Positions 1-64,000 of a stretch of 64,000 bases of DNA are shown piece after piece. This stretch comes from Tahibacter aquaticus (lineage in GTDB: Bacteria > Pseudomonadota > Gammaproteobacteria > Xanthomonadales > Rhodanobacteraceae), in contig NZ_SNZH01000001.1 in the NCBI RefSeq assembly GCF_004363655.1, positions 396,451 through 460,450 of the forward strand, given 5' to 3'. The notes beneath the pieces are model-generated. The model worked only from the letters and a program-made list of their open reading frames with translations. It was not told where the DNA came from and ran no database searches. The translations under genes were made by a program, and so were the position numbers. Position 1 is the first letter of the stretch; the number at the start of each line of letters is the position of its first letter.

Positions 1-105
1 GGTGCGTCATCCGAACCCGGGCTTGCTCGGTGCGGCAGCTATTGCTTTGGATGGGCGCGCAGCACAGGGCTGAGCGCAGTACACAGCGGCTGCGGGCGCC
101 ACACC

Positions 106-3100
106 TCAGCTGCCGGCCAGGCCGGCCTGCACCGGCGGGATCCTGCGTATCTCGACCTTCGCCGGAAACGTGGTAATTTTCAGTTCACCACCTTTCCACT
201 CTGCGGCATGCCCGTTCACCGTGGTCGCACCCGGCGCTCCGTCGATGGGCCAGGCCAGCACCACGCCGCCGTGCGGGGCCAGGCCGTCGCCTTCGATGCT
301 CAGCTTCAGGCCGACACGGTCGCGCCATAACGCATAGGAAAGTCCGCCGTAAGGCGTGCGCAGACCGCGTACGGCGATGCCCTTGCCCTCCAGCCATGCG
401 GCTGGAATGCCGGCGGCAATGACCAGCGCCTGGGTTTCGTAGCGCTCGTAGGCGAACAGGTCCAGCGCCGCGCGGATGAAATCCGAGCTGACCCAGGCAT
501 GCGGCATATCGCCGATGAAACGCGGCTCGCGCGGATCGCGGCCGATCACTTCGGCCCACTGGTTCCAGGCCTGCGGGCGGCGATCGGCCATGAAATACTC
601 GACCGCCTGCCAGGCACGTTCGCGCTGGCCCAGGCGCACCAGGCTGGAAACGTTGCGCCATTCGTACGGCGTGTAGTCCTTCCATTCGCGCTCGCCGTCG
701 CGGCGCGCGACGAACTCGCTCCAGTAGCGCTCGTAGGTGTTGCGCAGCAGATTCTGCGGCAGCGCCGCCTGTTCGCCAGCCGGTGACAGGGCGATGGTGG
801 TCGAGGTGGCATCGAAGTCGCCCAGTTCGGCGCAGCCGGGCAGATAGTCGATGCCATGCTGCGCGGTAGCCGTGTGCAGCGACGCCAGCAGATCGCCGCG
901 GAATTCATCGCGCGCCGCCGCTATCCTCCGCACCTCGTCGCCAAGGCCCAGCGCCTGCCCCATCGCGACCGCATCCTTGTAGCCGGCCAGTGCCCAGAAA
1001 TCGTCCCAGTAGGAATGCATGGGCTTGGCCGAATAGCCTTCGTGGCTGATCGACGCGGGCATCAGGCCGTAGAACGCCTCACGCCCGGCTTGCCGGTTCG
1101 CCGGTGTGCGTTCGCTCGCGCGCAGCGTGTCCATGTAGCGCACCGCGGCAGAGACGTGTGGCCAGTACTGCGCCAGCACGCGCGTGTCGCCGCCGTAGCG
1201 CCAGACCAGCGCAGCCAGGTGGATGAATTCGCCGTGGCTGTCGTTCTCCGGCACCGGGTCGGCACCGCGCGCGTCCACGCAACAGGGTACTTTTCCATTC
1301 TTGAACTGGTACGGCGCATACCAATGCAGGTAGTCGCGTGCGACCGTGTCATCGCCCAGGCGCAGCAGGCCCTGGGCAATCATGGCGCCGTCGCGTATCC
1401 ACGAGCGCGCATACGAGCGCGTGCCCGGCCGCAGCATCGGCCCATGGCGCGACAGCAGGATATGCGCCAACGAACTGCGCACGCTGTCGGCCAGGGCCTG
1501 GCCTTGCGCCGGCACGATCAGCTCGACCCGGTCCAGGCGCCGGCGCCAGTACGCCGCACTCGCTTCGTAGCGCTGTTGCAGCCAGGCTTCGGCGGCATCC
1601 GCGGCCGGCAGCTCGGGCGGGGCGGTGCCGAGCAAGGGCGCGACCACGCCGACGCTGGTACTCGCGCCCGCGGCCAAGGTCATTTCGTAGACCAGCGCCG
1701 CCGTCGCCAGGCCGTTCGCATCCTGCGCACGCAGCAGGCGCGGCGGCGGCGATTGCGCCAGTTGTTCGTCGACGGCGCCCGCATCATCGCCGCCCGCGAA
1801 CGCGTAGGCCGGCGGCGTCAGCGCATAGACACGGGCGCGACCGTCGACGCGCAAGGCCTGCGTCTGTGGATCCCATGCCATCGCCTGCGCTGCGGCGACG
1901 CCGCCGGGCGTGGTCAGGAACTGGGCCGGTGCATTCACCTGGAACGGACGCAGCGCCAACGCAAGGCGCAGACGCCGCGGCGCATTCGATTCGTTGTGCA
2001 CGGTATAGCGGCCGAGCAGCTGGGCCTGCTGCGCATCGCCGCTGGCAAAGGCGTCGATGTACAGACTGATGCCGTTCCAGCGCCAGCCTACGCGCGGCAG
2101 CGGCAGATAGCCGTCGGCCAGCGATTGCGACGTGCTCACGTCGGCCCAGCTCACCACCTTGCCGTCTTCGCCGATCAGGAACGGTTCCAGCGACACATCG
2201 CCGCGCGCGAGTTCGATCGCTCCGTCCTCGCCGATCAAGGCGCTTTGCGCGCCGCCGTCGACGCCGACCAGGGTCCAGTACGATTGCTCATTGTGGAAAC
2301 CGCGCGGCAGGCGGCCGCGCGGCAGGTCGCGTGCGCTGCGCTGCAGGAATCGCGTCAGGGTGACGGCGTCAGCCACGTCGACGATCTCGATCTCGGTCAG
2401 CGCGACCTCGCGCGCCTGCGCCCTGTCCAGGCGCAAACGCAGATGGCGTGCTTCGGATTCGGGCAGCCACAGCGCATCGTCGCCAGCGTTGCCTTGTACG
2501 ACGCGGCGTACTTCGTGCCAGTGCGCGCCGTCGTCGGACAGCTCCACCGCGTAATCAGTCGCGCCGTGCTGCGGCAGCCAATGCAGCAGCAGGCCGCCGA
2601 ATTCGCGCCGCTGGCCCAGGTCAAGCTGCAGCGTAGTGCCGGCGCGCGCGCGGCTGCGCCAGGCGCTGCGGCGGTCGCCGTCGACTGCCAATGCGGCACT
2701 GGAGCGCCAGCGCGAGGAACTGGCCTGGGCGCGGACTGGCGGCGGTGCGCTCACCGGCGCCAGCTCGTGCAGTTCCAGATCGGCGATGCACAGCTCGCCG
2801 GCGCCGCCGCTGCCCGCATAGACGGTGAACTCGATCGCCGCGCTGCGCCGCAACACCTTGTCCGCGTTAGGCCCCCAGGCGAATTCGATATGCCGACGGC
2901 GAAAGCGCACATTTTCCCATTCTGCCGAAAGCTGCGTATCGGGCCGGTTCGCCCACCAGACGTTCTCGCCGCTGGCATCGATCAGCTTGAACTGGAACGC
3001 ATTAGCCGCGCCGCTGCCGCGGCGGCGCAGACGGAATTCGTAGTTGGGCGGGTAGTCCAGCGCGATTTCCCGTCGCAGGCTGGCATAGCCGGACACGCCG

Positions 3101-3270
3101 TTGAAATCGAAGACCAGACAGGGCTGGCCGTCCTGCAGGCGCTGGCTCGCGCTGACCTGGTCCGAGGCGAACACTTTCCACGCTGCCGCATCGCCCATCA
3201 GCGAGGCCGCCATCAGCGGCGCCGCGAACAGCAGCAGCACCAGCGTCGCGACGCAGCAGCGCAGCCTCAT
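106..3270 (-). CDS. Secreted multidomain glycoside hydrolase with F5/8-type C (discoidin) domain
   Basis: The protein has 1054 residues when started at the ATG that overlaps the upstream permease stop (ATGA); the open frame runs 65 codons further, but that part is out-of-frame permease. Residues 1-22 are a signal peptide. Residues 23-170 look like a jelly-roll carbohydrate-binding module, 180-298 like a discoidin domain, and 300-560 like a beta-sandwich. Residues 560-950 resemble an alpha/alpha six-hairpin glycosidase, with SYARSWIRDG near 619 and ENDSHGEF near 675 as likely active-site segments. Residues 950-1046 form a C-terminal beta domain. It is the last gene of the sugar-uptake locus, so it probably cleaves the imported glucan or its branches in the periplasm or outside the cell. 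I cannot assign a numbered GH family; the substrate is inferred from context only. Confidence 0.8.
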   Translation of the reverse strand: MRLRCCVATLVLLLFAAPLMAASLMGDAAAWKVFASDQVSASQRLQDGQPCLVFDFNGVSGYASLRREIALDYPPNYEFRLRRRGSGAANAFQFKLIDASGENVWWANRPDTQLSAEWENVRFRRRHIEFAWGPNADKVLRRSAAIEFTVYAGSGGAGELCIADLELHELAPVSAPPPVRAQASSSRWRSSAALAVDGDRRSAWRSRARAGTTLQLDLGQRREFGGLLLHWLPQHGATDYAVELSDDGAHWHEVRRVVQGNAGDDALWLPESEARHLRLRLDRAQAREVALTEIEIVDVADAVTLTRFLQRSARDLPRGRLPRGFHNEQSYWTLVGVDGGAQSALIGEDGAIELARGDVSLEPFLIGEDGKVVSWADVSTSQSLADGYLPLPRVGWRWNGISLYIDAFASGDAQQAQLLGRYTVHNESNAPRRLRLALALRPFQVNAPAQFLTTPGGVAAAQAMAWDPQTQALRVDGRARVYALTPPAYAFAGGDDAGAVDEQLAQSPPPRLLRAQDANGLATAALVYEMTLAAGASTSVGVVAPLLGTAPPELPAADAAEAWLQQRYEASAAYWRRRLDRVELIVPAQGQALADSVRSSLAHILLSRHGPMLRPGTRSYARSWIRDGAMIAQGLLRLGDDTVARDYLHWYAPYQFKNGKVPCCVDARGADPVPENDSHGEFIHLAALVWRYGGDTRVLAQYWPHVSAAVRYMDTLRASERTPANRQAGREAFYGLMPASISHEGYSAKPMHSYWDDFWALAGYKDAVAMGQALGLGDEVRRIAAARDEFRGDLLASLHTATAQHGIDYLPGCAELGDFDATSTTIALSPAGEQAALPQNLLRNTYERYWSEFVARRDGEREWKDYTPYEWRNVSSLVRLGQRERAWQAVEYFMADRRPQAWNQWAEVIGRDPREPRFIGDMPHAWVSSDFIRAALDLFAYERYETQALVIAAGIPAAWLEGKGIAVRGLRTPYGGLSYALWRDRVGLKLSIEGDGLAPHGGVVLAWPIDGAPGATTVNGHAAEWKGGELKITTFPAKVEIRRIPPVQAGLAGS

Positions 3271-4088
3271 CCCTTCACACCGCCCAGCATCAAGCCTTGC
3301 AGGTAATGCCGCTGCAAAGCGAGGAACAGCGCCAGCACCGGCACTACCGTCAGCACTGCGCCGGCCATCATCAGCTCGTTGTCCATCACGTGTTCGCGCG
3401 ACAGCGAGGCCAGCGCCACGGGGAGGGTCTGGTAGTCCTGGTTGCTGAGCACAATCAGCGGCCACATGAAATCGTTCCAGCTGGCCAGGAAGGTAAGAAT
3501 GCTCAAGGTGGCAATGACCGGCTTGAGCAGCGGCAGCACGATGACGAAGAAAATGCGCACCTCGCCGGCGCCGTCGATGCGCGCGGCTTCGAGCAGTTCG
3601 TCCGGAATCGAGCGGGCGTACTGGCGCACGAGGAAGATACCGAACACCGAGGCCAGCCCCGGCAGCACCACGCCCGCGTAGGAGTTCACCAGGCCCAGGC
3701 TTTTCATCAGCAGGAACAGCGGCATCATCGCCACCTGGGCCGGAATCACCAGCGCCGCCAGCAGGCCGCGGAACAGCGCGTCGCGGCCGCGGAAGCGCAA
3801 CTTGGCAAAGGCATAGCCGGCGGCCAGATTGAACAGCAGCGACAGCAGGGTCGTACCGCCCGCCAGGGCCAGGCTGTTGAGCAGATAGCGGCCGACGCCG
3901 TTGCGTGTGAACAGTTCCACATAGTTGTGCAGGGTCGGCCTGGCCGGCAGCAGCGGCGGCGGAAAGGCAGCGGCCTCACCCGGCTGCATGAACGATACCG
4001 ACAGCATCCACAGCAGCGGCCCCACCGCGATCACGGCCAGCAGCGCGAGCGCGGCGTTCACGCCGATCGCCGGCAGGCGCGCCCTCAT
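3267..4088 (-). CDS. Sugar ABC transporter permease, MalG type (CUT1)
   Basis: Inner-membrane permease of 273 residues, the usual MalG-family size, with about six hydrophobic segments. The EAA loop that docks the ATPase is visible as EAARIDGAGE starting at residue 167. The start ATG overlaps the stop of the other permease (ATGA) and its own stop overlaps the next start, so translation is probably coupled along the operon. With the neighbouring permease and binding lipoprotein it should form a carbohydrate importer. The ATP-binding subunit is not in the window and is presumably shared from elsewhere. Substrate unknown; a beta-glucan oligosaccharide is inferred from the adjacent GH144-like enzyme. 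Confidence 0.92.
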   Translation of the reverse strand: MRARLPAIGVNAALALLAVIAVGPLLWMLSVSFMQPGEAAAFPPPLLPARPTLHNYVELFTRNGVGRYLLNSLALAGGTTLLSLLFNLAAGYAFAKLRFRGRDALFRGLLAALVIPAQVAMMPLFLLMKSLGLVNSYAGVVLPGLASVFGIFLVRQYARSIPDELLEAARIDGAGEVRIFFVIVLPLLKPVIATLSILTFLASWNDFMWPLIVLSNQDYQTLPVALASLSREHVMDNELMMAGAVLTVVPVLALFLALQRHYLQGLMLGGVKG

Positions 4089-4963
4089 GCGGCACCCCAG
4101 CGCCGCGACAGGCGCAGCAGCAGGCTGGTCACCGCCAGTATCAGCACGAACAGCAGGAAGGCGATGGCCGAAGCTCGGCCGAGATTCCACCACTTGAAAC
4201 CTTCCTCGTACATGAAATACAGCACGCTGGTCGTGCTTTGCAGCGGTCCGCCGCGCGTCATCACATAAGGCTCGGCAAACAGCTGGAAGTAGCCGGCGAC
4301 GGTGATGATGGACACCACCAGCAGGGTCGGCGCCAGCAACGGCAAGGTGATATGACGCAGGCGCTGCCAGCTGCCGGCGCCGTCGATGCGCGCGGCTTCG
4401 TGCAGTTCCTGCGGTATGGCCTGCAGCCCAGCAAGCAGGATGATCATGTTGTAGCCGAAGTTCTTCCACACAGCGAACAGGATGATGGTCGGCATCGACC
4501 AGGCCGCATCGCCGAGCCAGTCGATCGGTTCCAGGCCCAGCCAGCCGAGACCGTAGTTGACCAGGCCGTAGCGCGTGTGGAACAGATAGCGGAACACCAC
4601 CGCGACCGCGACGATGGTAGTGACCACCGGCGCAAACAGCGCAGTGCGGAAGAACGGCTTGCAGCGCGCCAGGCGTGAATCCAGCAGCAGCGCAGCACCC
4701 AGCGATACCAGCAGCGACAGCGGCACGCCGATGCCGACGAAATACAAGGTATTGCCCAGCGCCTGCCAGAACAGCGGCGTTTGCAATACGTCCACATAGT
4801 TGCGCAGGCCGACCAGGCGCAGGTTGTGCGGGTCGGCCAGTGCGTACAGGTCGAAATCGGTAAAGCTCAGCAACAGAGCGGCGACCACCGGCCCGACGAA
4901 GAACAGCCCGATCACGATCAGCGCCGGTGCGGCGAAGCTCCAGCCTGCGCCGGGGCGCTTCAT
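4085..4963 (-). CDS. Sugar ABC transporter permease, MalF/UgpA type (CUT1)
   Basis: Permease of 292 residues with a first transmembrane segment at about 10-32 and further segments spread to the C-terminus. The EAA loop is at about 189-200 (EAARIDGAGSWQ). It starts at an ATG overlapping the stop of the substrate-binding protein gene and would pair with the MalG-type permease downstream to form the membrane channel. The size and the single short first periplasmic loop fit the UgpA/LacF branch rather than enteric MalF, which has a large inserted periplasmic domain. It is part of the LacI-headed locus. Confidence 0.92.
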   Translation of the reverse strand: MKRPGAGWSFAAPALIVIGLFFVGPVVAALLLSFTDFDLYALADPHNLRLVGLRNYVDVLQTPLFWQALGNTLYFVGIGVPLSLLVSLGAALLLDSRLARCKPFFRTALFAPVVTTIVAVAVVFRYLFHTRYGLVNYGLGWLGLEPIDWLGDAAWSMPTIILFAVWKNFGYNMIILLAGLQAIPQELHEAARIDGAGSWQRLRHITLPLLAPTLLVVSIITVAGYFQLFAEPYVMTRGGPLQSTTSVLYFMYEEGFKWWNLGRASAIAFLLFVLILAVTSLLLRLSRRWGAA

Positions 4964-6234
4964 CGTGCCTGCTCCTGCGCGCGCATCCAGCGGCGCTTTT
5001 CCAGCATTGCATCGACTTCCGCATCCAGCCTTGCCAGCGCGTCTTCGCTGCTGACACCGCCGCGCACCACACGCTCGGCCGCCAGCTGCATGGCAATGGC
5101 GATGCGCTCCCACTCGGCTACCGGCGGTGGCGGACGCGCCTGTTCGAACTGCACGCGGAACGCCTGCGCATACTCGTCGTTGGCCAGAGCCGGCTCGCTC
5201 CAGACACTGCGCCGCGGCGGCAGGTCGCCGGTCAATGCATGCAGGCGCAACTGCATCGCCGGGCGCGACAGAAACTCGATCAGCTGCCAGGCCGCCTGCT
5301 GCTGGCGCGAACTGGCGAACAAGGCCAGGCTGGTGCCACCGGCCACGCCGCCACCGCGCCCGTCGCTGCTGGGCAGCGGCGCGGTCGCCCAGGCGTCGGC
5401 CAGCTCCGCCGGCAGGCGCCGCTTGAACTCGCCGATATTCCACGGCCCGGTGATATAGAACGTATTGAAGCCGCGGGCGAACTCGTTCCAGACATTGGAA
5501 ATCTGCGTGTCACTCATCGCCGGCGCCCACTGCTGGCGGAACATGTCGGTATAGAAGGCGAAGGCGCGGCGAAAACCGGCACTGCGGAAATTTGCCCGCG
5601 TACCGCCGTCGAGCAGCAGCGGCTCGTCCTGCTGCAAAGCCAGCTGCAGCAGCGGCTCGAACTCGTCCAGCGGCAGCAGGATGGCATACGCATCGGCGCC
5701 CGCCTCGCTCTTGATTGCGGCCATGGCGCCCTGCCACTGTTCCCAGGTACGCGGCGCATCGAGAAAACCGGCGCGGGCGAGCAGATCCTTGCGGTAGAAC
5801 AGCACGCGCGTGTCCAGGTACCAGGGCAGGCCTAGCAGCTTGCCGCCGATCACGTTGGTGTCCCAGGCGGCGGTGAAATAGTCATCTTTTTCCACAATCG
5901 GCGATTGCGCCACATAGCCATCCAGCGGCTGCAGCGCGCCGAGTGCGGCGAATTCCGCCAGCCAGGTATTGCCGAGCTGGCAGACATCCGGCAAGGCGTC
6001 GCCGGCAAACGCCGTCAGCAGCTTCTCGTGCGCAGCGGTCCAGGGCAGCTGCTGCACCTCGACGTGGATCTGCGGATGCTCGCGCTCGAACTCGGCAATG
6101 AGCTGGGCCACGACCTCGCCTTCCCGGCCCATGCCCCAGAAGCGCAGCACGGTGCGCTCGTCGGCGCGGCGGCAGGAGCACAGGCTCAGCGCCAGAATCG
6201 CCAGGGCCAGCCAGAAGGCGAGGCGTGGTTTCAC
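4960..6234 (-). CDS. Sugar ABC transporter substrate-binding lipoprotein
   Basis: Extracellular solute-binding protein, family 1, of 424 residues. The start is a GTG inside the GTGA overlap with the stop of the GH144-like gene. The N-terminus has a lipoprotein signal whose hydrophobic run ends in SLCSC, so the mature protein is probably anchored to a membrane through a Cys near residue 21. FWGMGREGE near residue 33 and the later TGPWNIGEF segment are typical of sugar-binding proteins of this family. It should capture the oligosaccharide and deliver it to the two permeases. A lipid-anchored binding protein is less common than a soluble one in Gram-negative bacteria but occurs in this family. 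Confidence 0.9.
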   Translation of the reverse strand: MKPRLAFWLALAILALSLCSCRRADERTVLRFWGMGREGEVVAQLIAEFEREHPQIHVEVQQLPWTAAHEKLLTAFAGDALPDVCQLGNTWLAEFAALGALQPLDGYVAQSPIVEKDDYFTAAWDTNVIGGKLLGLPWYLDTRVLFYRKDLLARAGFLDAPRTWEQWQGAMAAIKSEAGADAYAILLPLDEFEPLLQLALQQDEPLLLDGGTRANFRSAGFRRAFAFYTDMFRQQWAPAMSDTQISNVWNEFARGFNTFYITGPWNIGEFKRRLPAELADAWATAPLPSSDGRGGGVAGGTSLALFASSRQQQAAWQLIEFLSRPAMQLRLHALTGDLPPRRSVWSEPALANDEYAQAFRVQFEQARPPPPVAEWERIAIAMQLAAERVVRGGVSSEDALARLDAEVDAMLEKRRWMRAQEQAR

Positions 6235-7736
6235 GGGCGCGCCCCTTTGCGCGGCTGCGGGCCCTCTTCCAGCCAGCCGCCCTGGAAGCCTGCACGCAGC
6301 AAGCCGCGGCGGATGTACGGATTGCGCCGCATCACGTCCCAGACGAAGCCGTCGCGGTAGTTGGCGATCATCGCCACGATTGGCCCCTGGTCGATGCCGA
6401 TGTAGTCGCTCGCCACCCAGCCCAGTTCCGGCACGATACGGCCGGTCTTGAGCGGCATGTCGTAGTCGAAGCTCGGGTTGAACGCGTCTAGAAATCCATA
6501 TTTTCCGTAGATCTCGTCGCCGTAGCGGTGCTGCATTTCCTCTACCGCCGGCATGACGATTTCCGGCGCGAACGGCAGCGAGGCCACTGCCGCGGTCGGC
6601 GCAATGGTGCCGTCGTCGAACACGTCGGCAATGCCCGCGCCGCGGGCCGAGTAGTGGCGGAACTCGCGCGACTGGCCGTCGTAGTCGAGGCTGGCTGCCA
6701 GCGGGCCGTCGCTGGCGGTGAGGCCCCAGACGTTTTCGCCATAGCCCTTCCAACGCATGGGATTGGCGATGGCGTAGTTGCGCTGGGCGATGGTGGCGCG
6801 GCGGCTGTTCTCGAAATAGTCCAGGCCGCGGCGGCGCATGTAGTCGTCGCGGATGCCACGGAAATCGATCCACACATGCGAATACTGGTGGCCGAACAGC
6901 GGCCCGAAGCCGAGGTATTCCTGCTGCTGGAACTGGCCCCAGGCGTGGTCGTAGTTGCGCGTCCAGGCGACCCAGGCATCGTCGCCGATCGGGTGGGTGG
7001 GCGAGCCCAGGGCGAGGATATAGACCAGCATGGCCTCGTTATAGCCCTGCCAGTCGTGGGGAATGAAGCCCGACTCGGGCAGCCAGCCCATGCCGATCAG
7101 CGGCTTGCGCACCTGCAGCCAGGGCCAGTCGACGCGCGCATAGATCGCGTCGGCGAGGATGCGGATTTCCGCCTCGGCCGGGTCGTCGCGGTCGTAATAG
7201 GTCTGTGCGAACAGCACGCCAGCCAGCAGCAGCGCGGTATCGACCGAAGAAACCTCGACCCAGCTCGCATAGCGCGTGCCGCTGTCCAATTGCAGAAAAT
7301 GGTAGAAAAAACCATTGTGGCCGGCCTTGCCGCTGGGCTCAGGCCCCTGCGGCGCAGTGGCGAAGAAGCGCAGCGTGGTCAGGCTGCGATCGCGCGCCTG
7401 TTGCCGCGTGATCCAGCCGCGCTCCACACCGATGGCATAGGCGGTCAGGCCGAAGCCGACCGCGGCGATGCTGGAAAACGGCTCGTTGTACGGAAAGCGG
7501 TCGGGTACCAGCGCATTAGGCCGGTCCGAGGTATCCCAGAAATAGCGGAAGGTGCGTTCTTCCAGATCAACGAACAGCGGCGTCAGCGGCGGGTGCAACA
7601 GCGCGACCGGCACTTCGCTGGCGCCTGGCGGGCTGCGTTCGCAGGCGGCGAGCAGCACCAAGGCCAGCAGCAGGGCGCAGCAGGCGACGGCTCGCGACAG
7701 CGCGCCGGGTTTCTTTGTGTAGGTTGCGGCAATCAT
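6231..7736 (-). CDS. Glycoamylase-family lipoprotein, GH144-like (candidate endo-beta-1,2-glucanase)
   Basis: A 501-residue protein with a lipoprotein signal; the lipobox LAAC gives an acylated Cys32. The rest matches the glycoamylase-like family (Pfam PF10091), an alpha/alpha barrel; the motifs GHNGFFYHFL near 139 and WVEVSSVDTALL near 159 are characteristic. Characterised GH144 members of this family hydrolyse beta-1,2-glucan (sophoro-oligosaccharides), so that is the best functional guess, but other PF10091 proteins have different or unknown specificity. It lies 83 bases downstream of the TonB receptor gene with a strong hairpin between them, and its stop overlaps the GTG of the binding-protein gene. 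Probably surface or periplasmic depolymerisation before ABC import. Confidence 0.82.
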   Translation of the reverse strand: MIAATYTKKPGALSRAVACCALLLALVLLAACERSPPGASEVPVALLHPPLTPLFVDLEERTFRYFWDTSDRPNALVPDRFPYNEPFSSIAAVGFGLTAYAIGVERGWITRQQARDRSLTTLRFFATAPQGPEPSGKAGHNGFFYHFLQLDSGTRYASWVEVSSVDTALLLAGVLFAQTYYDRDDPAEAEIRILADAIYARVDWPWLQVRKPLIGMGWLPESGFIPHDWQGYNEAMLVYILALGSPTHPIGDDAWVAWTRNYDHAWGQFQQQEYLGFGPLFGHQYSHVWIDFRGIRDDYMRRRGLDYFENSRRATIAQRNYAIANPMRWKGYGENVWGLTASDGPLAASLDYDGQSREFRHYSARGAGIADVFDDGTIAPTAAVASLPFAPEIVMPAVEEMQHRYGDEIYGKYGFLDAFNPSFDYDMPLKTGRIVPELGWVASDYIGIDQGPIVAMIANYRDGFVWDVMRRNPYIRRGLLRAGFQGGWLEEGPQPRKGARP

Positions 7737-7776
7737 CGAAACGACAACGCTCCGGCGTCTGCATAAGACCAGGTTG

Positions 7777-7807
7777 CCGCGCCTTCGGCGGCGTGCCGAA
7801 GGCGCGG
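7777..7807 (-). terminator. Strong hairpin between receptor and glucanase genes (partial terminator or mRNA-processing site)
   Basis: A perfect 13-bp stem (7777-7789 pairs with 7795-7807; arm CCGCGCCTTCGGC) with a 5-base loop lies just after the receptor stop. No T-run follows it on the minus strand, so it is not a canonical intrinsic terminator. It could stabilise the 3' end of the receptor mRNA and lower expression of the downstream genes relative to the receptor. Confidence 0.55.
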
Positions 7808-7819
7808 AATACTCAACAC

Positions 7820-10666
7820 TCAGAAGCGATAGCGCGCACTTACCTGGTAGCTGCGCGACGGCCCCTTGGTGCAGCTGGGGTTGCCGAAGGTGGGCTCGGA
7901 CGAATTGCCGTTGAAACAGCCGTAATTGGTGAAATTGAAGATATTGAATGCATCCGCACGCACTTCGATGGCCTGGCTGCGGCCGAAGCGGAATTCCTTG
8001 GACAAGGCCAGATCGAACTGGCGGTAGGCCCAGAAATTGTCCAGTACGAAGTCCTGCCGCTCCGGATAAGCACCGCCGAGCAGGATGCCGCCATTATAGC
8101 GATAGCCCTGCCGGCCGACGTCGTAGGGCTCGCCCGAGTTCAGCGTGATCAGCCCGGTCAGGCGCATTTGCCAGGGCATCTTCACCGTGCCGTTGATGAC
8201 CACGTTGTGCTTGGCGCCGACGCGGTTGGCGAGATAGTCCGCCGGCGTCGGATAGTCCAGCGAATACTCGTCGCCGCCCTGCTTCTTGGCCAGCTGGAAA
8301 GTCCAGTTCAGTCCCAGGCCCCAGCCCGATTCGTCGGTATAGGGTTTTTCCAATGTGAAGAAAATCCCTTTCGATGAGTAATTCTTGCTGGAAGAAATCA
8401 GCACCGGGCTGTAGTTGCCGGGCAGTGGATTGATGAAGTCGCCGTTGGGCCGGCGGCTGCCCCAGATCCAGGTGAACTGGCGATAGCCCAGCACGCGGCT
8501 GAAGGTCAGCGAGGCAAGCCAGTTGCCGAGCTGCTGCTTGATGCCGAGGCTGAAAGCGTCGCTGTACGGCGGCTTGGTCTTGTTGTTGAGCAGATCGATC
8601 TCGCCGCTGCCCGCGTTGCCGCCGGTGATCAGTTCCTGCAGGCCGGCCACGGTGAGGTAGCGCGGATCCCACACGACCGACGGATTGCCGTCGACCGGCG
8701 AACCATCGCGGGAGAAATAGATCGAGTAATACGGATACTGCGAATGGAAGGCTTCCTGGATCGGGTTGTCCAGTGGCGTTCGGTCGTAGTAGCGGCCGGC
8801 GCCACCGGTCAGGATGGTGGACTGGTCGGCGTCCTTGCTCAGGTCCCAGGAAAAGCCCAGGCGCGGTTGGAAGGCGCCCTTGAAAGCCTTGCGCTCCCTG
8901 CCGGTGGAAATGTAGTCGCGCGACAGGCCGAGGAATTCGATGGCGGCATACTGGCTTTGCGGCGTGACGTAGTCGTTGTTGTAGGCGTCGGACTCGTAGT
9001 CCCAGCGCAAGCCCAGGTTCAGCTGCAGGCGGTCATTGACGTCCCAGTCGTCCTGCACGAACAGGCCCATCTGGGCGTTGTCGATGTCGGCGCTCTTGCC
9101 GGTCGGCGAATAGCTGACGCGGTAGGGAATCTCGAAACCGGTGTTGTAGCGGAAGTTGTAGGAATAGCGCGGGTTGGCGGTATTGTTTTCCAGCAGTTTC
9201 AGATCGTACCTGGCGTATTTGATGCCGGTCTTGATGACGTGCTCGCCGTGCCAGTCGATCGCATCGAAGGTGATGTCGTTGCGGAAGGTCGTATGTTCCT
9301 GGTGCTTGTTCTGCAGACTGGCCGCGCCGCCGACGATACCGGTGCCTTCGTAGTCGCGCGACACCACGTCGCCGACTGCCGGCACCGGCGAATAGGTGTA
9401 TTCGCCGCGGTTGATCAGCATGTCATTGACGAAGTTCTTGCCGCGGAACTGCCATTTCAGCAGCGCGTCGTTGACTTCGTTGTCGCGGTCCTGGCGCGCG
9501 ATATAGGCGGTCGTCGTGCTGATGCCGATCACCTCGGTATCCTTGCGCCGGGACATGCTGAAGTCGACCGAATTGTTGTCGTTCGGCCGCCAGGTCAGTT
9601 TGCCGAAGGCGACTTTCTGCTCGAACGGCACGTCGAAATTGCCGTTGTACTGGGTGAAATCCGGCTCGCCGGTATAGGCGGGATCGGTCGGGTTGCGGAA
9701 GAAGATCGGCTGGTTGCCGTTTTCGTCCTTGGCCTCGTAGCTGACGAAGAAATGCAGCACGTCGGGAATGATGGGGCCGCCCAGTGTGGCGCCGTACTGC
9801 TCGCGCTTGTACTCGGGCTTGGGCAGGCCGCGCTGCTTGCTGAAGTATTCGTTCTCGACCATGTCCTTGTTCTGGTAGTAGCCGTAGGCCGTACCGTGGA
9901 ACTCGTTCGTGCCCGACTTGGTCACCGCGGTGATGATGGCGGTGCCGGCCTGCTCGTACTCGGCCTTGTAGTTCTGCGTGAGCACGCGGAACTCCTGGAT
10001 CGCTTCCTGCGAGAACGGATTGCCGCGGCTGGAATCCTGCCCGACCAGGCCGCCCTTCAGGATATTGTTCTTCAGGTTGGCACCGTCGATGAAGACGTTG
10101 GTCTGGCTGGCCGGCTGGCCGGCGGCTGAAATGGTCTTGCTGTAGCGGTCGTTGGACACGACCACGCCGGGCGCCAATGCAGCAAATGACAAAAAGTTGC
10201 GATCGCTCTGTGGCAGCGTGCGCATCTGCTGCTGGGTGATGTTGGTGGCGATCTCGGAGGTCTTGAGCTCCAGCGGTGCCGTGGCGACGACGGTGACCTC
10301 CTCCAGCGCGACCGTGTCCTTGCCCGCGCCGGCACCGAGATCCAGGGTCAGCTGCTGGCCGACCAGCACGGTGACCAGCTCCGAACCGAGGCTGGAGCCG
10401 CCGGCATTGGCGCTGATTTCATAGGTGCCGGGGCGCACGCCGCTGATCACGTAGCGGCCGTCGGAGCCGACGCTGGCGCGGGTCGAATAGCCGGTGGACG
10501 TCTCCCGCGCCACCACTTCCGTGCCCGCTGCCGCTCCCGCCACCTTGCCGCGGATGGTGGCATTGACGTTCTGCGCCAGCGCCGTGCCGCTGCCGGCCGC
10601 GGCCAGCAGCAGAGCCAGCGCGGTCACGATGCCACTTTTGCTGCTCGGTCTATTTATTGGTTTCAT
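7820..10666 (-). CDS. TonB-dependent outer-membrane receptor with carboxypeptidase-like regulatory domain (Oar-like)
   Basis: A 948-residue outer-membrane transporter. Residues 1-31 form a signal peptide ending in GTALA. Residues about 34-95 form a carboxypeptidase-D-type regulatory beta-sandwich (DGRYVISGVRPGTYEISANA). An EEVTVVAT segment that could serve as the TonB box follows, then a plug at roughly 140-260 and a beta-barrel ending in RYRF with a terminal Phe, as expected for Bam-dependent insertion. The start is fixed by GGGGAGG seven bases upstream. Receptors of this type are numerous in Xanthomonadales and often sit in carbohydrate-utilisation loci. Here it follows the LacI gene by 51 bases, so it is probably the outer-membrane gate for the glucan processed by the neighbouring hydrolases. 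Confidence 0.9.
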   Translation of the reverse strand: MKPINRPSSKSGIVTALALLLAAAGSGTALAQNVNATIRGKVAGAAAGTEVVARETSTGYSTRASVGSDGRYVISGVRPGTYEISANAGGSSLGSELVTVLVGQQLTLDLGAGAGKDTVALEEVTVVATAPLELKTSEIATNITQQQMRTLPQSDRNFLSFAALAPGVVVSNDRYSKTISAAGQPASQTNVFIDGANLKNNILKGGLVGQDSSRGNPFSQEAIQEFRVLTQNYKAEYEQAGTAIITAVTKSGTNEFHGTAYGYYQNKDMVENEYFSKQRGLPKPEYKREQYGATLGGPIIPDVLHFFVSYEAKDENGNQPIFFRNPTDPAYTGEPDFTQYNGNFDVPFEQKVAFGKLTWRPNDNNSVDFSMSRRKDTEVIGISTTTAYIARQDRDNEVNDALLKWQFRGKNFVNDMLINRGEYTYSPVPAVGDVVSRDYEGTGIVGGAASLQNKHQEHTTFRNDITFDAIDWHGEHVIKTGIKYARYDLKLLENNTANPRYSYNFRYNTGFEIPYRVSYSPTGKSADIDNAQMGLFVQDDWDVNDRLQLNLGLRWDYESDAYNNDYVTPQSQYAAIEFLGLSRDYISTGRERKAFKGAFQPRLGFSWDLSKDADQSTILTGGAGRYYDRTPLDNPIQEAFHSQYPYYSIYFSRDGSPVDGNPSVVWDPRYLTVAGLQELITGGNAGSGEIDLLNNKTKPPYSDAFSLGIKQQLGNWLASLTFSRVLGYRQFTWIWGSRRPNGDFINPLPGNYSPVLISSSKNYSSKGIFFTLEKPYTDESGWGLGLNWTFQLAKKQGGDEYSLDYPTPADYLANRVGAKHNVVINGTVKMPWQMRLTGLITLNSGEPYDVGRQGYRYNGGILLGGAYPERQDFVLDNFWAYRQFDLALSKEFRFGRSQAIEVRADAFNIFNFTNYGCFNGNSSEPTFGNPSCTKGPSRSYQVSARYRF

Positions 10667-10717
10667 TGCACAGCCTCCCCATGAGGTCTCTCCAACGCGT
10701 GTTCTTGTAGGCGCCGT

Positions 10718-11740
10718 TCAACCCGACGGGACGGGCGCACAGGATTGGCGCACGACGAGTTCGGCGGCCAGCACTTCGCTGCGCGTATCGGCGTGTTCGG
10801 GTTGTTCGATCAAGGCGATCAGCCGGGCCATGGCGCGTTCGCCCAGCTCGGCGATGCGCACGCGCACCGTGGTCAGCGGCGGCGAGGCGTAGCGCGCCAT
10901 CGGAATATCGTCGAAGCCGACCAGGGCGATGTCCTGCGGCACGCGCACGCCGGCTTCGGCCAGCGCGGACAGGCAGCCCAGGGCCATGGAGTCGTTGGCG
11001 GCAAAGATCGCCTCGGGGCGCTGCGCGGCGGCAGCAATGGCCTGGCCTGCCGCGTAGCCGGCGGTCTCGGTGAAATCGCCGGCAAACACCCGTTCGGCGC
11101 TGGCCGGCAGCAGATCGGCGAGCGCCTGGGCATAGCCGCGGCGGCGTTCCTGCGCGTCGAAATTCTGCTCTGGCCCGGCAATCAGGGCGATGCGGCGAAA
11201 ACCCCGCGCAGCCAGATGCTTCACCATGGCGTAGGCGCCGGCGTAGTTGTCGATGCTCAGCGCGGGATAGCTGTCGCCGGAGACACGCGTATTCATCAGC
11301 ACGGTCGGTACGAGGTCTGGCAGGTTGTCGGCCAGCAGCGGCGCGTCGGCATGCGGCGACATCACCAGCAGGCCATCGACACGGCCCTGCAGAGTGCGCA
11401 AGGCCAGCCCCGTCTCTTCGGCCGAACCGTGCGAGCTGGACACCAGCAGATGCAGGTTGCTGCGCCGGGCGGCCAGGTCCATGCCGCGGATCAGTTCGGA
11501 GAAGAACTCCCCGTAAAGATCAGGCAGTACCGCACCGATGGTATCGGTGCGCCGCGTGATCAGGCTGCGCGCGGCGGCGTGCGGGCGATAGCGCAACTCC
11601 CGCGCGATGGCCTCGATGCGCTCGCGCGTCTCCGCAGTGACGCTGTCATGGCCGTTCAACGCCCGCGACACCGACGCGACAGACACGCCAGCCTGGCGCG
11701 CTACGTCCTTGATGGTGACTGAGGGGCTGCGCTTGGGCAT
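10718..11740 (-). CDS. LacI/GalR-family transcriptional regulator
   Basis: A 340-residue repressor. The N-terminal helix-turn-helix is at about 9-30 (TIKDVARQAGVSVASVSRAL) with the LacI hinge helix around 45-58, and a periplasmic-binding-protein-like effector domain fills the rest. The chosen ATG leaves the palindromic operator at 11765-11782 in the leader; a start further upstream would place the operator inside the gene. It heads a run of seven same-strand genes, so it most likely represses the whole locus and itself until an oligosaccharide inducer binds. The effector is unknown. Confidence 0.9.
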   Translation of the reverse strand: MPKRSPSVTIKDVARQAGVSVASVSRALNGHDSVTAETRERIEAIARELRYRPHAAARSLITRRTDTIGAVLPDLYGEFFSELIRGMDLAARRSNLHLLVSSSHGSAEETGLALRTLQGRVDGLLVMSPHADAPLLADNLPDLVPTVLMNTRVSGDSYPALSIDNYAGAYAMVKHLAARGFRRIALIAGPEQNFDAQERRRGYAQALADLLPASAERVFAGDFTETAGYAAGQAIAAAAQRPEAIFAANDSMALGCLSALAEAGVRVPQDIALVGFDDIPMARYASPPLTTVRVRIAELGERAMARLIALIEQPEHADTRSEVLAAELVVRQSCAPVPSG

Positions 11741-11764
11741 GACCTTGGGGTTCGCTTGATCGGC

Positions 11765-11782
11765 GATGTAAACGTTTTCATC
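11765..11782. promoter_or_regulatory. LacI-family operator
   Basis: GATGTAAACGTTTTCATC is an 18-bp palindrome centred on CG with a single mismatched pair, matching the general LacI/GalR half-site pattern (TGTAAACG). It lies 25 bases upstream of the regulator's ATG. No other copy was noticed upstream of the receptor or hydrolase genes, which favours control of the locus from this one site. Confidence 0.75.
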
Positions 11783-11874
11783 ATTGCGCGTAGGGGGTGG
11801 GGTTGTCATGTTGCACCACGGAAAATTGGGACTTGTTGGCGGGTCATCAGGCTTGGCCATCTTCTGCCTTCTGA

Positions 11875-11895
11875 TTGATTTACGTTTGAAATCAA
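11875..11895. promoter_or_regulatory. Second inverted repeat in the regulator leader
   Basis: TTGATTT and AAATCAA arms (7 bp, perfect) flank a 7-base centre, about 95 bases upstream of the LacI-type operator. It lies in an AT-richer stretch and could be another regulator site or part of the promoter. No known regulator is assigned. Confidence 0.35.
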
Positions 11896-11898
11896 AAG

Positions 11899-12060
11899 TG
11901 TATCGCGCGCCTTCGGCGCGCTCGTTACTTCTCTTCGGGTGGCCAAAGAGAAGTAGCCAAGAGAAAGCCACCCCAGATGCCGCGGTTTTGGGCCATCCAT
12001 GGCCCAAAACTCCGCGAGACACTCCGGCGGTCCGCGCACGGGACATCCATGGCCACGACC
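11899..12060. repeat. Palindrome-rich intergenic repeat
   Basis: Three nested inverted repeats are visible: a GCGCGC/GCGCGC hairpin near 11906-11921, a perfect 10-bp repeat (TACTTCTCTT at 11926-11935 with its complement at 11946-11955), and a perfect 12-bp palindrome (GTTTTGGGCCAT at 11985-11996 with its complement at 11999-12010). I recall similar sequence (GGCCAAAGAGAAGTAGCC) between genes in many Xanthomonadales, where it is often mis-annotated as short proteins. Confidence 0.6.
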
Positions 12061-12230
12061 CTGCGGGCCTTTCCCTCGTGTCTCGCCGCCGCATATGGGG
12101 CCCCGGATGGGCGCACTTCCTGCGTGCAGAAGCAACGGCTACAGCCAAAGCGAAATCACCAGCCGCAGCCGCAGCGCCCATATCGTGCTGCGCAGCTCGC
12201 TGCTTTAGCCCTCTCCCCCAAGCCTGGGGA

Positions 12231-12351
12231 AGAGGGTTAGGTGAGGGGGCCGGCGGTCAAGTTGGTGCCAGCGCAAGGTTCTTGCCGACGCCAAACGCTT
12301 CGCGTCGATCAGGCCGATTGGTGCAATTCGCTGCGCTCATCGCACCCTACG
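12231..12351 (+). repeat. Dispersed intergenic repeat A, copy 1
   Basis: About 120 bp that align, on the opposite strand, with 46281-46400. Shared blocks include GGCGGTCAAGTTGG and GATCAGGCCGATTGGTGCAA, followed by a CGCTCATCGC.CCCTACG end. Just upstream, CCCTCTCCCCC and GGGGAAGAGGG form a hairpin (12209-12236). Both copies lie between genes. No coding potential is seen. Confidence 0.8.
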
Positions 12352-12452
12352 ATCACGTTTTGCCCTTGCAGCAAAGTATGCTCGCGGGATATGGAACACA
12401 TAATGCACTTGTGCACCGTGTTTCAGAATGGACGCCCGCACTTTCGCCACGG

Positions 12453-12632
12453 TCAATGCAGGCGGCACTCTCCTGCACGCTGGTCCCAGGCCCCGCCCCT
12501 GTCGAGACAGGCATCGACACGGAACCAGCGCCAGGTCCAGGCAGCTCCCAGGTATAGACATCCGCTCAGGACCAGCACAAGAACAACGGCAACTGCAACA
12601 GGGAAGTTCCGCTGGCGTGGCAGCGCTTTCAT
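12453..12632 (-). CDS. Small single-span membrane protein or lipoprotein with Cys pair, unknown function
   Basis: A 59-residue protein. After a basic N-terminus (MKALPRQR) comes one hydrophobic segment at about 11-32; LSGC at 22-25 could act as a lipobox. The short tail has the pattern CLDRGGAWDQRAGEC (42-56), whose two Cys could form a disulfide if the tail is periplasmic. Small proteins with a C-x2-GG-x-W/Y-x-C pattern are common hypotheticals in proteobacteria. The gene begins 14 bases after the nadE stop on the same strand, so the two are probably cotranscribed. Function unknown. Confidence 0.6.
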   Translation of the reverse strand: MKALPRQRNFPVAVAVVLVLVLSGCLYLGAAWTWRWFRVDACLDRGGAWDQRAGECRLH

Positions 12633-12646
12633 GGCTTGCCCGCGCC

Positions 12647-14278
12647 TTAGCGCCAGCCCGACGTGATCGGATAGCGCCGCTCGCGCCCGAATGCTCTTCT
12701 CGATACTTTCGGCCCCGGCGCGGACTGGTGCCGCTTCCACTCGCTGATGCGCACCAGGCGCAGTACACGGTCGACCGTGGTGGCGTCGAAGCCGGCGCCG
12801 ACGATTTCGTCGCGCGACTGTTCCTGGTCGACATGGCGCAGCAGGATCGCGTCGAGCACGTCGTAGGGCGGCAGCGAATCCTGGTCGGTCTGGTTGTCGC
12901 GCAGTTCGGCCGAGGGCGGACGGTTGATCACGGCCTCGGGAATCACCGGCGCGCCGGCGACGGTATTGCGCCAGCGCGCCAGGGAAAATACTTCGGTTTT
13001 ATACAAATCCTTGATCGGTGCGTAGGCGCCGCACATGTCGCCGTAGATGGTGGCGTAGCCGACGGCGTACTCGCTCTTGTTGCCGGTGGTCAGCACCAGT
13101 CCGCCGAACTTGTTGGACAGGGCCATCAGGATCACGCCGCGGCTGCGCGACTGCAGGTTTTCCTCGGTGGTGTCGACGGTCGCGCCGGCGAAGAGCGGAG
13201 CGAGCGCATCGAGAAAGCCGCGGAACGGCGCCTCGATCGGCACTTCGACGATCTTCACGCCGAGCGCCTGGGCCTGTTCGTCGGCGAGATCGTTGCTCAG
13301 ACCGGAGGTATAACGCGACGGCATGCGCACGCCGGTGACGTTGTCGGCGCCGAGCGCGTCAACGGCGACGCACAACACCAGCGCGGAATCGATGCCGCCG
13401 GACAGGCCCAGCCAGACTTTGTCGAAACCGTTCTTGCGGCAATAGTCGCGTGTGCCGCGCACGATCGCGCGCCAGGCCAGGGAGTCGCGGCTTTCGTCGC
13501 CGTCGACCGGCCAGTGTCGCGGCAGGAAGCGGTGCGTGGCGACATCGTAGTCGGCGGTCAGCCAGTGATCTTCGAAGGCGCGGGCGGCGGGATGGATATG
13601 CCCGTCCGCATCGGCCAGCACGGAAGCGCCGTCGAAGACCAGGGCGTCCTGCCCGCCGACGACGTTGAGATAGGCCAGCGCAACTTTGGCCTCGGCCACG
13701 CGCGCGGCCAGCAGGGCATCGCGCTGGGCATGCTTGTCGCGCTCGAACGGCGAGGCATTCGGCACCAGTACCAGCTCGGCGCCAGCGGCGACCGTCGCGG
13801 CCAGCGGTTCGGCGAACCAGAGGTCTTCGCAGATCACCACGCCGACCTGCACGCCGTTGACCTCGACCACGCAGGGTTCGCCGTCGGGATCGACCTCGAA
13901 ATAACGCCGCTCGTCGAACACGGCGTAATTCGGCAGTTCGCGCTTGCGATTAGTGCGCTCGACCCGTCCGTCGCGCAATACGCTGGCGGCGTTGTAGACC
14001 ACCGCGCCGGCGCTTTCGGGCCAGCCGACCACGGCGACGATGCCCTTTACCTTGGCGGCGATGCGCACGATGGCCGCGCTGCATTCGGCCAGGAAACCCG
14101 GACGGTAGAGCAGGTCTTCGGGCGGATAGCCGCTCAGGCACAGCTCGGGAAACAGCACCAGGTCAGCAGCGTGCAGATCGCGCGCCTCGTTGATCATCTC
14201 GACGATGCGCTGCTCGTTGCGCAGCACAGCGCCAACCGGGAAATCGAACTGGGCGAGGGCGATACGAAGTGCGGCCAT
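12647..14278 (-). CDS. nadE: Glutamine-dependent NAD+ synthetase
   Basis: A 543-residue enzyme that converts nicotinic acid adenine dinucleotide to NAD+ using ATP and glutamine-derived ammonia, the last step of NAD biosynthesis. The N-terminal nitrilase-like glutaminase carries the expected triad Glu45 (FPELCLSG), Lys112 (NRKREL) and Cys150 (VVICEDLW). The C-terminal synthetase has the pyrophosphate loop SGGIDS at 293-298 and TTGNKSEYAVGY further on. Length and order match the two-domain glutamine-dependent form rather than the short ammonia-dependent NadE. The C-terminus continues into a basic tail (RRAFGRERRYP). Upstream is a hairpin that ends the neighbouring secreted-protein gene. Confidence 0.96.
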   Translation of the reverse strand: MAALRIALAQFDFPVGAVLRNEQRIVEMINEARDLHAADLVLFPELCLSGYPPEDLLYRPGFLAECSAAIVRIAAKVKGIVAVVGWPESAGAVVYNAASVLRDGRVERTNRKRELPNYAVFDERRYFEVDPDGEPCVVEVNGVQVGVVICEDLWFAEPLAATVAAGAELVLVPNASPFERDKHAQRDALLAARVAEAKVALAYLNVVGGQDALVFDGASVLADADGHIHPAARAFEDHWLTADYDVATHRFLPRHWPVDGDESRDSLAWRAIVRGTRDYCRKNGFDKVWLGLSGGIDSALVLCVAVDALGADNVTGVRMPSRYTSGLSNDLADEQAQALGVKIVEVPIEAPFRGFLDALAPLFAGATVDTTEENLQSRSRGVILMALSNKFGGLVLTTGNKSEYAVGYATIYGDMCGAYAPIKDLYKTEVFSLARWRNTVAGAPVIPEAVINRPPSAELRDNQTDQDSLPPYDVLDAILLRHVDQEQSRDEIVGAGFDATTVDRVLRLVRISEWKRHQSAPGPKVSRRAFGRERRYPITSGWR

Positions 14279-14377
14279 GGCTTACCAGCGGGTGCGCAAA
14301 GGTGCCGAATCATAGCCCAGGCACCACGCAGCGACGGCGGGTCTGCCCTGCCGCGCGCCGGGTAGCCAGGCCACACA

Positions 14378-14403
14378 GGCCCGCGGCAACAGAGCCGCGG
14401 GCC
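14378..14403 (-). terminator. Hairpin terminator after the secreted repeat protein
   Basis: A perfect 10-bp stem, GGCCCGCGGC with its complement, encloses a 6-base loop and lies 12 bases after the stop of the minus-strand gene that ends at 14415. Only a weak T-containing tail follows on the minus strand. It separates that gene from nadE. Confidence 0.55.
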
Positions 14404-14414
14404 TTTGCCTGGAC

Positions 14415-16415
14415 TTAGTTCGCCCGGTGAACGCCCTTCGCTTCCGCGGCGACATCCAGACCATCGCAGAACACGGTGTCCTTGACGACACAGGTGGCCG
14501 GCGTGACGGTCAGGGTGACGGGCACCGGCGTCTGCGACTGCTGTGCGTCGTTGCTGGATACGCACAGGTTGGCCTGATAGGTGCCTTCGGCCAGGCTCGC
14601 CGCCGCCGGATCGGCGACGATCTCGATTGCCGTGCTACCGCCACCGTTGAGCCAACCGCTGGCCGGAGTCGCCGAGAGCCACTGCGTTGCCGGGCCGTTG
14701 CAGACAGTGGCGCTGGCGCCGGTGCTGCCTGTGGCGCGGATCATCCAGTTGCCCGGTATCCCCATCGCCTCGCTCGAGGCCGTAAAGCCGTTGCTGGCCA
14801 GGTTGACCAGATCCGTCAGGACGTTGGGACTGGATGTGCCCGATACCCAGGAGCGTTGCTGCGGCTGTGTCACGTCGCGTGCTGCGGGAACCACCACCCC
14901 CGGGTAGCCGCCGACGCGTACCGCCCATTCGTCGACGAAGCCAATGTAGACATCGCCCGCCCCCGGCACCGCAAATTGGGCCGGATACGTTTCGAAGGCA
15001 TCGAGCGCACCTATCGAGACCCGCCGGTCGACACCGATGCGGACCGCATTGACCGGACTGCCGCTCGCCGCAGCATCGTAGTAGACGAGCAGATTGGGCT
15101 GCATGCCGAGCTGCAGGCCGGAGCTCTGCCCGCCGCCCGGCAAGGCCGCCGGCCAGAAAACCGAAATGGAATCGATGGTCATTGCTTCGGCGACGGTAAA
15201 CCGGTTCAGCCATACCGAGCCAAAGCTGCGGTTGCCGCCCGTGCGACCGACGATGCCTTCGATACTGCCGTCATCCAGTCTGAAATCCACTGGACTGCCC
15301 AGGACCCGCGGCGTCCAGGCTACCCGTGCGGCCTCGCGCGGTTCGACCCGGTAGATCAGCGGATTGCTGCCGGACGCATTGGCGATACTGAGGCTGGCAC
15401 TGACAGAGCGGTTTGCCGGAGTGCTCAGGGAAAATGCCGCAGGCGCCAACGCGACCAGCGGGGCCGAGCCCGAACCGGGCGCAATCGTCAGCGTTGCGGT
15501 CGACGCCAGCGCGTTGGTACCGGCCGTGGTCTGCATGGCGCCCGCAGCAACCTGGCTGGTATATGAGCCCGGCAGGGGCGAGGCGACATCGACCGCGAGC
15601 GTGCAGGCGGCGCCGGCCGGAAGGGACGCGCCGGCCGACAGAACGACCGTATCCCGCGTTGCGGAAGCAGTACCGCCGGAACAGGTAGTCGCCGCATTCG
15701 GCGCTGCGGCGGTTTCGAGCTGGCTGGGCAGAAAGCCGGTGAACGGCTGGGAGAAACTCGCCGGCAACGCGCCATCGTTGCGTAGCGTGACTGTCAGGCG
15801 GCTGGAAGCGCCGACGGCAACACTGGGCGGATCGAAGACCTGTTCCACCGACAGGCCGGTGCCCGTCACCGTCAGCGTCGCGCTGGCCGGGTCGGCGTTG
15901 CTGCCCAGGTCCGTCTGCAGGCCGCCGGCAGGCACGGTCAGCGTATAGCTGCCGGTCTCTCTGGGGGACACGCCGGGAAAGAGGAAACGGCACGTCGTTG
16001 CGGGCGGGATCGTGCTGCCGCCGAAGAAAGTGATCGAGCTGGGCGTGATCGTCGTACTGAAGTAGGCCCGGCAATTGGTCACGCTTTCGCCTTTGATCTG
16101 CAACTCAAGCGGCAGCTGCACGACAGTGGCGGCGCTCAGCACGGCAGGCGTGGGATTGGGATTGCTGAAATCCACGAACAACTCGGTTTGCTGGGCGATT
16201 GTCATCGTCGCAGAACCGAAGCGCAGCGCCACGGCCGGAGCGGCAGTACCGCTCGCTCCCGGAGTCGCCGCCTGAATACTGCGGACATCGATCTCGGCTG
16301 CGCCGGCAGCGGCGGCAACCAACACCATGATCAGCGCGGCGGATGCGCAAGCAAAGCCGCGCGTACGTAGTTCTGGTTCGGCGGGAGAACGACGAAAGGG
16401 ATTAGACGACAGCAT
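14415..16415 (-). CDS. Secreted multi-domain protein with DUF11/DUF7933-like repeats, unknown function
   Basis: A 666-residue exported protein. I chose the ATG at 16415 because GGAG lies six bases before it; earlier in-frame starts have the ribosome site too close or overlapping. A signal peptide follows a basic leader and ends near residue 41 (AAAAGAAE). Then come at least two immunoglobulin-like repeats of about 110-130 residues rich in Thr, Ala and Gly with one Cys pair each (for example CRAYFSTT...CRFLFPG). A lectin-like middle segment follows (RSFGSVWLNRFTVAEAMTID), then a BACON-like repeat. Close to the end is VFCDGLD, resembling the Asp-Gly-aromatic tails of secreted proteins in this group, but followed by 11 extra residues. 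Probably a cell-surface or secreted adhesin-like protein; no enzymatic motif seen. Confidence 0.72.
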   Translation of the reverse strand: MLSSNPFRRSPAEPELRTRGFACASAALIMVLVAAAAGAAEIDVRSIQAATPGASGTAAPAVALRFGSATMTIAQQTELFVDFSNPNPTPAVLSAATVVQLPLELQIKGESVTNCRAYFSTTITPSSITFFGGSTIPPATTCRFLFPGVSPRETGSYTLTVPAGGLQTDLGSNADPASATLTVTGTGLSVEQVFDPPSVAVGASSRLTVTLRNDGALPASFSQPFTGFLPSQLETAAAPNAATTCSGGTASATRDTVVLSAGASLPAGAACTLAVDVASPLPGSYTSQVAAGAMQTTAGTNALASTATLTIAPGSGSAPLVALAPAAFSLSTPANRSVSASLSIANASGSNPLIYRVEPREAARVAWTPRVLGSPVDFRLDDGSIEGIVGRTGGNRSFGSVWLNRFTVAEAMTIDSISVFWPAALPGGGQSSGLQLGMQPNLLVYYDAAASGSPVNAVRIGVDRRVSIGALDAFETYPAQFAVPGAGDVYIGFVDEWAVRVGGYPGVVVPAARDVTQPQQRSWVSGTSSPNVLTDLVNLASNGFTASSEAMGIPGNWMIRATGSTGASATVCNGPATQWLSATPASGWLNGGGSTAIEIVADPAAASLAEGTYQANLCVSSNDAQQSQTPVPVTLTVTPATCVVKDTVFCDGLDVAAEAKGVHRAN

Positions 16416-16990
16416 GCACATCTCCACGAATGGTTACGACCCTGAGGCTCTTGCACGCCACGGGCATGCTTTATCGAAGTTCCATCGGACGCCGCTTACG
16501 GTTGCATCAACGCATGAACACGGGTTGCTACTAACGGCTAAGTCGTAGCAGTACGGAAATAGTTTCCAACCGGTTCCGGCAGATATGGCGCGCGATATCC
16601 ATCGCCTCCTGCGAGCGCGGTGCACATGCTCGGCAGCACGTACGCAGCGTGCAGAACGAACTACAGGGCCGCGGCGAAAATGGCGTACGCGGGCGTAGTG
16701 TCATTGCACAGCCGGTTGCGACGGGCGCCGATGCCGAAGACCTTGCGCCGGCACGCGCCGGCCGCACTTAGTCGCTTACAATTTAAAATTTAAACTCATA
16801 TAGAAAATTAATTAACACCACTACAGAAATTTCCCGCGGCCGGCTACCGCAAAAGCCCTTCACGCTTGTCGCTCTCCAACAGCAAGACAGACTGATCCCG
16901 CAGCGGCAGCGGTGTTGGGACTTGCCCTGCCCCGCTGCGTAATGGGCCAGGTGCGCACTATTCCGGCGCCTGTCTGCAGGGAGCTCATCA
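16416..16990. other. 575-bp divergent promoter region with palindromes and AT-rich island
   Basis: This lies between two divergent genes for secreted proteins. It contains adjoining palindromes GGAAATAGTTTCC (16555-16567) and AACCGGTT (16568-16575). A TGCTAC/GTAGCA pair sits just before them. A strikingly AT-rich block at about 16774-16835 includes TTTAAAATTTAAA and is the likely promoter area for the plus-strand gene. No protein-like ORF or RNA gene was recognised. Confidence 0.55.
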
Positions 16991-18718
16991 ATGCCATTCG
17001 TCCACCCGATCGCACGGTCTTGCGTGCTGGCCGCTGGCCTGCTCGCCGCCGCCAGCGCCGCGGCGGTGCCGCAATACTTCATCGTCGGTGATCCCGCCGA
17101 CCCTCGCTGCCAGTTCTCGACCATCGCCGCGGCCGTCAGCGCCGCACAGCTCAACGGCCCCGGACTGGACTACGTGATGGTCGCCACCAACGCCAGCTAC
17201 AGCGGCCAGGCGCTGAACGTGTTCGGACAGTCGCTGCTGATCGAAGGCGGCTATGCGGACTGCGACCTCAATCCCGACCCCAACCAGCCGCTGACGCCGA
17301 TCATCGGCAATGGCGCCGATCCAGTGCTGCGCATCGCGCCCAGCGCCGCGGGCAACTACGAAGTTCGCCTGAGCCGCGTGCGCCTGAGCGGCGGTGGCAG
17401 CACCACGGCCAACGGCGGCGGTATCCGGCTGGAGCCGTTCAGCAATACCTTCGTCAAACTGTCGCTGGACAACACCGAGGTATCCGGCAACCGCGCCAGC
17501 GGCGGCGGCGGTATCTACGCCGTGCGCGGCACCAGTCCTGGCGGACAGTACAGCGTGATCCTGCGCGCCGGCACGCGCATCACGGGCAATACCGCCGGCA
17601 GCAACGGCGGCGGCCTGAATATCGTCGACGGCAGCCTGTACATCGCCGCGGACGACGTGCGCATCGGCGACAACACTGCCGGCGGTGCCGGCGGCGGCAT
17701 CGCCATGCTCGGCGGCACGCTGTTGGTCGGCAATCCCGAGCTGCTGGGACCACGCAACGATGTCAGCGGTGCGCTGGTCGAGCAGAACAGCGCCGGCACC
17801 CTCGGTGGCGGCATCTATCTGTTCGGCGCATCCACCCTGATGGAAGCGCACGAACTCATCGTCAACCGGAATACCGCCGGCGGCAGCGGCGGCGGCATCG
17901 CAGCGAGCAACGGTGCCCGCCTGAGCCTGCTGCGCGACTACAGCGCCGGCCTGGGCTGGTACTGCCCGCCGGCGAGGGAGTGCTCGCGCGTGAGCAGCAA
18001 CCAGGTCGGCAACGGTGTCGCCAGCGGCACACGCGGCGGTGCGCTTGCGCTGTACGGCGGCGCGCGCGCAGAACTTGCCCAGACCGTGGTGCGGCACAAC
18101 GTGGCCCAGGATGCCTCGGCCATCCTGGTCGACGGCGCGTCGGTACTGCAGACCGAAGGGGTGGTGTTCACCGGCAACCGCTCGATCGACCTGAGCAATC
18201 AGACCGGCACGGTGATCCGCGCCGGCTATCTGTCACCGTCGGCTCCGCCCGACCTGCGCATCGCCTACAGCACGTTCATGGGCAATGTGCGGCGCGATAC
18301 CAACGGCAACCAGCAGCGTGCCATCGACTTGGTCGGCCAGCAGGGCACTACGCTAGCGGTCTACAGCTCGGCCTTTCTCGATTCGCCCTATGGCTGGACC
18401 ATGTACAGCGCGCACACCAGCGACTGTACGCTGCGTCGCAGCGGCGGTGCGCTGGACGGCAATGGCACGCATAGCCGCGACGCGGTCACTGCCGAGCCGA
18501 GTCCATTCGTGTTCCTCAATGCCGGCATGAACGATTGGCGCCCCGGTTTCAACTCGCCGCTGACCGATTTCTGCGACAGCACGGCGTATATCCCGCGCTT
18601 TCGCGACCGCGAACTGCAGCCGCGCTGCCGCGACGAGGCCAAGGCAAACCGCTTCGGCAGCTGCGATGTCGGTGCGTGGGAAAACGACCAGCTGTTCGCC
18701 GACGGCTACAACGGCTGA
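16991..18718 (+). CDS. Secreted right-handed beta-helix protein with C-terminal DGYNG tail
   Basis: A 575-residue protein with a signal peptide (about 1-26, ending SAAAVPQ). Residues 100-420 contain repeated short strands with Gly-rich turns such as NGGGIRLE, SGGGGIYA, NGGGLNIV, GGGIAMLG and GGGIYLFG, spaced about 35-45 residues apart, which is the pattern of a right-handed parallel beta-helix (polymorphic outer-membrane or pectate-lyase-like fold). No catalytic residues can be assigned. The C-terminus is QLFADGYNG, matching the DG-aromatic tail also seen near the end of the divergent neighbour. GGGAG lies upstream of the ATG. Likely secreted or surface-exposed; adhesin or polysaccharide-binding role is possible. 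Confidence 0.75.
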   Translation: MPFVHPIARSCVLAAGLLAAASAAAVPQYFIVGDPADPRCQFSTIAAAVSAAQLNGPGLDYVMVATNASYSGQALNVFGQSLLIEGGYADCDLNPDPNQPLTPIIGNGADPVLRIAPSAAGNYEVRLSRVRLSGGGSTTANGGGIRLEPFSNTFVKLSLDNTEVSGNRASGGGGIYAVRGTSPGGQYSVILRAGTRITGNTAGSNGGGLNIVDGSLYIAADDVRIGDNTAGGAGGGIAMLGGTLLVGNPELLGPRNDVSGALVEQNSAGTLGGGIYLFGASTLMEAHELIVNRNTAGGSGGGIAASNGARLSLLRDYSAGLGWYCPPARECSRVSSNQVGNGVASGTRGGALALYGGARAELAQTVVRHNVAQDASAILVDGASVLQTEGVVFTGNRSIDLSNQTGTVIRAGYLSPSAPPDLRIAYSTFMGNVRRDTNGNQQRAIDLVGQQGTTLAVYSSAFLDSPYGWTMYSAHTSDCTLRRSGGALDGNGTHSRDAVTAEPSPFVFLNAGMNDWRPGFNSPLTDFCDSTAYIPRFRDRELQPRCRDEAKANRFGSCDVGAWENDQLFADGYNG

Positions 18719-18723
18719 AAAGG

Positions 18724-18753
18724 CGAAGGCCGCGGATTGCTCCGCGGCCTTCG
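18724..18753. terminator. Bidirectional hairpin terminator between convergent genes
   Basis: A perfect 12-bp stem (CGAAGGCCGCGG and complement) with loop ATTGCT, six bases after the beta-helix gene and 33 bases past the sucD stop. On the minus strand it is followed by CCTTTTC, a weak T-tract, so it probably serves sucCD best. Confidence 0.6.
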
Positions 18754-18785
18754 TCGATTGGCGGGGTGAAACGGCTGCGCCGTGC

Positions 18786-19661
18786 TCAGCCGCCCAGGCG
18801 TGCGGTGATCGCCTTGCCCAGGTCGGCCGGCGACTTGACCGTGGTCACGCCGGCTTTTTCCAGTGCGGCGAACTTGGCCGCCGCCGTGCCCTTGCCACCG
18901 GAGATGATGGCGCCGGCATGGCCCATGCGCTTGCCGGCCGGGGCCGAGGCACCGGCGATGAAGGCAACGACCGGCTTGGTCACGTATTCGGCGATGAACT
19001 CGGCCGCTTCTTCCTCGGCGCTGCCGCCGATTTCGCCGACCATGATGATGCCTTCGGTCTGCGCATCGTCCTGGAACAGCTTGAGGCAGTCGATGAAGTT
19101 CAGGCCGTTGATCGGGTCGCCGCCAATGCCGATGCAGGTGGACTGGCCCAGGCCGGCGTTGGTGGTCTGGAACACGGCTTCATAGGTCAGCGTGCCCGAG
19201 CGCGACACGATGCCGACCTTGCCGGGCTTGTGGATATGGCCGGGCATGATGCCGATCTTGCATTCGCCCGGCGTGATCACGCCGGGGCAGTTCGGGCCGA
19301 TAAGGACGGAATCGGGATAGCCCTTCAGCGCATTCTTCACGCGCAGCATGTCGAGTACCGGAATGCCTTCGGTGATCGCGACGATGACGCGGATGCCCGC
19401 ATCGGCAGCTTCGAGGATGGCATCGGCAGCAAACGGCGGCGGCACGAAGATCATCGAGGCGTCGGCGCCGGTTTCATCGACGGCGTCCTGCACCGTGTTG
19501 AACACCGGCAGGCCGATGTGCTGGCTGCCGCCCTTGCCCGGGGTCACGCCGCCGACCAGGCGGGTGCCGTAGTCCACAGCCTGTTCGGAGTGGAAGGTGC
19601 CCTGCTGGCCGGTGAAACCCTGGCAGATGACTTTGGTGTTCTTGTTGATCAAAACGCTCAT
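18786..19661 (-). CDS. sucD: Succinate-CoA ligase, alpha subunit
   Basis: A 291-residue subunit of the TCA-cycle enzyme that interconverts succinyl-CoA and succinate with nucleotide triphosphate formation. The CoA-binding Rossmann segment is at the N-terminus ([12 protein letters not shown] at 13-24), and the phosphorylated His is His248 in [10 protein letters not shown]. The length is normal. It begins 11 bases after sucC, so the two form an operon that ends at the hairpin near 18740. Confidence 0.98.
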
Positions 19662-19672
19662 GGCTGGATTCC

Positions 19673-20833
<1,161 letters not shown>

Positions 20834-21153
20834 GCGAACACCTTGCGGGAAATGAAACGGATTGCTGGGCGAGGAAGCCGGTGCCGGCGCTGGGCGTCGA
20901 CGTTGTCGGGCTTCCCGGTTGCTGCGCGACGAGGGGCCGAGAGCGCCCCAGGCAGAATGGCCGCGTATTCTGGGCAAAGGTGGTGGCAAAGAAAAGTCTG
21001 GCGTACCCGACCTTGGGCTAAATCCCGGCCGGAAGGCGTATTGCCGCCACGCCGGCATTGCCCAGGCCAGCCAGTTGCTGTGCTGCTGGGCTCGCCGCTG
21101 CACCGCGTGCCGGCACTCTTGCCAATCCAGCCAAAACTCGCGACGCTGCGGCC
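20834..21153. other. Divergent sucC/pilS intergenic region
   Basis: 320 bp with AAGGTG about seven bases upstream of the sucC ATG. I found no convincing promoter, operator or hairpin and no protein-like ORF of its own; the open frame in pilS phase that reaches back to 21058 has no pilS-like character. Confidence 0.5.
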
Positions 21154-22794
21154 ATGGGTACAGTCGCGAGGCCGCGCAACATCATTTCCGTGGGTTCGGC
21201 CACGACCGGGGAAGCCACCCGGCGCGAGCTGTACTTCTTCAACCTTTTCCGGGTATTGCAGGCCTGCATCTATGTCGGGCTGGCCTACAGCCCGCTGGCC
21301 ATCGCCTGGATCGACCTGCGCTTTCCGCTGCTCGGGCGGATCAATGCCCTGCTTTACCTGTTTTTCGCCCTGGTGCTGTTCCTGCGCACGGAAAAGGTGC
21401 TGGGCCGGGTCAACCTGACCGTCGCGGTGGCGGTGCTGTACGACATTGTCGCGGCGGTGCTGGCACTGGCCAGCATCCAGGATCCGCAATCGGGCATCGC
21501 CATCCTGCTGATGTTCAATATCGGCGCCGGCGCTGTGCTGCTGCCGCCGCGCCTGGCCGGCGCCCTGGCCCTGTTCGGTGCCGTGGCCCTGGCAGTGGGC
21601 GCGACTGTGGTGCGCTATTACGACCCGCACTACGAGATAGGCCCACTGGAATCGGTGCTGTTCGGCACCGCCTACCTGGCGTCCTACGGCATGTTCAACG
21701 TGCTGGGCCGGCAGATGCGCGCGACCGAGGCACTGGCCGAGCAGCGCGGCACCGACCTGGCCAACCTGTCGCAGGTCAACGACATGATCATCCGGCGCAT
21801 GAAGACCGGGGTGCTCGTGGTCGACGACGCCAACCGCATCCACCAGCTCAACGAGTCGGCCTGGATGCTGATCGGCAGCCCCAAGCCCGAATTGCGCGAC
21901 CTGGGTGCGGTGGCGCCCGAGCTGTCGCGCCGGCTGTACCACTGGCGTACCACCGGCAAGACCGACACCCGCGCCGTGGCGCTGGCCGAAGACGTGCCCG
22001 AGGTACTGCCGCGCTTCACCCGCCTGTCGCCGAACGAGGCGACCAATGTGCTGATCTTCCTCGACGACACCTCGCTGGTCTCGCGCCGTGCCGAGGAACT
22101 GACCCTCAGCTCGCTGGGCCGCCTGTCCGCCTCGATCGCCCACGAAATCCGCAACCCGCTCGCGGCGATCAGCTATTCGGCCCAGTTGCTGGCCGAATCC
22201 GAAGACCTGGTAGTGGCCGACCAGCGCATGGTCGAGATCATCAACAACCACTGCGCCCGTGCCAACGACGTGGTGGAGAACATCCTGCAGCTGTCGCGGC
22301 GCGAACGCTCGCGACCGGAACTGGTCGACGTGAATGCCTGGGTCAACAACTTCGTCGAGGAATTCAAGGCCAGCAACGACCTGGGCATGGACCAGCTGCG
22401 CGCGGTAACCCAGCCACGCCTGATCGACGGCCTGGTCGATCCCCAGCAACTGCAGCAAGTGGCGTGGAACCTGGTACAGAACGCGATCCGCTACGGCCGC
22501 CTGCCGGGCGAACCGGCCCGCGTTGCCGTCATCGCGCGCATGCTCGGCGACAAGGGGCCGCCGGTGGTCGAAGTGGTAGACCGCGGCCCGGGTATTCCGC
22601 CCAAGGTGGCAGCGCAGATCTTCGAGCCGTTCTTCACCACGCACGAATACGGCACCGGCCTGGGCCTTTATCTCGCGCGGCAGCTGTGCGAAGCCAACCA
22701 GGCGGCACTGGAATACGTGCCTGTCGCCGGCGGCGGCAGCTGTTTCCGCATCACCCTGGTCAACCAGATCGCGCCGACGCCGGGACGCAGCTAG
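21154..22794 (+). CDS. pilS: Sensor histidine kinase PilS
   Basis: A 546-residue membrane kinase that controls PilR and type IV pilin transcription. The N-terminal region (residues 25-180) holds about six hydrophobic segments, introduced by [15 protein letters not shown], which is typical of PilS. A PAS-like segment follows at about 210-305. The kinase has its H-box at [14 protein letters not shown] with His330, and N and G boxes at [15 protein letters not shown] and [12 protein letters not shown] near the C-terminus. The start at 21154 was chosen because the upstream 32 codons look unlike PilS; no clear Shine-Dalgarno supports either choice. pilR follows after an unusually long 276-bp gap. 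Confidence 0.94.
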
Positions 22795-22812
22795 CTCCGG
22801 ACATTCCGCTGT

Positions 22813-22841
22813 CTTTCGCCGCGATACGTCGTTGCACCTCG
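22813..22841 (+). repeat. Dispersed intergenic repeat B, copy 1
   Basis: 29 bp matching 32050-32078 with three mismatches, same orientation; the shared core is CGATACGTCGTTGCA. It lies in the pilS-pilR gap, which has no gene. The two copies directly flank the pilR-to-GT-C gene block. Confidence 0.7.
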
Positions 22842-23070
22842 TTGCCGGAGTACCCGTAGGACGCCGCAGCCCGCCCAGTCCCGCGGCAAAATACATCCGC
22901 AATCTGTTGTTCGAATACCGAGGGGGGGTGGCGCACCCGCCGGCGCACTCCGCCCATAGCGGGACTGGGCGCTCCTGCGCAAGCCTGCCAACGGCTGCCT
23001 TTACCCGCACGCCCCCGCGCATTAACCTGCCCGCGCAGAGGGCGGACATCAACGCAGGAACGCATAGCCG

Positions 23071-24516
23071 ATGAGCAAACAGACCGCCTTGGTGATCGAC
23101 GACGAACGCGATATTCGCGAACTGCTCACGATCACGCTGGGCCGCATGAACCTCGACGTGGTCACTGTCGGCAGCGTCGGCGAGGCCAAGGCTCGCCTGG
23201 GCGAACGCAAGTTCGACCTGTGCTTCACCGACATGCGCCTGCCCGACGGCTCCGGCCAGGAAATCGTCGAGCTGATCGCGCGCCAGTACAGCGAGACGCC
23301 GGTCGCGATGATCACTGCCTACGGCAACGTCGATGCGGCCGTGGTCGCACTCAAGGCCGGCGCGTTCGATTTCGTGTCCAAGCCGGTAGACCTGGCCATG
23401 TTGCGCCGCCTGGTGCAGACCGCGCTCAAGCTCGGCGAAGAACGCCGCAGCGGCACCAATGCCACCGAAAGCAAGCTGATCGGCGATTCGCCGGTGATGC
23501 AGGGCGTGCGCGCCACCATTGGCAAGCTCGCGCGCAGCCAGGCACCGGTCTACATCAGCGGCGAATCGGGCGTTGGCAAGGAACTGGTCGCCCGCCAGAT
23601 CCACGAACTGGGACCGCGTGCCGGCGGCACCTTCGTCCCGGTCAACTGCGGCGCAATTCCGTCGGAGCTGATGGAAAGCGAATTCTTCGGCCACAAGAAA
23701 GGCAGCTTCACCGGCGCCCACTCCGACAAGGACGGACTGTTCCAGGCTGCCCACGGCGGCACCCTGTTCCTCGACGAGGTGGCGGAACTGCCGCTGCACA
23801 TGCAGGTGAAGCTGCTGCGGGTGATCCAGGAAAAATCGGTGCGCCCCATCGGCGGCCGTGCCGAGATGGCGATCGACGTGCGCATCCTGTCGGCCACGCA
23901 CAAGAACCTGGCCCGGCTGGTCGAACTGGGCCAGTTCCGCCAGGATCTGTTCTACCGCATCAACGTGATCGAACTGCGCGTGCCGCCGCTGCGCGAACGC
24001 AAGGAAGACATTCCCAAGCTGGCCGGCCGCGTGCTCGACCGCCTCGGCCAGCACGGCGGCGACGGCCCGGCCAAGCTGCGCCCGGACGCCCTCAAGGCAT
24101 TGTTGCAATATGAATTCCCCGGCAATGTGCGCGAACTGGAAAACGTGCTGGAACGCGCCGTGGCATTGTGCGAAGGCAACAGCATAGGCGTCGAGGACCT
24201 GCGCCTGGCCAGCGCGACCGAGCGCCCGCCGTCGCCATTGCCGCCGCAGCCACCGCAGGACACCTGGAACGCCGCGGCCGCGCCGGCCCGCAATGCGGGC
24301 TGGAACGAAGCGCGCCCGGCGCCGCCGCACCTGCCGGAACCGCGCGAAGACGAAGGCTTCCCCAACGACCTGGCCGCGGCCGTGGCCGAAACCGAACGCG
24401 CCGCCATCATGAAGGCGCTGGAAGCTACGCGCTGGAACCGCACTGCTGCCGCACGCCAGCTGGGCCTCACCTTGCGTCAGCTGCGCTATCGGCTGGAGAA
24501 GCTGGGTATCGAGTAG
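23071..24516 (+). CDS. pilR: Sigma-54-dependent response regulator PilR
   Basis: A 481-residue NtrC-family activator. The receiver domain has its phospho-acceptor at Asp54 (CFTDMRLPD). The AAA+ domain has Walker A GESGVGKE from 164 and the sigma-54 contact loop GSFTGA at 211-216, a mild variant of GAFTGA. A Pro/Ala-rich linker (about 390-440) precedes a Fis-type helix-turn-helix at the C-terminus (WNRTAAARQLGLTLRQLRYR). It should activate the sigma-54 promoter found upstream of the first pilin gene. It is cognate to PilS, though separated from it by 276 bp. Confidence 0.95.
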   Translation: MSKQTALVIDDERDIRELLTITLGRMNLDVVTVGSVGEAKARLGERKFDLCFTDMRLPDGSGQEIVELIARQYSETPVAMITAYGNVDAAVVALKAGAFDFVSKPVDLAMLRRLVQTALKLGEERRSGTNATESKLIGDSPVMQGVRATIGKLARSQAPVYISGESGVGKELVARQIHELGPRAGGTFVPVNCGAIPSELMESEFFGHKKGSFTGAHSDKDGLFQAAHGGTLFLDEVAELPLHMQVKLLRVIQEKSVRPIGGRAEMAIDVRILSATHKNLARLVELGQFRQDLFYRINVIELRVPPLRERKEDIPKLAGRVLDRLGQHGGDGPAKLRPDALKALLQYEFPGNVRELENVLERAVALCEGNSIGVEDLRLASATERPPSPLPPQPPQDTWNAAAAPARNAGWNEARPAPPHLPEPREDEGFPNDLAAAVAETERAAIMKALEATRWNRTAAARQLGLTLRQLRYRLEKLGIE

Positions 24517-24611
24517 TCTGCCCGTCATCGTGTCCGCGGCAGCACGTACGATCTTTTTTCGTCACATCAGCAACGCGTATATTTACGCGATAGCGTAGCG
24601 CGAGGTTGTCC

Positions 24612-25352
24612 ATGTCCCGCTGGAAGGCCGCAGCGATACACCTGTACATCAGTTTCTTTGTCGGTCTGGCTGCCGCTGCGCTGATCTTCGGCCTCTGGTA
24701 TCCGCCGCCTTACAGCACGATCGGCGGCGCCAGCAAACTGGTGCTGGTGCTGCTGGGTGTGGACCTGGCACTGGGGCCGCTGCTGACCCTGATCGTGTAT
24801 CGCCAGGGCAAATGGGGCATGAAATTCGACCTGATTGTCATCGGCGTGCTTCAGCTGGCTGCGCTGTCTTACGGTCTATGGGTGATCACCTTTGCGCGCC
24901 CCGTGTTCGTGCTCGGAGCGATTGATCGTTTTGTGCTTGTCCCGGCCGACGCATTGGAACCTGCCGACCTGGCTCAAGGCAGCAGGCCGGAATTCCGCCG
25001 TCTTTCCTGGACCGGCCCGATCCTGGCCAACGCGCTTTCGCCCACCGATCGCGAGCAGCGCAACGCGCTGCTTTTCAGCGGAGCCGCGGGCAAGGACATC
25101 GAGAAGTTCCCGAAATTCTATGCGGACTACGCCAGCAGCAATGGGCCACTGCTCGCGCGCGCGCAATCCCTGGACGAGCTGGCGAAGCTGCCCGGTGCCG
25201 CAGAACGCATCGACCCATGGCTGAAATCGCAGGCACGCGCACGCGCGCAGATCGCCTGGCTACCGTTGCTCGGACGCGGCGGCGATGCAGTGCTGCTGCT
25301 GGACAAGAGCAGTGGCGAAATTCTCGACAGCCTGCCGATCGACCCCTGGTAG
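24612..25352 (+). CDS. TfpX/TfpZ-family type IV pilin accessory protein
   Basis: A 246-residue membrane protein with three hydrophobic segments in the first 100 residues, including VLVLLGVDLALGPLLTLIV, GKWGMKFDLIVIGVLQLAAL and YGLWVITFARPVFV. These features are typical of TfpX/TfpZ proteins, which are encoded beside pilin genes and are thought to help pilin stability or assembly. The C-terminal half is a soluble, probably periplasmic domain. The ATG at 24612 is preceded six bases upstream by GAGG; a TTG at 24606 is the only alternative. A TATATT box and a CGCGT/ACGCG inverted repeat (24574-24589) lie just upstream and may be its promoter. Confidence 0.85.
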   Translation: MSRWKAAAIHLYISFFVGLAAAALIFGLWYPPPYSTIGGASKLVLVLLGVDLALGPLLTLIVYRQGKWGMKFDLIVIGVLQLAALSYGLWVITFARPVFVLGAIDRFVLVPADALEPADLAQGSRPEFRRLSWTGPILANALSPTDREQRNALLFSGAAGKDIEKFPKFYADYASSNGPLLARAQSLDELAKLPGAAERIDPWLKSQARARAQIAWLPLLGRGGDAVLLLDKSSGEILDSLPIDPW

Positions 25353-25432
25353 TGAGGCGCAGATCACGCCCGCAAACCTACGTCGCACCGAGGCAATGTC
25401 GTATGCTCATGCGCTAGAAAGGGAGAATCCAT

Positions 25433-28400
25433 ATGTCCGAAGGGGAACGCGCACCGCGCTGGCTCGGGCCGGCTGTGCTCTTTGTTTTTGCTCTGTCCGG
25501 GTGCTCGGGGCTGATCTACCAGTCGATCTGGTCCAAGTATCTGGGGTTGTACCTGGGCCATGCGGCCTATGCGCAAAGCCTTGTCCTCGCTATTTTCATG
25601 GGCGGCATGGCAATCGGTGCCTGGTGGGCGAGCAAGCGCAGCTTGAGCTGGCTGAACCTGCTCCGCGCGTACGCAGTGATCGAGCTGATCATCGGTCTGG
25701 CGGCGGTCCTATTCCATCCGATCTATCAGTCGCTGACGACTTTCGCCTACGACACGGGCTTTGCCGCCCTGCCCGGTCCATTGTCCGTACAGTTGTTCAA
25801 ATGGGGCAGCGGCGCGCTGCTGATCCTGCCGCAATCGATCCTGCTCGGCATGACGTTCCCGCTGATGAGCAGTGCCCTGATGCGACGGCTGCGCGTCGGC
25901 GATGGCGCCGTGCTCGGTGGCCTGTATTTCACCAACAGCATCGGCGCCGCGTTCGGCGCTTTGTTCGCGACATTCGTACTGCTGCCGACGATCGGCCTGC
26001 CGGGCGCAATGCGCTTTGGCGCCGGACTCAATCTCGTGGTCGCCCTGGCCGCATTCCTGCTGGCACGCAAACCCGAACTGCCACTGCCGCCCGAACCTTC
26101 GGTCACTCGCGATCAGACTGGCGTGGCCCGCGTGCTGCTCGCAGCTGCCTTCATCACCGGCGCAACCTCGTTCGTCTACGAAATAGGCTGGGTGCGCATG
26201 CTCAGCCTCGTCTTCGGCAGTACCGTGCATGCCTTCGAGTTGATGCTGGCAGCCTTCATCGGCGGCCTGGCTTTTGGCGGCCTATGGATCCGTAAACGCA
26301 TTGATGGCTATGCCTTCCCGATCCGCGTCGGCGGCTGGGTGCAGATCTTCATGGGTCTGGCCGCACTGCTGAGCCTTGTCTTCTATGACCACGCATTCGA
26401 CGGTGTCGCCTGGTATATGCGCGCGCTGGCACGTACGCCCAGCGGCTACGATCTCTACAACGTCGCCACGGCAGGCATATCCATCCTGCTGATGGCACCA
26501 GCGGCATTCTTTGCCGGCATGACGCTGCCGCTGTTCACTCTCAGCCTGATCCGGTCTGGCGCCGGCGAAGCCGCGATCGGACGGATCTACGCAGCCAATA
26601 CCATCGGCGCCATCGTCGGCGTTTTCGCCGCAGTACATCTGATGATTCCGTTTCTGGGCCTCAAGCTCGCCATGATCGCCGCAGCAGCGGGCGATCTGGT
26701 GCTCGGCCTTGTCTTGCTGCGCCGCGAGACGCGATCGGCGCAAAGGCCAGACGGCAGCTATCTGGGGGCGCTCGCGCTGTGCGGCATAGCCCTGGTCGCC
26801 ACGTTGCTGTACGCGCGCTTCGACCCGGCGGCGATGGCTGCCGGTGTCTATCGCACCGCCATTGCACGTCTGTCGCCCGATGAGAAAGTGCTGTTCTATC
26901 GCGACGGGAAAACCGCCAGCGTCTCGATCCGCGCCAACCCGCTGGGCCTGCGCTCGATTTCCACCAACGGCAAAGTCGACGCAGCAATCCGCGTTGCCGA
27001 AGACGGCAAGCCGGCGCCCGACGAAATCACCATGGTGATGGCTGCCGCACTACCGCTGCTACACCATCCGAATCCGCGAACTGCGGCAGTTATCGGCTTC
27101 GGTTCCGGCCTGTCCACCCACACTATGCTAGGTGACTCGCGCCTGGAACGCGTCGATACGATCGAGATCGAACCGGCGATGATCGAGGCGGCAAAAGCCT
27201 TCGGCAAATACGTCGAGCGTGCCTATAACGATCCGCGGTCGCATTTTCACATCGAAGATGCACGCACCTATTTCTCCGCCAACAGATCGAAGTACGACAT
27301 TATTCTGTCGGAGCCGTCCAATCCCTGGGTGTCGGGCATAGCAAGCCTGTTCAGCGAAGAGTTCTATGACTTCGTACCGCACCATCTGGCACCGGGTGGC
27401 CTTCTTGTGCAATGGATACAACTGTACGAGATCAACGATGAGCTGGTCGGCTCGGTGGTACATGCCCTGTCGAAGAATTTCGCCGACTATCGCGTATACC
27501 TTTCCTACAATTCCGACATGCTGATCGTCGCCCGTGCCGACGGACCGGTCGGCGACCTCAATCCCGAACCCCTGCTGTCGCCAACGCTGCGCCCAGGACT
27601 GTCGCGTCTGAACATCGATACCGTTCCCGACATCCTGTCCCACCAGATCGGCGACCGGCGCTCGTTCAACAGCCTGTTCGCCGCGCTGTCGCGCCGGACC
27701 AATTCCGACTACTACCCGCACCTTTCGCTGGAGGCGCCGATTGCGCGCTTCACCAGCGACGCTGCAACCACGCTGACCCAGCTTTCATCGGCAGACCTGC
27801 CTTACCGTGAAGTACTGGTAGGCCTGGCACCTCCGTCAAGCAAGGAAATCGTCAAGGACAACACGTCTTTTTCCTACTCCGACGCCGTGCATTTCGTCTC
27901 CGACGTCGCCACAATGCTGCGCAAGGGAGGCGCACTGGAAGCGGCGGGCAACAATGCCGAAGCGATTGCCTACCTACGTTACGCCGTTGGCGAGTGTCAG
28001 GTCGGCAAAGACACCGAACAGGCAATGGAAAACCTGGTGCTCGTCGCTGGGCGTACGCTGCCGCTGCTACCCTTGGAGGAACGCAAGGGAGTATGGATCG
28101 ATCCGGAGTGGATCCACTGCAACACCCAGCCGCCGGTCGTACGCCTGCTGCTGGATACGATTGCCGCGCTGGCCGTTCGCGATGGCGCCACGGTGAAGCA
28201 GAAAGCCAGCGAACTGCTGGCGAACAAAGCCGAAGTACGATCGGTGATCGTTCGCGACTGGCTGTTGCGCGCGGCAATGCTCGGTGCGGTGGATGCAAAG
28301 GACTATCCGGGGGTTCTCAAACTACAGGAACTCTACGGCAGCGATCCCGACGTGAAGCGCAACGTGCCCTATCGTTACTGGACCATCAATCGCTCCCAGG

Positions 28401-28447
28401 AACTGCAGGGCATGCAGCCGGCGAAGCCGCATAGCGAGACGGAATAG
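25433..28447 (+). CDS. Membrane-fused spermidine-synthase-like protein
   Basis: A 1004-residue protein. Residues 1 to about 470 carry a dozen or so hydrophobic segments in two similar halves; LSGCSGLIYQSIWSKYLGL near 21 and ATSFVYEIGWVRMLSLVFG near 243 are equivalent. Residues about 480-780 form a methyltransferase-fold domain: the SAM-binding-like loop VIGFGSG is near 553 and SEPSNPWVSG near 625. In true spermidine synthases the latter position holds an Asp of a DSSDP-type motif, so aminopropyl transfer is doubtful. The last 220 residues have helical repeats. MSEGE is preceded by GGGAG. Fusions like this are widespread but uncharacterised; its place between tfpX and pilA suggests a pilus or surface-glycan role. 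Confidence 0.75.
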   Translation: MSEGERAPRWLGPAVLFVFALSGCSGLIYQSIWSKYLGLYLGHAAYAQSLVLAIFMGGMAIGAWWASKRSLSWLNLLRAYAVIELIIGLAAVLFHPIYQSLTTFAYDTGFAALPGPLSVQLFKWGSGALLILPQSILLGMTFPLMSSALMRRLRVGDGAVLGGLYFTNSIGAAFGALFATFVLLPTIGLPGAMRFGAGLNLVVALAAFLLARKPELPLPPEPSVTRDQTGVARVLLAAAFITGATSFVYEIGWVRMLSLVFGSTVHAFELMLAAFIGGLAFGGLWIRKRIDGYAFPIRVGGWVQIFMGLAALLSLVFYDHAFDGVAWYMRALARTPSGYDLYNVATAGISILLMAPAAFFAGMTLPLFTLSLIRSGAGEAAIGRIYAANTIGAIVGVFAAVHLMIPFLGLKLAMIAAAAGDLVLGLVLLRRETRSAQRPDGSYLGALALCGIALVATLLYARFDPAAMAAGVYRTAIARLSPDEKVLFYRDGKTASVSIRANPLGLRSISTNGKVDAAIRVAEDGKPAPDEITMVMAAALPLLHHPNPRTAAVIGFGSGLSTHTMLGDSRLERVDTIEIEPAMIEAAKAFGKYVERAYNDPRSHFHIEDARTYFSANRSKYDIILSEPSNPWVSGIASLFSEEFYDFVPHHLAPGGLLVQWIQLYEINDELVGSVVHALSKNFADYRVYLSYNSDMLIVARADGPVGDLNPEPLLSPTLRPGLSRLNIDTVPDILSHQIGDRRSFNSLFAALSRRTNSDYYPHLSLEAPIARFTSDAATTLTQLSSADLPYREVLVGLAPPSSKEIVKDNTSFSYSDAVHFVSDVATMLRKGGALEAAGNNAEAIAYLRYAVGECQVGKDTEQAMENLVLVAGRTLPLLPLEERKGVWIDPEWIHCNTQPPVVRLLLDTIAALAVRDGATVKQKASELLANKAEVRSVIVRDWLLRAAMLGAVDAKDYPGVLKLQELYGSDPDVKRNVPYRYWTINRSQELQGMQPAKPHSETE

Positions 28448-28525
28448 CGCAGCCAGCTGGTGGCGTGCTCAACACTACTGACTGGTCGCGGCCAGCGGCA
28501 CGGGGCCTGCACCGACACCGTGCCG

Positions 28526-28560
28526 ATGCGCGGATTGTCAGATACCGACAATTCGCGCAT
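28526..28560. promoter_or_regulatory. Long inverted repeat, candidate PilR upstream activating site
   Basis: Arms ATGCGCGGATTGTC and GACAATTCGCGCAT (14 bp each, one mismatch) flank a 7-base centre. The centre lies about 128 bases upstream of the predicted start of the sigma-54 transcript, the usual distance for an enhancer-binding protein. The inner TTGTC/GACAA arms fit TGTC-type PilR half-sites only loosely. It could instead be a terminator-like hairpin for the upstream gene. Confidence 0.45.
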
Positions 28561-28644
28561 GGATCGTCATGTCAACTTGAGAACGCCGTCGCACTGTGGG
28601 CGGCATCATTTCGGAATCCGGTCCATGCCCGACCGGCTTCTGCT

Positions 28645-28660
28645 TGGCACGGAAGCTGCT
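28645..28660 (+). promoter_or_regulatory. Sigma-54 promoter of pilin gene
   Basis: TGGCACGGAAGCTGCT matches the -24/-12 consensus with the essential GG and GC exactly 10 bases apart and the full TGGCACG at -24. The predicted transcript starts near 28671. This is the expected target of PilR, encoded 4 kb upstream. Confidence 0.8.
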
Positions 28661-28780
28661 AAACCTGAACCGCGAGCCGCCGGTTGTTAGGTTAAAAGCG
28701 ATCGCGGACAAGCGGGCCCGCCTGGCAAGGTTGGCGGCTCTAGGGGCAATCGTTTCAATTTCAATTCCAGAGGATTCACC

Positions 28781-29320
28781 ATGAAGATGATCAACAAGGG
28801 CTTCACCCTGATCGAACTGATGATCGTGGTCGCGATCGTTGCGATCCTGGCCGCCATCGCGCTGCCGGCCTATCAGGACTACACCGTCCGCTCGAAGATC
28901 TCGGAAGGCCTCGTCGGCGCCAGCGCCGCCAAGGTGTCCGTTGCCGAAGGCTTCCAGTCCGGCGGCGCCGTTGGTCTTGCTGCTGCGGCTGAAGCCTACA
29001 AGGTAGCGAACACCGCGACCTCGTCGAAATATGTTCGTGAAATCAATATCGACGCCGTCACCGGCATGATCACGTTCATCGTCGAAGCCAACGCCAACAA
29101 CGGTATCCCGGCTGGCGAAGCTGGCAAGATCCTGACCTTCACCCCGTACGCGATGGGCCTGGGCGCTGGCGCTGGCAAGGCACTGAGCGATCCGGACGCC
29201 CGTGGTTCGATCGACTGGGGCTGCGGTTCGCAGACCTCGAAGACCGCAACGGCTCGCAAGCTGACCCCGCAGGTTCCCGGCACCCTGACGCCGAAGTACG
29301 CGCCGTCGGAATGCCGTTGA
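28781..29320 (+). CDS. pilA: Type IV pilin, major subunit candidate
   Basis: A 179-residue prepilin with a short leader MKMINKG cut before Phe and the conserved [20 protein letters not shown] helix with Glu5. The globular domain ends in a Cys pair (DWGCGSQ near 147 and APSECR at the C-terminus) that would enclose the disulfide loop. AGAGGATT precedes the ATG, a sigma-54 promoter lies upstream and a strong intrinsic terminator follows 48 bases after the stop, so this gene has its own transcription unit, consistent with the abundant major pilin. PilD, encoded 16 kb downstream, should process it. Confidence 0.93.
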
Positions 29321-29367
29321 TACCTTGCGAAATCCCGCTCTGTTGAGCTGGGGCAAAGGAACTCAGG

Positions 29368-29394
29368 AGCCCCGCAACTGCGGGGCTTCTTTTT
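29368..29394 (+). terminator. Intrinsic terminator after the first pilin gene
   Basis: An 8-bp GC-rich stem (AGCCCCGC and complement) with loop AACT is followed directly by TCTTTTT. It is a textbook rho-independent terminator, placed between the two pilin genes, so the second pilin depends on read-through or its own promoter. Confidence 0.9.
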
Positions 29395-29479
29395 AGGAAG
29401 CGAGATGCGCCGACATATGTGCATCTTTGCACTGCGCTACGTCATTGGCGCGACTCTGACCGACCCACGGGGGGCCGTG

Positions 29480-30004
29480 ATGAAAACTGCACGTGGATTC
29501 ACCCTGATCGAACTGATGATCGTGGTGGCGATCGTCGCGATCCTGGCCGCTATCGCCCTGCCGGCTTACCAGGACTATACGATCCGCGCCAAGATGTCTG
29601 AGGGCTTCGGCGCCGCGTCAGCCGTGAAAGTTGCTGTGGCATCGGCATTTTCGTCGGGTGGCCCCATCGCCGTCGCTGCGGTGGCTTTGCAGTATCAGCC
29701 CAACAACACGGCCACCAGCAGCAAGTACCTCCAATCCATCGAAGTATCCGATGAAGGGGTCATTACTGCTGTTGTCGAGGCCAATGTCAACAACGGCCTG
29801 CCAATCAGCCTTGACGCAAACAGGTTCACCCTGACGCCACAGCTGGCCACGAGCAACGGCGTCTACACGCCGCTCGATATCAGCCTGTCCGGGCGCATCG
29901 ACTGGGCTTGCGCTTCTGCCAGTCACCTTGTCGCGCAGCAGCGCGGCATGATTTTCACTCCCGGGACCATGCCGTCGAAGTACCTGCCGGCCGAGTGCCG
30001 CTGA
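29480..30004 (+). CDS. Second type IV pilin
   Basis: A 174-residue prepilin with leader MKTARG before [20 protein letters not shown]. It is nearly identical to the first pilin over the first 30 mature residues and diverges afterwards, keeping [10 protein letters not shown], the DWACAS Cys and the terminal AECR Cys. The ATG was chosen over upstream starts because the leader then has normal length. It follows the terminator of the first pilin, and I saw no clear sigma-54 site of its own, so it may be a lower-expressed alternative or minor subunit arising by duplication. Confidence 0.9.
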
Positions 30005-30093
30005 GAAGATCGACCTCCAGTCATCGCATCGGGGCATTCCAGCACAAGCATCGCTCATTGCTGTCACGCTGCATAAGCCATTAGGCTGCAGCG

Positions 30094-32010
30094 ATGATCA
30101 TTTCTCGAAATCTATCCTGGGCCCCGCGCTTCTTTCTGCTCGGCCTGGCTGCTACCTGCTTCGTCTACTGGCAGGGACTGTACGGCGACTGGTTTTTCGA
30201 CGACACACCCAACATTGTTAGCAACACGGATTTGCAGCCCCAGCAGGTGGACACGGCCAGCCTGCTGAACGCTGCGCTTTCGTCGCCATCGAGCACACTG
30301 AAGCGGCCGCTCGCCTCGTTGAGTTTCGTCGCGAATTATCTGCTGGGCGGGCTGGCTCCTTTCGGCTGGAAACTTACCAACCTCGCTATTCATCTTCTCA
30401 ACGGCTGGCTCGTTTTCCTGCTCGGCATACGCCTGCTTGCCCTGGCACGACAGCGCAGCCGCACCGCCTGCGCGCAACCCGAAATGGCGGCAGCGCTGAT
30501 CGCCACCGGCTGGCTGCTGCTGCCGGTCAACGTGTCGGCGGTATTGCATGTGGTTCAGCGCATGGAAATGCTGGCAAATCTGTGTGTACTGGCAGGGCTG
30601 TTGGGTTACGTGATCGGCCGCCAGCGCATGATCGACGGCGAAAATGGTTTTCGGCTTTGCGCAGCCAGCGTGATCGGAGGAGTGCTGCTTGGCCTTGCCT
30701 CCAAGGAAACGGCCATCCTGCTGCCGCTCTATGCCGTGCTGCTTGAGTACCTGCTGCTACCACGCGCGCAAACGCCAGACCGGCAGTTGGCCTGGCTATT
30801 CGGCCTGACGCTGCTGCTACCGGCACTGGTCTGTGCCACAGTGCTGCTGCCTTGGCTGGCGAATCCAGCCACCTGGGCGAGTCGCGAGTTCAGCCTGTCT
30901 ACGCGGCTGCTGAGCGAAGGGCGAATCGTGCTGGACTACCTTGCCTGGATTCTGGTGCCAGCGCCGCACGCGCTGTCGTTCCATCACGACAATTTCCAGA
31001 TTTCGACCGGCTTGCTGAGCCCGTGGACTACGCTGGCCAGTTTTCTGGCATTGGCCGCGCTGGCGGCGCTGGCCTGGCACTACCGCGAGCGCCGGCCTCT
31101 GCTGGCGCTCGGCATTGCCTGGTACTTTGCCTGCCACCTGCTCACCAGCACGGCGCTGCCGCTTGAGTTGATTTTTGAACATCGCAACTATTTCGCCAGC
31201 TTTGGCATTCTGCTGGGCGGTGTGCCGCTGCTGCTCGACGCGGCGCTGCCACTGCTACGCGTGCGCCAGGCCCTGCTGGGGATACTGTTGCTATGGTGGG
31301 GCGGACTGACCTTCGCCACGACCTACGCCTGGGGCGACAGCATGCGACTGGCCGCGGAACTGGCGCTACGCGCGCCCGATTCCGCCCGCGCCCAGACCAG
31401 CCTTGGTGCCGAGTTGCTTTGGCGGGCAAATTTCGATCAAGCTTCTCCGCTGATGACCGAAGGCTATGCACTGCTCGAACAGGCTCGCCTGATGCCGAAA
31501 TCATCGACCCGGCCCGAGCAAGTGCTGATCTTTACCAATGCCATGCTCAAACGAGAACAGGACGCCATCTGGTGGCAAAGCCTGATCGACAAGCTGCGCC
31601 GGCGCGCGCCCAGCGCGGAGGACATCAGCGCGCTTGCGGTCCTGACCCAATGTGCGCGCTCGCGCCAATGCGACCTGCCACAGGAACACATGCGTGCCGC
31701 ATTCGAAGCCGCAGAAAGTCACGGTCAGCGCAACGCGCGCGTGCTGGTCATCCATAGCGACTACGCCTGGAACGTACTTGTCGATCGGCCACTGGCGCTG
31801 GCGTTGACCGTCCAAGCCATCGACATCGATCCCGGCGACAGCGATTCACGCATCGCGCTCGCGCGCATGCATCTGGTGTTGGGGCAGAACGATCAGGCAC
31901 GGCTGCAGCTGCGCGCCCTGGAACGGCTCAATCGCATGGGCCGCCTCGACCGACCCATCGCCGAATTGCGCAAACTGATCGAGTTGCGCAGCCAGGCAGC
32001 GAGATCCTGA
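30094..32010 (+). CDS. GT-C-like membrane protein with C-terminal repeat region (candidate pilin glycosyltransferase)
   Basis: A 638-residue protein with about ten to eleven hydrophobic segments through residue 420. The first luminal loop has DWFFDDTPNI, an acidic cluster resembling the loop of GT-C/TMTC-type lipid-linked sugar transferases, and a later loop has LVNVSAVLHVVQRMEM-like sequence. The C-terminal 200 residues are helical and TPR-like (RALALTVQAIDIDPGD). It starts 89 bases after the second pilin on the same strand. By position it is a good candidate for a pilin O-glycosyltransferase (PilO/TfpO role), but it lacks a recognisable Wzy/PilO signature and the acceptor is unproven. Confidence 0.55.
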   Translation: MIISRNLSWAPRFFLLGLAATCFVYWQGLYGDWFFDDTPNIVSNTDLQPQQVDTASLLNAALSSPSSTLKRPLASLSFVANYLLGGLAPFGWKLTNLAIHLLNGWLVFLLGIRLLALARQRSRTACAQPEMAAALIATGWLLLPVNVSAVLHVVQRMEMLANLCVLAGLLGYVIGRQRMIDGENGFRLCAASVIGGVLLGLASKETAILLPLYAVLLEYLLLPRAQTPDRQLAWLFGLTLLLPALVCATVLLPWLANPATWASREFSLSTRLLSEGRIVLDYLAWILVPAPHALSFHHDNFQISTGLLSPWTTLASFLALAALAALAWHYRERRPLLALGIAWYFACHLLTSTALPLELIFEHRNYFASFGILLGGVPLLLDAALPLLRVRQALLGILLLWWGGLTFATTYAWGDSMRLAAELALRAPDSARAQTSLGAELLWRANFDQASPLMTEGYALLEQARLMPKSSTRPEQVLIFTNAMLKREQDAIWWQSLIDKLRRRAPSAEDISALAVLTQCARSRQCDLPQEHMRAAFEAAESHGQRNARVLVIHSDYAWNVLVDRPLALALTVQAIDIDPGDSDSRIALARMHLVLGQNDQARLQLRALERLNRMGRLDRPIAELRKLIELRSQAARS

Positions 32011-32049
32011 TGGCTTGCACCGCGAGCCTTCCTGGGGAACGTCCGGCAT

Positions 32050-32078
32050 CTTTCGCAACGATACGTCGTTGCATCTCG
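32050..32078 (+). repeat. Dispersed intergenic repeat B, copy 2
   Basis: 29 bp matching 22813-22841 with three mismatches, in the same orientation. This copy contains an internal inverted repeat GCAACGA/TCGTTGC. It lies in the 258-bp gap before the GT2 gene, where no other feature was recognised. Confidence 0.7.
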
Positions 32079-32268
32079 CGGCCTTGGCAATACTGCATCG
32101 CTTGCACTCGCCCGGTCTCGCGACGAAACCCGTCCGGAAATTCTTTGCGGCACGGCGAAACAGAAAAGTAGAAATCCACCGAGTACGCCGGAACTGGACT
32201 TTTCCGACGACTGCAATGCGAGCACCGGCCTTCGCTATCATCCGGCATCGATTTCCCATTTGTCACTC

Positions 32269-33150
32269 ATGAGTCCTGCCGTGCCGCCATCAGATCTACC
32301 GCTGATCAGCATCGGGTTACCGATCTATAACGAGGCACGCTTCATCGACGCCACGCTGGCGTCGCTGCGGGCGCAGGATTATCCGAACCTGGAAATCATC
32401 GTCTCCGACAACGCTTCGACCGACGGCACCTACGCCATCTGCGAAGCCCACGCCCACACCGACCCGAGGCTGCGGCTGGAGCGCGCCGCAAGCAATCGCG
32501 GCGCGACCGAGAACTTTCTCCACGTGCTAGACCAGGCTCGCGGCGACTTTTTCATGTGGGCCGGCGGCCACGATCTATGGACGCCCAATCTGGTGTCGGC
32601 CTGCCTGGAGCGACTGCGCTCGCATCCGCAGGCTGATCTCGCCTACGCATCTTCCTGCTGGATCGACGCCGATGCCAAGCCGCTGGCGCGCGAATCGGGC
32701 TATGCCGACACTCGAGGTCTGGCGCCGCTGGCCCGCTTCTTCACGGTTTTCTGGGGCAACATGCACCCGATCATGGGGCTGATGCGCCGACGCGCCATTC
32801 TCGAGTGCGGCAGCATGCCCGCTATGGTCGGCGGCGACCTCGTATTGCTCTCACGTCTGGCCTTGCGCAGCGAATTCCTCCATGCAGAAGGCGCGATCTG
32901 GTATCGGCGCGAATTCCGCGTCGAGCGCGACCACGCCGACAAACTACGCCGCTACGCTTCGGCCGAGACACGCATCGGCACCGGCACGCTGACGCGGCGT
33001 TTTCCGCTCGTCGCGCTTCCACTGGCCCTGGTACGCAGCGTACTTGCCGCCGACCTGCCGGCGCTGGACAAGCTGGTCGCGTTGCTCGCCCTGCCAGCCG
33101 CGTTCGTTGCTCGCTACCGCGTGGGCCGCCAGCGCGTTCCGGACGCCTGA
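32269..33150 (+). CDS. Family 2 glycosyltransferase
   Basis: A 293-residue GT-A-fold enzyme. It opens with LISIGLPIYNEARFID and SDNASTDGTYAICE, the nucleotide-sugar binding start of GT2. The usual DxD position reads FMWAGGHDLW (near 100), so the metal-binding pair is altered to HD. It probably adds a sugar to a lipid-linked or protein-linked glycan. The ATG at 32269 was taken over the TTG nine bases earlier. Its stop overlaps the next ATG (TGATG), so it is coupled to the flippase-like gene. Confidence 0.85.
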   Translation: MSPAVPPSDLPLISIGLPIYNEARFIDATLASLRAQDYPNLEIIVSDNASTDGTYAICEAHAHTDPRLRLERAASNRGATENFLHVLDQARGDFFMWAGGHDLWTPNLVSACLERLRSHPQADLAYASSCWIDADAKPLARESGYADTRGLAPLARFFTVFWGNMHPIMGLMRRRAILECGSMPAMVGGDLVLLSRLALRSEFLHAEGAIWYRREFRVERDHADKLRRYASAETRIGTGTLTRRFPLVALPLALVRSVLAADLPALDKLVALLALPAAFVARYRVGRQRVPDA

Positions 33151-34082
33151 TGTACGCGGATGCGGCGCGACGCTGGCTTGCCCGGCTGCAAGCCGTAGCC
33201 ACACCGCTCGCGCTGGTGTTCCTGGTTGCGGTCACCTGGAGCGCGCGCGATACGCTCGCCCAGACGTGGCGACAGTCCAACCTCTACGTGCTGCTCGGAC
33301 TACTCCCCCTATGGGCGGCACTCCACCTGCTCACGCCTGTGTATGCACACCTGCTGCTGCGCCTCGATGGCCTTCCATTACCGTATGCAACGGCGCTGCG
33401 CATACATGTGGCGCGGCTACCGGCGCGCTATCTGCCCGGCGGGCTTTGGCATACGGTGACGAAGGCCGCCGATTTCAGCGTTCTCGGCGTCGCCAAGGAA
33501 AATTTGACGCTTTTAGTATTCCTGGAAAACCATATTCCGTTCGCGCTCGCGCTGACGCTTGGCAGTGCCGCCTTGCAGATATCCAATGGCGCCACTGCAC
33601 CGCTCGCGACGGGACTTGCGCTCGGCTTGCTCCTGCTCGCGCTGCCACCGCTGGCGCTGAATCGGCTGGCGCCGCTCGCCCACCTGCGCCTGGGATGGCG
33701 TCGCTACACCGCCCTGCTGGTCGTCAGCAGCGTGTTCTGGTGCGTCGCTGCAGGCACCTTTGCATCGTACTGGCATGCATTCGAACTGCCAGCGCATGCA
33801 CCTCTGCAAATCGCTGGCAGCTACCTCGTATCCTGGGCGCTGGGTTTCGCTGCAGTCGTCGCTCCACAGGGTATCGGCGTGTTCGAAACATCGATCGCGC
33901 TGCTGCTGAACGGCAGCACGCCACTCGCCCGCCTGCTGGCAATGGCGGCGGGCTTTCGAGTGTTCTGCCTCGTCGCCGATCTGCTCGTCTATGCGCTGTA
34001 TCTGGTGTGGCGTTGCTTCGACGCCGTGAGGCTCAGGCCGGCCCAGAACGACGGCGAAGATAGCCGCCGGTCGCCACCGTGA
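33150..34082 (+). CDS. UPF0104/LPG-synthase-TM-domain membrane protein (flippase-like)
   Basis: A 310-residue integral membrane protein with about eight hydrophobic segments. LPARYLPGGLWHTVTK near 90 and APQGIGVFETSIALLL near 234 match the pattern of the lysylphosphatidylglycerol-synthase transmembrane family (AglD/UPF0104). Members often sit with GT2 genes and may move or modify lipid-linked sugars. Its last 50 bases overlap the end of the convergent hydroxylase/methyltransferase-like gene. Confidence 0.78.
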   Translation: MYADAARRWLARLQAVATPLALVFLVAVTWSARDTLAQTWRQSNLYVLLGLLPLWAALHLLTPVYAHLLLRLDGLPLPYATALRIHVARLPARYLPGGLWHTVTKAADFSVLGVAKENLTLLVFLENHIPFALALTLGSAALQISNGATAPLATGLALGLLLLALPPLALNRLAPLAHLRLGWRRYTALLVVSSVFWCVAAGTFASYWHAFELPAHAPLQIAGSYLVSWALGFAAVVAPQGIGVFETSIALLLNGSTPLARLLAMAAGFRVFCLVADLLVYALYLVWRCFDAVRLRPAQNDGEDSRRSPP

Positions 34083-34782
34083 TCGCTATCTGCGCCTCCA
34101 GTGCAGTATCCACTTCGAACTCCGGGTGGGTCGCGAGGAACTGTGCAACCGCGGTCTTGGGATTGTTGCCCACGTCCCAGGGCCGCTCCGGGTAGCGCCC
34201 GGCAGGAAGATCCTCGATCACCGTGTCGAACACCACGCAGTAGCTGCCGGCGCCAACCAGCGGCGTGTAAGCGTCAAGCTCCGCAAGCACGTGCTCGTGC
34301 GTGTGATTCGAATCAAGCACGACCAGAACGTTCTTGCCGCGCGCGCGCTCGTGCACCTGGGCCACAACCATCGGATCGACACTGGAGCCCTGCAGCAACC
34401 CAATGCGGCGGAACATGGGATGGGCTTCGATGGCAGCACGATTGTGCGCGCGAATATCGATGTCGATACCCAGCACCTCGCCGTGGCCCATCAGCTCGCA
34501 CAAAGACGCGTAGAAGATCAGCGAGCCGCCGTGAGCAATGCCGGTTTCGACGATCAGATCGGGGCGCACCTGCCAGAGTATCTGCTGCATCGCGATCATA
34601 TCTTGCGGATACTGGATGATCGGCCGGCCCATCCAGGAAAAATTGTAGGAATAGCGGTGCGGCAGGCTCGCTTCCAGCCACTGGCTGGAAAGCTGGCGCA
34701 AGTGCTCGTCCTGGCGCAAGCCGTCGATATTGCGCGCGACTTCCTGCTGGAAATCGGCGAGGGGGTCTTTGTCGTTGCTCAT
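34033..34782 (-). CDS. CmcI/cephalosporin-hydroxylase-family protein, probable sugar O-methyltransferase
   Basis: A 249-residue protein with a Rossmann-like methyltransferase core: VETGIAHGGSLIFYASL near 77 is the SAM-binding loop and VLVVLDSNHTHEHVLAEL near 150 is the family signature. Despite the name, several members of this family act as O-methyltransferases. It is the last gene of the CDP-sugar operon and so may methylate a sugar hydroxyl. The ATG at 34782 lies 7 bases after the acetyltransferase stop. The 3' end overlaps a convergent gene by 50 bases. Confidence 0.75.
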   Translation of the reverse strand: MSNDKDPLADFQQEVARNIDGLRQDEHLRQLSSQWLEASLPHRYSYNFSWMGRPIIQYPQDMIAMQQILWQVRPDLIVETGIAHGGSLIFYASLCELMGHGEVLGIDIDIRAHNRAAIEAHPMFRRIGLLQGSSVDPMVVAQVHERARGKNVLVVLDSNHTHEHVLAELDAYTPLVGAGSYCVVFDTVIEDLPAGRYPERPWDVGNNPKTAVAQFLATHPEFEVDTALEAQIAITVATGGYLRRRSGPA

Positions 34783-34789
34783 GGCTGCA

Positions 34790-35428
34790 TCATGCCTGGG
34801 AATGCAAACGGGCGGGACTTCCGATAACGACGCTGCGCGGTGCGACATCCCGCGTGACGACAGCGCCAGCGCCCACTACGGCATCCGCGCCGATCTGGCG
34901 GCCCGGCAGCACGATCGCGCCAGCACCGACGAACGCACATTCGCCAATACGAACCTCGCCCGCAAGCACGGCGCCGGGGCCGATGTGCGCGCCGTCGGCG
35001 ATCTCGCAGTCGTGATCCACAGAAGCAGCCGTGTTGACGATCACGCCTCGCCCCAGGCTCACATGACTGCACACAGCCGCCATCGCCAGCACCTGACAGG
35101 CTTCGCCGCAATGCGCGTCGGCGGCAAGGAATGCGCGCGCGTGGATTGCGCCCAGTAAGGAAAACCCCAGCGATGCGAGTTGATCCATGCGCGCAAGGCG
35201 ATCGCGTCCGCGGGCACCGCCGATCGCGACCGCTGCATGCAGCCCTTCCACGCCACTGCGCGCGGCCAGCCATCGCTGCAAACCGTCTTCGCCAACCAGC
35301 ACGGGCACGCCGGCGAAGGGCGAGGGCAGTGCCCGGCAATCAACGACAGCAAGCAGCTCGATGCGCGATCCCAGCGCTTCGCGCAACACCTTGGCCTGGC
35401 CGGTCCCACCCCAGAAGATGGTCTTCAC
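34790..35428 (-). CDS. Sugar O/N-acyltransferase of the NeuD/PglD type
   Basis: A 212-residue enzyme. The N-terminal third is a small Rossmann-like domain (FWGGTGQAKVLREAL) and the rest is a left-handed beta-helix of hexapeptide repeats (for example GPGAVLAGEVRIGECAFVG), as in PglD and NeuD. PglD-type enzymes acetylate the 4-amino group of UDP-linked sugars; next to an aminotransferase gene, N-acylation of a CDP-linked amino sugar is the natural inference. Its ATG overlaps the aminotransferase stop. Confidence 0.85.
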   Translation of the reverse strand: MKTIFWGGTGQAKVLREALGSRIELLAVVDCRALPSPFAGVPVLVGEDGLQRWLAARSGVEGLHAAVAIGGARGRDRLARMDQLASLGFSLLGAIHARAFLAADAHCGEACQVLAMAAVCSHVSLGRGVIVNTAASVDHDCEIADGAHIGPGAVLAGEVRIGECAFVGAGAIVLPGRQIGADAVVGAGAVVTRDVAPRSVVIGSPARLHSQA

Positions 35429-36540
35429 GGCCGCAGCTGCGCGATCACGTGGCGGGCGACGCGGACGATATCGGCATCGCGCATGTCGTGGTAGCTGGGC
35501 AGATTCAGCGCGCGCCGCGACAGCGAATGGCTGATGCGGTGCTGCGGCCGCGGCGTGAACATCGGCAGGCTGGACAAAGGCCAGAAGAACACCCGCCCAT
35601 CGATATTGTCGGCCTTGAATGCGGCGAGGAGTTTTTCCCGGTCGAAATCCGCATCGTCGTCGACCACTATGGTCGGCATCCAGTAGCCATTGCGCGTACC
35701 CGATGGCTCTGGATTCATGCGCAGGGGCAAGCCGGACAGCAACTCCGCGTAGCGTTCGAAGATGTCCCGCTTGCGCGCCACGAGTTCCTCTACCCGCTCG
35801 GCCTGGGCACAGCCAATGGCCGCCTGCAGATTGGACATCTTGTACTTGTAGCCGATGCGCTCGGGCCAGAACTGGCGCGTTTCGCCGCGCGCACGTCCGT
35901 GGTTGGACAAGGTCAGCACGCGTTCGTACAGCGCGTCGTCGTCGGTCACGAAGATGCCGCCCTCACCGGCAGTGAGCGTCTTGGTGCCGTGGAACGAGAA
36001 CGCGCCGAATACACCCAGCGTACCGGCGCGACGGCCGTGCCAGGTGGAACCCAATGCTTCGGCGGCATCTTCGATCAGATGCAGGCCGTGACGCTGTGCA
36101 ATCGCGTACAAGGCGTCCAGCTCGCACAGGTTTCCGTACAGATGTACTGCGAGAATCGCTTTCGTACGCGGCGTGATCGCGGCCTCGACCGCGGCCGGAT
36201 CCAGACACCAGCTGAACGCATCGACATCGACCAGCACCGGCGTTGCGCCGAGATGCACGATAGGGGCAGCCGAGGCGATCCAGTTGATGTCTGCCAGGAT
36301 GACTTCGTCGCCCGGGCCTATGCCCAGCGCCGCCATGCCCAGATGCAGCGCACCGGTGCCGCTGGCCGTTGCGATAGCGTGGCGCGAACCCAGGTGCTCG
36401 CGGAACAGTGCCTCGAAGCGATGAATATAGTCGTAGCAATGCTCGCCCCAGCCGTTCGCGGCGGCATCGGCTGCATACGCCGTCTCCCGCGGGGTGATCG
36501 ACGGCTTGGTGTAGTAGATACGTGAGGCCATGGCAGTCAT
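35425..36540 (-). CDS. DegT/DnrJ/EryC1/StrS-family sugar aminotransferase
   Basis: A 371-residue PLP enzyme. Lys187 in SFHGTKTLTAGEGG is the PLP Schiff-base lysine and Asp158 (IEDAAEA) contacts the pyridine nitrogen, so this is a true aminotransferase and not a CDP-6-deoxyglucose dehydratase (E1/RfbH), which has His at the lysine position. It should install an amino group, most simply at C4 of a 4-keto-6-deoxysugar. ATGA overlaps with both neighbours tie it into the operon. An internal ATG nine bases later is a possible alternative start. Confidence 0.9.
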   Translation of the reverse strand: MTAMASRIYYTKPSITPRETAYAADAAANGWGEHCYDYIHRFEALFREHLGSRHAIATASGTGALHLGMAALGIGPGDEVILADINWIASAAPIVHLGATPVLVDVDAFSWCLDPAAVEAAITPRTKAILAVHLYGNLCELDALYAIAQRHGLHLIEDAAEALGSTWHGRRAGTLGVFGAFSFHGTKTLTAGEGGIFVTDDDALYERVLTLSNHGRARGETRQFWPERIGYKYKMSNLQAAIGCAQAERVEELVARKRDIFERYAELLSGLPLRMNPEPSGTRNGYWMPTIVVDDDADFDREKLLAAFKADNIDGRVFFWPLSSLPMFTPRPQHRISHSLSRRALNLPSYHDMRDADIVRVARHVIAQLRP

Positions 36541-37760
36541 GACACGACGATTTCCGGTACGGCAATGACGAAACGCGCCCCCCAGTCACGGGCATAGGCC
36601 AACTGCGCGGTGATTTCCTCGCGCAGATTCCAGGGCAGGATAAGAATCAGGTCAGGACGATCCTCGCGCAGGCGCGCCTCGCCAACGACAGGAATGCGCG
36701 ATCCCGGCAGGTAGCGCCCCTGCTTGTGCGGCGAGGCGTCGACGACGTAGGGCAGCAGGTCGGAACGTACACCCGCATAGTTGAGCAAGGTATTGCCTTT
36801 CGCCGCAGCCCCATAAGCAGCAACGCGCAAGCCGCGGCGGCGCTGCTGCAGCAGAAACTCAAGCAAACCGTGCTTGACGGCGTCGGCTTGCTGCTGGAAA
36901 TCGCGGTAGTAGTCTGCTTGCGGCACGCCGACAGCCGCTTCGGCCGCACGCAGCGCCGCTACCGAACCGAGTTCGCTGCGCGTGTCCTGCACATGCGTGG
37001 CCCAGATTCGCAGCGAACCGCCATGCGTCGGCAAATGCTCCACGTCCCAGATACGCAGGCCGTGGGCAGCCAGCACGCGCTCGACCGTATAGAACGAGAA
37101 ATAGGAAAAATGCTCGTGATAGACCGTATCGAACTGCCGCTGGGCAACCAGCTGAACCAGATGCGGAAACTCCAGCGTCACGCTTCCGCCGTCGGCCAGG
37201 GCCAGCGCGATTCCGGCGACGAAGTCGTCGAGCTCGGGCACATGGGCCAGCACGTTGTTGGCGATGATGAGATCGGCCCTGCCGCGTTGCGCCACGAAAT
37301 ACTCGGCGAAACGGCGGCCGAAAAACTCGACTACCGTGTCTATGCCCCGCGCGCGTGCCGCTTCGGCGGTACCCAGGGTCGGCTCTATGCCGACGCAGGG
37401 TATGCCACGCGCAGCCACGTACTGCAGCAGGTAGCCGTCGTTCGATGCAATCTCGACGACCAGGCTGCCCGCGCCCAGCCCCAACCTCGGCACCGCCTGG
37501 TCGACGTAACGCCGGGCATGCTCCAGCCAGGAACGGGAATAGGATGAAAAGTACACATAGTCCGGCGCAAACAGATTTGCCGCGGATTGCACCTCGTCGA
37601 CCTGGACCAATCGGCAGGCGTCGCAGACATAGAGCTTGAGCGGAAACCAGCTTTCCGGTTCGTTCAGCGCTGCCGCGTCGAGAAACGCGTTCGATGGCGG
37701 CGCGCTGCCCAGATCGAGAAATACCTGTTCCAGCACCGTGGCACAGTGACGGCAGTTCAT
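36537..37760 (-). CDS. Sugar C-methyltransferase (NovU/TylCIII type)
   Basis: A 407-residue enzyme. The N-terminal zinc-binding domain has Cys residues in MNCRHC (3 and 6) and VCDAC (46 and 49). The SAM-dependent domain starts at about 85 (VVEIASNDGYLLQYV), and a C-terminal domain carries the HEHFSYFS and YGAAAKGNTLLN motifs typical of deoxysugar C-methyltransferases. Such enzymes methylate C3 of 4-keto-6-deoxy nucleotide sugars. ATGA overlaps on both sides. The longer frame upstream is out-of-phase epimerase sequence. Confidence 0.88.
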   Translation of the reverse strand: MNCRHCATVLEQVFLDLGSAPPSNAFLDAAALNEPESWFPLKLYVCDACRLVQVDEVQSAANLFAPDYVYFSSYSRSWLEHARRYVDQAVPRLGLGAGSLVVEIASNDGYLLQYVAARGIPCVGIEPTLGTAEAARARGIDTVVEFFGRRFAEYFVAQRGRADLIIANNVLAHVPELDDFVAGIALALADGGSVTLEFPHLVQLVAQRQFDTVYHEHFSYFSFYTVERVLAAHGLRIWDVEHLPTHGGSLRIWATHVQDTRSELGSVAALRAAEAAVGVPQADYYRDFQQQADAVKHGLLEFLLQQRRRGLRVAAYGAAAKGNTLLNYAGVRSDLLPYVVDASPHKQGRYLPGSRIPVVGEARLREDRPDLILILPWNLREEITAQLAYARDWGARFVIAVPEIVVS

Positions 37761-38317
37761 GGCGCAAGTCCTGCAAACTGGGCGTCCAGCAGCGCTGCCG
37801 TCGCGTCCCTGGCGGAAACCTGCACAGGTGGCAGCGGCCAGGCGATGTCCAGGCTCGGATCGTCGTAGCGCAGCCCGCCTTCGTGCGCCCGGCTCCAGCG
37901 CGCCGTGTGCAGGTACAGCATCTGCACATCGTCGCTGAGCGCCTGAAAGCCGTGGGCAAAACCCGCCGGTATGAAAACCTGCAGCGACGATAACGCGTCC
38001 AGCTCGACCGCATGCCAGCGCAGGAAGGTGGGCGAGCGCGCGCGCAGATCCACCGCCACATCGAACACGCGGCCGCGCAGGCAGCGAATCAGCTTCGCAT
38101 CGGCCGCCGGCGGATACTGGAAATGCAGGCCACGTACACAGCCGCGCTGGCACGTCTCTGAAAGGTTTACCTGTGGAAAATGTAATCCAGCCTGCAGTGC
38201 GGACAGTTCGTCCTCGCAGAAGATGCGGCTGAAGCGGCCGCGCGTATCGCTGACGCTGCCGCTTTCGATCACGGTCAGGCCGGCCAGTGGGGTCGGATGC
38301 AGGCGCGCCGGATTCAC
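37757..38317 (-). CDS. RmlC-like nucleotide-sugar epimerase with altered active site
   Basis: A 186-residue cupin of the dTDP-4-dehydrorhamnose 3,5-epimerase family, started at a GTG in a GTGA overlap with the dehydratase. RGLHFQ with the catalytic base His65 and FIPAGFAHGF are intact. However, the segment that in RmlC reads D-Y-Y and carries the catalytic tyrosine is A-R-W here (R140, W141; LHTARWSRAHEGG). The enzyme may therefore epimerise only one carbon or use another acid. The following GLRYDDPSLDIAWP is normal. It should act on the CDP-4-keto-6-deoxyglucose produced by the upstream gene. Confidence 0.82.
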   Translation of the reverse strand: MNPARLHPTPLAGLTVIESGSVSDTRGRFSRIFCEDELSALQAGLHFPQVNLSETCQRGCVRGLHFQYPPAADAKLIRCLRGRVFDVAVDLRARSPTFLRWHAVELDALSSLQVFIPAGFAHGFQALSDDVQMLYLHTARWSRAHEGGLRYDDPSLDIAWPLPPVQVSARDATAALLDAQFAGLAP

Positions 38318-39402
38318 GCCGCCACGGCCCAGGCGAGACCGCCGTGCCGCGCTGCGGCAATGTAGTCGTACAGATCGGCGCGGCTGCGCAACTCGCCCTG
38401 GCGATACCAGGCGCGATACCAGTCCATGGTGCGGGCGATGGTCGTCGCCGCATTCCATACCGGCTGCCAGGCCAGTTCGCGCGCCGCTTTGGAACAGTCC
38501 AGGCGCAGCACTTCGGCTTCGTAGGGCTGCCCCGGCTCGGCCGCCGCCAGCTGCAGGCCGGGCCAATGCGTAGCCATCCGGGCCACCAGCGCCGCCACCG
38601 GCAAGGTTGCGTCGGCACCAGGGCCGAAATTCCATTCGCCTTCGCCGCTACCGCCGAGCAGGGCCTGGCCCAGGCACAGGTAGCCCGACAGCGGCTCCAG
38701 CACATGCTGCCAGGGTCGGATCGCCTGCGGCCGGCGCAGCTGCAACGGCTGGCCGGCTTCCAATGCACGCACCAGATCCGGCACCAGCCGGTCCTGCGAC
38801 CAGTCGCCGCCGCCGATCACATTGCCCGCGCGCGCCGTCGCCAGCAGCGGCCGCTCCGCACCGGTGCCGCTGAAGTAGCTCTTGCGATAGCTGGCCGTGA
38901 TCAGTTCGGCACACGCCTTGGACGTGCTGTAGGGATCGTGCCCGCCCAGCGCATCGTCTTCGCGATAGCCGCCAGTGTCGTGGCGTTCGAGGTAAACCTT
39001 GTCGGTAGTCGCGTTGACCAGCGCTTTTACCGCGGCACAGCCGCGCACCGCCTGCAGCAGATGAACCAGACCCAGTACATTGGTTTCGAAGGTCTCGACC
39101 GGTTCCGCATAGCTGCGCCGGACCAATGCCTGGGCGGCCAGATGGAATACCAGTTCGGGCTGGAACGCATCGATGGCCGCGGCCACTGCCGTGCGGTCGC
39201 GCAGATCGGTGCGGCGGCAGTCGACGCCGTGCAGATTCAACAAATCCCAATGTGAAGGATGCGTATCGGCATCCAGCGCCAGCGCGGCTACATCGGCACC
39301 CAGTTCACGCAGCCAGAGGCACAGCCACGACCCCTTGAAGCCCGTATGCCCGGTTACGAGTACGCGCCGGCCGGCATAGATGCCGGCAAACAGGTCTTTC
39401 AC
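38314..39402 (-). CDS. rfbG: CDP-glucose 4,6-dehydratase
   Basis: A 362-residue short-chain dehydrogenase. It starts at a GTG in a GTGA overlap with rfbF; the longer frame upstream is spurious. The NAD-binding loop [10 protein letters not shown] is at 17-26 and the catalytic YxxxK is Tyr158-Lys162 (DPYSTSKA), preceded by [16 protein letters not shown] is characteristic of the CDP-glucose branch. It makes CDP-4-keto-6-deoxy-D-glucose, the common precursor for CDP-linked deoxysugars. Confidence 0.93.
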
Positions 39403-40169
39403 GGCCAGACTTTCCACGGCGCGGCACCGCTGTTCCAAAGCTCTTCCAGCCGCGTCTTGTCGCGTACCGTGTCCATGGGCTGCCAGAAACCGGCATGCGT
39501 ATACGCCGAAAGCTGGCCGTCACGGGCCAGTGTCTCGAGCGGGCCGCGCTCCCACACGGTTTCGTCGCCGCCGATATAGTCGAGCACCCGCGGCTCGAGT
39601 ACAAAGTAGCCACCGTTGATCCAGGTGCCGTCGCCCACCGGTTTCTCGCTGAAGCGCGTGATGCGCATGCCGTCGATATCGAGCGCACCGAAACGGCCCG
39701 GCGGCTGTACGGCGCAAACCGTGGCCAGGCAGTTCTGGCTGCGATGGAACGCCAGCTCGGCGCCGATATCCACATCGGAAACGCCGTCGCCATAGGTGAA
39801 GCAGAAGGTCTCGCCATCCAGGTATTCGGCCACTCGGCGCAGGCGTCCGCCGGTCTGGGTGTGTTCGCCGGTATCGACCAGGGTGATGCGCCAGGGCTCG
39901 GCGTGCTTGTGGTGCACATCCATGCTGTTGCTGCGCAGGTCGATGGTCACATCGGACATATGCAGGAAATAGTTGGCGAAGTACTCCTTGATCAAATACC
40001 CCTTGTAGCCAAGGCAGACGATGAAGTCGTTGATACCGTGGCTGGAGTAGATCTTCAGGATGTGCCACAGGATCGGCTTGCCGCCGATCTCGATCATGGG
40101 CTTGGGACGCAGATGGGTTTCTTCGGCGATGCGCGTGCCCAGGCCGCCGGCGAGGATGACAGCTTTCAT
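39399..40169 (-). CDS. rfbF: Glucose-1-phosphate cytidylyltransferase
   Basis: A 256-residue nucleotidyltransferase that makes CDP-glucose from CTP and glucose-1-phosphate. The N-terminal motif [20 protein letters not shown] and the following [14 protein letters not shown] are diagnostic for RfbF. With rfbG directly downstream (GTGA overlap) it commits sugar to the CDP pathway. It is nine bases from the upstream GT2 gene. Confidence 0.95.
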
Positions 40170-40178
40170 GGGCGGATC

Positions 40179-41027
40179 TCAGCCATCGCGCCGGTAGGTC
40201 AACGCCGTGATCTGTTCCGACACCAGGCCGATCAGGAACACGATGACGGCAGCACTGAACAACAACGCGCTCATGTTGGTGAAGCGGTGCTGGGTCAGGA
40301 AGGTGTAGCCGTAGTAGCAGCCGCCCAGCATGAAGAACGCCAGGCTGGTCGGCAGGAACAGCTTGAGCGGCGAATACAGCGTTGCGATCTTGAAGATGAT
40401 CAGCAGGAAGCGCACCCCGTCGCGCAATGGGCGCAGGTGACTTTTGCCGATGCGCTTGGCCACGGCAATCGGCTCGAACGCGATCGGATATGCGCTGCGG
40501 CAGAAAGCCATGGTGCTGGTCGTGGGGTAGGAGAAACCGTTGGGCAGCAGGTGCAGGAATTCGCGGAACCTGTCGGCGCGGACGGCGCGAAAGCCCGAGG
40601 TGAGATCCACGATGCGCAAACCCGTCATCCAGCTGGCCAGCCGGTTGTACAGCGCATTGGCCAGTCCTCGCCCGACGCCGGCCTGCCCCGACCAGTCGCG
40701 CGCGCCGACCACCATGTCGTAGCCCTGCTCCAGGCGTGCCAGCAGCCGCTCGATATGCGCCGGATCGTGCTGGCCGTCGGCATCCATGAACACGATGATG
40801 TCGCCGCGGGCGGCGCGGGCACCGCGCTTGATTGCAGCGCCATTGCCCATCGAGTAAGGCGAGGACACAACGCGGGCGCCGGCGGCAAGCGCCACGGCAG
40901 CAGTGTCGTCGCTGGAACCATCGTCGACGACGATGATCTCGTCGTCGGGCCGCGCCTGACGCAGGCGCGGCAGCACGCCCTGCAATGCCGCGGCTTCATT
41001 CTTGGCAGGCAGGACGATACTGATCAC
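40179..41027 (-). CDS. Membrane-anchored family 2 glycosyltransferase (DPM1/GtrB type)
   Basis: A 282-residue enzyme started at a GTG with AAGGA five bases upstream; the longer open frame upstream is not supported. The GT-A core has SIVLPAKNEAAAL, IIVVDDGSSDDT and the metal-binding DADGQHD. Two hydrophobic segments at the C-terminus (LAFFMLGGCYYGYTFL and ALLFSAAVIVFLIGLVS) resemble GtrB-type enzymes that load a sugar onto undecaprenyl phosphate. It heads the minus-strand CDP-sugar operon and could attach that sugar or another to the lipid carrier. Confidence 0.87.
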   Translation of the reverse strand: MISIVLPAKNEAAALQGVLPRLRQARPDDEIIVVDDGSSDDTAAVALAAGARVVSSPYSMGNGAAIKRGARAARGDIIVFMDADGQHDPAHIERLLARLEQGYDMVVGARDWSGQAGVGRGLANALYNRLASWMTGLRIVDLTSGFRAVRADRFREFLHLLPNGFSYPTTSTMAFCRSAYPIAFEPIAVAKRIGKSHLRPLRDGVRFLLIIFKIATLYSPLKLFLPTSLAFFMLGGCYYGYTFLTQHRFTNMSALLFSAAVIVFLIGLVSEQITALTYRRDG

Positions 41028-41429
41028 AGGAGTCCTTTGAAAAAATCGGTGTCGGTTTTTCTGGATTCTTGCAGCCCTTCGCACCAACAGAAGTGGCTCG
41101 CCACTAGCCAGACAAGAGGGTCGCTGCCGATGCAGACAGGAGACAGCGGCACAGCAGCCAGCGCCTGCCGACAGAAGCGAACCGCCCCCAGTTTCCCGCA
41201 TTTGCGCCGCATCTTAAGCAATCCGCCTGCGTAGCGTCAGCCCCGGCCGCCGCCGAAGCCGCCGGCCTGGCCGGCAAGGTGATTGATCGCACTGGCTTTC
41301 TGCCCCGGCTGGGCAAAACACCGGGCAGTACTGTTCGAAACTGCCGACCACGTCCCCAGACAGCGGTACTCCCGGCCGGGGTTTTGCGGTACATTCTGCC
41401 GCAGTTGCAGGGGCTTACACGGCATTCCT
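41028..41429. other. Divergent region between the CDP-sugar operon and pilB
   Basis: 402 bp with no protein-like ORF. On the minus side it carries the AAGGA ribosome site for the GT2 gene. On the plus side it holds a possible sigma-54 site (41374-41387). No strong hairpin was found. Confidence 0.5.
41374..41387 (+). promoter_or_regulatory. Possible sigma-54 promoter for pilB
   Basis: GGCCGGGGTTTTGC has GG and GC exactly 10 bases apart and a good TTTTGC at -12, but the -24 element lacks the A and C of TGGCAC. The transcript would start near 41399, 31 bases before the pilB ATG. Tentative. Confidence 0.3.
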
Positions 41430-43154
41430 ATGGCGACACAAATAAATCCGGCATCGCTTACCGGGCTGACCGGAATAGTCCGGCGCCTGGTGATGGAAGG
41501 CGCATTGTCCGATGTGGACGCGCGCAAGGCGGTCGATGCTTCGTCCAAGCAGAAGATTCCGCTGGGCACCTACCTGATCGACAACGGCATGGTCGACAGC
41601 CGTGCCGTGGCAATGGCGGCATCGACCGAGTTCGGCGTGCCCGTCTACGACGTGGCCGCCATCGACTTTTCCCAGCTGCCGCTGAAACTGGTCAGCGAAG
41701 AACTGATTACCAAACATCGCGCGTTGCCGCTCTTCAAGCGCGGCAATCGCCTGTTCGTCGGCCTGTCCGATCCGACCAACCTGCGCGGCCTGGACGAAAT
41801 CAAGTTCCAGTCCAACCACATCGTCGAGCCCATCCTGATCGACGAGCAGGCGCTGGCCCGGGCGATCGACCAGGCCCTGGCCCAGGGCAGCAGTGCGACC
41901 GACCTGGAGGGCGACGAAGGGCTGGAAAGCCTGGACATGAACGCCGGCGGCGACGAGGACGACAGCACCGGCAACAACGCCGACTCCGGTTCCGACGACA
42001 CGCCGATCGTGCGCTTCGTCAACAAGGTGCTGGTCGACGCGATCAAGCGCGGCGCTTCCGACATCCATTTCGAACCGTTTGAGACCGAATACCGGGTGCG
42101 CCTGCGCATGGACGGCATGCTGCGCAAGGTCGCCGCACCGCCGACCAAGCTGGCGCCGCGCATCTCTTCGCGCCTGAAGGTCATGTCCGGCCTGGACATC
42201 GCCGAACGCCGCGTGCCGCAGGACGGCCGCATCAAGCTCAACCTGTCCAAGGGCAAGTCGATCGACTTCCGCGTCAGCACCTGCCCTACCCTGTTCGGCG
42301 AAAAGGTAGTGCTGCGTATCCTCGACGGTTCCGCCGCGCGCCTGGGCATCGAGAAGCTGGGCTACGAGGAAGATCAGAAAAAGCTGTTCCTCGACGCAAT
42401 CGAGAAGCCCTACGGCATGGTGCTGGTGACCGGGCCCACCGGCTCCGGCAAAACCGTATCCTTGTATACAGCACTGAATATTCTCAATACGGAAGGCCGC
42501 AACATTTCCACCGTCGAAGATCCGGTGGAAATCCGCGTGCCGGGCATCAACCAGGTACAGCAGAACCAGAAGCGCGGCATGACCTTCGCCGCCGCGCTGC
42601 GTTCGTTCCTGCGCCAGGATCCGGACGTGATCATGGTCGGCGAGATCCGCGACCTGGAAACCGCAGAAATCGCGGTCAAGGCCGCGCAGACAGGCCACAT
42701 GGTGCTGTCGACGCTGCATACCAACGATGCACCGCAGACCATCTCGCGCCTGATGAACATGGGCATTGCGCCGTTCAACATCACCTCGTCCGTGACGCTG
42801 GTCATCGCCCAGCGCCTGGCGCGCCGGCTGCACGAATGCAAGAAGCCGCTGATACTGCCGCCGGCTGCGCTGATCGCCGAGGGTTTTCGCGAAGACGAAA
42901 TCGCCAATATGCAGATCTTCGACGCAGTCGGCTGTTCCGGCTGCAACGAAGGGTATAAAGGCCGCGTCGGCGTCTACCAGGTGATGCCGCTGGCCGAGGA
43001 GATCGCCAAGATCATCCTCGCCGGGGGAAATGCCCTTCAGATCGCCGACGCTGCCCGCAATGCCGGCATCCGCGACCTGCGCGCGTCGGCCATGATGAAG
43101 CTCAAGCAGGGCGTCACCAGCCTTACCGAAATCAACCGCGTCACCAAGGATTAA
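41430..43154 (+). CDS. pilB: Type IV pilus extension ATPase PilB
   Basis: A 574-residue hexameric ATPase that powers pilin polymerisation. The MshE/T2SSE N-terminal domain spans about 20-170; the insert to residue 195 is acidic (DEDDSTGNNADSGSDD). Walker A GPTGSGKT is near 334 and the Asp/His boxes include TVEDPVE and GEIRDLETAE. Of the usual tetracysteine zinc site, the pair in GCSGC near 500 is present, but the earlier half shows only one Cys (LHECKKPL near 469). The start MATQINPASL fits the family; the frame extends 49 codons upstream without similarity. It heads the pilB-pilC-pilD-coaE run. Confidence 0.95.
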   Translation: MATQINPASLTGLTGIVRRLVMEGALSDVDARKAVDASSKQKIPLGTYLIDNGMVDSRAVAMAASTEFGVPVYDVAAIDFSQLPLKLVSEELITKHRALPLFKRGNRLFVGLSDPTNLRGLDEIKFQSNHIVEPILIDEQALARAIDQALAQGSSATDLEGDEGLESLDMNAGGDEDDSTGNNADSGSDDTPIVRFVNKVLVDAIKRGASDIHFEPFETEYRVRLRMDGMLRKVAAPPTKLAPRISSRLKVMSGLDIAERRVPQDGRIKLNLSKGKSIDFRVSTCPTLFGEKVVLRILDGSAARLGIEKLGYEEDQKKLFLDAIEKPYGMVLVTGPTGSGKTVSLYTALNILNTEGRNISTVEDPVEIRVPGINQVQQNQKRGMTFAAALRSFLRQDPDVIMVGEIRDLETAEIAVKAAQTGHMVLSTLHTNDAPQTISRLMNMGIAPFNITSSVTLVIAQRLARRLHECKKPLILPPAALIAEGFREDEIANMQIFDAVGCSGCNEGYKGRVGVYQVMPLAEEIAKIILAGGNALQIADAARNAGIRDLRASAMMKLKQGVTSLTEINRVTKD

Positions 43155-43156
43155 CC

Positions 43157-44443
43157 ATGGCTACTGCAACTGCGGCCCAAGCCAGAAAGGCGGCCATCGC
43201 CACCGTCAAGCGCGGCCAGGCACGTGCCGAAGTCAGCGCTCTGCAGACCTTTGTCTGGGTCGGCAAGGACAAGCGCGGCCAGTCCATGAAGGGCGAGTAC
43301 TCGGCCAAGAACATGAGCCTGGTGAAGGCCGAGCTGCGCCGCCAGGGCATCAACCCGACCACGGTCAAGGCCAAGGGCAAGCCGCTGTTCGGCGCCGCGG
43401 GCAAGACCATCAGCGCGCGCGAAATCGCCGTATTCAGCCGGCAGATCTCCGTGATGATGCAGGCCGGCGTACCGCTGGTACAGGGACTGGACATCATCGC
43501 CAGCGGCCAGGCCAACGTGCGCATGAAGAACATGCTGGTCGCGATCAAGAACGACATCGAGGGCGGTTCCACGCTGCACGAAGCACTGGCCAAGTTCCCG
43601 GTCCAGTTCGACGAACTGTTCTGCAACCTGGTAAAGGCCGGCGAATCGGCCGGTGTGCTCGATACCGTGCTCGACACCGTCGCGACCTACAAGGAAAACA
43701 TCGAAGCCCTGAAGGGCAAGATAAAAAAAGCGATGTTCTATCCAGCTATCGTGCTCGCCGTCGCCCTTATCGTGTCGTCCATCCTGTTGATTTTCGTGGT
43801 GCCCCAGTTCGAAACCGTGTTCAAGGGTTTCGGCGCCGACCTGCCGGCGTTCACCCAGATGATCGTCAACATGTCGCGCTTCATGACCACCTACTGGTGG
43901 GCGGCGTTGCTGATTGCCGGCGGCGTCATCGGCGGCTTCATCTTCCTGTACAAACGCTCGCCTGCATTTGCCCATCTTTGCGCGCGCGCCGTGCTCAAGC
44001 TGCCAGTGATCGGACAGATCCTGCACCAGTCGGCGATCGCTCGCTTCGCCCGCACCCTAGGCGTCACCTTCCGCGCGGGCGTGCCGCTGGTCGAGGCACT
44101 CGACTCCGTCGCCGGCGCAACCGGCAGCCCGATCTACAACAACGCGGTCAAGCGCATCCGCGAAGATGTCGCCGTCGGCCATCAGCTGCAGCTGGCCATG
44201 CGCCAGGCCCAGCTGTTCCCGAACATGGTGGTGCAGATGGTCGCCATTGGCGAAGAATCTGGTGCGCTGGACAAGATGCTGTTCAAGGTCGCCGAGTTCT
44301 ACGAGCAGGAAGTCAACAACGCTGTCGATGCCCTGGCCAGCCTGCTCGAACCGTTCATCATGGTGATCATCGGCGGCATGGTCGGCAGCATGGTCGTCGG
44401 CATGTACCTGCCCATCTTCAAACTCGGTGCGGTGGTCGGTTGA
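43157..44443 (+). CDS. pilC: Type IV pilus inner-membrane platform protein PilC
   Basis: A 428-residue GspF-family protein with two T2SF domains and three main hydrophobic segments (around 195-220, 245-268 and the C-terminus). ISAREIAVFSRQISVMMQAG and ARFARTLGVTFRAGVPLVEAL are the signature openings of the two repeats. It starts two bases after the pilB stop. PilB docks on it to drive assembly at the inner membrane. Confidence 0.95.
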   Translation: MATATAAQARKAAIATVKRGQARAEVSALQTFVWVGKDKRGQSMKGEYSAKNMSLVKAELRRQGINPTTVKAKGKPLFGAAGKTISAREIAVFSRQISVMMQAGVPLVQGLDIIASGQANVRMKNMLVAIKNDIEGGSTLHEALAKFPVQFDELFCNLVKAGESAGVLDTVLDTVATYKENIEALKGKIKKAMFYPAIVLAVALIVSSILLIFVVPQFETVFKGFGADLPAFTQMIVNMSRFMTTYWWAALLIAGGVIGGFIFLYKRSPAFAHLCARAVLKLPVIGQILHQSAIARFARTLGVTFRAGVPLVEALDSVAGATGSPIYNNAVKRIREDVAVGHQLQLAMRQAQLFPNMVVQMVAIGEESGALDKMLFKVAEFYEQEVNNAVDALASLLEPFIMVIIGGMVGSMVVGMYLPIFKLGAVVG

Positions 44444-45594
44444 TCGACTCGCCCGTGCTCGACATTCTCGGTAACGGCTGGCCACTGCTTGCAGTGGCCA
44501 GTTTGTTTGGACTGCTGGTCGGCAGCTTCCTCAATGTCGTCATCCTGCGTCTGCCGGCGCAGCTGATGTACGAATGGCGCCAGCAGGCGCGGGAGCTGCT
44601 GGAATCCGACAGTGGCGCCGATGGCGCCGCAGCGGGCTTGGCGGTCTTGCCTGATGGCACGCCGCAAACAGTCTCGCTGCCCAGCGATACCAGCACGGTC
44701 GAAACGCATGCCCCGGCTGATTCCGACGCCACCGGCAACACAGGCACCGTGGCCGCCGACGCAACGCAGACTGCCGCATTGCCCCCTGCCGGCGCGGCAG
44801 CCAACACAGACAACACAGACAACAGCGCGGCGGCAACAACCAACCTTCTGGCAGCAGCCGTCGCCGTGGAAGCGGCGGCGGACGCTCCGGCAGCGGCAGA
44901 ACTTCCGCCGCCCGATCTCGTGTTCAAGGGCTCGCACTGCCTGCAGTGCAAGCATCCGCTGTCGCCGCTGGACAATATTCCCTTGCTCAGCTGGCTGATG
45001 CTGGGCGGGCGTTGCCGCTACTGCAAGACGCCGATCTCGGCGCAATACCCGATCGTGGAAGCGCTGACCGCCGTAGCTGCCCTGATCGTGGTGTGGCGTT
45101 TCGGCTTTAGCCTGCAAGCCGCGGCCGGGCTGGTGCTCACCTTCAGCCTGATCGCGCTGTCCGGCATCGACCTGCGCACGCAACTGTTGCCCGACCAGAT
45201 TACCCTGCCGTTGTTGTGGCTGGGGCTGCTGCTGACCTTGCAACCCGTCTTCGTCGCACCCAGCGATGCCATCCTTGCGGCGGCAATCGGCTATCTGAGC
45301 TTGTGGTCGGTCTACTGGGGCTTCAAGAAGCTGACCGGCAAGGAAGGCATGGGCTACGGCGACTTCAAGTTATTGGCCGCGCTCGGCGCCTGGATGGGCA
45401 CGGTGAGCCTGCTGCCCATCGTACTGCTGTCGTCACTGGTCGGCGCCATTGTCGGCGGCCTTTACTTGGTTCTGCGCCGTCAGGACAGCTCTACTCCCAT
45501 CCCGTTCGGCCCGTTCATTGCCGCCGCCGGCTGGCTGCAGTTCGTCTGGGGCGAACACCTGCTTCGCTGGTACGAGCAACTGTTGCTGGCATGA
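44440..45594 (+). CDS. pilD: Prepilin peptidase/N-methyltransferase PilD with about 100-residue insertion
   Basis: A bifunctional membrane enzyme that cleaves and N-methylates prepilins. The start is a TTG overlapping the pilC stop; no ATG would keep the first hydrophobic segment (SLFGLLVGSFLNVVIL). The zinc-binding Cys are 167, 170, 192 and 195, and the catalytic aspartates are Asp244 (SGIDLRTQ) and Asp308 (GMGYGDFK). Total length is 384, about 95 more than usual. The excess is an Ala/Thr/Asp-rich stretch of low complexity at roughly 54-157, between the first membrane segment and the Cys cluster, in the cytoplasmic loop. All catalytic motifs are intact, so function is probably kept. Confidence 0.93.
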   Translation: MIDSPVLDILGNGWPLLAVASLFGLLVGSFLNVVILRLPAQLMYEWRQQARELLESDSGADGAAAGLAVLPDGTPQTVSLPSDTSTVETHAPADSDATGNTGTVAADATQTAALPPAGAAANTDNTDNSAAATTNLLAAAVAVEAAADAPAAAELPPPDLVFKGSHCLQCKHPLSPLDNIPLLSWLMLGGRCRYCKTPISAQYPIVEALTAVAALIVVWRFGFSLQAAAGLVLTFSLIALSGIDLRTQLLPDQITLPLLWLGLLLTLQPVFVAPSDAILAAAIGYLSLWSVYWGFKKLTGKEGMGYGDFKLLAALGAWMGTVSLLPIVLLSSLVGAIVGGLYLVLRRQDSSTPIPFGPFIAAAGWLQFVWGEHLLRWYEQLLLA

Positions 45595-46226
45595 GCGCGG
45601 CACACTTCGTCGTTGCCGTCAGCGGCGGCATTGCCTCGGGCAAATCCGCCCTCACCGAACGCTTTGGCCGCCTCGGCATTACCTGCTACGACGCCGATGT
45701 CGCCGCCCGCGCCGTCGTCGCGGCGGGCCAGCCCGGCCTGGCCGAGATCGTTGTGCAGTTCGGCAGCGGCATCTTGCGCGCAGACGGCGAACTAGATCGC
45801 GCAGCCATGCGCCACCTGGTCTTCGCCGATCCGAACCGGCGCAGCGCCCTTGAAGCCATCGTCCACCCGCGTGTGCGCGCGTGGCTGCGCGAAAAAGTAG
45901 ACAACGACCGCGGCGTCTACTGCCTGCTCGCGATTCCATTGCTGGCCGAGACCTGGCCGGCCTACGACTGGGTCGACCGCGTCCTTATCGTCGACGTCGA
46001 TCCGGCCGTGCAACTACAGCGACTGCAACAGCGCGACGCCATCGAACGCGAACTCGCGCTCAACATGATTGCAGCCCAGGCCACACGCGAACAGCGCCTG
46101 GCCATAGCCGATGACGTGGTCGACAACTCCGGCGGACTGGATGAATTGGACTTGGCCGTCGCGCAACTGCATGCACGCTATTTGCGGATGGCAGAAAAAA
46201 CCGGCGCGTGCGAAAAACCGGCGTAG
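45591..46226 (+). CDS. coaE: Dephospho-CoA kinase
   Basis: A 211-residue P-loop kinase catalysing the last step of CoA synthesis. VSGGIASGKSALTERFG near 10 is the ATP site and ITCYDADVAAR the substrate-binding segment. Its ATG overlaps the pilD stop (ATGA), an arrangement conserved in this order of bacteria. The last codons contain a near-direct repeat of AAAAACCGGCG. Confidence 0.95.
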   Translation: MSAAHFVVAVSGGIASGKSALTERFGRLGITCYDADVAARAVVAAGQPGLAEIVVQFGSGILRADGELDRAAMRHLVFADPNRRSALEAIVHPRVRAWLREKVDNDRGVYCLLAIPLLAETWPAYDWVDRVLIVDVDPAVQLQRLQQRDAIERELALNMIAAQATREQRLAIADDVVDNSGGLDELDLAVAQLHARYLRMAEKTGACEKPA

Positions 46227-46280
46227 TCGCCACTGCAAGTACTTTGCGGTGCGGCGCAATCGATATGCTCAGGCGTCGTG

Positions 46281-46400
46281 CGTAGGGCGCGATGAGCGAA
46301 GCGAATTGCACCAATCGGCCTGATCGGCGAGAAGCGGTTTGCATCGGCAAAAACTGGTGCTGGCCCCAACTTGACCGCCTACCCCCTCTCTCGACCCTCT
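46281..46400 (-). repeat. Dispersed intergenic repeat A, copy 2
   Basis: Inverted relative to 12231-12351, with strong similarity over the full 120 bp (for example CGATGAGCG and GCACCAATCGGCCTGATC). It fills most of the 302-bp gap between convergent coaE and the mutT/thiE gene. Nothing else was recognised in that gap. Confidence 0.8.
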
Positions 46401-46528
46401 CCGGCCCGTTTGGCGTTCAGAGGCGACAGAGCCAAATGGCTCTGTACCTCGCCTCGCCACCCCCCAAGCAAAGCTTGTAGGAAAGGGCTAAAACACAACC
46501 GCCGCGCAGCAACATCAGCGCCACCGCG

Positions 46529-47494
46529 CTAACGCAACTCCCAGAACGCCGAAATTCCGGCAATTCCCTGCGCCCCGCGCTCAATCGCCGCCGGCAGATC
46601 GCCCTCAACCAATCCGCCCAACGCAAAGACGGGCAAAGCCGCCCCCGCACACAACGCCGAGAAACCGTCCCATCCCAGCGGAACCTGCCCTGGATGGCTC
46701 AATGTAGGTGCCACCGTGCCTAGCACAGCAAAATCCACCTGTAGTGATTGCGCCAATTGCAACTCTCGTGCATCGTGACAGGACGCCGCGAACCAGCGTC
46801 GCAGGCTGACCGGCCGCTCCTGCAGGGACTGCAGCTGGGCCGCACTGATGTGCACGCCGTCGAGATCGAGCTCCTCGACCAAATCGTGACGGCGGCTGAT
46901 CAGCAACTGTCCGCCGGCAGCGCGCACGCGGGTCAGGCACTCGGCGGCCAGCGTGCGCAGCTTTTCTTCCTCCAGCTGCAAGGCGCGCAGCTGGACCAGG
47001 CGTACGCCGCGATCGAGCGCGGCATCGAGGCCGGCGAGAAACGCGCCGAGATCGGCGCCGGGCTCCGGCGTGATCAGGTAGCGGTCGGGCAAGGCCAGTG
47101 CGTGAATGACGGGGTGATCCGCGGCGGGCATTTCCGCCGGATCCAGCGCTGCCGCCGGCACCCATTTCAGGGACTGGCCCTCGCAGGAATGCGGCACGCC
47201 GACGAACTCGCGCACTCGATAAACATCGAGAAGAATCTGCTTGGCGCTGTAGCGCCAGGGAATGCGGATCAGCGCCTCGGCGCTGGCAACCCGCACGCCG
47301 ATTTCCTCGAGGATTTCGCGCTGTAGCGCCTGCAAAGCGCTTTCACCCGGCTCGACCTTGCCACCAGGAAACTCCCAGTAGCCAGCCAGGTGCTTGCCTT
47401 CGGGGCGCTGCGCCAGCAGCACGCGGCCGTCGGCGTCGATCAGCGCTGCAGCGACCACATGGACGGGCGCGGCCTCGGACAAGGCCGCGCTCAT
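46529..47494 (-). CDS. mutT: Nudix hydrolase fused to thiamine-phosphate-synthase-like domain (MutT family)
   Basis: A 321-residue two-domain protein. The N-terminal Nudix domain has the complete box GX5EX7REUXEEXGU at about 44-66 (GGKVEPGESALQALQREILE) and should hydrolyse 8-oxo-dGTP. The C-terminal part (about 135-321) is a ThiE/TenI-like barrel. This fusion is usual for gammaproteobacterial MutT encoded beside secA. It starts 32 bases after the secA stop. Confidence 0.92.
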   Translation of the reverse strand: MSAALSEAAPVHVVAAALIDADGRVLLAQRPEGKHLAGYWEFPGGKVEPGESALQALQREILEEIGVRVASAEALIRIPWRYSAKQILLDVYRVREFVGVPHSCEGQSLKWVPAAALDPAEMPAADHPVIHALALPDRYLITPEPGADLGAFLAGLDAALDRGVRLVQLRALQLEEEKLRTLAAECLTRVRAAGGQLLISRRHDLVEELDLDGVHISAAQLQSLQERPVSLRRWFAASCHDARELQLAQSLQVDFAVLGTVAPTLSHPGQVPLGWDGFSALCAGAALPVFALGGLVEGDLPAAIERGAQGIAGISAFWELR

Positions 47495-47526
47495 GCTTCA
47501 ACTCCGCTGTAGCCTCGTCTTCGCAC

Positions 47527-50256
<2,730 letters not shown>

Positions 50257-50370
50257 GAGTGAGTCGCTCAGCAGGAAAGGGAAATCGCGCGAGACCCGCA
50301 GCAATGCGCAGGCGCGACAAGACCGCCGATGATAAGCCGGCGGCCGCGTCGGGAAAAGGATTGTGGGTTG

Positions 50371-50394
50371 CCGCCCCCGGGATTCAAGGGGCGG
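50371..50394 (-). terminator. Weak hairpin between the M23 peptidase gene and secA
   Basis: A 7-bp stem CCGCCCC/GGGGCGG with a 10-base loop lies 19 bases past the peptidase stop. There is no T-tract on the minus strand. It may be a partial terminator before secA. Confidence 0.3.
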
Positions 50395-50412
50395 AAAAGG
50401 CTCAGCCCGCCA

Positions 50413-51354
50413 TCAGGCCTTGCGCTGACTGCGTACGTAGGCGATGGGATTGACTGCCTTGCCGTTGAGCCAGACTTCGAAATGCACATGCGAGCCGGTG
50501 GAACGGCCGGTGGAACCGACCTTGGCAATGACTTCGCCGACGCGGACGCGCTGGCCCACGGCGGCAATGTTCTGGGAGTTATGTGCATAGCGGGTCATGT
50601 AACCGTTGCCGTGGTCGACTTCGACCACGTTGCCGTAACCGGGGCGGGTGCCCGACCAGGTCACCACGCCTTCGGCCACGGAATGGATGTCGGCGCCCTG
50701 GTTGGCGTCGAAATCGATACCGGAATGGAAGGCGCTGGCGCCGTTGAAGGGGTCTGGCCGGCCGCCGAAATAGGAAGAGATATAGCCGGAGTTGACCGGC
50801 ATGCCGCTGGGCAGCAGGTCGGATTCGATCTTGCGATCCAGCAGCAGGTTTTCCAGCACTTCGAGCTGGGCCTGCTGGCGGGTGAAGCGTTCGTGCAGTT
50901 CTTCGATGGATTCGGTCAGCTGCGGCGCTTGCGCATGCACGACCGGAGATTGCAGATCTTCGGGGCCACCGACCGACGGCGGCTCGGAGAAACGGAATTC
51001 GCCGTCGTCGAGCTTGCCGGCGCGGGTGAGGCGCTCGCCAAGCGCGTTGAGGCGGGTGGCATGCGCTTGCAGCGCACCGAGTTTTACCGCTAGCGCGTCG
51101 AGATCGCGCTGTGTGCTTTGGCGTATCTGTTCCAGTTCGCGCAGGCGGGCTTCGCTCTGCTCGCGCATCTCGCGCACTTCAGCCAGCGTGCGCGTCTTGG
51201 GCCCGGCCACGCTATAGGCCACGCTGACGCCAAGCAGGGCGCAGGCCAGCGCGGCACACCCCAGGATGGCACCGCACTTAAGTCGGATACGCCAGCAGCC
51301 CAGGTCGATGGTCTGCGGCACGGCGTGCGGCTTTGCGACGATAATGATGTTCAT
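50413..51354 (-). CDS. M23-family peptidoglycan endopeptidase, membrane anchored
   Basis: A 313-residue protein. A hydrophobic segment at about 29-50 anchors it to the inner membrane. A coiled coil follows at about 58-110 (EVREMREQSEARLRELEQI), and the LytM/M23 zinc-peptidase domain fills the C-terminus: HSGIDFD holds the first zinc ligands and GSHVHFEVW the last. The presence of both suggests an active cell-wall hydrolase. It lies upstream of secA, as in other Xanthomonadales. The start is the ATG of MNIIIVAKPH, with no strong Shine-Dalgarno. Confidence 0.9.
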   Translation of the reverse strand: MNIIIVAKPHAVPQTIDLGCWRIRLKCGAILGCAALACALLGVSVAYSVAGPKTRTLAEVREMREQSEARLRELEQIRQSTQRDLDALAVKLGALQAHATRLNALGERLTRAGKLDDGEFRFSEPPSVGGPEDLQSPVVHAQAPQLTESIEELHERFTRQQAQLEVLENLLLDRKIESDLLPSGMPVNSGYISSYFGGRPDPFNGASAFHSGIDFDANQGADIHSVAEGVVTWSGTRPGYGNVVEVDHGNGYMTRYAHNSQNIAAVGQRVRVGEVIAKVGSTGRSTGSHVHFEVWLNGKAVNPIAYVRSQRKA

Positions 51355-51390
51355 GCCAGTTTTTTTGTTTTTTCTGCTTGGGTTTCCGCG

Positions 51391-51882
51391 ATGCAAAACA
51401 AGGTCCCACCACCCGCAAAGACGCCGCGGCGCTTGCCGTCCAGCCCCAAACTGGTCGGCGAGACTTCCCCTGTCGCGTCGCTGATACAGCGGGCGCGAGC
51501 ACTGGAAGCGTTGGATCTACGTTTGCGCCTTACGCTTCCCCCTACGCTGCGGCCGCATTGCTGCCTGGCCGATGCGCGAGCGGGTCGCGTTGTTTTTCTG
51601 GCGAACTCCTCGATCTGGGCAGCGAAGCTGAGACTTCACCAGACCCCGATCCTGGCCGAAGCGCAAAAAGCGCTGGGCCAGCCCTTCAAGGTGTTCGCCG
51701 TCAAAGTGGCACCCTTGCCGTCCGTTCCCCCGGAGCCTGCAAGGCGGAAGCCGCTTTCAAGCGCCGCAGCCGCCCATCTGAGCGCAGCCGCGGTGACACT
51801 GGCAGACCCGGAACTCCGGGCCCTTTTTCTACGTTTGGCGTCCCTCGCCAGTATTTCTGATTCCGAAGACACGGTCGACTGA
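51391..51882 (+). CDS. dciA: DciA-family (DUF721) protein
   Basis: A 163-residue protein whose centre (ALDLRLRLTLPPTLRPHCCLADARAG followed by VFLANSSIWAAKLRLHQTPIL) matches DUF721/DciA, the loader of the replicative helicase DnaB in bacteria lacking DnaC. It is on the plus strand between lpxC and the M23 gene, the position seen in related genomes. The ATG of MQNKVPPP is preferred; the longer upstream frame crosses the divergent peptidase gene. Confidence 0.8.
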   Translation: MQNKVPPPAKTPRRLPSSPKLVGETSPVASLIQRARALEALDLRLRLTLPPTLRPHCCLADARAGRVVFLANSSIWAAKLRLHQTPILAEAQKALGQPFKVFAVKVAPLPSVPPEPARRKPLSSAAAAHLSAAAVTLADPELRALFLRLASLASISDSEDTVD

Positions 51883-51927
51883 CCGCGCCGCGCTGCGGCT
51901 GGCTGAGGGCCGTAGCGTTAAACCTTC

Positions 51928-52839
51928 CTACATCGCCTGGGCAGGGTGGGCGTAGGAAATCGGTGCCGTGGCCGGGTCGTCAAAACAGACCTCTTCCCAC
52001 GCGCTGGTATCCGCCAGCAGGTTGCGCAACAACTGATTGTTCAACTGGTGGCCGGACTTGTGCCCGTAGAACGCGCCGATAAGGCTGTGTCCCAGCAGGT
52101 ACAGGTCGCCGATCGCGTCGAGGATCTTGTGTTTGACGAATTCGTCCTCGTAGCGCAAGCCATCTTCGTTGAGTACCCGATAGTCGTCGAGGACGATCGC
52201 GTTGTCCATCGATCCACCCAGCACGAGGTTACGCTCGCGCAGCATTTCGATATCGCGCATGAAGCCGAAGGTGCGTGCGCGCGAGACTTCCTTCACGAAC
52301 GAGGTCGTGGAGAAGTCGATCTCTGCCCGCGAGGTCTGCGCGGTGAAGATGGGATGGTTGAAATCGATGGAGAAGCCGACCTTGAAGCCGTCGAACGGCT
52401 CGAAGCGGGCCCACTTGTCGCCTTCCTGGATGGTCAGCGGCTTTTTGATGCGGATGAAGCGCTTGGCCTTGGGCTGCTCTTCGATGCCGGCGGACTGCAG
52501 CAGGAATACGAAGGGGCCGGCGCTGCCGTCCATGATCGGTACTTCGGAGGCCGACAGGTCGACATAGGCGTTGTCGATGCCCAGGCCCGCCATGGCCGAC
52601 AGCAGATGTTCGACTGTCGATACGCGCGTCGTTCCCTTGGTCAGGGTGCTGGAAAGACTGGTATCGCCGACATTTTCCGCGCGGGCGTGAATTTCCACCG
52701 GCGGATTCAGATCCACGCGACGGAACACGATGCCCGTGTCCACTGCCGCCGGACGCAGGGTCATATAGACCTTTTCGCCGGTGTGGATGCCGACGCCTGT
52801 CGCCCGTATCACATTTTTGAGCGTTCGTTGTTTGATCAT
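51928..52839 (-). CDS. lpxC: UDP-3-O-acyl-N-acetylglucosamine deacetylase
   Basis: A 303-residue zinc enzyme for the committed step of lipid A synthesis. The zinc ligands are the His residues in VEHLLSA (near 79) and in [13 protein letters not shown] with the Asp three residues later (near 237-245); [10 protein letters not shown] holds the catalytic His. The start [11 protein letters not shown] is canonical. A terminator and a promoter-like sequence upstream suggest independent transcription from ftsZ. Confidence 0.97.
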
Positions 52840-52883
52840 TTCTATTTTTGTCCCCTGGGGCAGGAGCCAACAAAACGGTCCGG

Positions 52884-52912
52884 ATGCTAGCACAGGGCTT
52901 TATGACAGAAAA
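52884..52912 (-). promoter_or_regulatory. Candidate lpxC promoter
   Basis: On the minus strand TTTTCT, 17 bases, then TAGCAT preceded by TG one base before it (an extended -10). The transcript would begin near 52877, leaving a leader of about 38 bases. It lies just downstream of the ftsZ terminator. Confidence 0.4.
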
Positions 52913-52976
52913 GCAAAACGATGCGCCCGGCCCACAATCTGTTGCGTGCGTACAACATTAGCGGCTGGATCGGGCG

Positions 52977-53010
52977 AAAAAAAGGCGGTATGCCGTCGGC
53001 ATACCGCCTT
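52977..53010 (-). terminator. Intrinsic terminator of the dcw/ftsZ transcript
   Basis: A perfect 13-bp stem (AAGGCGGTATGCC and complement) with a 3-base loop is followed on the minus strand by a run of T (seven, counting the last two of the stem). It ends the long mur-fts transcript about 270 bases past the ftsZ stop. Confidence 0.9.
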
Positions 53011-53281
53011 CTGGAGGACGTAGCATGACGGATGACGGCGCCTGTCGTCACCTGTCTTTCACGATGGCCTGCGCATTTCACCTGACGATGAACGCGGCCG
53101 CGGTCGCTGCCCAAGCAGCGGGATAGGGCTCAACACCACGCAGGCACTGGGCCTGCGCCGATCAGTCTGCTGCACAGCGACGCCGCGATGCATGCCGCGC
53201 GAAACCGCCCGACAGCGGCCCCAGGGCCGCCTCGGAGGCTTCGCGCGACGCGATACGCGCCGCGCCCCACCAGCGGGCCGA

Positions 53282-54457
53282 TCAGTCCGCCTGGCGCCGC
53301 AGGAACGCGGGAATGTCCAGGTAGTCCATGGCCGGCTCGGCACTGCTGGCGGCTTCGCTCACGGTCACCTGGCGCGCCGCCGGACCGGCAACGCGCACGG
53401 CGGGCTGGGCGTAGTCGACCACTTCGTTGCCGGTACCGGTACGCAGCACCAGGCGCGGACGCGGCTCGTCGCGGCGCGACGTCACCGGCTGGCGGATGGC
53501 GGCGCGGTTGAGGCCGGTCGCCACCACGGTGACACGCACCTCGTCCTGCAGCTCTGTATCCAGCGCGGTGCCGATGACGACGGTAGCGTCTTCGCTGGCA
53601 AAGCCGTGGATGACCTGGCCGATCTCGTCGAACTCGCGCATGGTCAGGTTGGGACCGGCCGTGACGTTGACCAGGATGCCGCAAGCACCGGCCAGGTTGA
53701 CGTCTTCCAGCAGCGGATTGTTGATAGCGGCTTCCGCCGCAGCCACGGCGCGGTCGTCGCCCTTGGCCGAACCGGTACCCATCATCGCCATGCCCATTTC
53801 CGACATCACCGTGCGCACGTCGGCGAAGTCGACGTTGATCAGGCCAGGACGGGTGATCAGGTCGGCGATGCCTTGCACCGCGCCGAGCAGCACGTCATTG
53901 GCCTGCTTGAACGCGCTGAGCAGGGTCACGTCGCGGCCGAGCACGGTCAGCAGCTTTTCGTTTGGCACGGTGATCAGCGAGTCGACGTGCTGGCTCAGGT
54001 CTTCGATGCCCTTGAGCGCCACCTGCATGCGACGACGGCCTTCGAACGGGAACGGCTTGGTCACCACGGCGACGGTGAGAATGCCCAGCTCCTTGGCCAG
54101 CTGCGCCACCACGGGTGCTGCGCCCGTGCCGGTGCCGCCGCCCATGCCGGCGGTGATGAACACCATGTCGGCACCCTGCAGCATTTCCACGATGCGCTCG
54201 CGGTCTTCCAGCGCGGCCTGACGACCGACCTCGGGGTTGGCGCCCGCGCCCAGCCCCTTGGTGACGTTGCTGCCCAGTTGCAGGCTGAATTTGGCGCCCG
54301 AGTTCTTGATGGCCTGGGCGTCGGTATTGGCGCAGACGAAATCCACGCCCTCGACATGCTGTTGCACCATGTGGGCTACGGCATTGCCGCCGCCGCCGCC
54401 CACACCGATGACCTTGATCACCGCATTCGGTGCGATCTTCTCCACGAATTCGAACAT
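53282..54457 (-). CDS. ftsZ: Cell division GTPase FtsZ
   Basis: A 391-residue tubulin homologue that forms the division ring. The GTP-binding loop GGGTGTG is at 106-112 and the C-terminal peptide DYLDIPAFLRRQAD binds FtsA and ZipA. The ATG at 54457 is nine bases after GGAGG; an ATG nine bases earlier would abut the ribosome site. A 196-base leader separates it from ftsA. Confidence 0.98.
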   Translation of the reverse strand: MFEFVEKIAPNAVIKVIGVGGGGGNAVAHMVQQHVEGVDFVCANTDAQAIKNSGAKFSLQLGSNVTKGLGAGANPEVGRQAALEDRERIVEMLQGADMVFITAGMGGGTGTGAAPVVAQLAKELGILTVAVVTKPFPFEGRRRMQVALKGIEDLSQHVDSLITVPNEKLLTVLGRDVTLLSAFKQANDVLLGAVQGIADLITRPGLINVDFADVRTVMSEMGMAMMGTGSAKGDDRAVAAAEAAINNPLLEDVNLAGACGILVNVTAGPNLTMREFDEIGQVIHGFASEDATVVIGTALDTELQDEVRVTVVATGLNRAAIRQPVTSRRDEPRPRLVLRTGTGNEVVDYAQPAVRVAGPAARQVTVSEAASSAEPAMDYLDIPAFLRRQAD

Positions 54458-54528
54458 GACTCCCATCCTCCGGTTTTATGAATTGCTGTTGGTGTAGCGC
54501 GCGTATGCCGCATGACCCGCCGGTCGAC

Positions 54529-54550
54529 CGGAGAACAGGCGCGTTCTCCG
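54529..54550. promoter_or_regulatory. Inverted repeat in the ftsA-ftsZ leader
   Basis: CGGAGAAC and GTTCTCCG (8 bp, perfect) flank a 6-base centre, about 75 bases upstream of the ftsZ start. Another small CGCGGC hairpin is close by. This long gap in an otherwise overlapping cluster could hold an ftsZ promoter or an RNA control element; no known site recognised. Confidence 0.4.
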
Positions 54551-54653
54551 CTTGCAAGGCCTTCCGCCCTGCGCCGCGGCTTCCTGCCGCGGGTGTGGCC
54601 CGGCAACGCTGGGGCGCTGCCGTTTTCAAGCAAACGTGGCTTTGTCTACCTGT

Positions 54654-55889
54654 TCAAAAATTTCCCTTGAACCAGTGCATGACCTTGTCCCATAGCCCGC
54701 CGACACGGGCCACGCCGGCGCCGGCAGGCCGGCGCACAGCTTCGCGGCCGGCGCCGTACAGCAGCAGACCTACCCCGCTCGCATGGATCTGGTTGGACAC
54801 CACGTCGGACAAGCCGCTGACGTGCTGCGGCACGCCCAGGCGCACCGGCATGTGGAACAGCTCTTCCGCCAGTTCCACCACACCTTCCATCTTGGCGCCG
54901 CCACCGGTCAGCACGATGCCGGCACGGGTCAGCTCTTCCAGTCCGGAACGGCGCAGTTCGGCCTGCACCATCTCGAAGATTTCCTCGTAGCGCGGCTGCA
55001 CCGCCTCGGCCAGGGTCTGGCGCGCCAGGCGCCGCGGCGGACGGTCGCCGACGCTGGGCACCTGGATGGTTTCCTCGGCGGTGGCCAGCTGGGCCAGGGC
55101 GCAGGCGTAGCGGATCTTGATCTCTTCCGCATTCGCCGTCGGCGTGCGCACGAACTGGGCGATGTCGTTGGTGACCTGGTCGCCGCCGATCGGCAAGGCC
55201 GAAGTGTGGCGGATCGCGCCTTGTGTATAGATGGAAATGTCGGTGGTGCCGGCGCCGATATCGACCAGGCAGACGCCGAGTTCGCGCTCGTCCTGGGTCA
55301 GCACGGCGCGCGCCGAGGCCACGGCCGAGGGCACCAGTTCGTCCACGCTGAGGCCGCAGCGCTGGATGCACTTCATGATGTTCTGCGCCGCGCTGGCGGC
55401 ACCGGTGACCAGGTGCACGTTCGCTTCCAGGCGCACGCCGGACATGCCGACCGGATGGCGTATGCCTTCCTGGCCGTCGATGAGGTATTCCTGCGGCTCC
55501 TTGTACAGCACCCAGCGGTCGCCCGGGATGGCCAGCGCGCTGGCCGCGTTGAGTACGGAATCGAGGTCGGCCTGGGTCACTTCCTTGTCGCGGATCGGCG
55601 CGGTGCCGTGCGAATTCTCGGCCTTGATATGGCTGCCCGAGATCGACGCATAGACCGAACGGATCTCGCAGCCAGCCATCAGCTCGGCTTCTTCCACCGC
55701 GCGCTGGATCGACTGCACGGTGGATTCGATGTCGACCACCACGCCGCGCTTGAGTCCGCGCGACGCGTGCGAGCCCACGCCGATGATCTCGACCGGCTCG
55801 CCGGGCTGGAATTCGCCGACGATGGCGACGGTCTTGGACGTGCCGATGTCCAGGCCAACGATCAGTGATTTTTCCGTCTTGCGGTTCAT
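54654..55889 (-). CDS. ftsA: Cell division protein FtsA
   Basis: A 411-residue actin-like protein that tethers FtsZ to the membrane. LIVGLDIGTSKTVAIVGEF is the phosphate-binding start, VCLVDIGAGTTDISIY the second phosphate loop, and the C-terminal LWDKVMHWFKGNF is the amphipathic membrane-targeting helix. The ATG overlaps the ftsQ stop. Confidence 0.97.
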   Translation of the reverse strand: MNRKTEKSLIVGLDIGTSKTVAIVGEFQPGEPVEIIGVGSHASRGLKRGVVVDIESTVQSIQRAVEEAELMAGCEIRSVYASISGSHIKAENSHGTAPIRDKEVTQADLDSVLNAASALAIPGDRWVLYKEPQEYLIDGQEGIRHPVGMSGVRLEANVHLVTGAASAAQNIMKCIQRCGLSVDELVPSAVASARAVLTQDERELGVCLVDIGAGTTDISIYTQGAIRHTSALPIGGDQVTNDIAQFVRTPTANAEEIKIRYACALAQLATAEETIQVPSVGDRPPRRLARQTLAEAVQPRYEEIFEMVQAELRRSGLEELTRAGIVLTGGGAKMEGVVELAEELFHMPVRLGVPQHVSGLSDVVSNQIHASGVGLLLYGAGREAVRRPAGAGVARVGGLWDKVMHWFKGNF

Positions 55890-56656
55890 GCGTCTTCCAC
55901 CGTCGCAGGGTCGGGGATGGCAGGTGCCGGCGGCGGCGGCGGTACGGTTGCGGCCTGGCCCGGCCATTTCATGGCGAAGCCGTTGCTGTAGCGCAGGTCG
56001 ACATATTCGAACGCGCCCTGGCCGCTGCCGGCGACGCGGGGATACATTTGCAGAAAGCGGCGCAGGCGTTCGTGCGCGTGTTCGTTGCCGACGACGATGT
56101 CGGCGCCGCTGTCCAGGTGTACGGTCCAGCTGCCGCGCGCCGACAGGCTGACGCCGGCGATGCGCAGGCCGCTGCGGCCGGCTTCGGCCAGCACTTCGTT
56201 GTGGAACTGGATCACCTCGGCGATGCGCTCGTCCGGCCCATCCAGGCGCGGCAGGCTCTGGATGTCCGACGCGCCCGGCACCTGGAACAGCTGGCCGTCG
56301 CGATTGAGCAGGCGCTCGCTGCCCCAGTGGGCATACGGCCGCTGTTCGTAGACGCGCAGCACCAGGGTGTCCGGCCAGCGCTTGCGCGCTTCCACTTTCT
56401 CCACCCAGGGCAGCTGCGCCACGCTTTTCTGTACGGCCGCCAGGTCGACGGCGAAGAAGCCCACGCCCATGCCTTGTGCCGCGGCGGCGCGGATCTGCTC
56501 GGCGCTGACGTTGGCGAATTCGGCCTGCAGCTCCAGCTGGCGCACCGGCCAGCGGTCAGCCGCATACCAGCCGTTGAGCAGGCCAACCACCGGCAGCGCG
56601 ACCAGGGTCAGCGCAATGCCCCAGGCGATCAGGCGCTGGATGGCGCTTGCGCTCAT
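55886..56656 (-). CDS. ftsQ: Cell division protein FtsQ
   Basis: A 256-residue bitopic divisome protein. One membrane segment is at about 10-28. A POTRA domain follows ([18 protein letters not shown]), then the FtsQ beta domain. The C-terminus is Pro-rich. Overlaps with ddlB and ftsA by ATGA. Confidence 0.94.
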
Positions 56657-57585
56657 GCGCCGGCCTCGCCCAGGCTGGTTTCCAGAATGCGCCAGCACAG
56701 CTGCGGAAACTCGATGCCGACGGCGCGCGCGGCCTTGGGCACCAGCGAGTGGCTGGTCATGCCCGGCGTGGTGTTCACTTCCAGCAGCCAGTTGCGGCCG
56801 GCCTTGTCGCGCATCACGTCGACGCGGCCCCAGCCCGAGGCACCGGCCGCATCGAAGGCCTGGCGCGCGAGCTGGCGCATGTCGTGTTCCGCCGCGCCCT
56901 GCAGACCGGGGCAGATGTACTGGGTGTCTTCGGCCACGTATTTGGCGTGGTAATCGTAGAACTCGCCCCGCGGCACGATATGGATGCTGGGCAGGGCCTC
57001 GCCGTCGAGAATGCCGACGGTGAACTCGTCCCCTTCTATCAATTGTTCCAGCACTAGCTCGCCGTCATAGCGCATGGCCAGCTCGATTGCCGCGGGCAGG
57101 TCGGCGGCGCCGTAGACGCGGGTGATGCCGACGCTGGAGCCTTCGTGCGACGGCTTGACGATGACCGGATAGCCCAGCTGGGCAATCGCCGCGGCGATGT
57201 CTTCGCCTTTGCGATAGGCCTGGAAACGCGGCGTCGGCAGACCCTTGGCGATCCACACCTGCTTGGTGCGCACCTTGTCCATGGTCAGGGCCGAACCCAG
57301 TACGCCGGAACCGGTGAACGGCACGCCCAGCGCCTGCAGCGCGCCCTGCAGCATGCCGTCTTCGCCGCCGCGGCCGTGCAGGATATTGAACACGCGGGCG
57401 AAATGGCCGGCGCGCAAGGCATCGAGCAGGGCCGGAATACCGTCGACCGGGTGCGCATCCACGCCGAGCGAGCGCAGCGCTTCCAGCACATTGCGGCCGG
57501 AATCCAGCGAAACCTCGCGCTCGGCCGAGTTGCCGCCGAGGGCAACGGCTACACGTCCGAACAATGTGGGGTCGCTGATCCGCAT
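56653..57585 (-). CDS. ddlB: D-alanine-D-alanine ligase
   Basis: A 310-residue ATP-grasp enzyme making D-Ala-D-Ala for peptidoglycan. [17 protein letters not shown] is the N-terminal signature, [14 protein letters not shown] the ATP-binding segment, and [15 protein letters not shown] the metal- and substrate-binding end. Overlaps murC by TGATG and ftsQ by ATGA. Confidence 0.97.
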
Positions 57586-59027
57586 CACGTCACCTTGGTT
57601 TTCAGTTCGCCCAATGCCGCCAGTTCGCTGGCCGCCGCGCCGATGTCGCCGGCGCCCATGAGCAGGAGGAGGTCGCCGTCGCGCAGCAGCGCGGGCAGCA
57701 CCGATTTGAGTTCGCGCGGATGCTCGGCCAGCACCGGATCGACCTTGCCCCGCGCGCGCAGCGCGCGCGCCAGGGCGCGCGCGTCGGCATTCGCGATCGG
57801 CGCCTCGCCGGCCGGGTAGACCTCGGTCAGTACCAGCACGTCGACTTCGCTGAGCACCTTGGCAAAGTCGTCGAGCAGATCGCGGGTGCGCGAATAGCGA
57901 TGCGGCTGGAACGCCACCACCAGGCGCCGTTCCGGCCAGCCGCCGCGGGCGGCGGCAAAAACCGCGGCCAGTTCGCTGGGGTGATGGCCGTAGTCGTCGA
58001 CCAGGCTGACACTGCCTTCGTCCAGCCTGAGTTCGCCGCGCGCCTGGAAGCGCCGGCCAACCCCCTGGAACTGGGCCAGGGCACGCTGGATCGCATCGGC
58101 TTCCACGCCCAGCTGCCAGGCCACGGCCGAGGCAGCGAGCGCATTCAATACATTGTGGCGTCCGGGAAGATTCAGCGTTATCGCAATTGTCTCGTCCTGG
58201 CCCGGAAAGCTCAGGTCGAACAGCATCTGCCCGCCCTGCTGGCGCACGTTCAGCGCACGCACGTCGGCCTCGGTGTTGTCGATGCCGTAGGTCAGGCTGC
58301 TGCGCGCCGTGGCCGCGGCCAGCTCGGCCACTTCGGCGTCGTCGATGCACAGCACCGCCAGACCGTAGAACGGCAGCCGGTGCAGGAAATCGGCGAAGGC
58401 CTTCTTCACCTTGCCGAAGTCGCCTTCGTAGTTTTCCAGATGGTCGGCATCGATATTCGTGACGATGGCGATCATCGGCGACAGCATCAGGAACGAACCG
58501 TCGGATTCGTCCGCCTCCGCCACCAGGTATTCGCCGGTGCCCAGGCGAGCATTGGCACCGGCGGCGGTGAGCTGGCCGCCGATGACGAAGGTCGGATCCA
58601 GCCCGGCCTCGGCCAGCACGCTGGCGGCGAGGCTGGTCGTCGTGGTCTTGCCGTGCGTGCCGGCCACGGCGATGCCGCGGCGGAAGCGCATCAGTTCGCC
58701 GAGCATTTCCGCCCGTGGCACGACCGGAATGCGGCGCTCACGTGCGGCCAGCAGTTCCGGATTGTCGGGCTTGATCGCGCTGGACACGACAATCGCATCG
58801 GCCGTGTCCACATGTTCCGCGGCGTGGCCGCGATCAATGCGGATGCCCAGTTCGGCCAGCCGGCGCGTGGTGGCGGAATCGGCCTTGTCCGAGCCGGAAA
58901 TGTCGTAGCCGAGGTTGTGCAGCACTTCGGCAATGCCGCTCATGCCGACGCCGCCGATACCGACGAAGTGGACACGGCGCAGCGCCTGGGTGATGTCGTC
59001 CTGCGGCGCGAGGCGGCGCGGCGTCAC
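57585..59027 (-). CDS. murC: UDP-N-acetylmuramate-L-alanine ligase
   Basis: A 480-residue Mur ligase. [17 protein letters not shown] is the N-terminal Rossmann loop, [10 protein letters not shown] the ATP site, and [11 protein letters not shown] the MurC signature. I took the GTG in the GTGA overlap with murG, supported by AGGTGG just upstream; a TTG 18 bases earlier is possible. Confidence 0.97.
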
Positions 59028-60106
59028 GCGGCCACCTGCAGGCAATGATCGGCAATCTGCTGGGCCGCATCGGGCTTGGCCAGGCTGCGTGCAGCCTCGG
59101 CCATGGCGAGCAGGCGCGGTCGGTCGTTGAGCAAGCGGTGCAATTCCTCGTGCAGGCGCGTCGGCGTGGCCTCGGTCTCGGCCAGGCGCAGCGCGGCGCC
59201 AGCGGCGACGAAGGCGTCGGCGTTACGGGTCTGGTGGTCGTCGACGGCGTGCGGATACGGCACCAGCACGGCGGCGCAGCCGGCCGCGGCAATCTCGGCC
59301 AGGGTCAGCGCACCGGCGCGGCAGACGATGAGATCGGCCCAGGCATACGCCGCGGCCATGTCGTCGATGAAGGGTTCCACGCTGGCCTCGACGCCGGCCG
59401 CAGCGTAGGCCGCGCGCGCCGCATCGGCATGGCGCGGACCGCACTGGTGACGCAGCTGCGGGCGTTCGTGCACGGCAAGGCCGGCGATGGCCTCGGGCAG
59501 GCGGGTATTGAGCGCCTGTGCGCCAAGGCTGCCGCCGAGCACCAGCAGGTGCGGCGCAGCACTGCGTCCGGCCAGGCGCTGTGCCGGCGCGGCGATGGCA
59601 GCGATGGCAGCGCGCACCGGGTTGCCTACCCAGATGGATTTCTGCGCTTGTGGAAAAGCGTCGGCAAAGCCGGCCAGTACGCGCCGCGCCAGCCGGGCCA
59701 GCACGCGATTGGTGGCGCCGGGAATGCGGTTTTGCTCGTGCACCAGCAGCGGCGTGCCGCTGAGCCAGGCCGCCAGGCCGCCCGGTCCGGCGGCAAAGCC
59801 GCCCAGCGACAGCACGCTGCGCGGCCGCGTGCGGCGCAGCGCACGGCGCGCGGCCAGCACGGCGCGGGCCAGGCGCAGCGGTGCCTTGAGCTTGGTCGCC
59901 AGGCCCTTGCCGCGCACGCCGCCGATGTCCAGCGTCTCGATCGCGATGCCGGCCTTGGGCACGAGCTGGGTTTCCAGGCCGCCCGCCGCGCCCATCCACA
60001 GCACCGGAATGCCGCGCAGGCGCAGCTCTTCCGCCACAGCCAGGCCGGGGAAAATATGTCCGCCGGTACCGCCGGCCATGATCAGCACGGGTGCGCCGGC
60101 GCTCAT
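59024..60106 (-). CDS. murG: Lipid II synthase (GlcNAc transferase) MurG
   Basis: A 360-residue GT-B glycosyltransferase that adds GlcNAc to lipid [21 protein letters not shown] is the N-terminal signature and the UDP-binding part contains [19 protein letters not shown] overlap with ftsW and GTGA overlap with murC. Confidence 0.97.
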
Positions 60107-61293
60107 TCCCACACCCCGGCGTGGACGCGCGCGTTGGTCGATTCGGCGCTTTGCGCTTCCTCGCGCGTCAGCTCGTAGCTCACCCGCAGCAGCACGCCGA
60201 TCATGGCGCAGGTCATCATCACCGACGAACCGCCGGAGCTGATCAGCGGCAGGGTCAGGCCCTTGGTCGGCAGGACACCGAGATTCACGCCGATCGACAC
60301 AATGGCCTGCAGCGCAATGCACAGGGAAATGCCGAAGGCGACATAGCCCTGGAAATACAGGCCGCGCTGCACGGCGCGCGCGCCGAGCAGCAGGCCGCGG
60401 CCGCACAGCCAGGCGAACAGGCCCAGCACCAGCACGATGCCGAACAGGCCCAGTTCTTCCGCCAGCACGGCGAGAATGAAATCGGTATGCGCCTCGGGCA
60501 GGTAGAACAGCTTCTGCACCGAGCCGCCCAGGCCGACGCCGAACCACTCGCCGCGGCCGACCGCAATCAGCGCCTGCGCCAGCTGGTAGCCGTCGCCGAA
60601 CGGATCGAGGAAAGGATCGCGGAACGAAGTCAGGCGCTTGATGCGGTATTCGGCATACATCGCCGCCCAGGCCATCACCGGCATCATCGGCAGGCCGAGG
60701 AATACCAGGTTGCGCATGCGCGCGCCACCGAGCCAGATCAGGCCGACCGTGGTCGCCCCGACCAGCGCGGCGGAACCGAAATCCGGCTGTACCAGCAGCA
60801 GCACCACGCCGACGCCGGCCACGGCAATCGGCTTGATCACGCCGAAGAAGTTGCGCTGCACGCTTTCCCGGTGCCGCACCAGATAGCTGGAGAGGTAGGC
60901 GATCAGCAGCAATTTGAACGCCTCCACCGGCTGGAAGCCGGAGATGCCCAGATGTATCCAGCGCAGCGCGCCGTTGATGCGCATGCCCAGGCCGGGCACG
61001 AACACCGCCAGCAGCAGGGCGAAGCCGGCCAGCAGCACCACGCCGCTGTGGCGTTCGATCTTTTCCAGCTCCAGCCGCATCGCCGTGATCGCCAGGCCGG
61101 TGCCCAGGGCAAGGAAGACCAGATGGCGCACGACGAAGTAGAACGAGCCCTTGTGCTGGCTGTCCGCCACCGGAATCGAACTGGAGGCGACCATGACCAC
61201 GCCCAGGCCGATGAGGCCCAGCGCAGCCAGCAGCAGGCCGCGGTCGTAACGACCCGGCAGTTCGCTGCGGCGGGTGGCCTGGCTTTCGCTCAT
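60103..61293 (-). CDS. ftsW: Septal peptidoglycan polymerase FtsW
   Basis: A 396-residue SEDS-family membrane protein with about ten hydrophobic segments that polymerises lipid II at the septum. GEWFGVGLGGSVQKLFYLPE and HTDFILAVLAEELG are the conserved loop, and SSGGSSVMM the C-terminal signature. TGATG overlap with mraY. Confidence 0.96.
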   Translation of the reverse strand: MSESQATRRSELPGRYDRGLLLAALGLIGLGVVMVASSSIPVADSQHKGSFYFVVRHLVFLALGTGLAITAMRLELEKIERHSGVVLLAGFALLLAVFVPGLGMRINGALRWIHLGISGFQPVEAFKLLLIAYLSSYLVRHRESVQRNFFGVIKPIAVAGVGVVLLLVQPDFGSAALVGATTVGLIWLGGARMRNLVFLGLPMMPVMAWAAMYAEYRIKRLTSFRDPFLDPFGDGYQLAQALIAVGRGEWFGVGLGGSVQKLFYLPEAHTDFILAVLAEELGLFGIVLVLGLFAWLCGRGLLLGARAVQRGLYFQGYVAFGISLCIALQAIVSIGVNLGVLPTKGLTLPLISSGGSSVMMTCAMIGVLLRVSYELTREEAQSAESTNARVHAGVWE

Positions 61294-62378
61294 CAGCGCA
61301 CCTTCAAGGTGGCGAGGCCGATCAGCACCAGCACTACGCTGATGATCCAGAAACGCACGATCACCCGCGGCTCGGGCCAGCCCTTGAGTTCGAAGTGATG
61401 GTGAATGGGCGCCATGCGGAACAGGCGCTTGCCGGTCAGCTTGAAGCTGGCCACCTGCAGCATCACCGAGGCGGTTTCCATGACGAATACGCCGCCCATG
61501 ATCAGCAGCGCCACTTCCTGGCGCACGATCACCGCGATCAGGCCCAGCGCCGCACCGATGGCCAGTGCGCCGATGTCACCCATGAACACCTGCGCCGGAT
61601 AGGTGTTGAACCAGAGAAAGCCCAGGCCTGCACCGGCCAGCGCGCCACAGTAGATGGTCAGCTCGCCCGCGCCGGGCACCGCCGGAATTTGTAGATAATT
61701 GGAAAATACTGCATTACCGGCGAGATAGGCAAACACGCCCAGGGCGCAGGCCACCAGCACGCTGGGCATGATGGCCAGGCCGTCAAGGCCGTCGGTAAGG
61801 TTCACCGCATTGGAGAACCCGACGATCATCAGATAACCCAGCAGCACGAAGAAGAACGCCCCCAGCGGCAAGGCCACCTGCTTGAAGAACGGCAGGTACA
61901 GCGCCGTGGAAGCAGGCACGTCGGCGGTATAGAACAGGAACAGCGCCGCGCCGAGGCCGCCGATCGACTGCCAGAAATACTTCCAGCGCGCGGCCAGGCC
62001 GCGGCTGTCCTTGAGCACCAGCTTCTTGTAGTCGTCGTAGAAGCCGATCGCGCCGAATACCACCGTCACGGCCAGCACCAGCCAGACATAGCGGTTGTGC
62101 AGGTCGGCCCAGAGCAGGGTGGATGCGGCGATGGAAGCGAGAATCAACGCGCCGCCCATGGTCGGCGTGCCGGCCTTGGACAGGTGCGACTGCGGACCGT
62201 CCTGGCGGATCACCTGGCCGGCCTTGAGCGCGGCCAGACGCCGGATCATGCCCGGGCCGACCAGCAGCGATACCGCCAGTGCGGTCAGCGTTCCCATGAT
62301 GGCGCGGAACGTGAGGTACTGGAAAACGTGGAAGGCACTGATGTACGGCGTCAGCCATTCGGCCAGTTCAAGCAGCAT
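61293..62378 (-). CDS. mraY: Phospho-N-acetylmuramoyl-pentapeptide transferase
   Basis: A 361-residue ten-segment membrane enzyme making lipid [20 protein letters not shown] and FMGDIGALA carry the catalytic aspartates, and HHHFELKGW is the histidine-rich loop. GGGAC lies upstream of the ATG of MLLELAEWL. The start overlaps the end of murF by 11 bases. Confidence 0.97.
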
Positions 62379-63729
62379 GCGAGTCCCCCTCGGTGGCCAG
62401 CAACGCGGCCACCACTTTGTCCATGGCGGAGGAACGCGAGCCCTTGACCAGGCAGCAGACGCCGGCGTGCATGTCGCGACGCAGGCGGGCAATCAGTTCG
62501 GATTGCGTAGTGAAGTGATACGCCTGCGCGCCGAACGCGCCGGCCGCGGCCTGGGCCAGTGGCCCGGTCGCATACAGCCGCGCGACGCCGAGGTCGCGCG
62601 CATGCGTGCCGATGCGTGCATGCAGGGCCAGCGCATCGGCGCCGAGTTCCTTCATGTCGCCCAGCACCAGCCAGGGCTCGCCCGGCTGCAGTACCAGCGT
62701 GTCGATGGCTGCAATGGCGGAGCCCGGGTTGGCGTTGTAGCTGTCGTCGATCAGGGTCCAGCCCTGGCCGCTGTCGCGCCGGTCCAGCCGGCCGGCGACC
62801 GCCGGTGTCTGCTCCAGTCCGGCGCGGATGTGCGCCAGCGGCACGTCCAGCGCATGGGCGATGGCGGCGGCGGCGAGTGCATTGGAGACATTGTGGCGTC
62901 CGGCCAGGGCCAGCTCGACCGGCGTGCTGCCCTGTGGCGTGTGCAGCACGAAGCGCGAGCGCGTACCCAGCTCCAGCGCAGCGGCCCAGACGTCGCACTC
63001 GGGAGAAAAACCGAAGCGCAGCACGCGCCGGGTACCGGCCATTGCACCGAACAGCGCAGCGAATCCGTCCTCGGCATTGATCACGGCGACACCGTCGGCG
63101 GGCAATGCCTGCAGCAGCGCGCCCTTGGTCTCGGCCACGCCGTCCAGCGAATGCAGGCGCTCCAGATGGGCCGGCGCGATATTGTTGACCAGGCCAACCT
63201 GGGGCCGCGCAATCGCTGCGAGGTAGGCAATGTCGCCAGGCTTGCCGGCGCCCATTTCCAGCACCGCGAATTCGGTATCGGCCGGCATCGCGAGCAGGGT
63301 CAGCGGCAGGCCGATCTCGTTGTTGTAGTTGCCCGCATTGAAATGCGTGCGGCCCTGCAGGGCGAGAATCGACGCGGCCAGCGTCTTTACCGTGGTCTTG
63401 CCGTTGGAACCGGTGATGCCGACGACACGGGCGGCCAGGCGCGCCCGCACCGCCGCAGCCAGGTCGCCCAGGGCACGCTCGGTATCGGCGACGACGATCT
63501 GCGCCAGTGCGCTGTCGACCTTGCGCGCGACCAGCGCCGCCACCGCACCGGCGCTGCGCGCCAGTTCGAGGAAATCGTGCGCGTCGACACGCTCGCCCTT
63601 GAGGGCGACAAACAGGTCGCCGCGCTGCACCTTGCGCGTGTCGGTGGCGACGCTGCCGACGACTGTATCGGTGCCGAGCAGGCGGCCCTGGCACCACACG
63701 GCGATTTCGCTCAGGCGCAGGTTCAGCAT
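62368..63729 (-). CDS. murF: UDP-MurNAc-tripeptide-D-Ala-D-Ala ligase
   Basis: A 453-residue Mur ligase adding D-Ala-D-Ala. [14 protein letters not shown] is the ATP-binding loop, [13 protein letters not shown] the MurF signature, and [12 protein letters not shown] the C-terminal-domain start. Overlaps murE by 7 bases and mraY by 11. Confidence 0.97.
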
Positions 63730-64000
63730 GGCTGGGCCTGCAGCAGCTGCGCGGCGATCACCGCATCGTCGAAATCGAACTTGCGGCCGCCGATTTCCTG
63801 GTAGGGCTCGTGTCCCTTGCCGGCCACCAGTACGATGTCGCCGGTTCTGGCCTGCTGCAGCGCGAAAGCGATGGCCTTGGCGCGGTCGCGCTGAATGTGA
63901 ACAAATTTCTTTTGTGCAAAACCCGCAACGATATCCGCGACGATGGCGTCGCCGTCTTCGTCGCGCGGGTTGTCGTCGGTCACGATCACGCTGTCGGCCA
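63723..64000 (-). CDS. murE: MurE, C-terminal fragment (cut by window edge)
   Basis: The last 92 codons of a Mur ligase continuing beyond the window. TDDNPRDED carries the DNPR motif that binds meso-diaminopimelate in MurE, and [13 protein letters not shown] is the conserved C-terminal segment. In the dcw order murE precedes murF, which fits. No N-terminal information is available here. Confidence 0.93.

Follow-up and report, generated by a model that had tools for sequence, protein, structure and literature searches.

A candidate locus for O-glycosylation of type IV pilins in the Lysobacterales, with an exchangeable glycan cassette

Between two type IV pilin genes and pilB, the window (the whole stretch of Tahibacter aquaticus DNA analysed here, 64,000 nucleotides) carries genes for a CDP-linked amino sugar; what would these genes make, and what would receive the product? 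Our preferred reading, to which we give a probability of roughly 0.7, is that the locus serves O-glycosylation of type IV pilins in the Lysobacterales, with an exchangeable glycan cassette as its middle part, and that here a kansosamine-type sugar is delivered to the pilins. Gene calling with Pfam and NCBIfam scans recovered every gene that the first-pass annotation had claimed for positions 28781-41027. On the plus strand, the two pilins are followed by a GT-C protein that ends in a TPR tail, then by a GT2 glycosyltransferase (GT2a) and an MprF-fold membrane protein; the minus strand encodes rfbF-rfbG-epimerase-C-methyltransferase-aminotransferase-acyltransferase-O-methyltransferase together with a DPM-synthase-like GT2 (GT2b) near pilB. 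The constant flank is pilB itself (41493-43154, plus strand; PF00437, PF05157), followed by pilC and pilD. Rfam and tRNA scans were empty.

The sugar module, all on the minus strand, comprises the glucose-1-phosphate cytidylyltransferase RfbF (39399-40169; TIGR02623, 472.3 bits, cut-off 300.25), present in one copy in the whole genome, the CDP-glucose 4,6-dehydratase RfbG (38314-39417; TIGR02622, 442.7 bits, cut-off 278.45), an RmlC-type 3/5-epimerase (37757-38317; PF00908 and RmlC structures, at 147.7 bits slightly below the TIGR01221 cut-off of 155.75), a sugar 3-C-methyltransferase (36537-37760; PF08421, PF08484; structures 5t64, 4rv9 and TcaB9), a DegT-family sugar 4-aminotransferase (35425-36531; PF01041, 400.6 bits), a NeuD/PglB/VioB-type N-acyltransferase (34790-35428; TIGR03570, 165.1 bits, cut-off 160.8) and an O-methyltransferase of the CmcI/rhamnosyl O-methyltransferase family (34033-34782; PF04989, 305.5 bits; 100.1 against the NCBIfam rhamnosyl O-methyltransferase cut-off of 400). 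The aminotransferase falls under all NCBIfam equivalog cut-offs, its nearest solved relative being perosamine synthetase. RfbG has GxxGxxG and YxxxK, the C-methyltransferase YxEH and two CxxC, and the aminotransferase HGTKT with Lys184, motifs that we take to be typical of those enzymes. By family or nearest solved relative, the set for a CDP-kansosamine-type sugar is complete. A CDP-3,6-dideoxyhexose of the ascarylose or abequose type was considered and rejected: the sole DegT enzyme of the block scores 176.5 against the RfbH cut-off of 423 and retains the PLP lysine.

We infer the following route from these families. RfbF would convert glucose-1-phosphate to CDP-glucose and RfbG would convert this to CDP-4-keto-6-deoxyglucose; inversion at C5 (and/or C3) by the epimerase would lead into the L series, and 3-C-methylation, 4-transamination, N-acylation and O-methylation, perhaps at O-2, would then yield a CDP-activated kansosamine-type sugar. 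The predicted product is a CDP-linked 4-acylamido-4,6-dideoxy-3-C-methyl-O-methyl-hexose, probably L, and the sugar proposed in the first pass is upheld as far as enzyme families and nearest solved relatives can carry it. Pilin glycosylation with another final sugar (for example D-configured, non-O-methylated or differently acylated), or with a longer glycan that the predicted sugar only caps, is possible, if doubtful. The positions acted on by the epimerase and the methyltransferases are unreadable from sequence, and acyltransferase genes vary between loci, a similar N-acyltransferase being found in 22 of 80 loci of module relatives (80 of at least 557) and other genes taking its place in some. 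Nothing decisive stands against such a variant, which fits all the data. The composition predicted here is that of the N-acylkansosamine of Mycobacterium kansasii lipooligosaccharide (LOS), and to our knowledge kansosamine-type sugars are known only from mycobacterial glycolipids. The suggestion of a glycan not described before gives way for the type of sugar, which has this precedent.

The candidate transferase is the 638-residue membrane protein encoded at 30094-32010 (plus strand), which sequence profiles matched weakly and only as TPR, and for which a sequence search against the PDB gave nothing convincing. Its class, a GT-C glycosyl- or oligosaccharyltransferase with a C-terminal TPR domain, comes from structural comparison of the predicted model. 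With the whole model, Foldseek returned no match at E <= 0.001, mainly TPR proteins at the top and an OST chain at rank 17 (E 0.012). A second comparison found the oligosaccharyltransferase/PMT/ArnT-type fold in residues 1-440: over this part the predicted fold resembles those of the dolichol-P- or undecaprenyl-P-dependent GT-C enzymes Stt3/PglB, Pmt4 and ArnT (8-15% identity), which have other domains where this protein has C-terminal TPRs. Eukaryotic TMTC proteins consist of a GT-C membrane domain followed by TPRs; in this domain order the protein here would be TMTC-like, but it is bacterial and linked to pilins.

Homologues of the GT-C gene occur in 128 of 147 family genomes. Among 40 pil loci, selected for presence of this gene, the GT-C-fold transferase adjoins the major pilin, which lies upstream in 37 (L040, L073 and L075 had no pilin match). 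A mirror-tree comparison, using the 19 of 41 rows (the window and 18 loci) in which all four genes were called and dropping 22, shows GT-C divergence following the adjacent pilin and not PilB. This co-divergence could stem from physical linkage together with two GT-C paralogue classes; two GT-C matches are present in 29 of the 40 loci.

Three further proteins would supply the lipid-linked steps. GT2a (32281-33150, plus strand; PF00535) is a cytoplasmic GT2 glycosyltransferase found, at >= 45% identity, only in CDP-module loci among the 40 pil loci. GT2b (40179-41027, minus strand) is, by nearest structures, an ArnC/DPMS-like polyprenyl-phosphate glycosyltransferase. The membrane protein between GT2a and the sugar module (33150-34082, plus strand) has a predicted MprF-flippase fold (MprF TM 0.60), with PF03706 in six of nine homologues (E up to 0.1). 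GT2b matches structure 5eke (listed as sll0501, which we take to be GtrB; E 7.4e-9), and the GT-C protein would suit the third role of a Gtr-like system. There, a GtrB-like GT2 would make a lipid-linked sugar which, once flipped, the GT-C enzyme would attach to LPS and not to pilin. We consider such a system very unlikely: the pilin neighbourhood is constant in pil loci, and no GtrA family appears among the matches of the nine flippase-like homologues (E <= 0.1), PF03706 and the MprF fold being found instead. GtrABC-type LPS modification was rejected on this difference of flippase family. For pilin glycosylation, our preferred reading, we propose that GT2b places a first sugar onto polyprenyl phosphate and that GT2a follows with the kansosamine-type sugar, or the two in swapped roles; the MprF-fold protein would flip the glycan on its lipid carrier, and Ser/Thr residues of the neighbouring pilins would receive this glycan from the GT-C/TPR enzyme. 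Because GT2b is the same across cassettes, it may load a sugar other than that of the cassette.

The presumed acceptors are pilin 1 (28781-29320) and pilin 2 (29480-30004), both on the plus strand with PF00114 and PF07963; the called ORF of pilin 2 begins at 29405, and a start at 29480 seems more likely. A possible sigma-54 promoter 5' of pilin 1 (28645-28660, plus strand) matches TGGCACGNNNNTTGCW with one mismatch; it is the single such match in the window where 1.22 are expected by chance, hence weak. The sigma-70 promoter scan was uninformative, with 1 found against 2.6 expected. In the TfpW system of Pseudomonas aeruginosa group IV, as far as the excerpted account goes, a GT-C-family glycosyltransferase gene likewise adjoins the pilin gene, after which a terminator is described (PMC11841053). 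A similar terminator-like stem-loop with a T-run is seen here by eye 3' of pilin 1 (29365-29394, plus strand), a feature absent from the list of the automated scan. TfpW adds D-arabinofuranose (PMC11841053), unlike the system here, which comprises a cassette for a CDP-linked branched amino sugar, a transferase with a TPR tail and, next to pilB, a DPMS-like GT2; the likeness drawn here is one of workings.

The 40 loci share a recurrent order around the GT-C gene: pilin, GT-C, a variable sugar cassette, GT2 and pilB. GT2b is present in 35 of them. Where GT2b or pilB is missing, this is in part because the contig or the fetched region ends there (L050 and L060 are short; L061, L067 and L076 are edge-cut), but L055 and L058 carry neither gene within the region fetched, and in L041 GT2b is present and pilB is not. 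Alternative cassettes carry pseudaminic acid or galactofuranose functions, and one variant is kansosamine-type without the amino-sugar genes. The gene arrangement is not chance, since the order recurs across the family and the sugar module across phyla. The 11-gene block has a mean codon usage score of 0.256, against 0.421 for the 35 other scored window genes (p 0.0004); scores are also low in neighbours of the block, e.g. the second pilin, so this bias lends only weak support to exchange. More broadly, what emerges is a pilus locus that swaps cassettes throughout the family. We lean, without strong conviction, toward a fuller model of a Lysobacterales 'pilus serotype' locus, with a constant DPMS-like GT2 by pilB, a fast-diverging TMTC-like GT-C/TPR protein co-evolving with pilin, whole cassettes exchanged, and the kansosamine-type sugar on the pilin of this strain.

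The C-methyltransferase is found in 21 of 147 family genomes and adjoins the GT-C gene in all 21; in one count of this pairing, 8 of 19 genomes (G009, G051, G052, G067, G081, G095, G106 and G125) were judged solely by distance to the GT-C match. With the predicted GT-C fold and the co-divergence with the adjacent pilin, this bears out, at the level of sequence, the proposed link to the pilus. The aminotransferases of pil loci form one clade (99/93), and their orthologues elsewhere lie in CDP-sugar clusters without pil genes. The rarity ascribed to CDP-linked amino sugars of this kind was not borne out: the module is widespread, with at least 557 relatives listed across phyla. Of 80 loci drawn from these, 62 have no pil genes, and the module itself is therefore not pilin-specific; the other 18 are pil loci, including one labelled Eremiobacteraeota (L112) and one labelled Comamonas (L116), both metagenome bins, and four genomes repeat between locus sets (L106=L042, L111=L073, L113=L061, L122=L048). 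A plasmid search with the aminotransferase gave 8 records, no mycobacterial one among them.

Those loci without pil genes, in which module relatives outside the family lie, and three Wzy_C-family proteins above cut-off elsewhere in the genome, favour a rival view: the sugar would belong to the O-antigen or the LPS core, its genes simply happening to lie in the pil locus, or it would be produced for LPS and used on pilin as well, much as TfpO draws on O-antigen units. We regard this as unlikely, given that the 11 block proteins hold no Wzx- or Wzy-type Pfam family (E <= 0.01), that the place of the module beside the GT-C gene is fixed across the family and that the GT-C transferase tracks the pilin. 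The O-antigen role, named in the first-pass annotation as the main alternative, was accordingly rejected as the main reading, while parallel use of the sugar in LPS is possible.

The M. kansasii LOS cluster, compared by its published gene table alone, shares five functions with the present locus, in the order DPMS-like GT2, glucose-1-phosphate cytidylyltransferase, NAD dehydratase, rhamnose-type epimerase and methyltransferase (PMC4403928). The acceptor there is a glycolipid, against a presumed pilin here; that table holds no aminotransferase, and its authors connect the GT2 with glucose or fucose (PMC4403928); tying the CDP genes of the cluster to kansosamine is our own suggestion. The Tahibacter locus gives a testable assignment for some of that gene set. 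It is also a tractable starting point for obtaining a CDP-linked 3-C-methyl-4-amino sugar, on whose biosynthesis we found no paper among the matches listed from the open-licence literature. In P. aeruginosa, pilin glycans aid evasion of pilus-specific phages, according to the part of PMC11841053 drawn on here. Horizontal exchange at the pilA locus has been described in Xanthomonas vasicola, of the same order of bacteria, in an account that, in the portion used, concerns pilA sequence types (PMC4235730), whereas here it is the sugar cassettes that vary. Whole-cassette swapping between constant flanks would explain pilus diversification across an order that spans environmental bacteria, plant associates and pathogens.

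Gene calling and family scans confirmed every gene, with its coordinates, that the first-pass annotation had named in the putative pilus sugar locus (28781-41027). The block opens with two type IV pilins, with pilS-pilR upstream; between pilSR and the pilins lies a membrane protein of 1004 aa (25433-28447) that carries a spermine-synthase-like domain and also adjoins the pilins in several relatives. There follow a 638-aa membrane protein with a predicted GT-C fold and C-terminal TPR domain (GT-C; 30094-32010, plus strand), a GT2 enzyme (GT2a; 32281-33150, plus), an MprF-fold flippase-like protein (33150-34082, plus) and the minus-strand CDP module (34033-40169). The last gene, a second GT2 (GT2b; 40179-41027, minus), points away from pilB. 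The 7.27 Mb genome has one rfbF copy only, and the host is, judged by sequence, a Tahibacter-like member of Lysobacterales; the closest named relative met among the best 80 of at least 557 aminotransferase relatives is Tahibacter harae (aminotransferase 88%, GT2b 94% and pilB 92% identity).

In family scans RfbF scores above the curated cut-off of glucose-1-phosphate cytidylyltransferase, and RfbG above that of CDP-glucose 4,6-dehydratase. The best solved relatives of the C-methyltransferase are a sugar 3-C-methyltransferase (5t64), D-mycarose 3-C-methyltransferase (4rv9) and TcaB9; that of the aminotransferase is perosamine synthetase, a 4-aminotransferase, and that of the epimerase is RmlC. 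By the same scans, the two remaining enzymes are an N-acyltransferase of NeuD type and a member of the CmcI/rhamnosyl O-methyltransferase family. By the usual logic of such pathways the C3 configuration is fixed by enolate methylation, so the RmlC-type enzyme would be needed mainly for C5 inversion, giving an L sugar. The expected product of the set is CDP-4-acylamido-4,6-dideoxy-3-C-methyl-L-hexose plus an O-methyl group, perhaps at O-2; the earlier proposal of a CDP-activated 3-C-methyl-4-acylamido-4,6-dideoxyhexose thus agrees, as a predicted product, with the enzyme families and nearest solved relatives.

We take this sugar to have the same make-up as the N-acylkansosamine of Mycobacterium kansasii lipooligosaccharide (LOS), reportedly discovered in 1984. 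The published gene table of the M. kansasii LOS cluster lists, in the same order as in the window, a DPM-synthase-like GT2 (MKAN27435), a G1P cytidylyltransferase (27440), an NAD epimerase/dehydratase (27445), a rhamnose epimerase (27450) and a methyltransferase (27475), all without an M. marinum orthologue; the table contains no aminotransferase (PMC4403928). Its authors regard the extra transferases as probably for fucose and N-acyl kansosamine, and assign MKAN27435 itself to glucose or fucose (PMC4403928). It is we, not they, who infer that the CDP genes serve kansosamine.

Of 398 genomes sampled across the phylum, 14 (own genome counted) have a relative of the aminotransferase at E <= 1e-100, with identities of at least 62% in eleven and 50-53% in three. 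Among the best 80 of at least 557 relatives from a scan of GTDB genomes, with partner genes scored at chosen identity thresholds, the epimerase was found in 78 loci, C-methyltransferase in 77, RfbF in 70, RfbG and O-methyltransferase in 68 each, and a similar N-acyltransferase in 22; 58 hold all of these but the last together with the aminotransferase. By this co-occurrence the module is common and coherent, which corrects the earlier description of CDP-linked amino sugars of this kind as rare. Cyanobacteria and rhizobia also contribute relatives to the matches listed. So does Nitrospira with two loci, in which RfbF and the O-methyltransferase were the only other module members seen near the aminotransferase. 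Plasmids of Brachyspira hyodysenteriae (hits H3-H8) carry relatives of ~56% identity, and rfbF and glycosyltransferases figure in a gene table published for a plasmid of this kind.

One or more of the genes for pilin, GT-C, PilB and PilC are present in all 18 loci at 74-88% identity, and in none of the remaining 62 of the best 80 of at least 557. The 19 pil-locus aminotransferases, the window's among them, form one group in a maximum-likelihood tree of 81 sequences (support 99/93), recovered in 99% of 200 bootstrap trees, which fits one recruitment of the module into the pil locus.

GT-C homologues were found in 128 of 147 family genomes, and the window proteins were mapped onto 40 pil loci fetched around the GT-C gene. 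A pilin match lies upstream of GT-C in 37 of these, GT2b was seen in 35 and pilB in 31, in every one of which GT2b sits between GT-C and pilB. Two GT-C matches are present in 29 loci, as paralogues in tandem after the pilin; the window has a single GT-C. The tandem copies perhaps serve two sugars or two acceptors. The variable section lies between GT-C and GT2b, and holds the CDP module in 8 of the 40 loci, five with the window-type aminotransferase. Another kind of cassette encodes a UDP-galactopyranose mutase in L056, and homologues that cluster with it occur in L074 and L078; L074 also has an ABC transporter that resembles PglK but scores below the cut-off for it. Further cassettes contain Wzx-type flippases. 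Within the genus, one genome (G050, L042) has the window's module, two (G065, L057; G103, L202) a variant without aminotransferase and acyltransferase, and one (G079, L059) a different cassette. Modules lacking these two genes (L057, L077, L202 and L203) may yield a neutral branched sugar; in the first three a second, distant C-methyltransferase-like match takes their place. In four of the 18 loci at 74-88% aminotransferase identity (L107, L108, L113 and L117, about 11.1-14.4 kb), four other genes replace the NeuD-type acyltransferase between aminotransferase and O-methyltransferase; by eye their products resemble a PhyH-type oxygenase, a methyltransferase, a GNAT and a WbqC-like protein, which suggests that N-acyl arms would differ between loci. 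Of the 147 family genomes, 21 have the C-methyltransferase (E <= 1e-90), 19 of them within 10 kb of a GT-C match on the same contig; fetched contigs place the other two at the pil locus also, so that all 21 have it there.

Distances were correlated over 19 rows holding pilin, GT-C, GT2b and PilB. Pilin and GT-C gave r 0.56 (0.56 after PilB correction, p 0.0002) and GT2b and PilB 0.70; partial correlations were 0.19 for GT2b with pilin (p 0.08) and a weak 0.19 for GT-C with GT2b (p 0.03). GT-C thus seems to evolve in step with its pilin, and GT2b in step with the chromosome, a reading weakened by neighbour linkage and by the two GT-C paralogue classes.

TfpW of P. aeruginosa is described as a GT-C pilin glycosyltransferase, with pilin accessory genes after a terminator (PMC11841053), an arrangement seemingly common to the window. 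Horizontal exchange at pilA is published for Xanthomonas vasicola; unlike for the window locus, section 2.7.2 of that paper mentions no sugar cassette (PMC4235730). Searches of open-licence papers turned up neither an account of this locus nor one of a pilin glycan of the kansosamine type.

In our working model the CDP-sugar would be built into a lipid-linked glycan by GT2b and GT2a, flipped by the MprF-fold protein and passed by the GT-C/TPR enzyme to the pilin, the putative acceptor. GT2a (>=45% identity) and its membrane partner were found together in 4 of 8 CDP-module loci versus 0 of 32 other pil loci, a distribution that points to GT2a as the enzyme acting on the CDP-sugar. Since GT2b stays the same whatever the cassette, the first sugar that it loads is more likely one shared by the loci; this is the least certain step. 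For the window strain the pilin glycan is a prediction from the genes. At the cassette position of the pil locus, L044 carries a pseudaminic acid set (6309-14937; PseB, F, G, H and I above cut-offs), with clustered homologues in L066, so other family members may have nonulosonic acid on their pilin.
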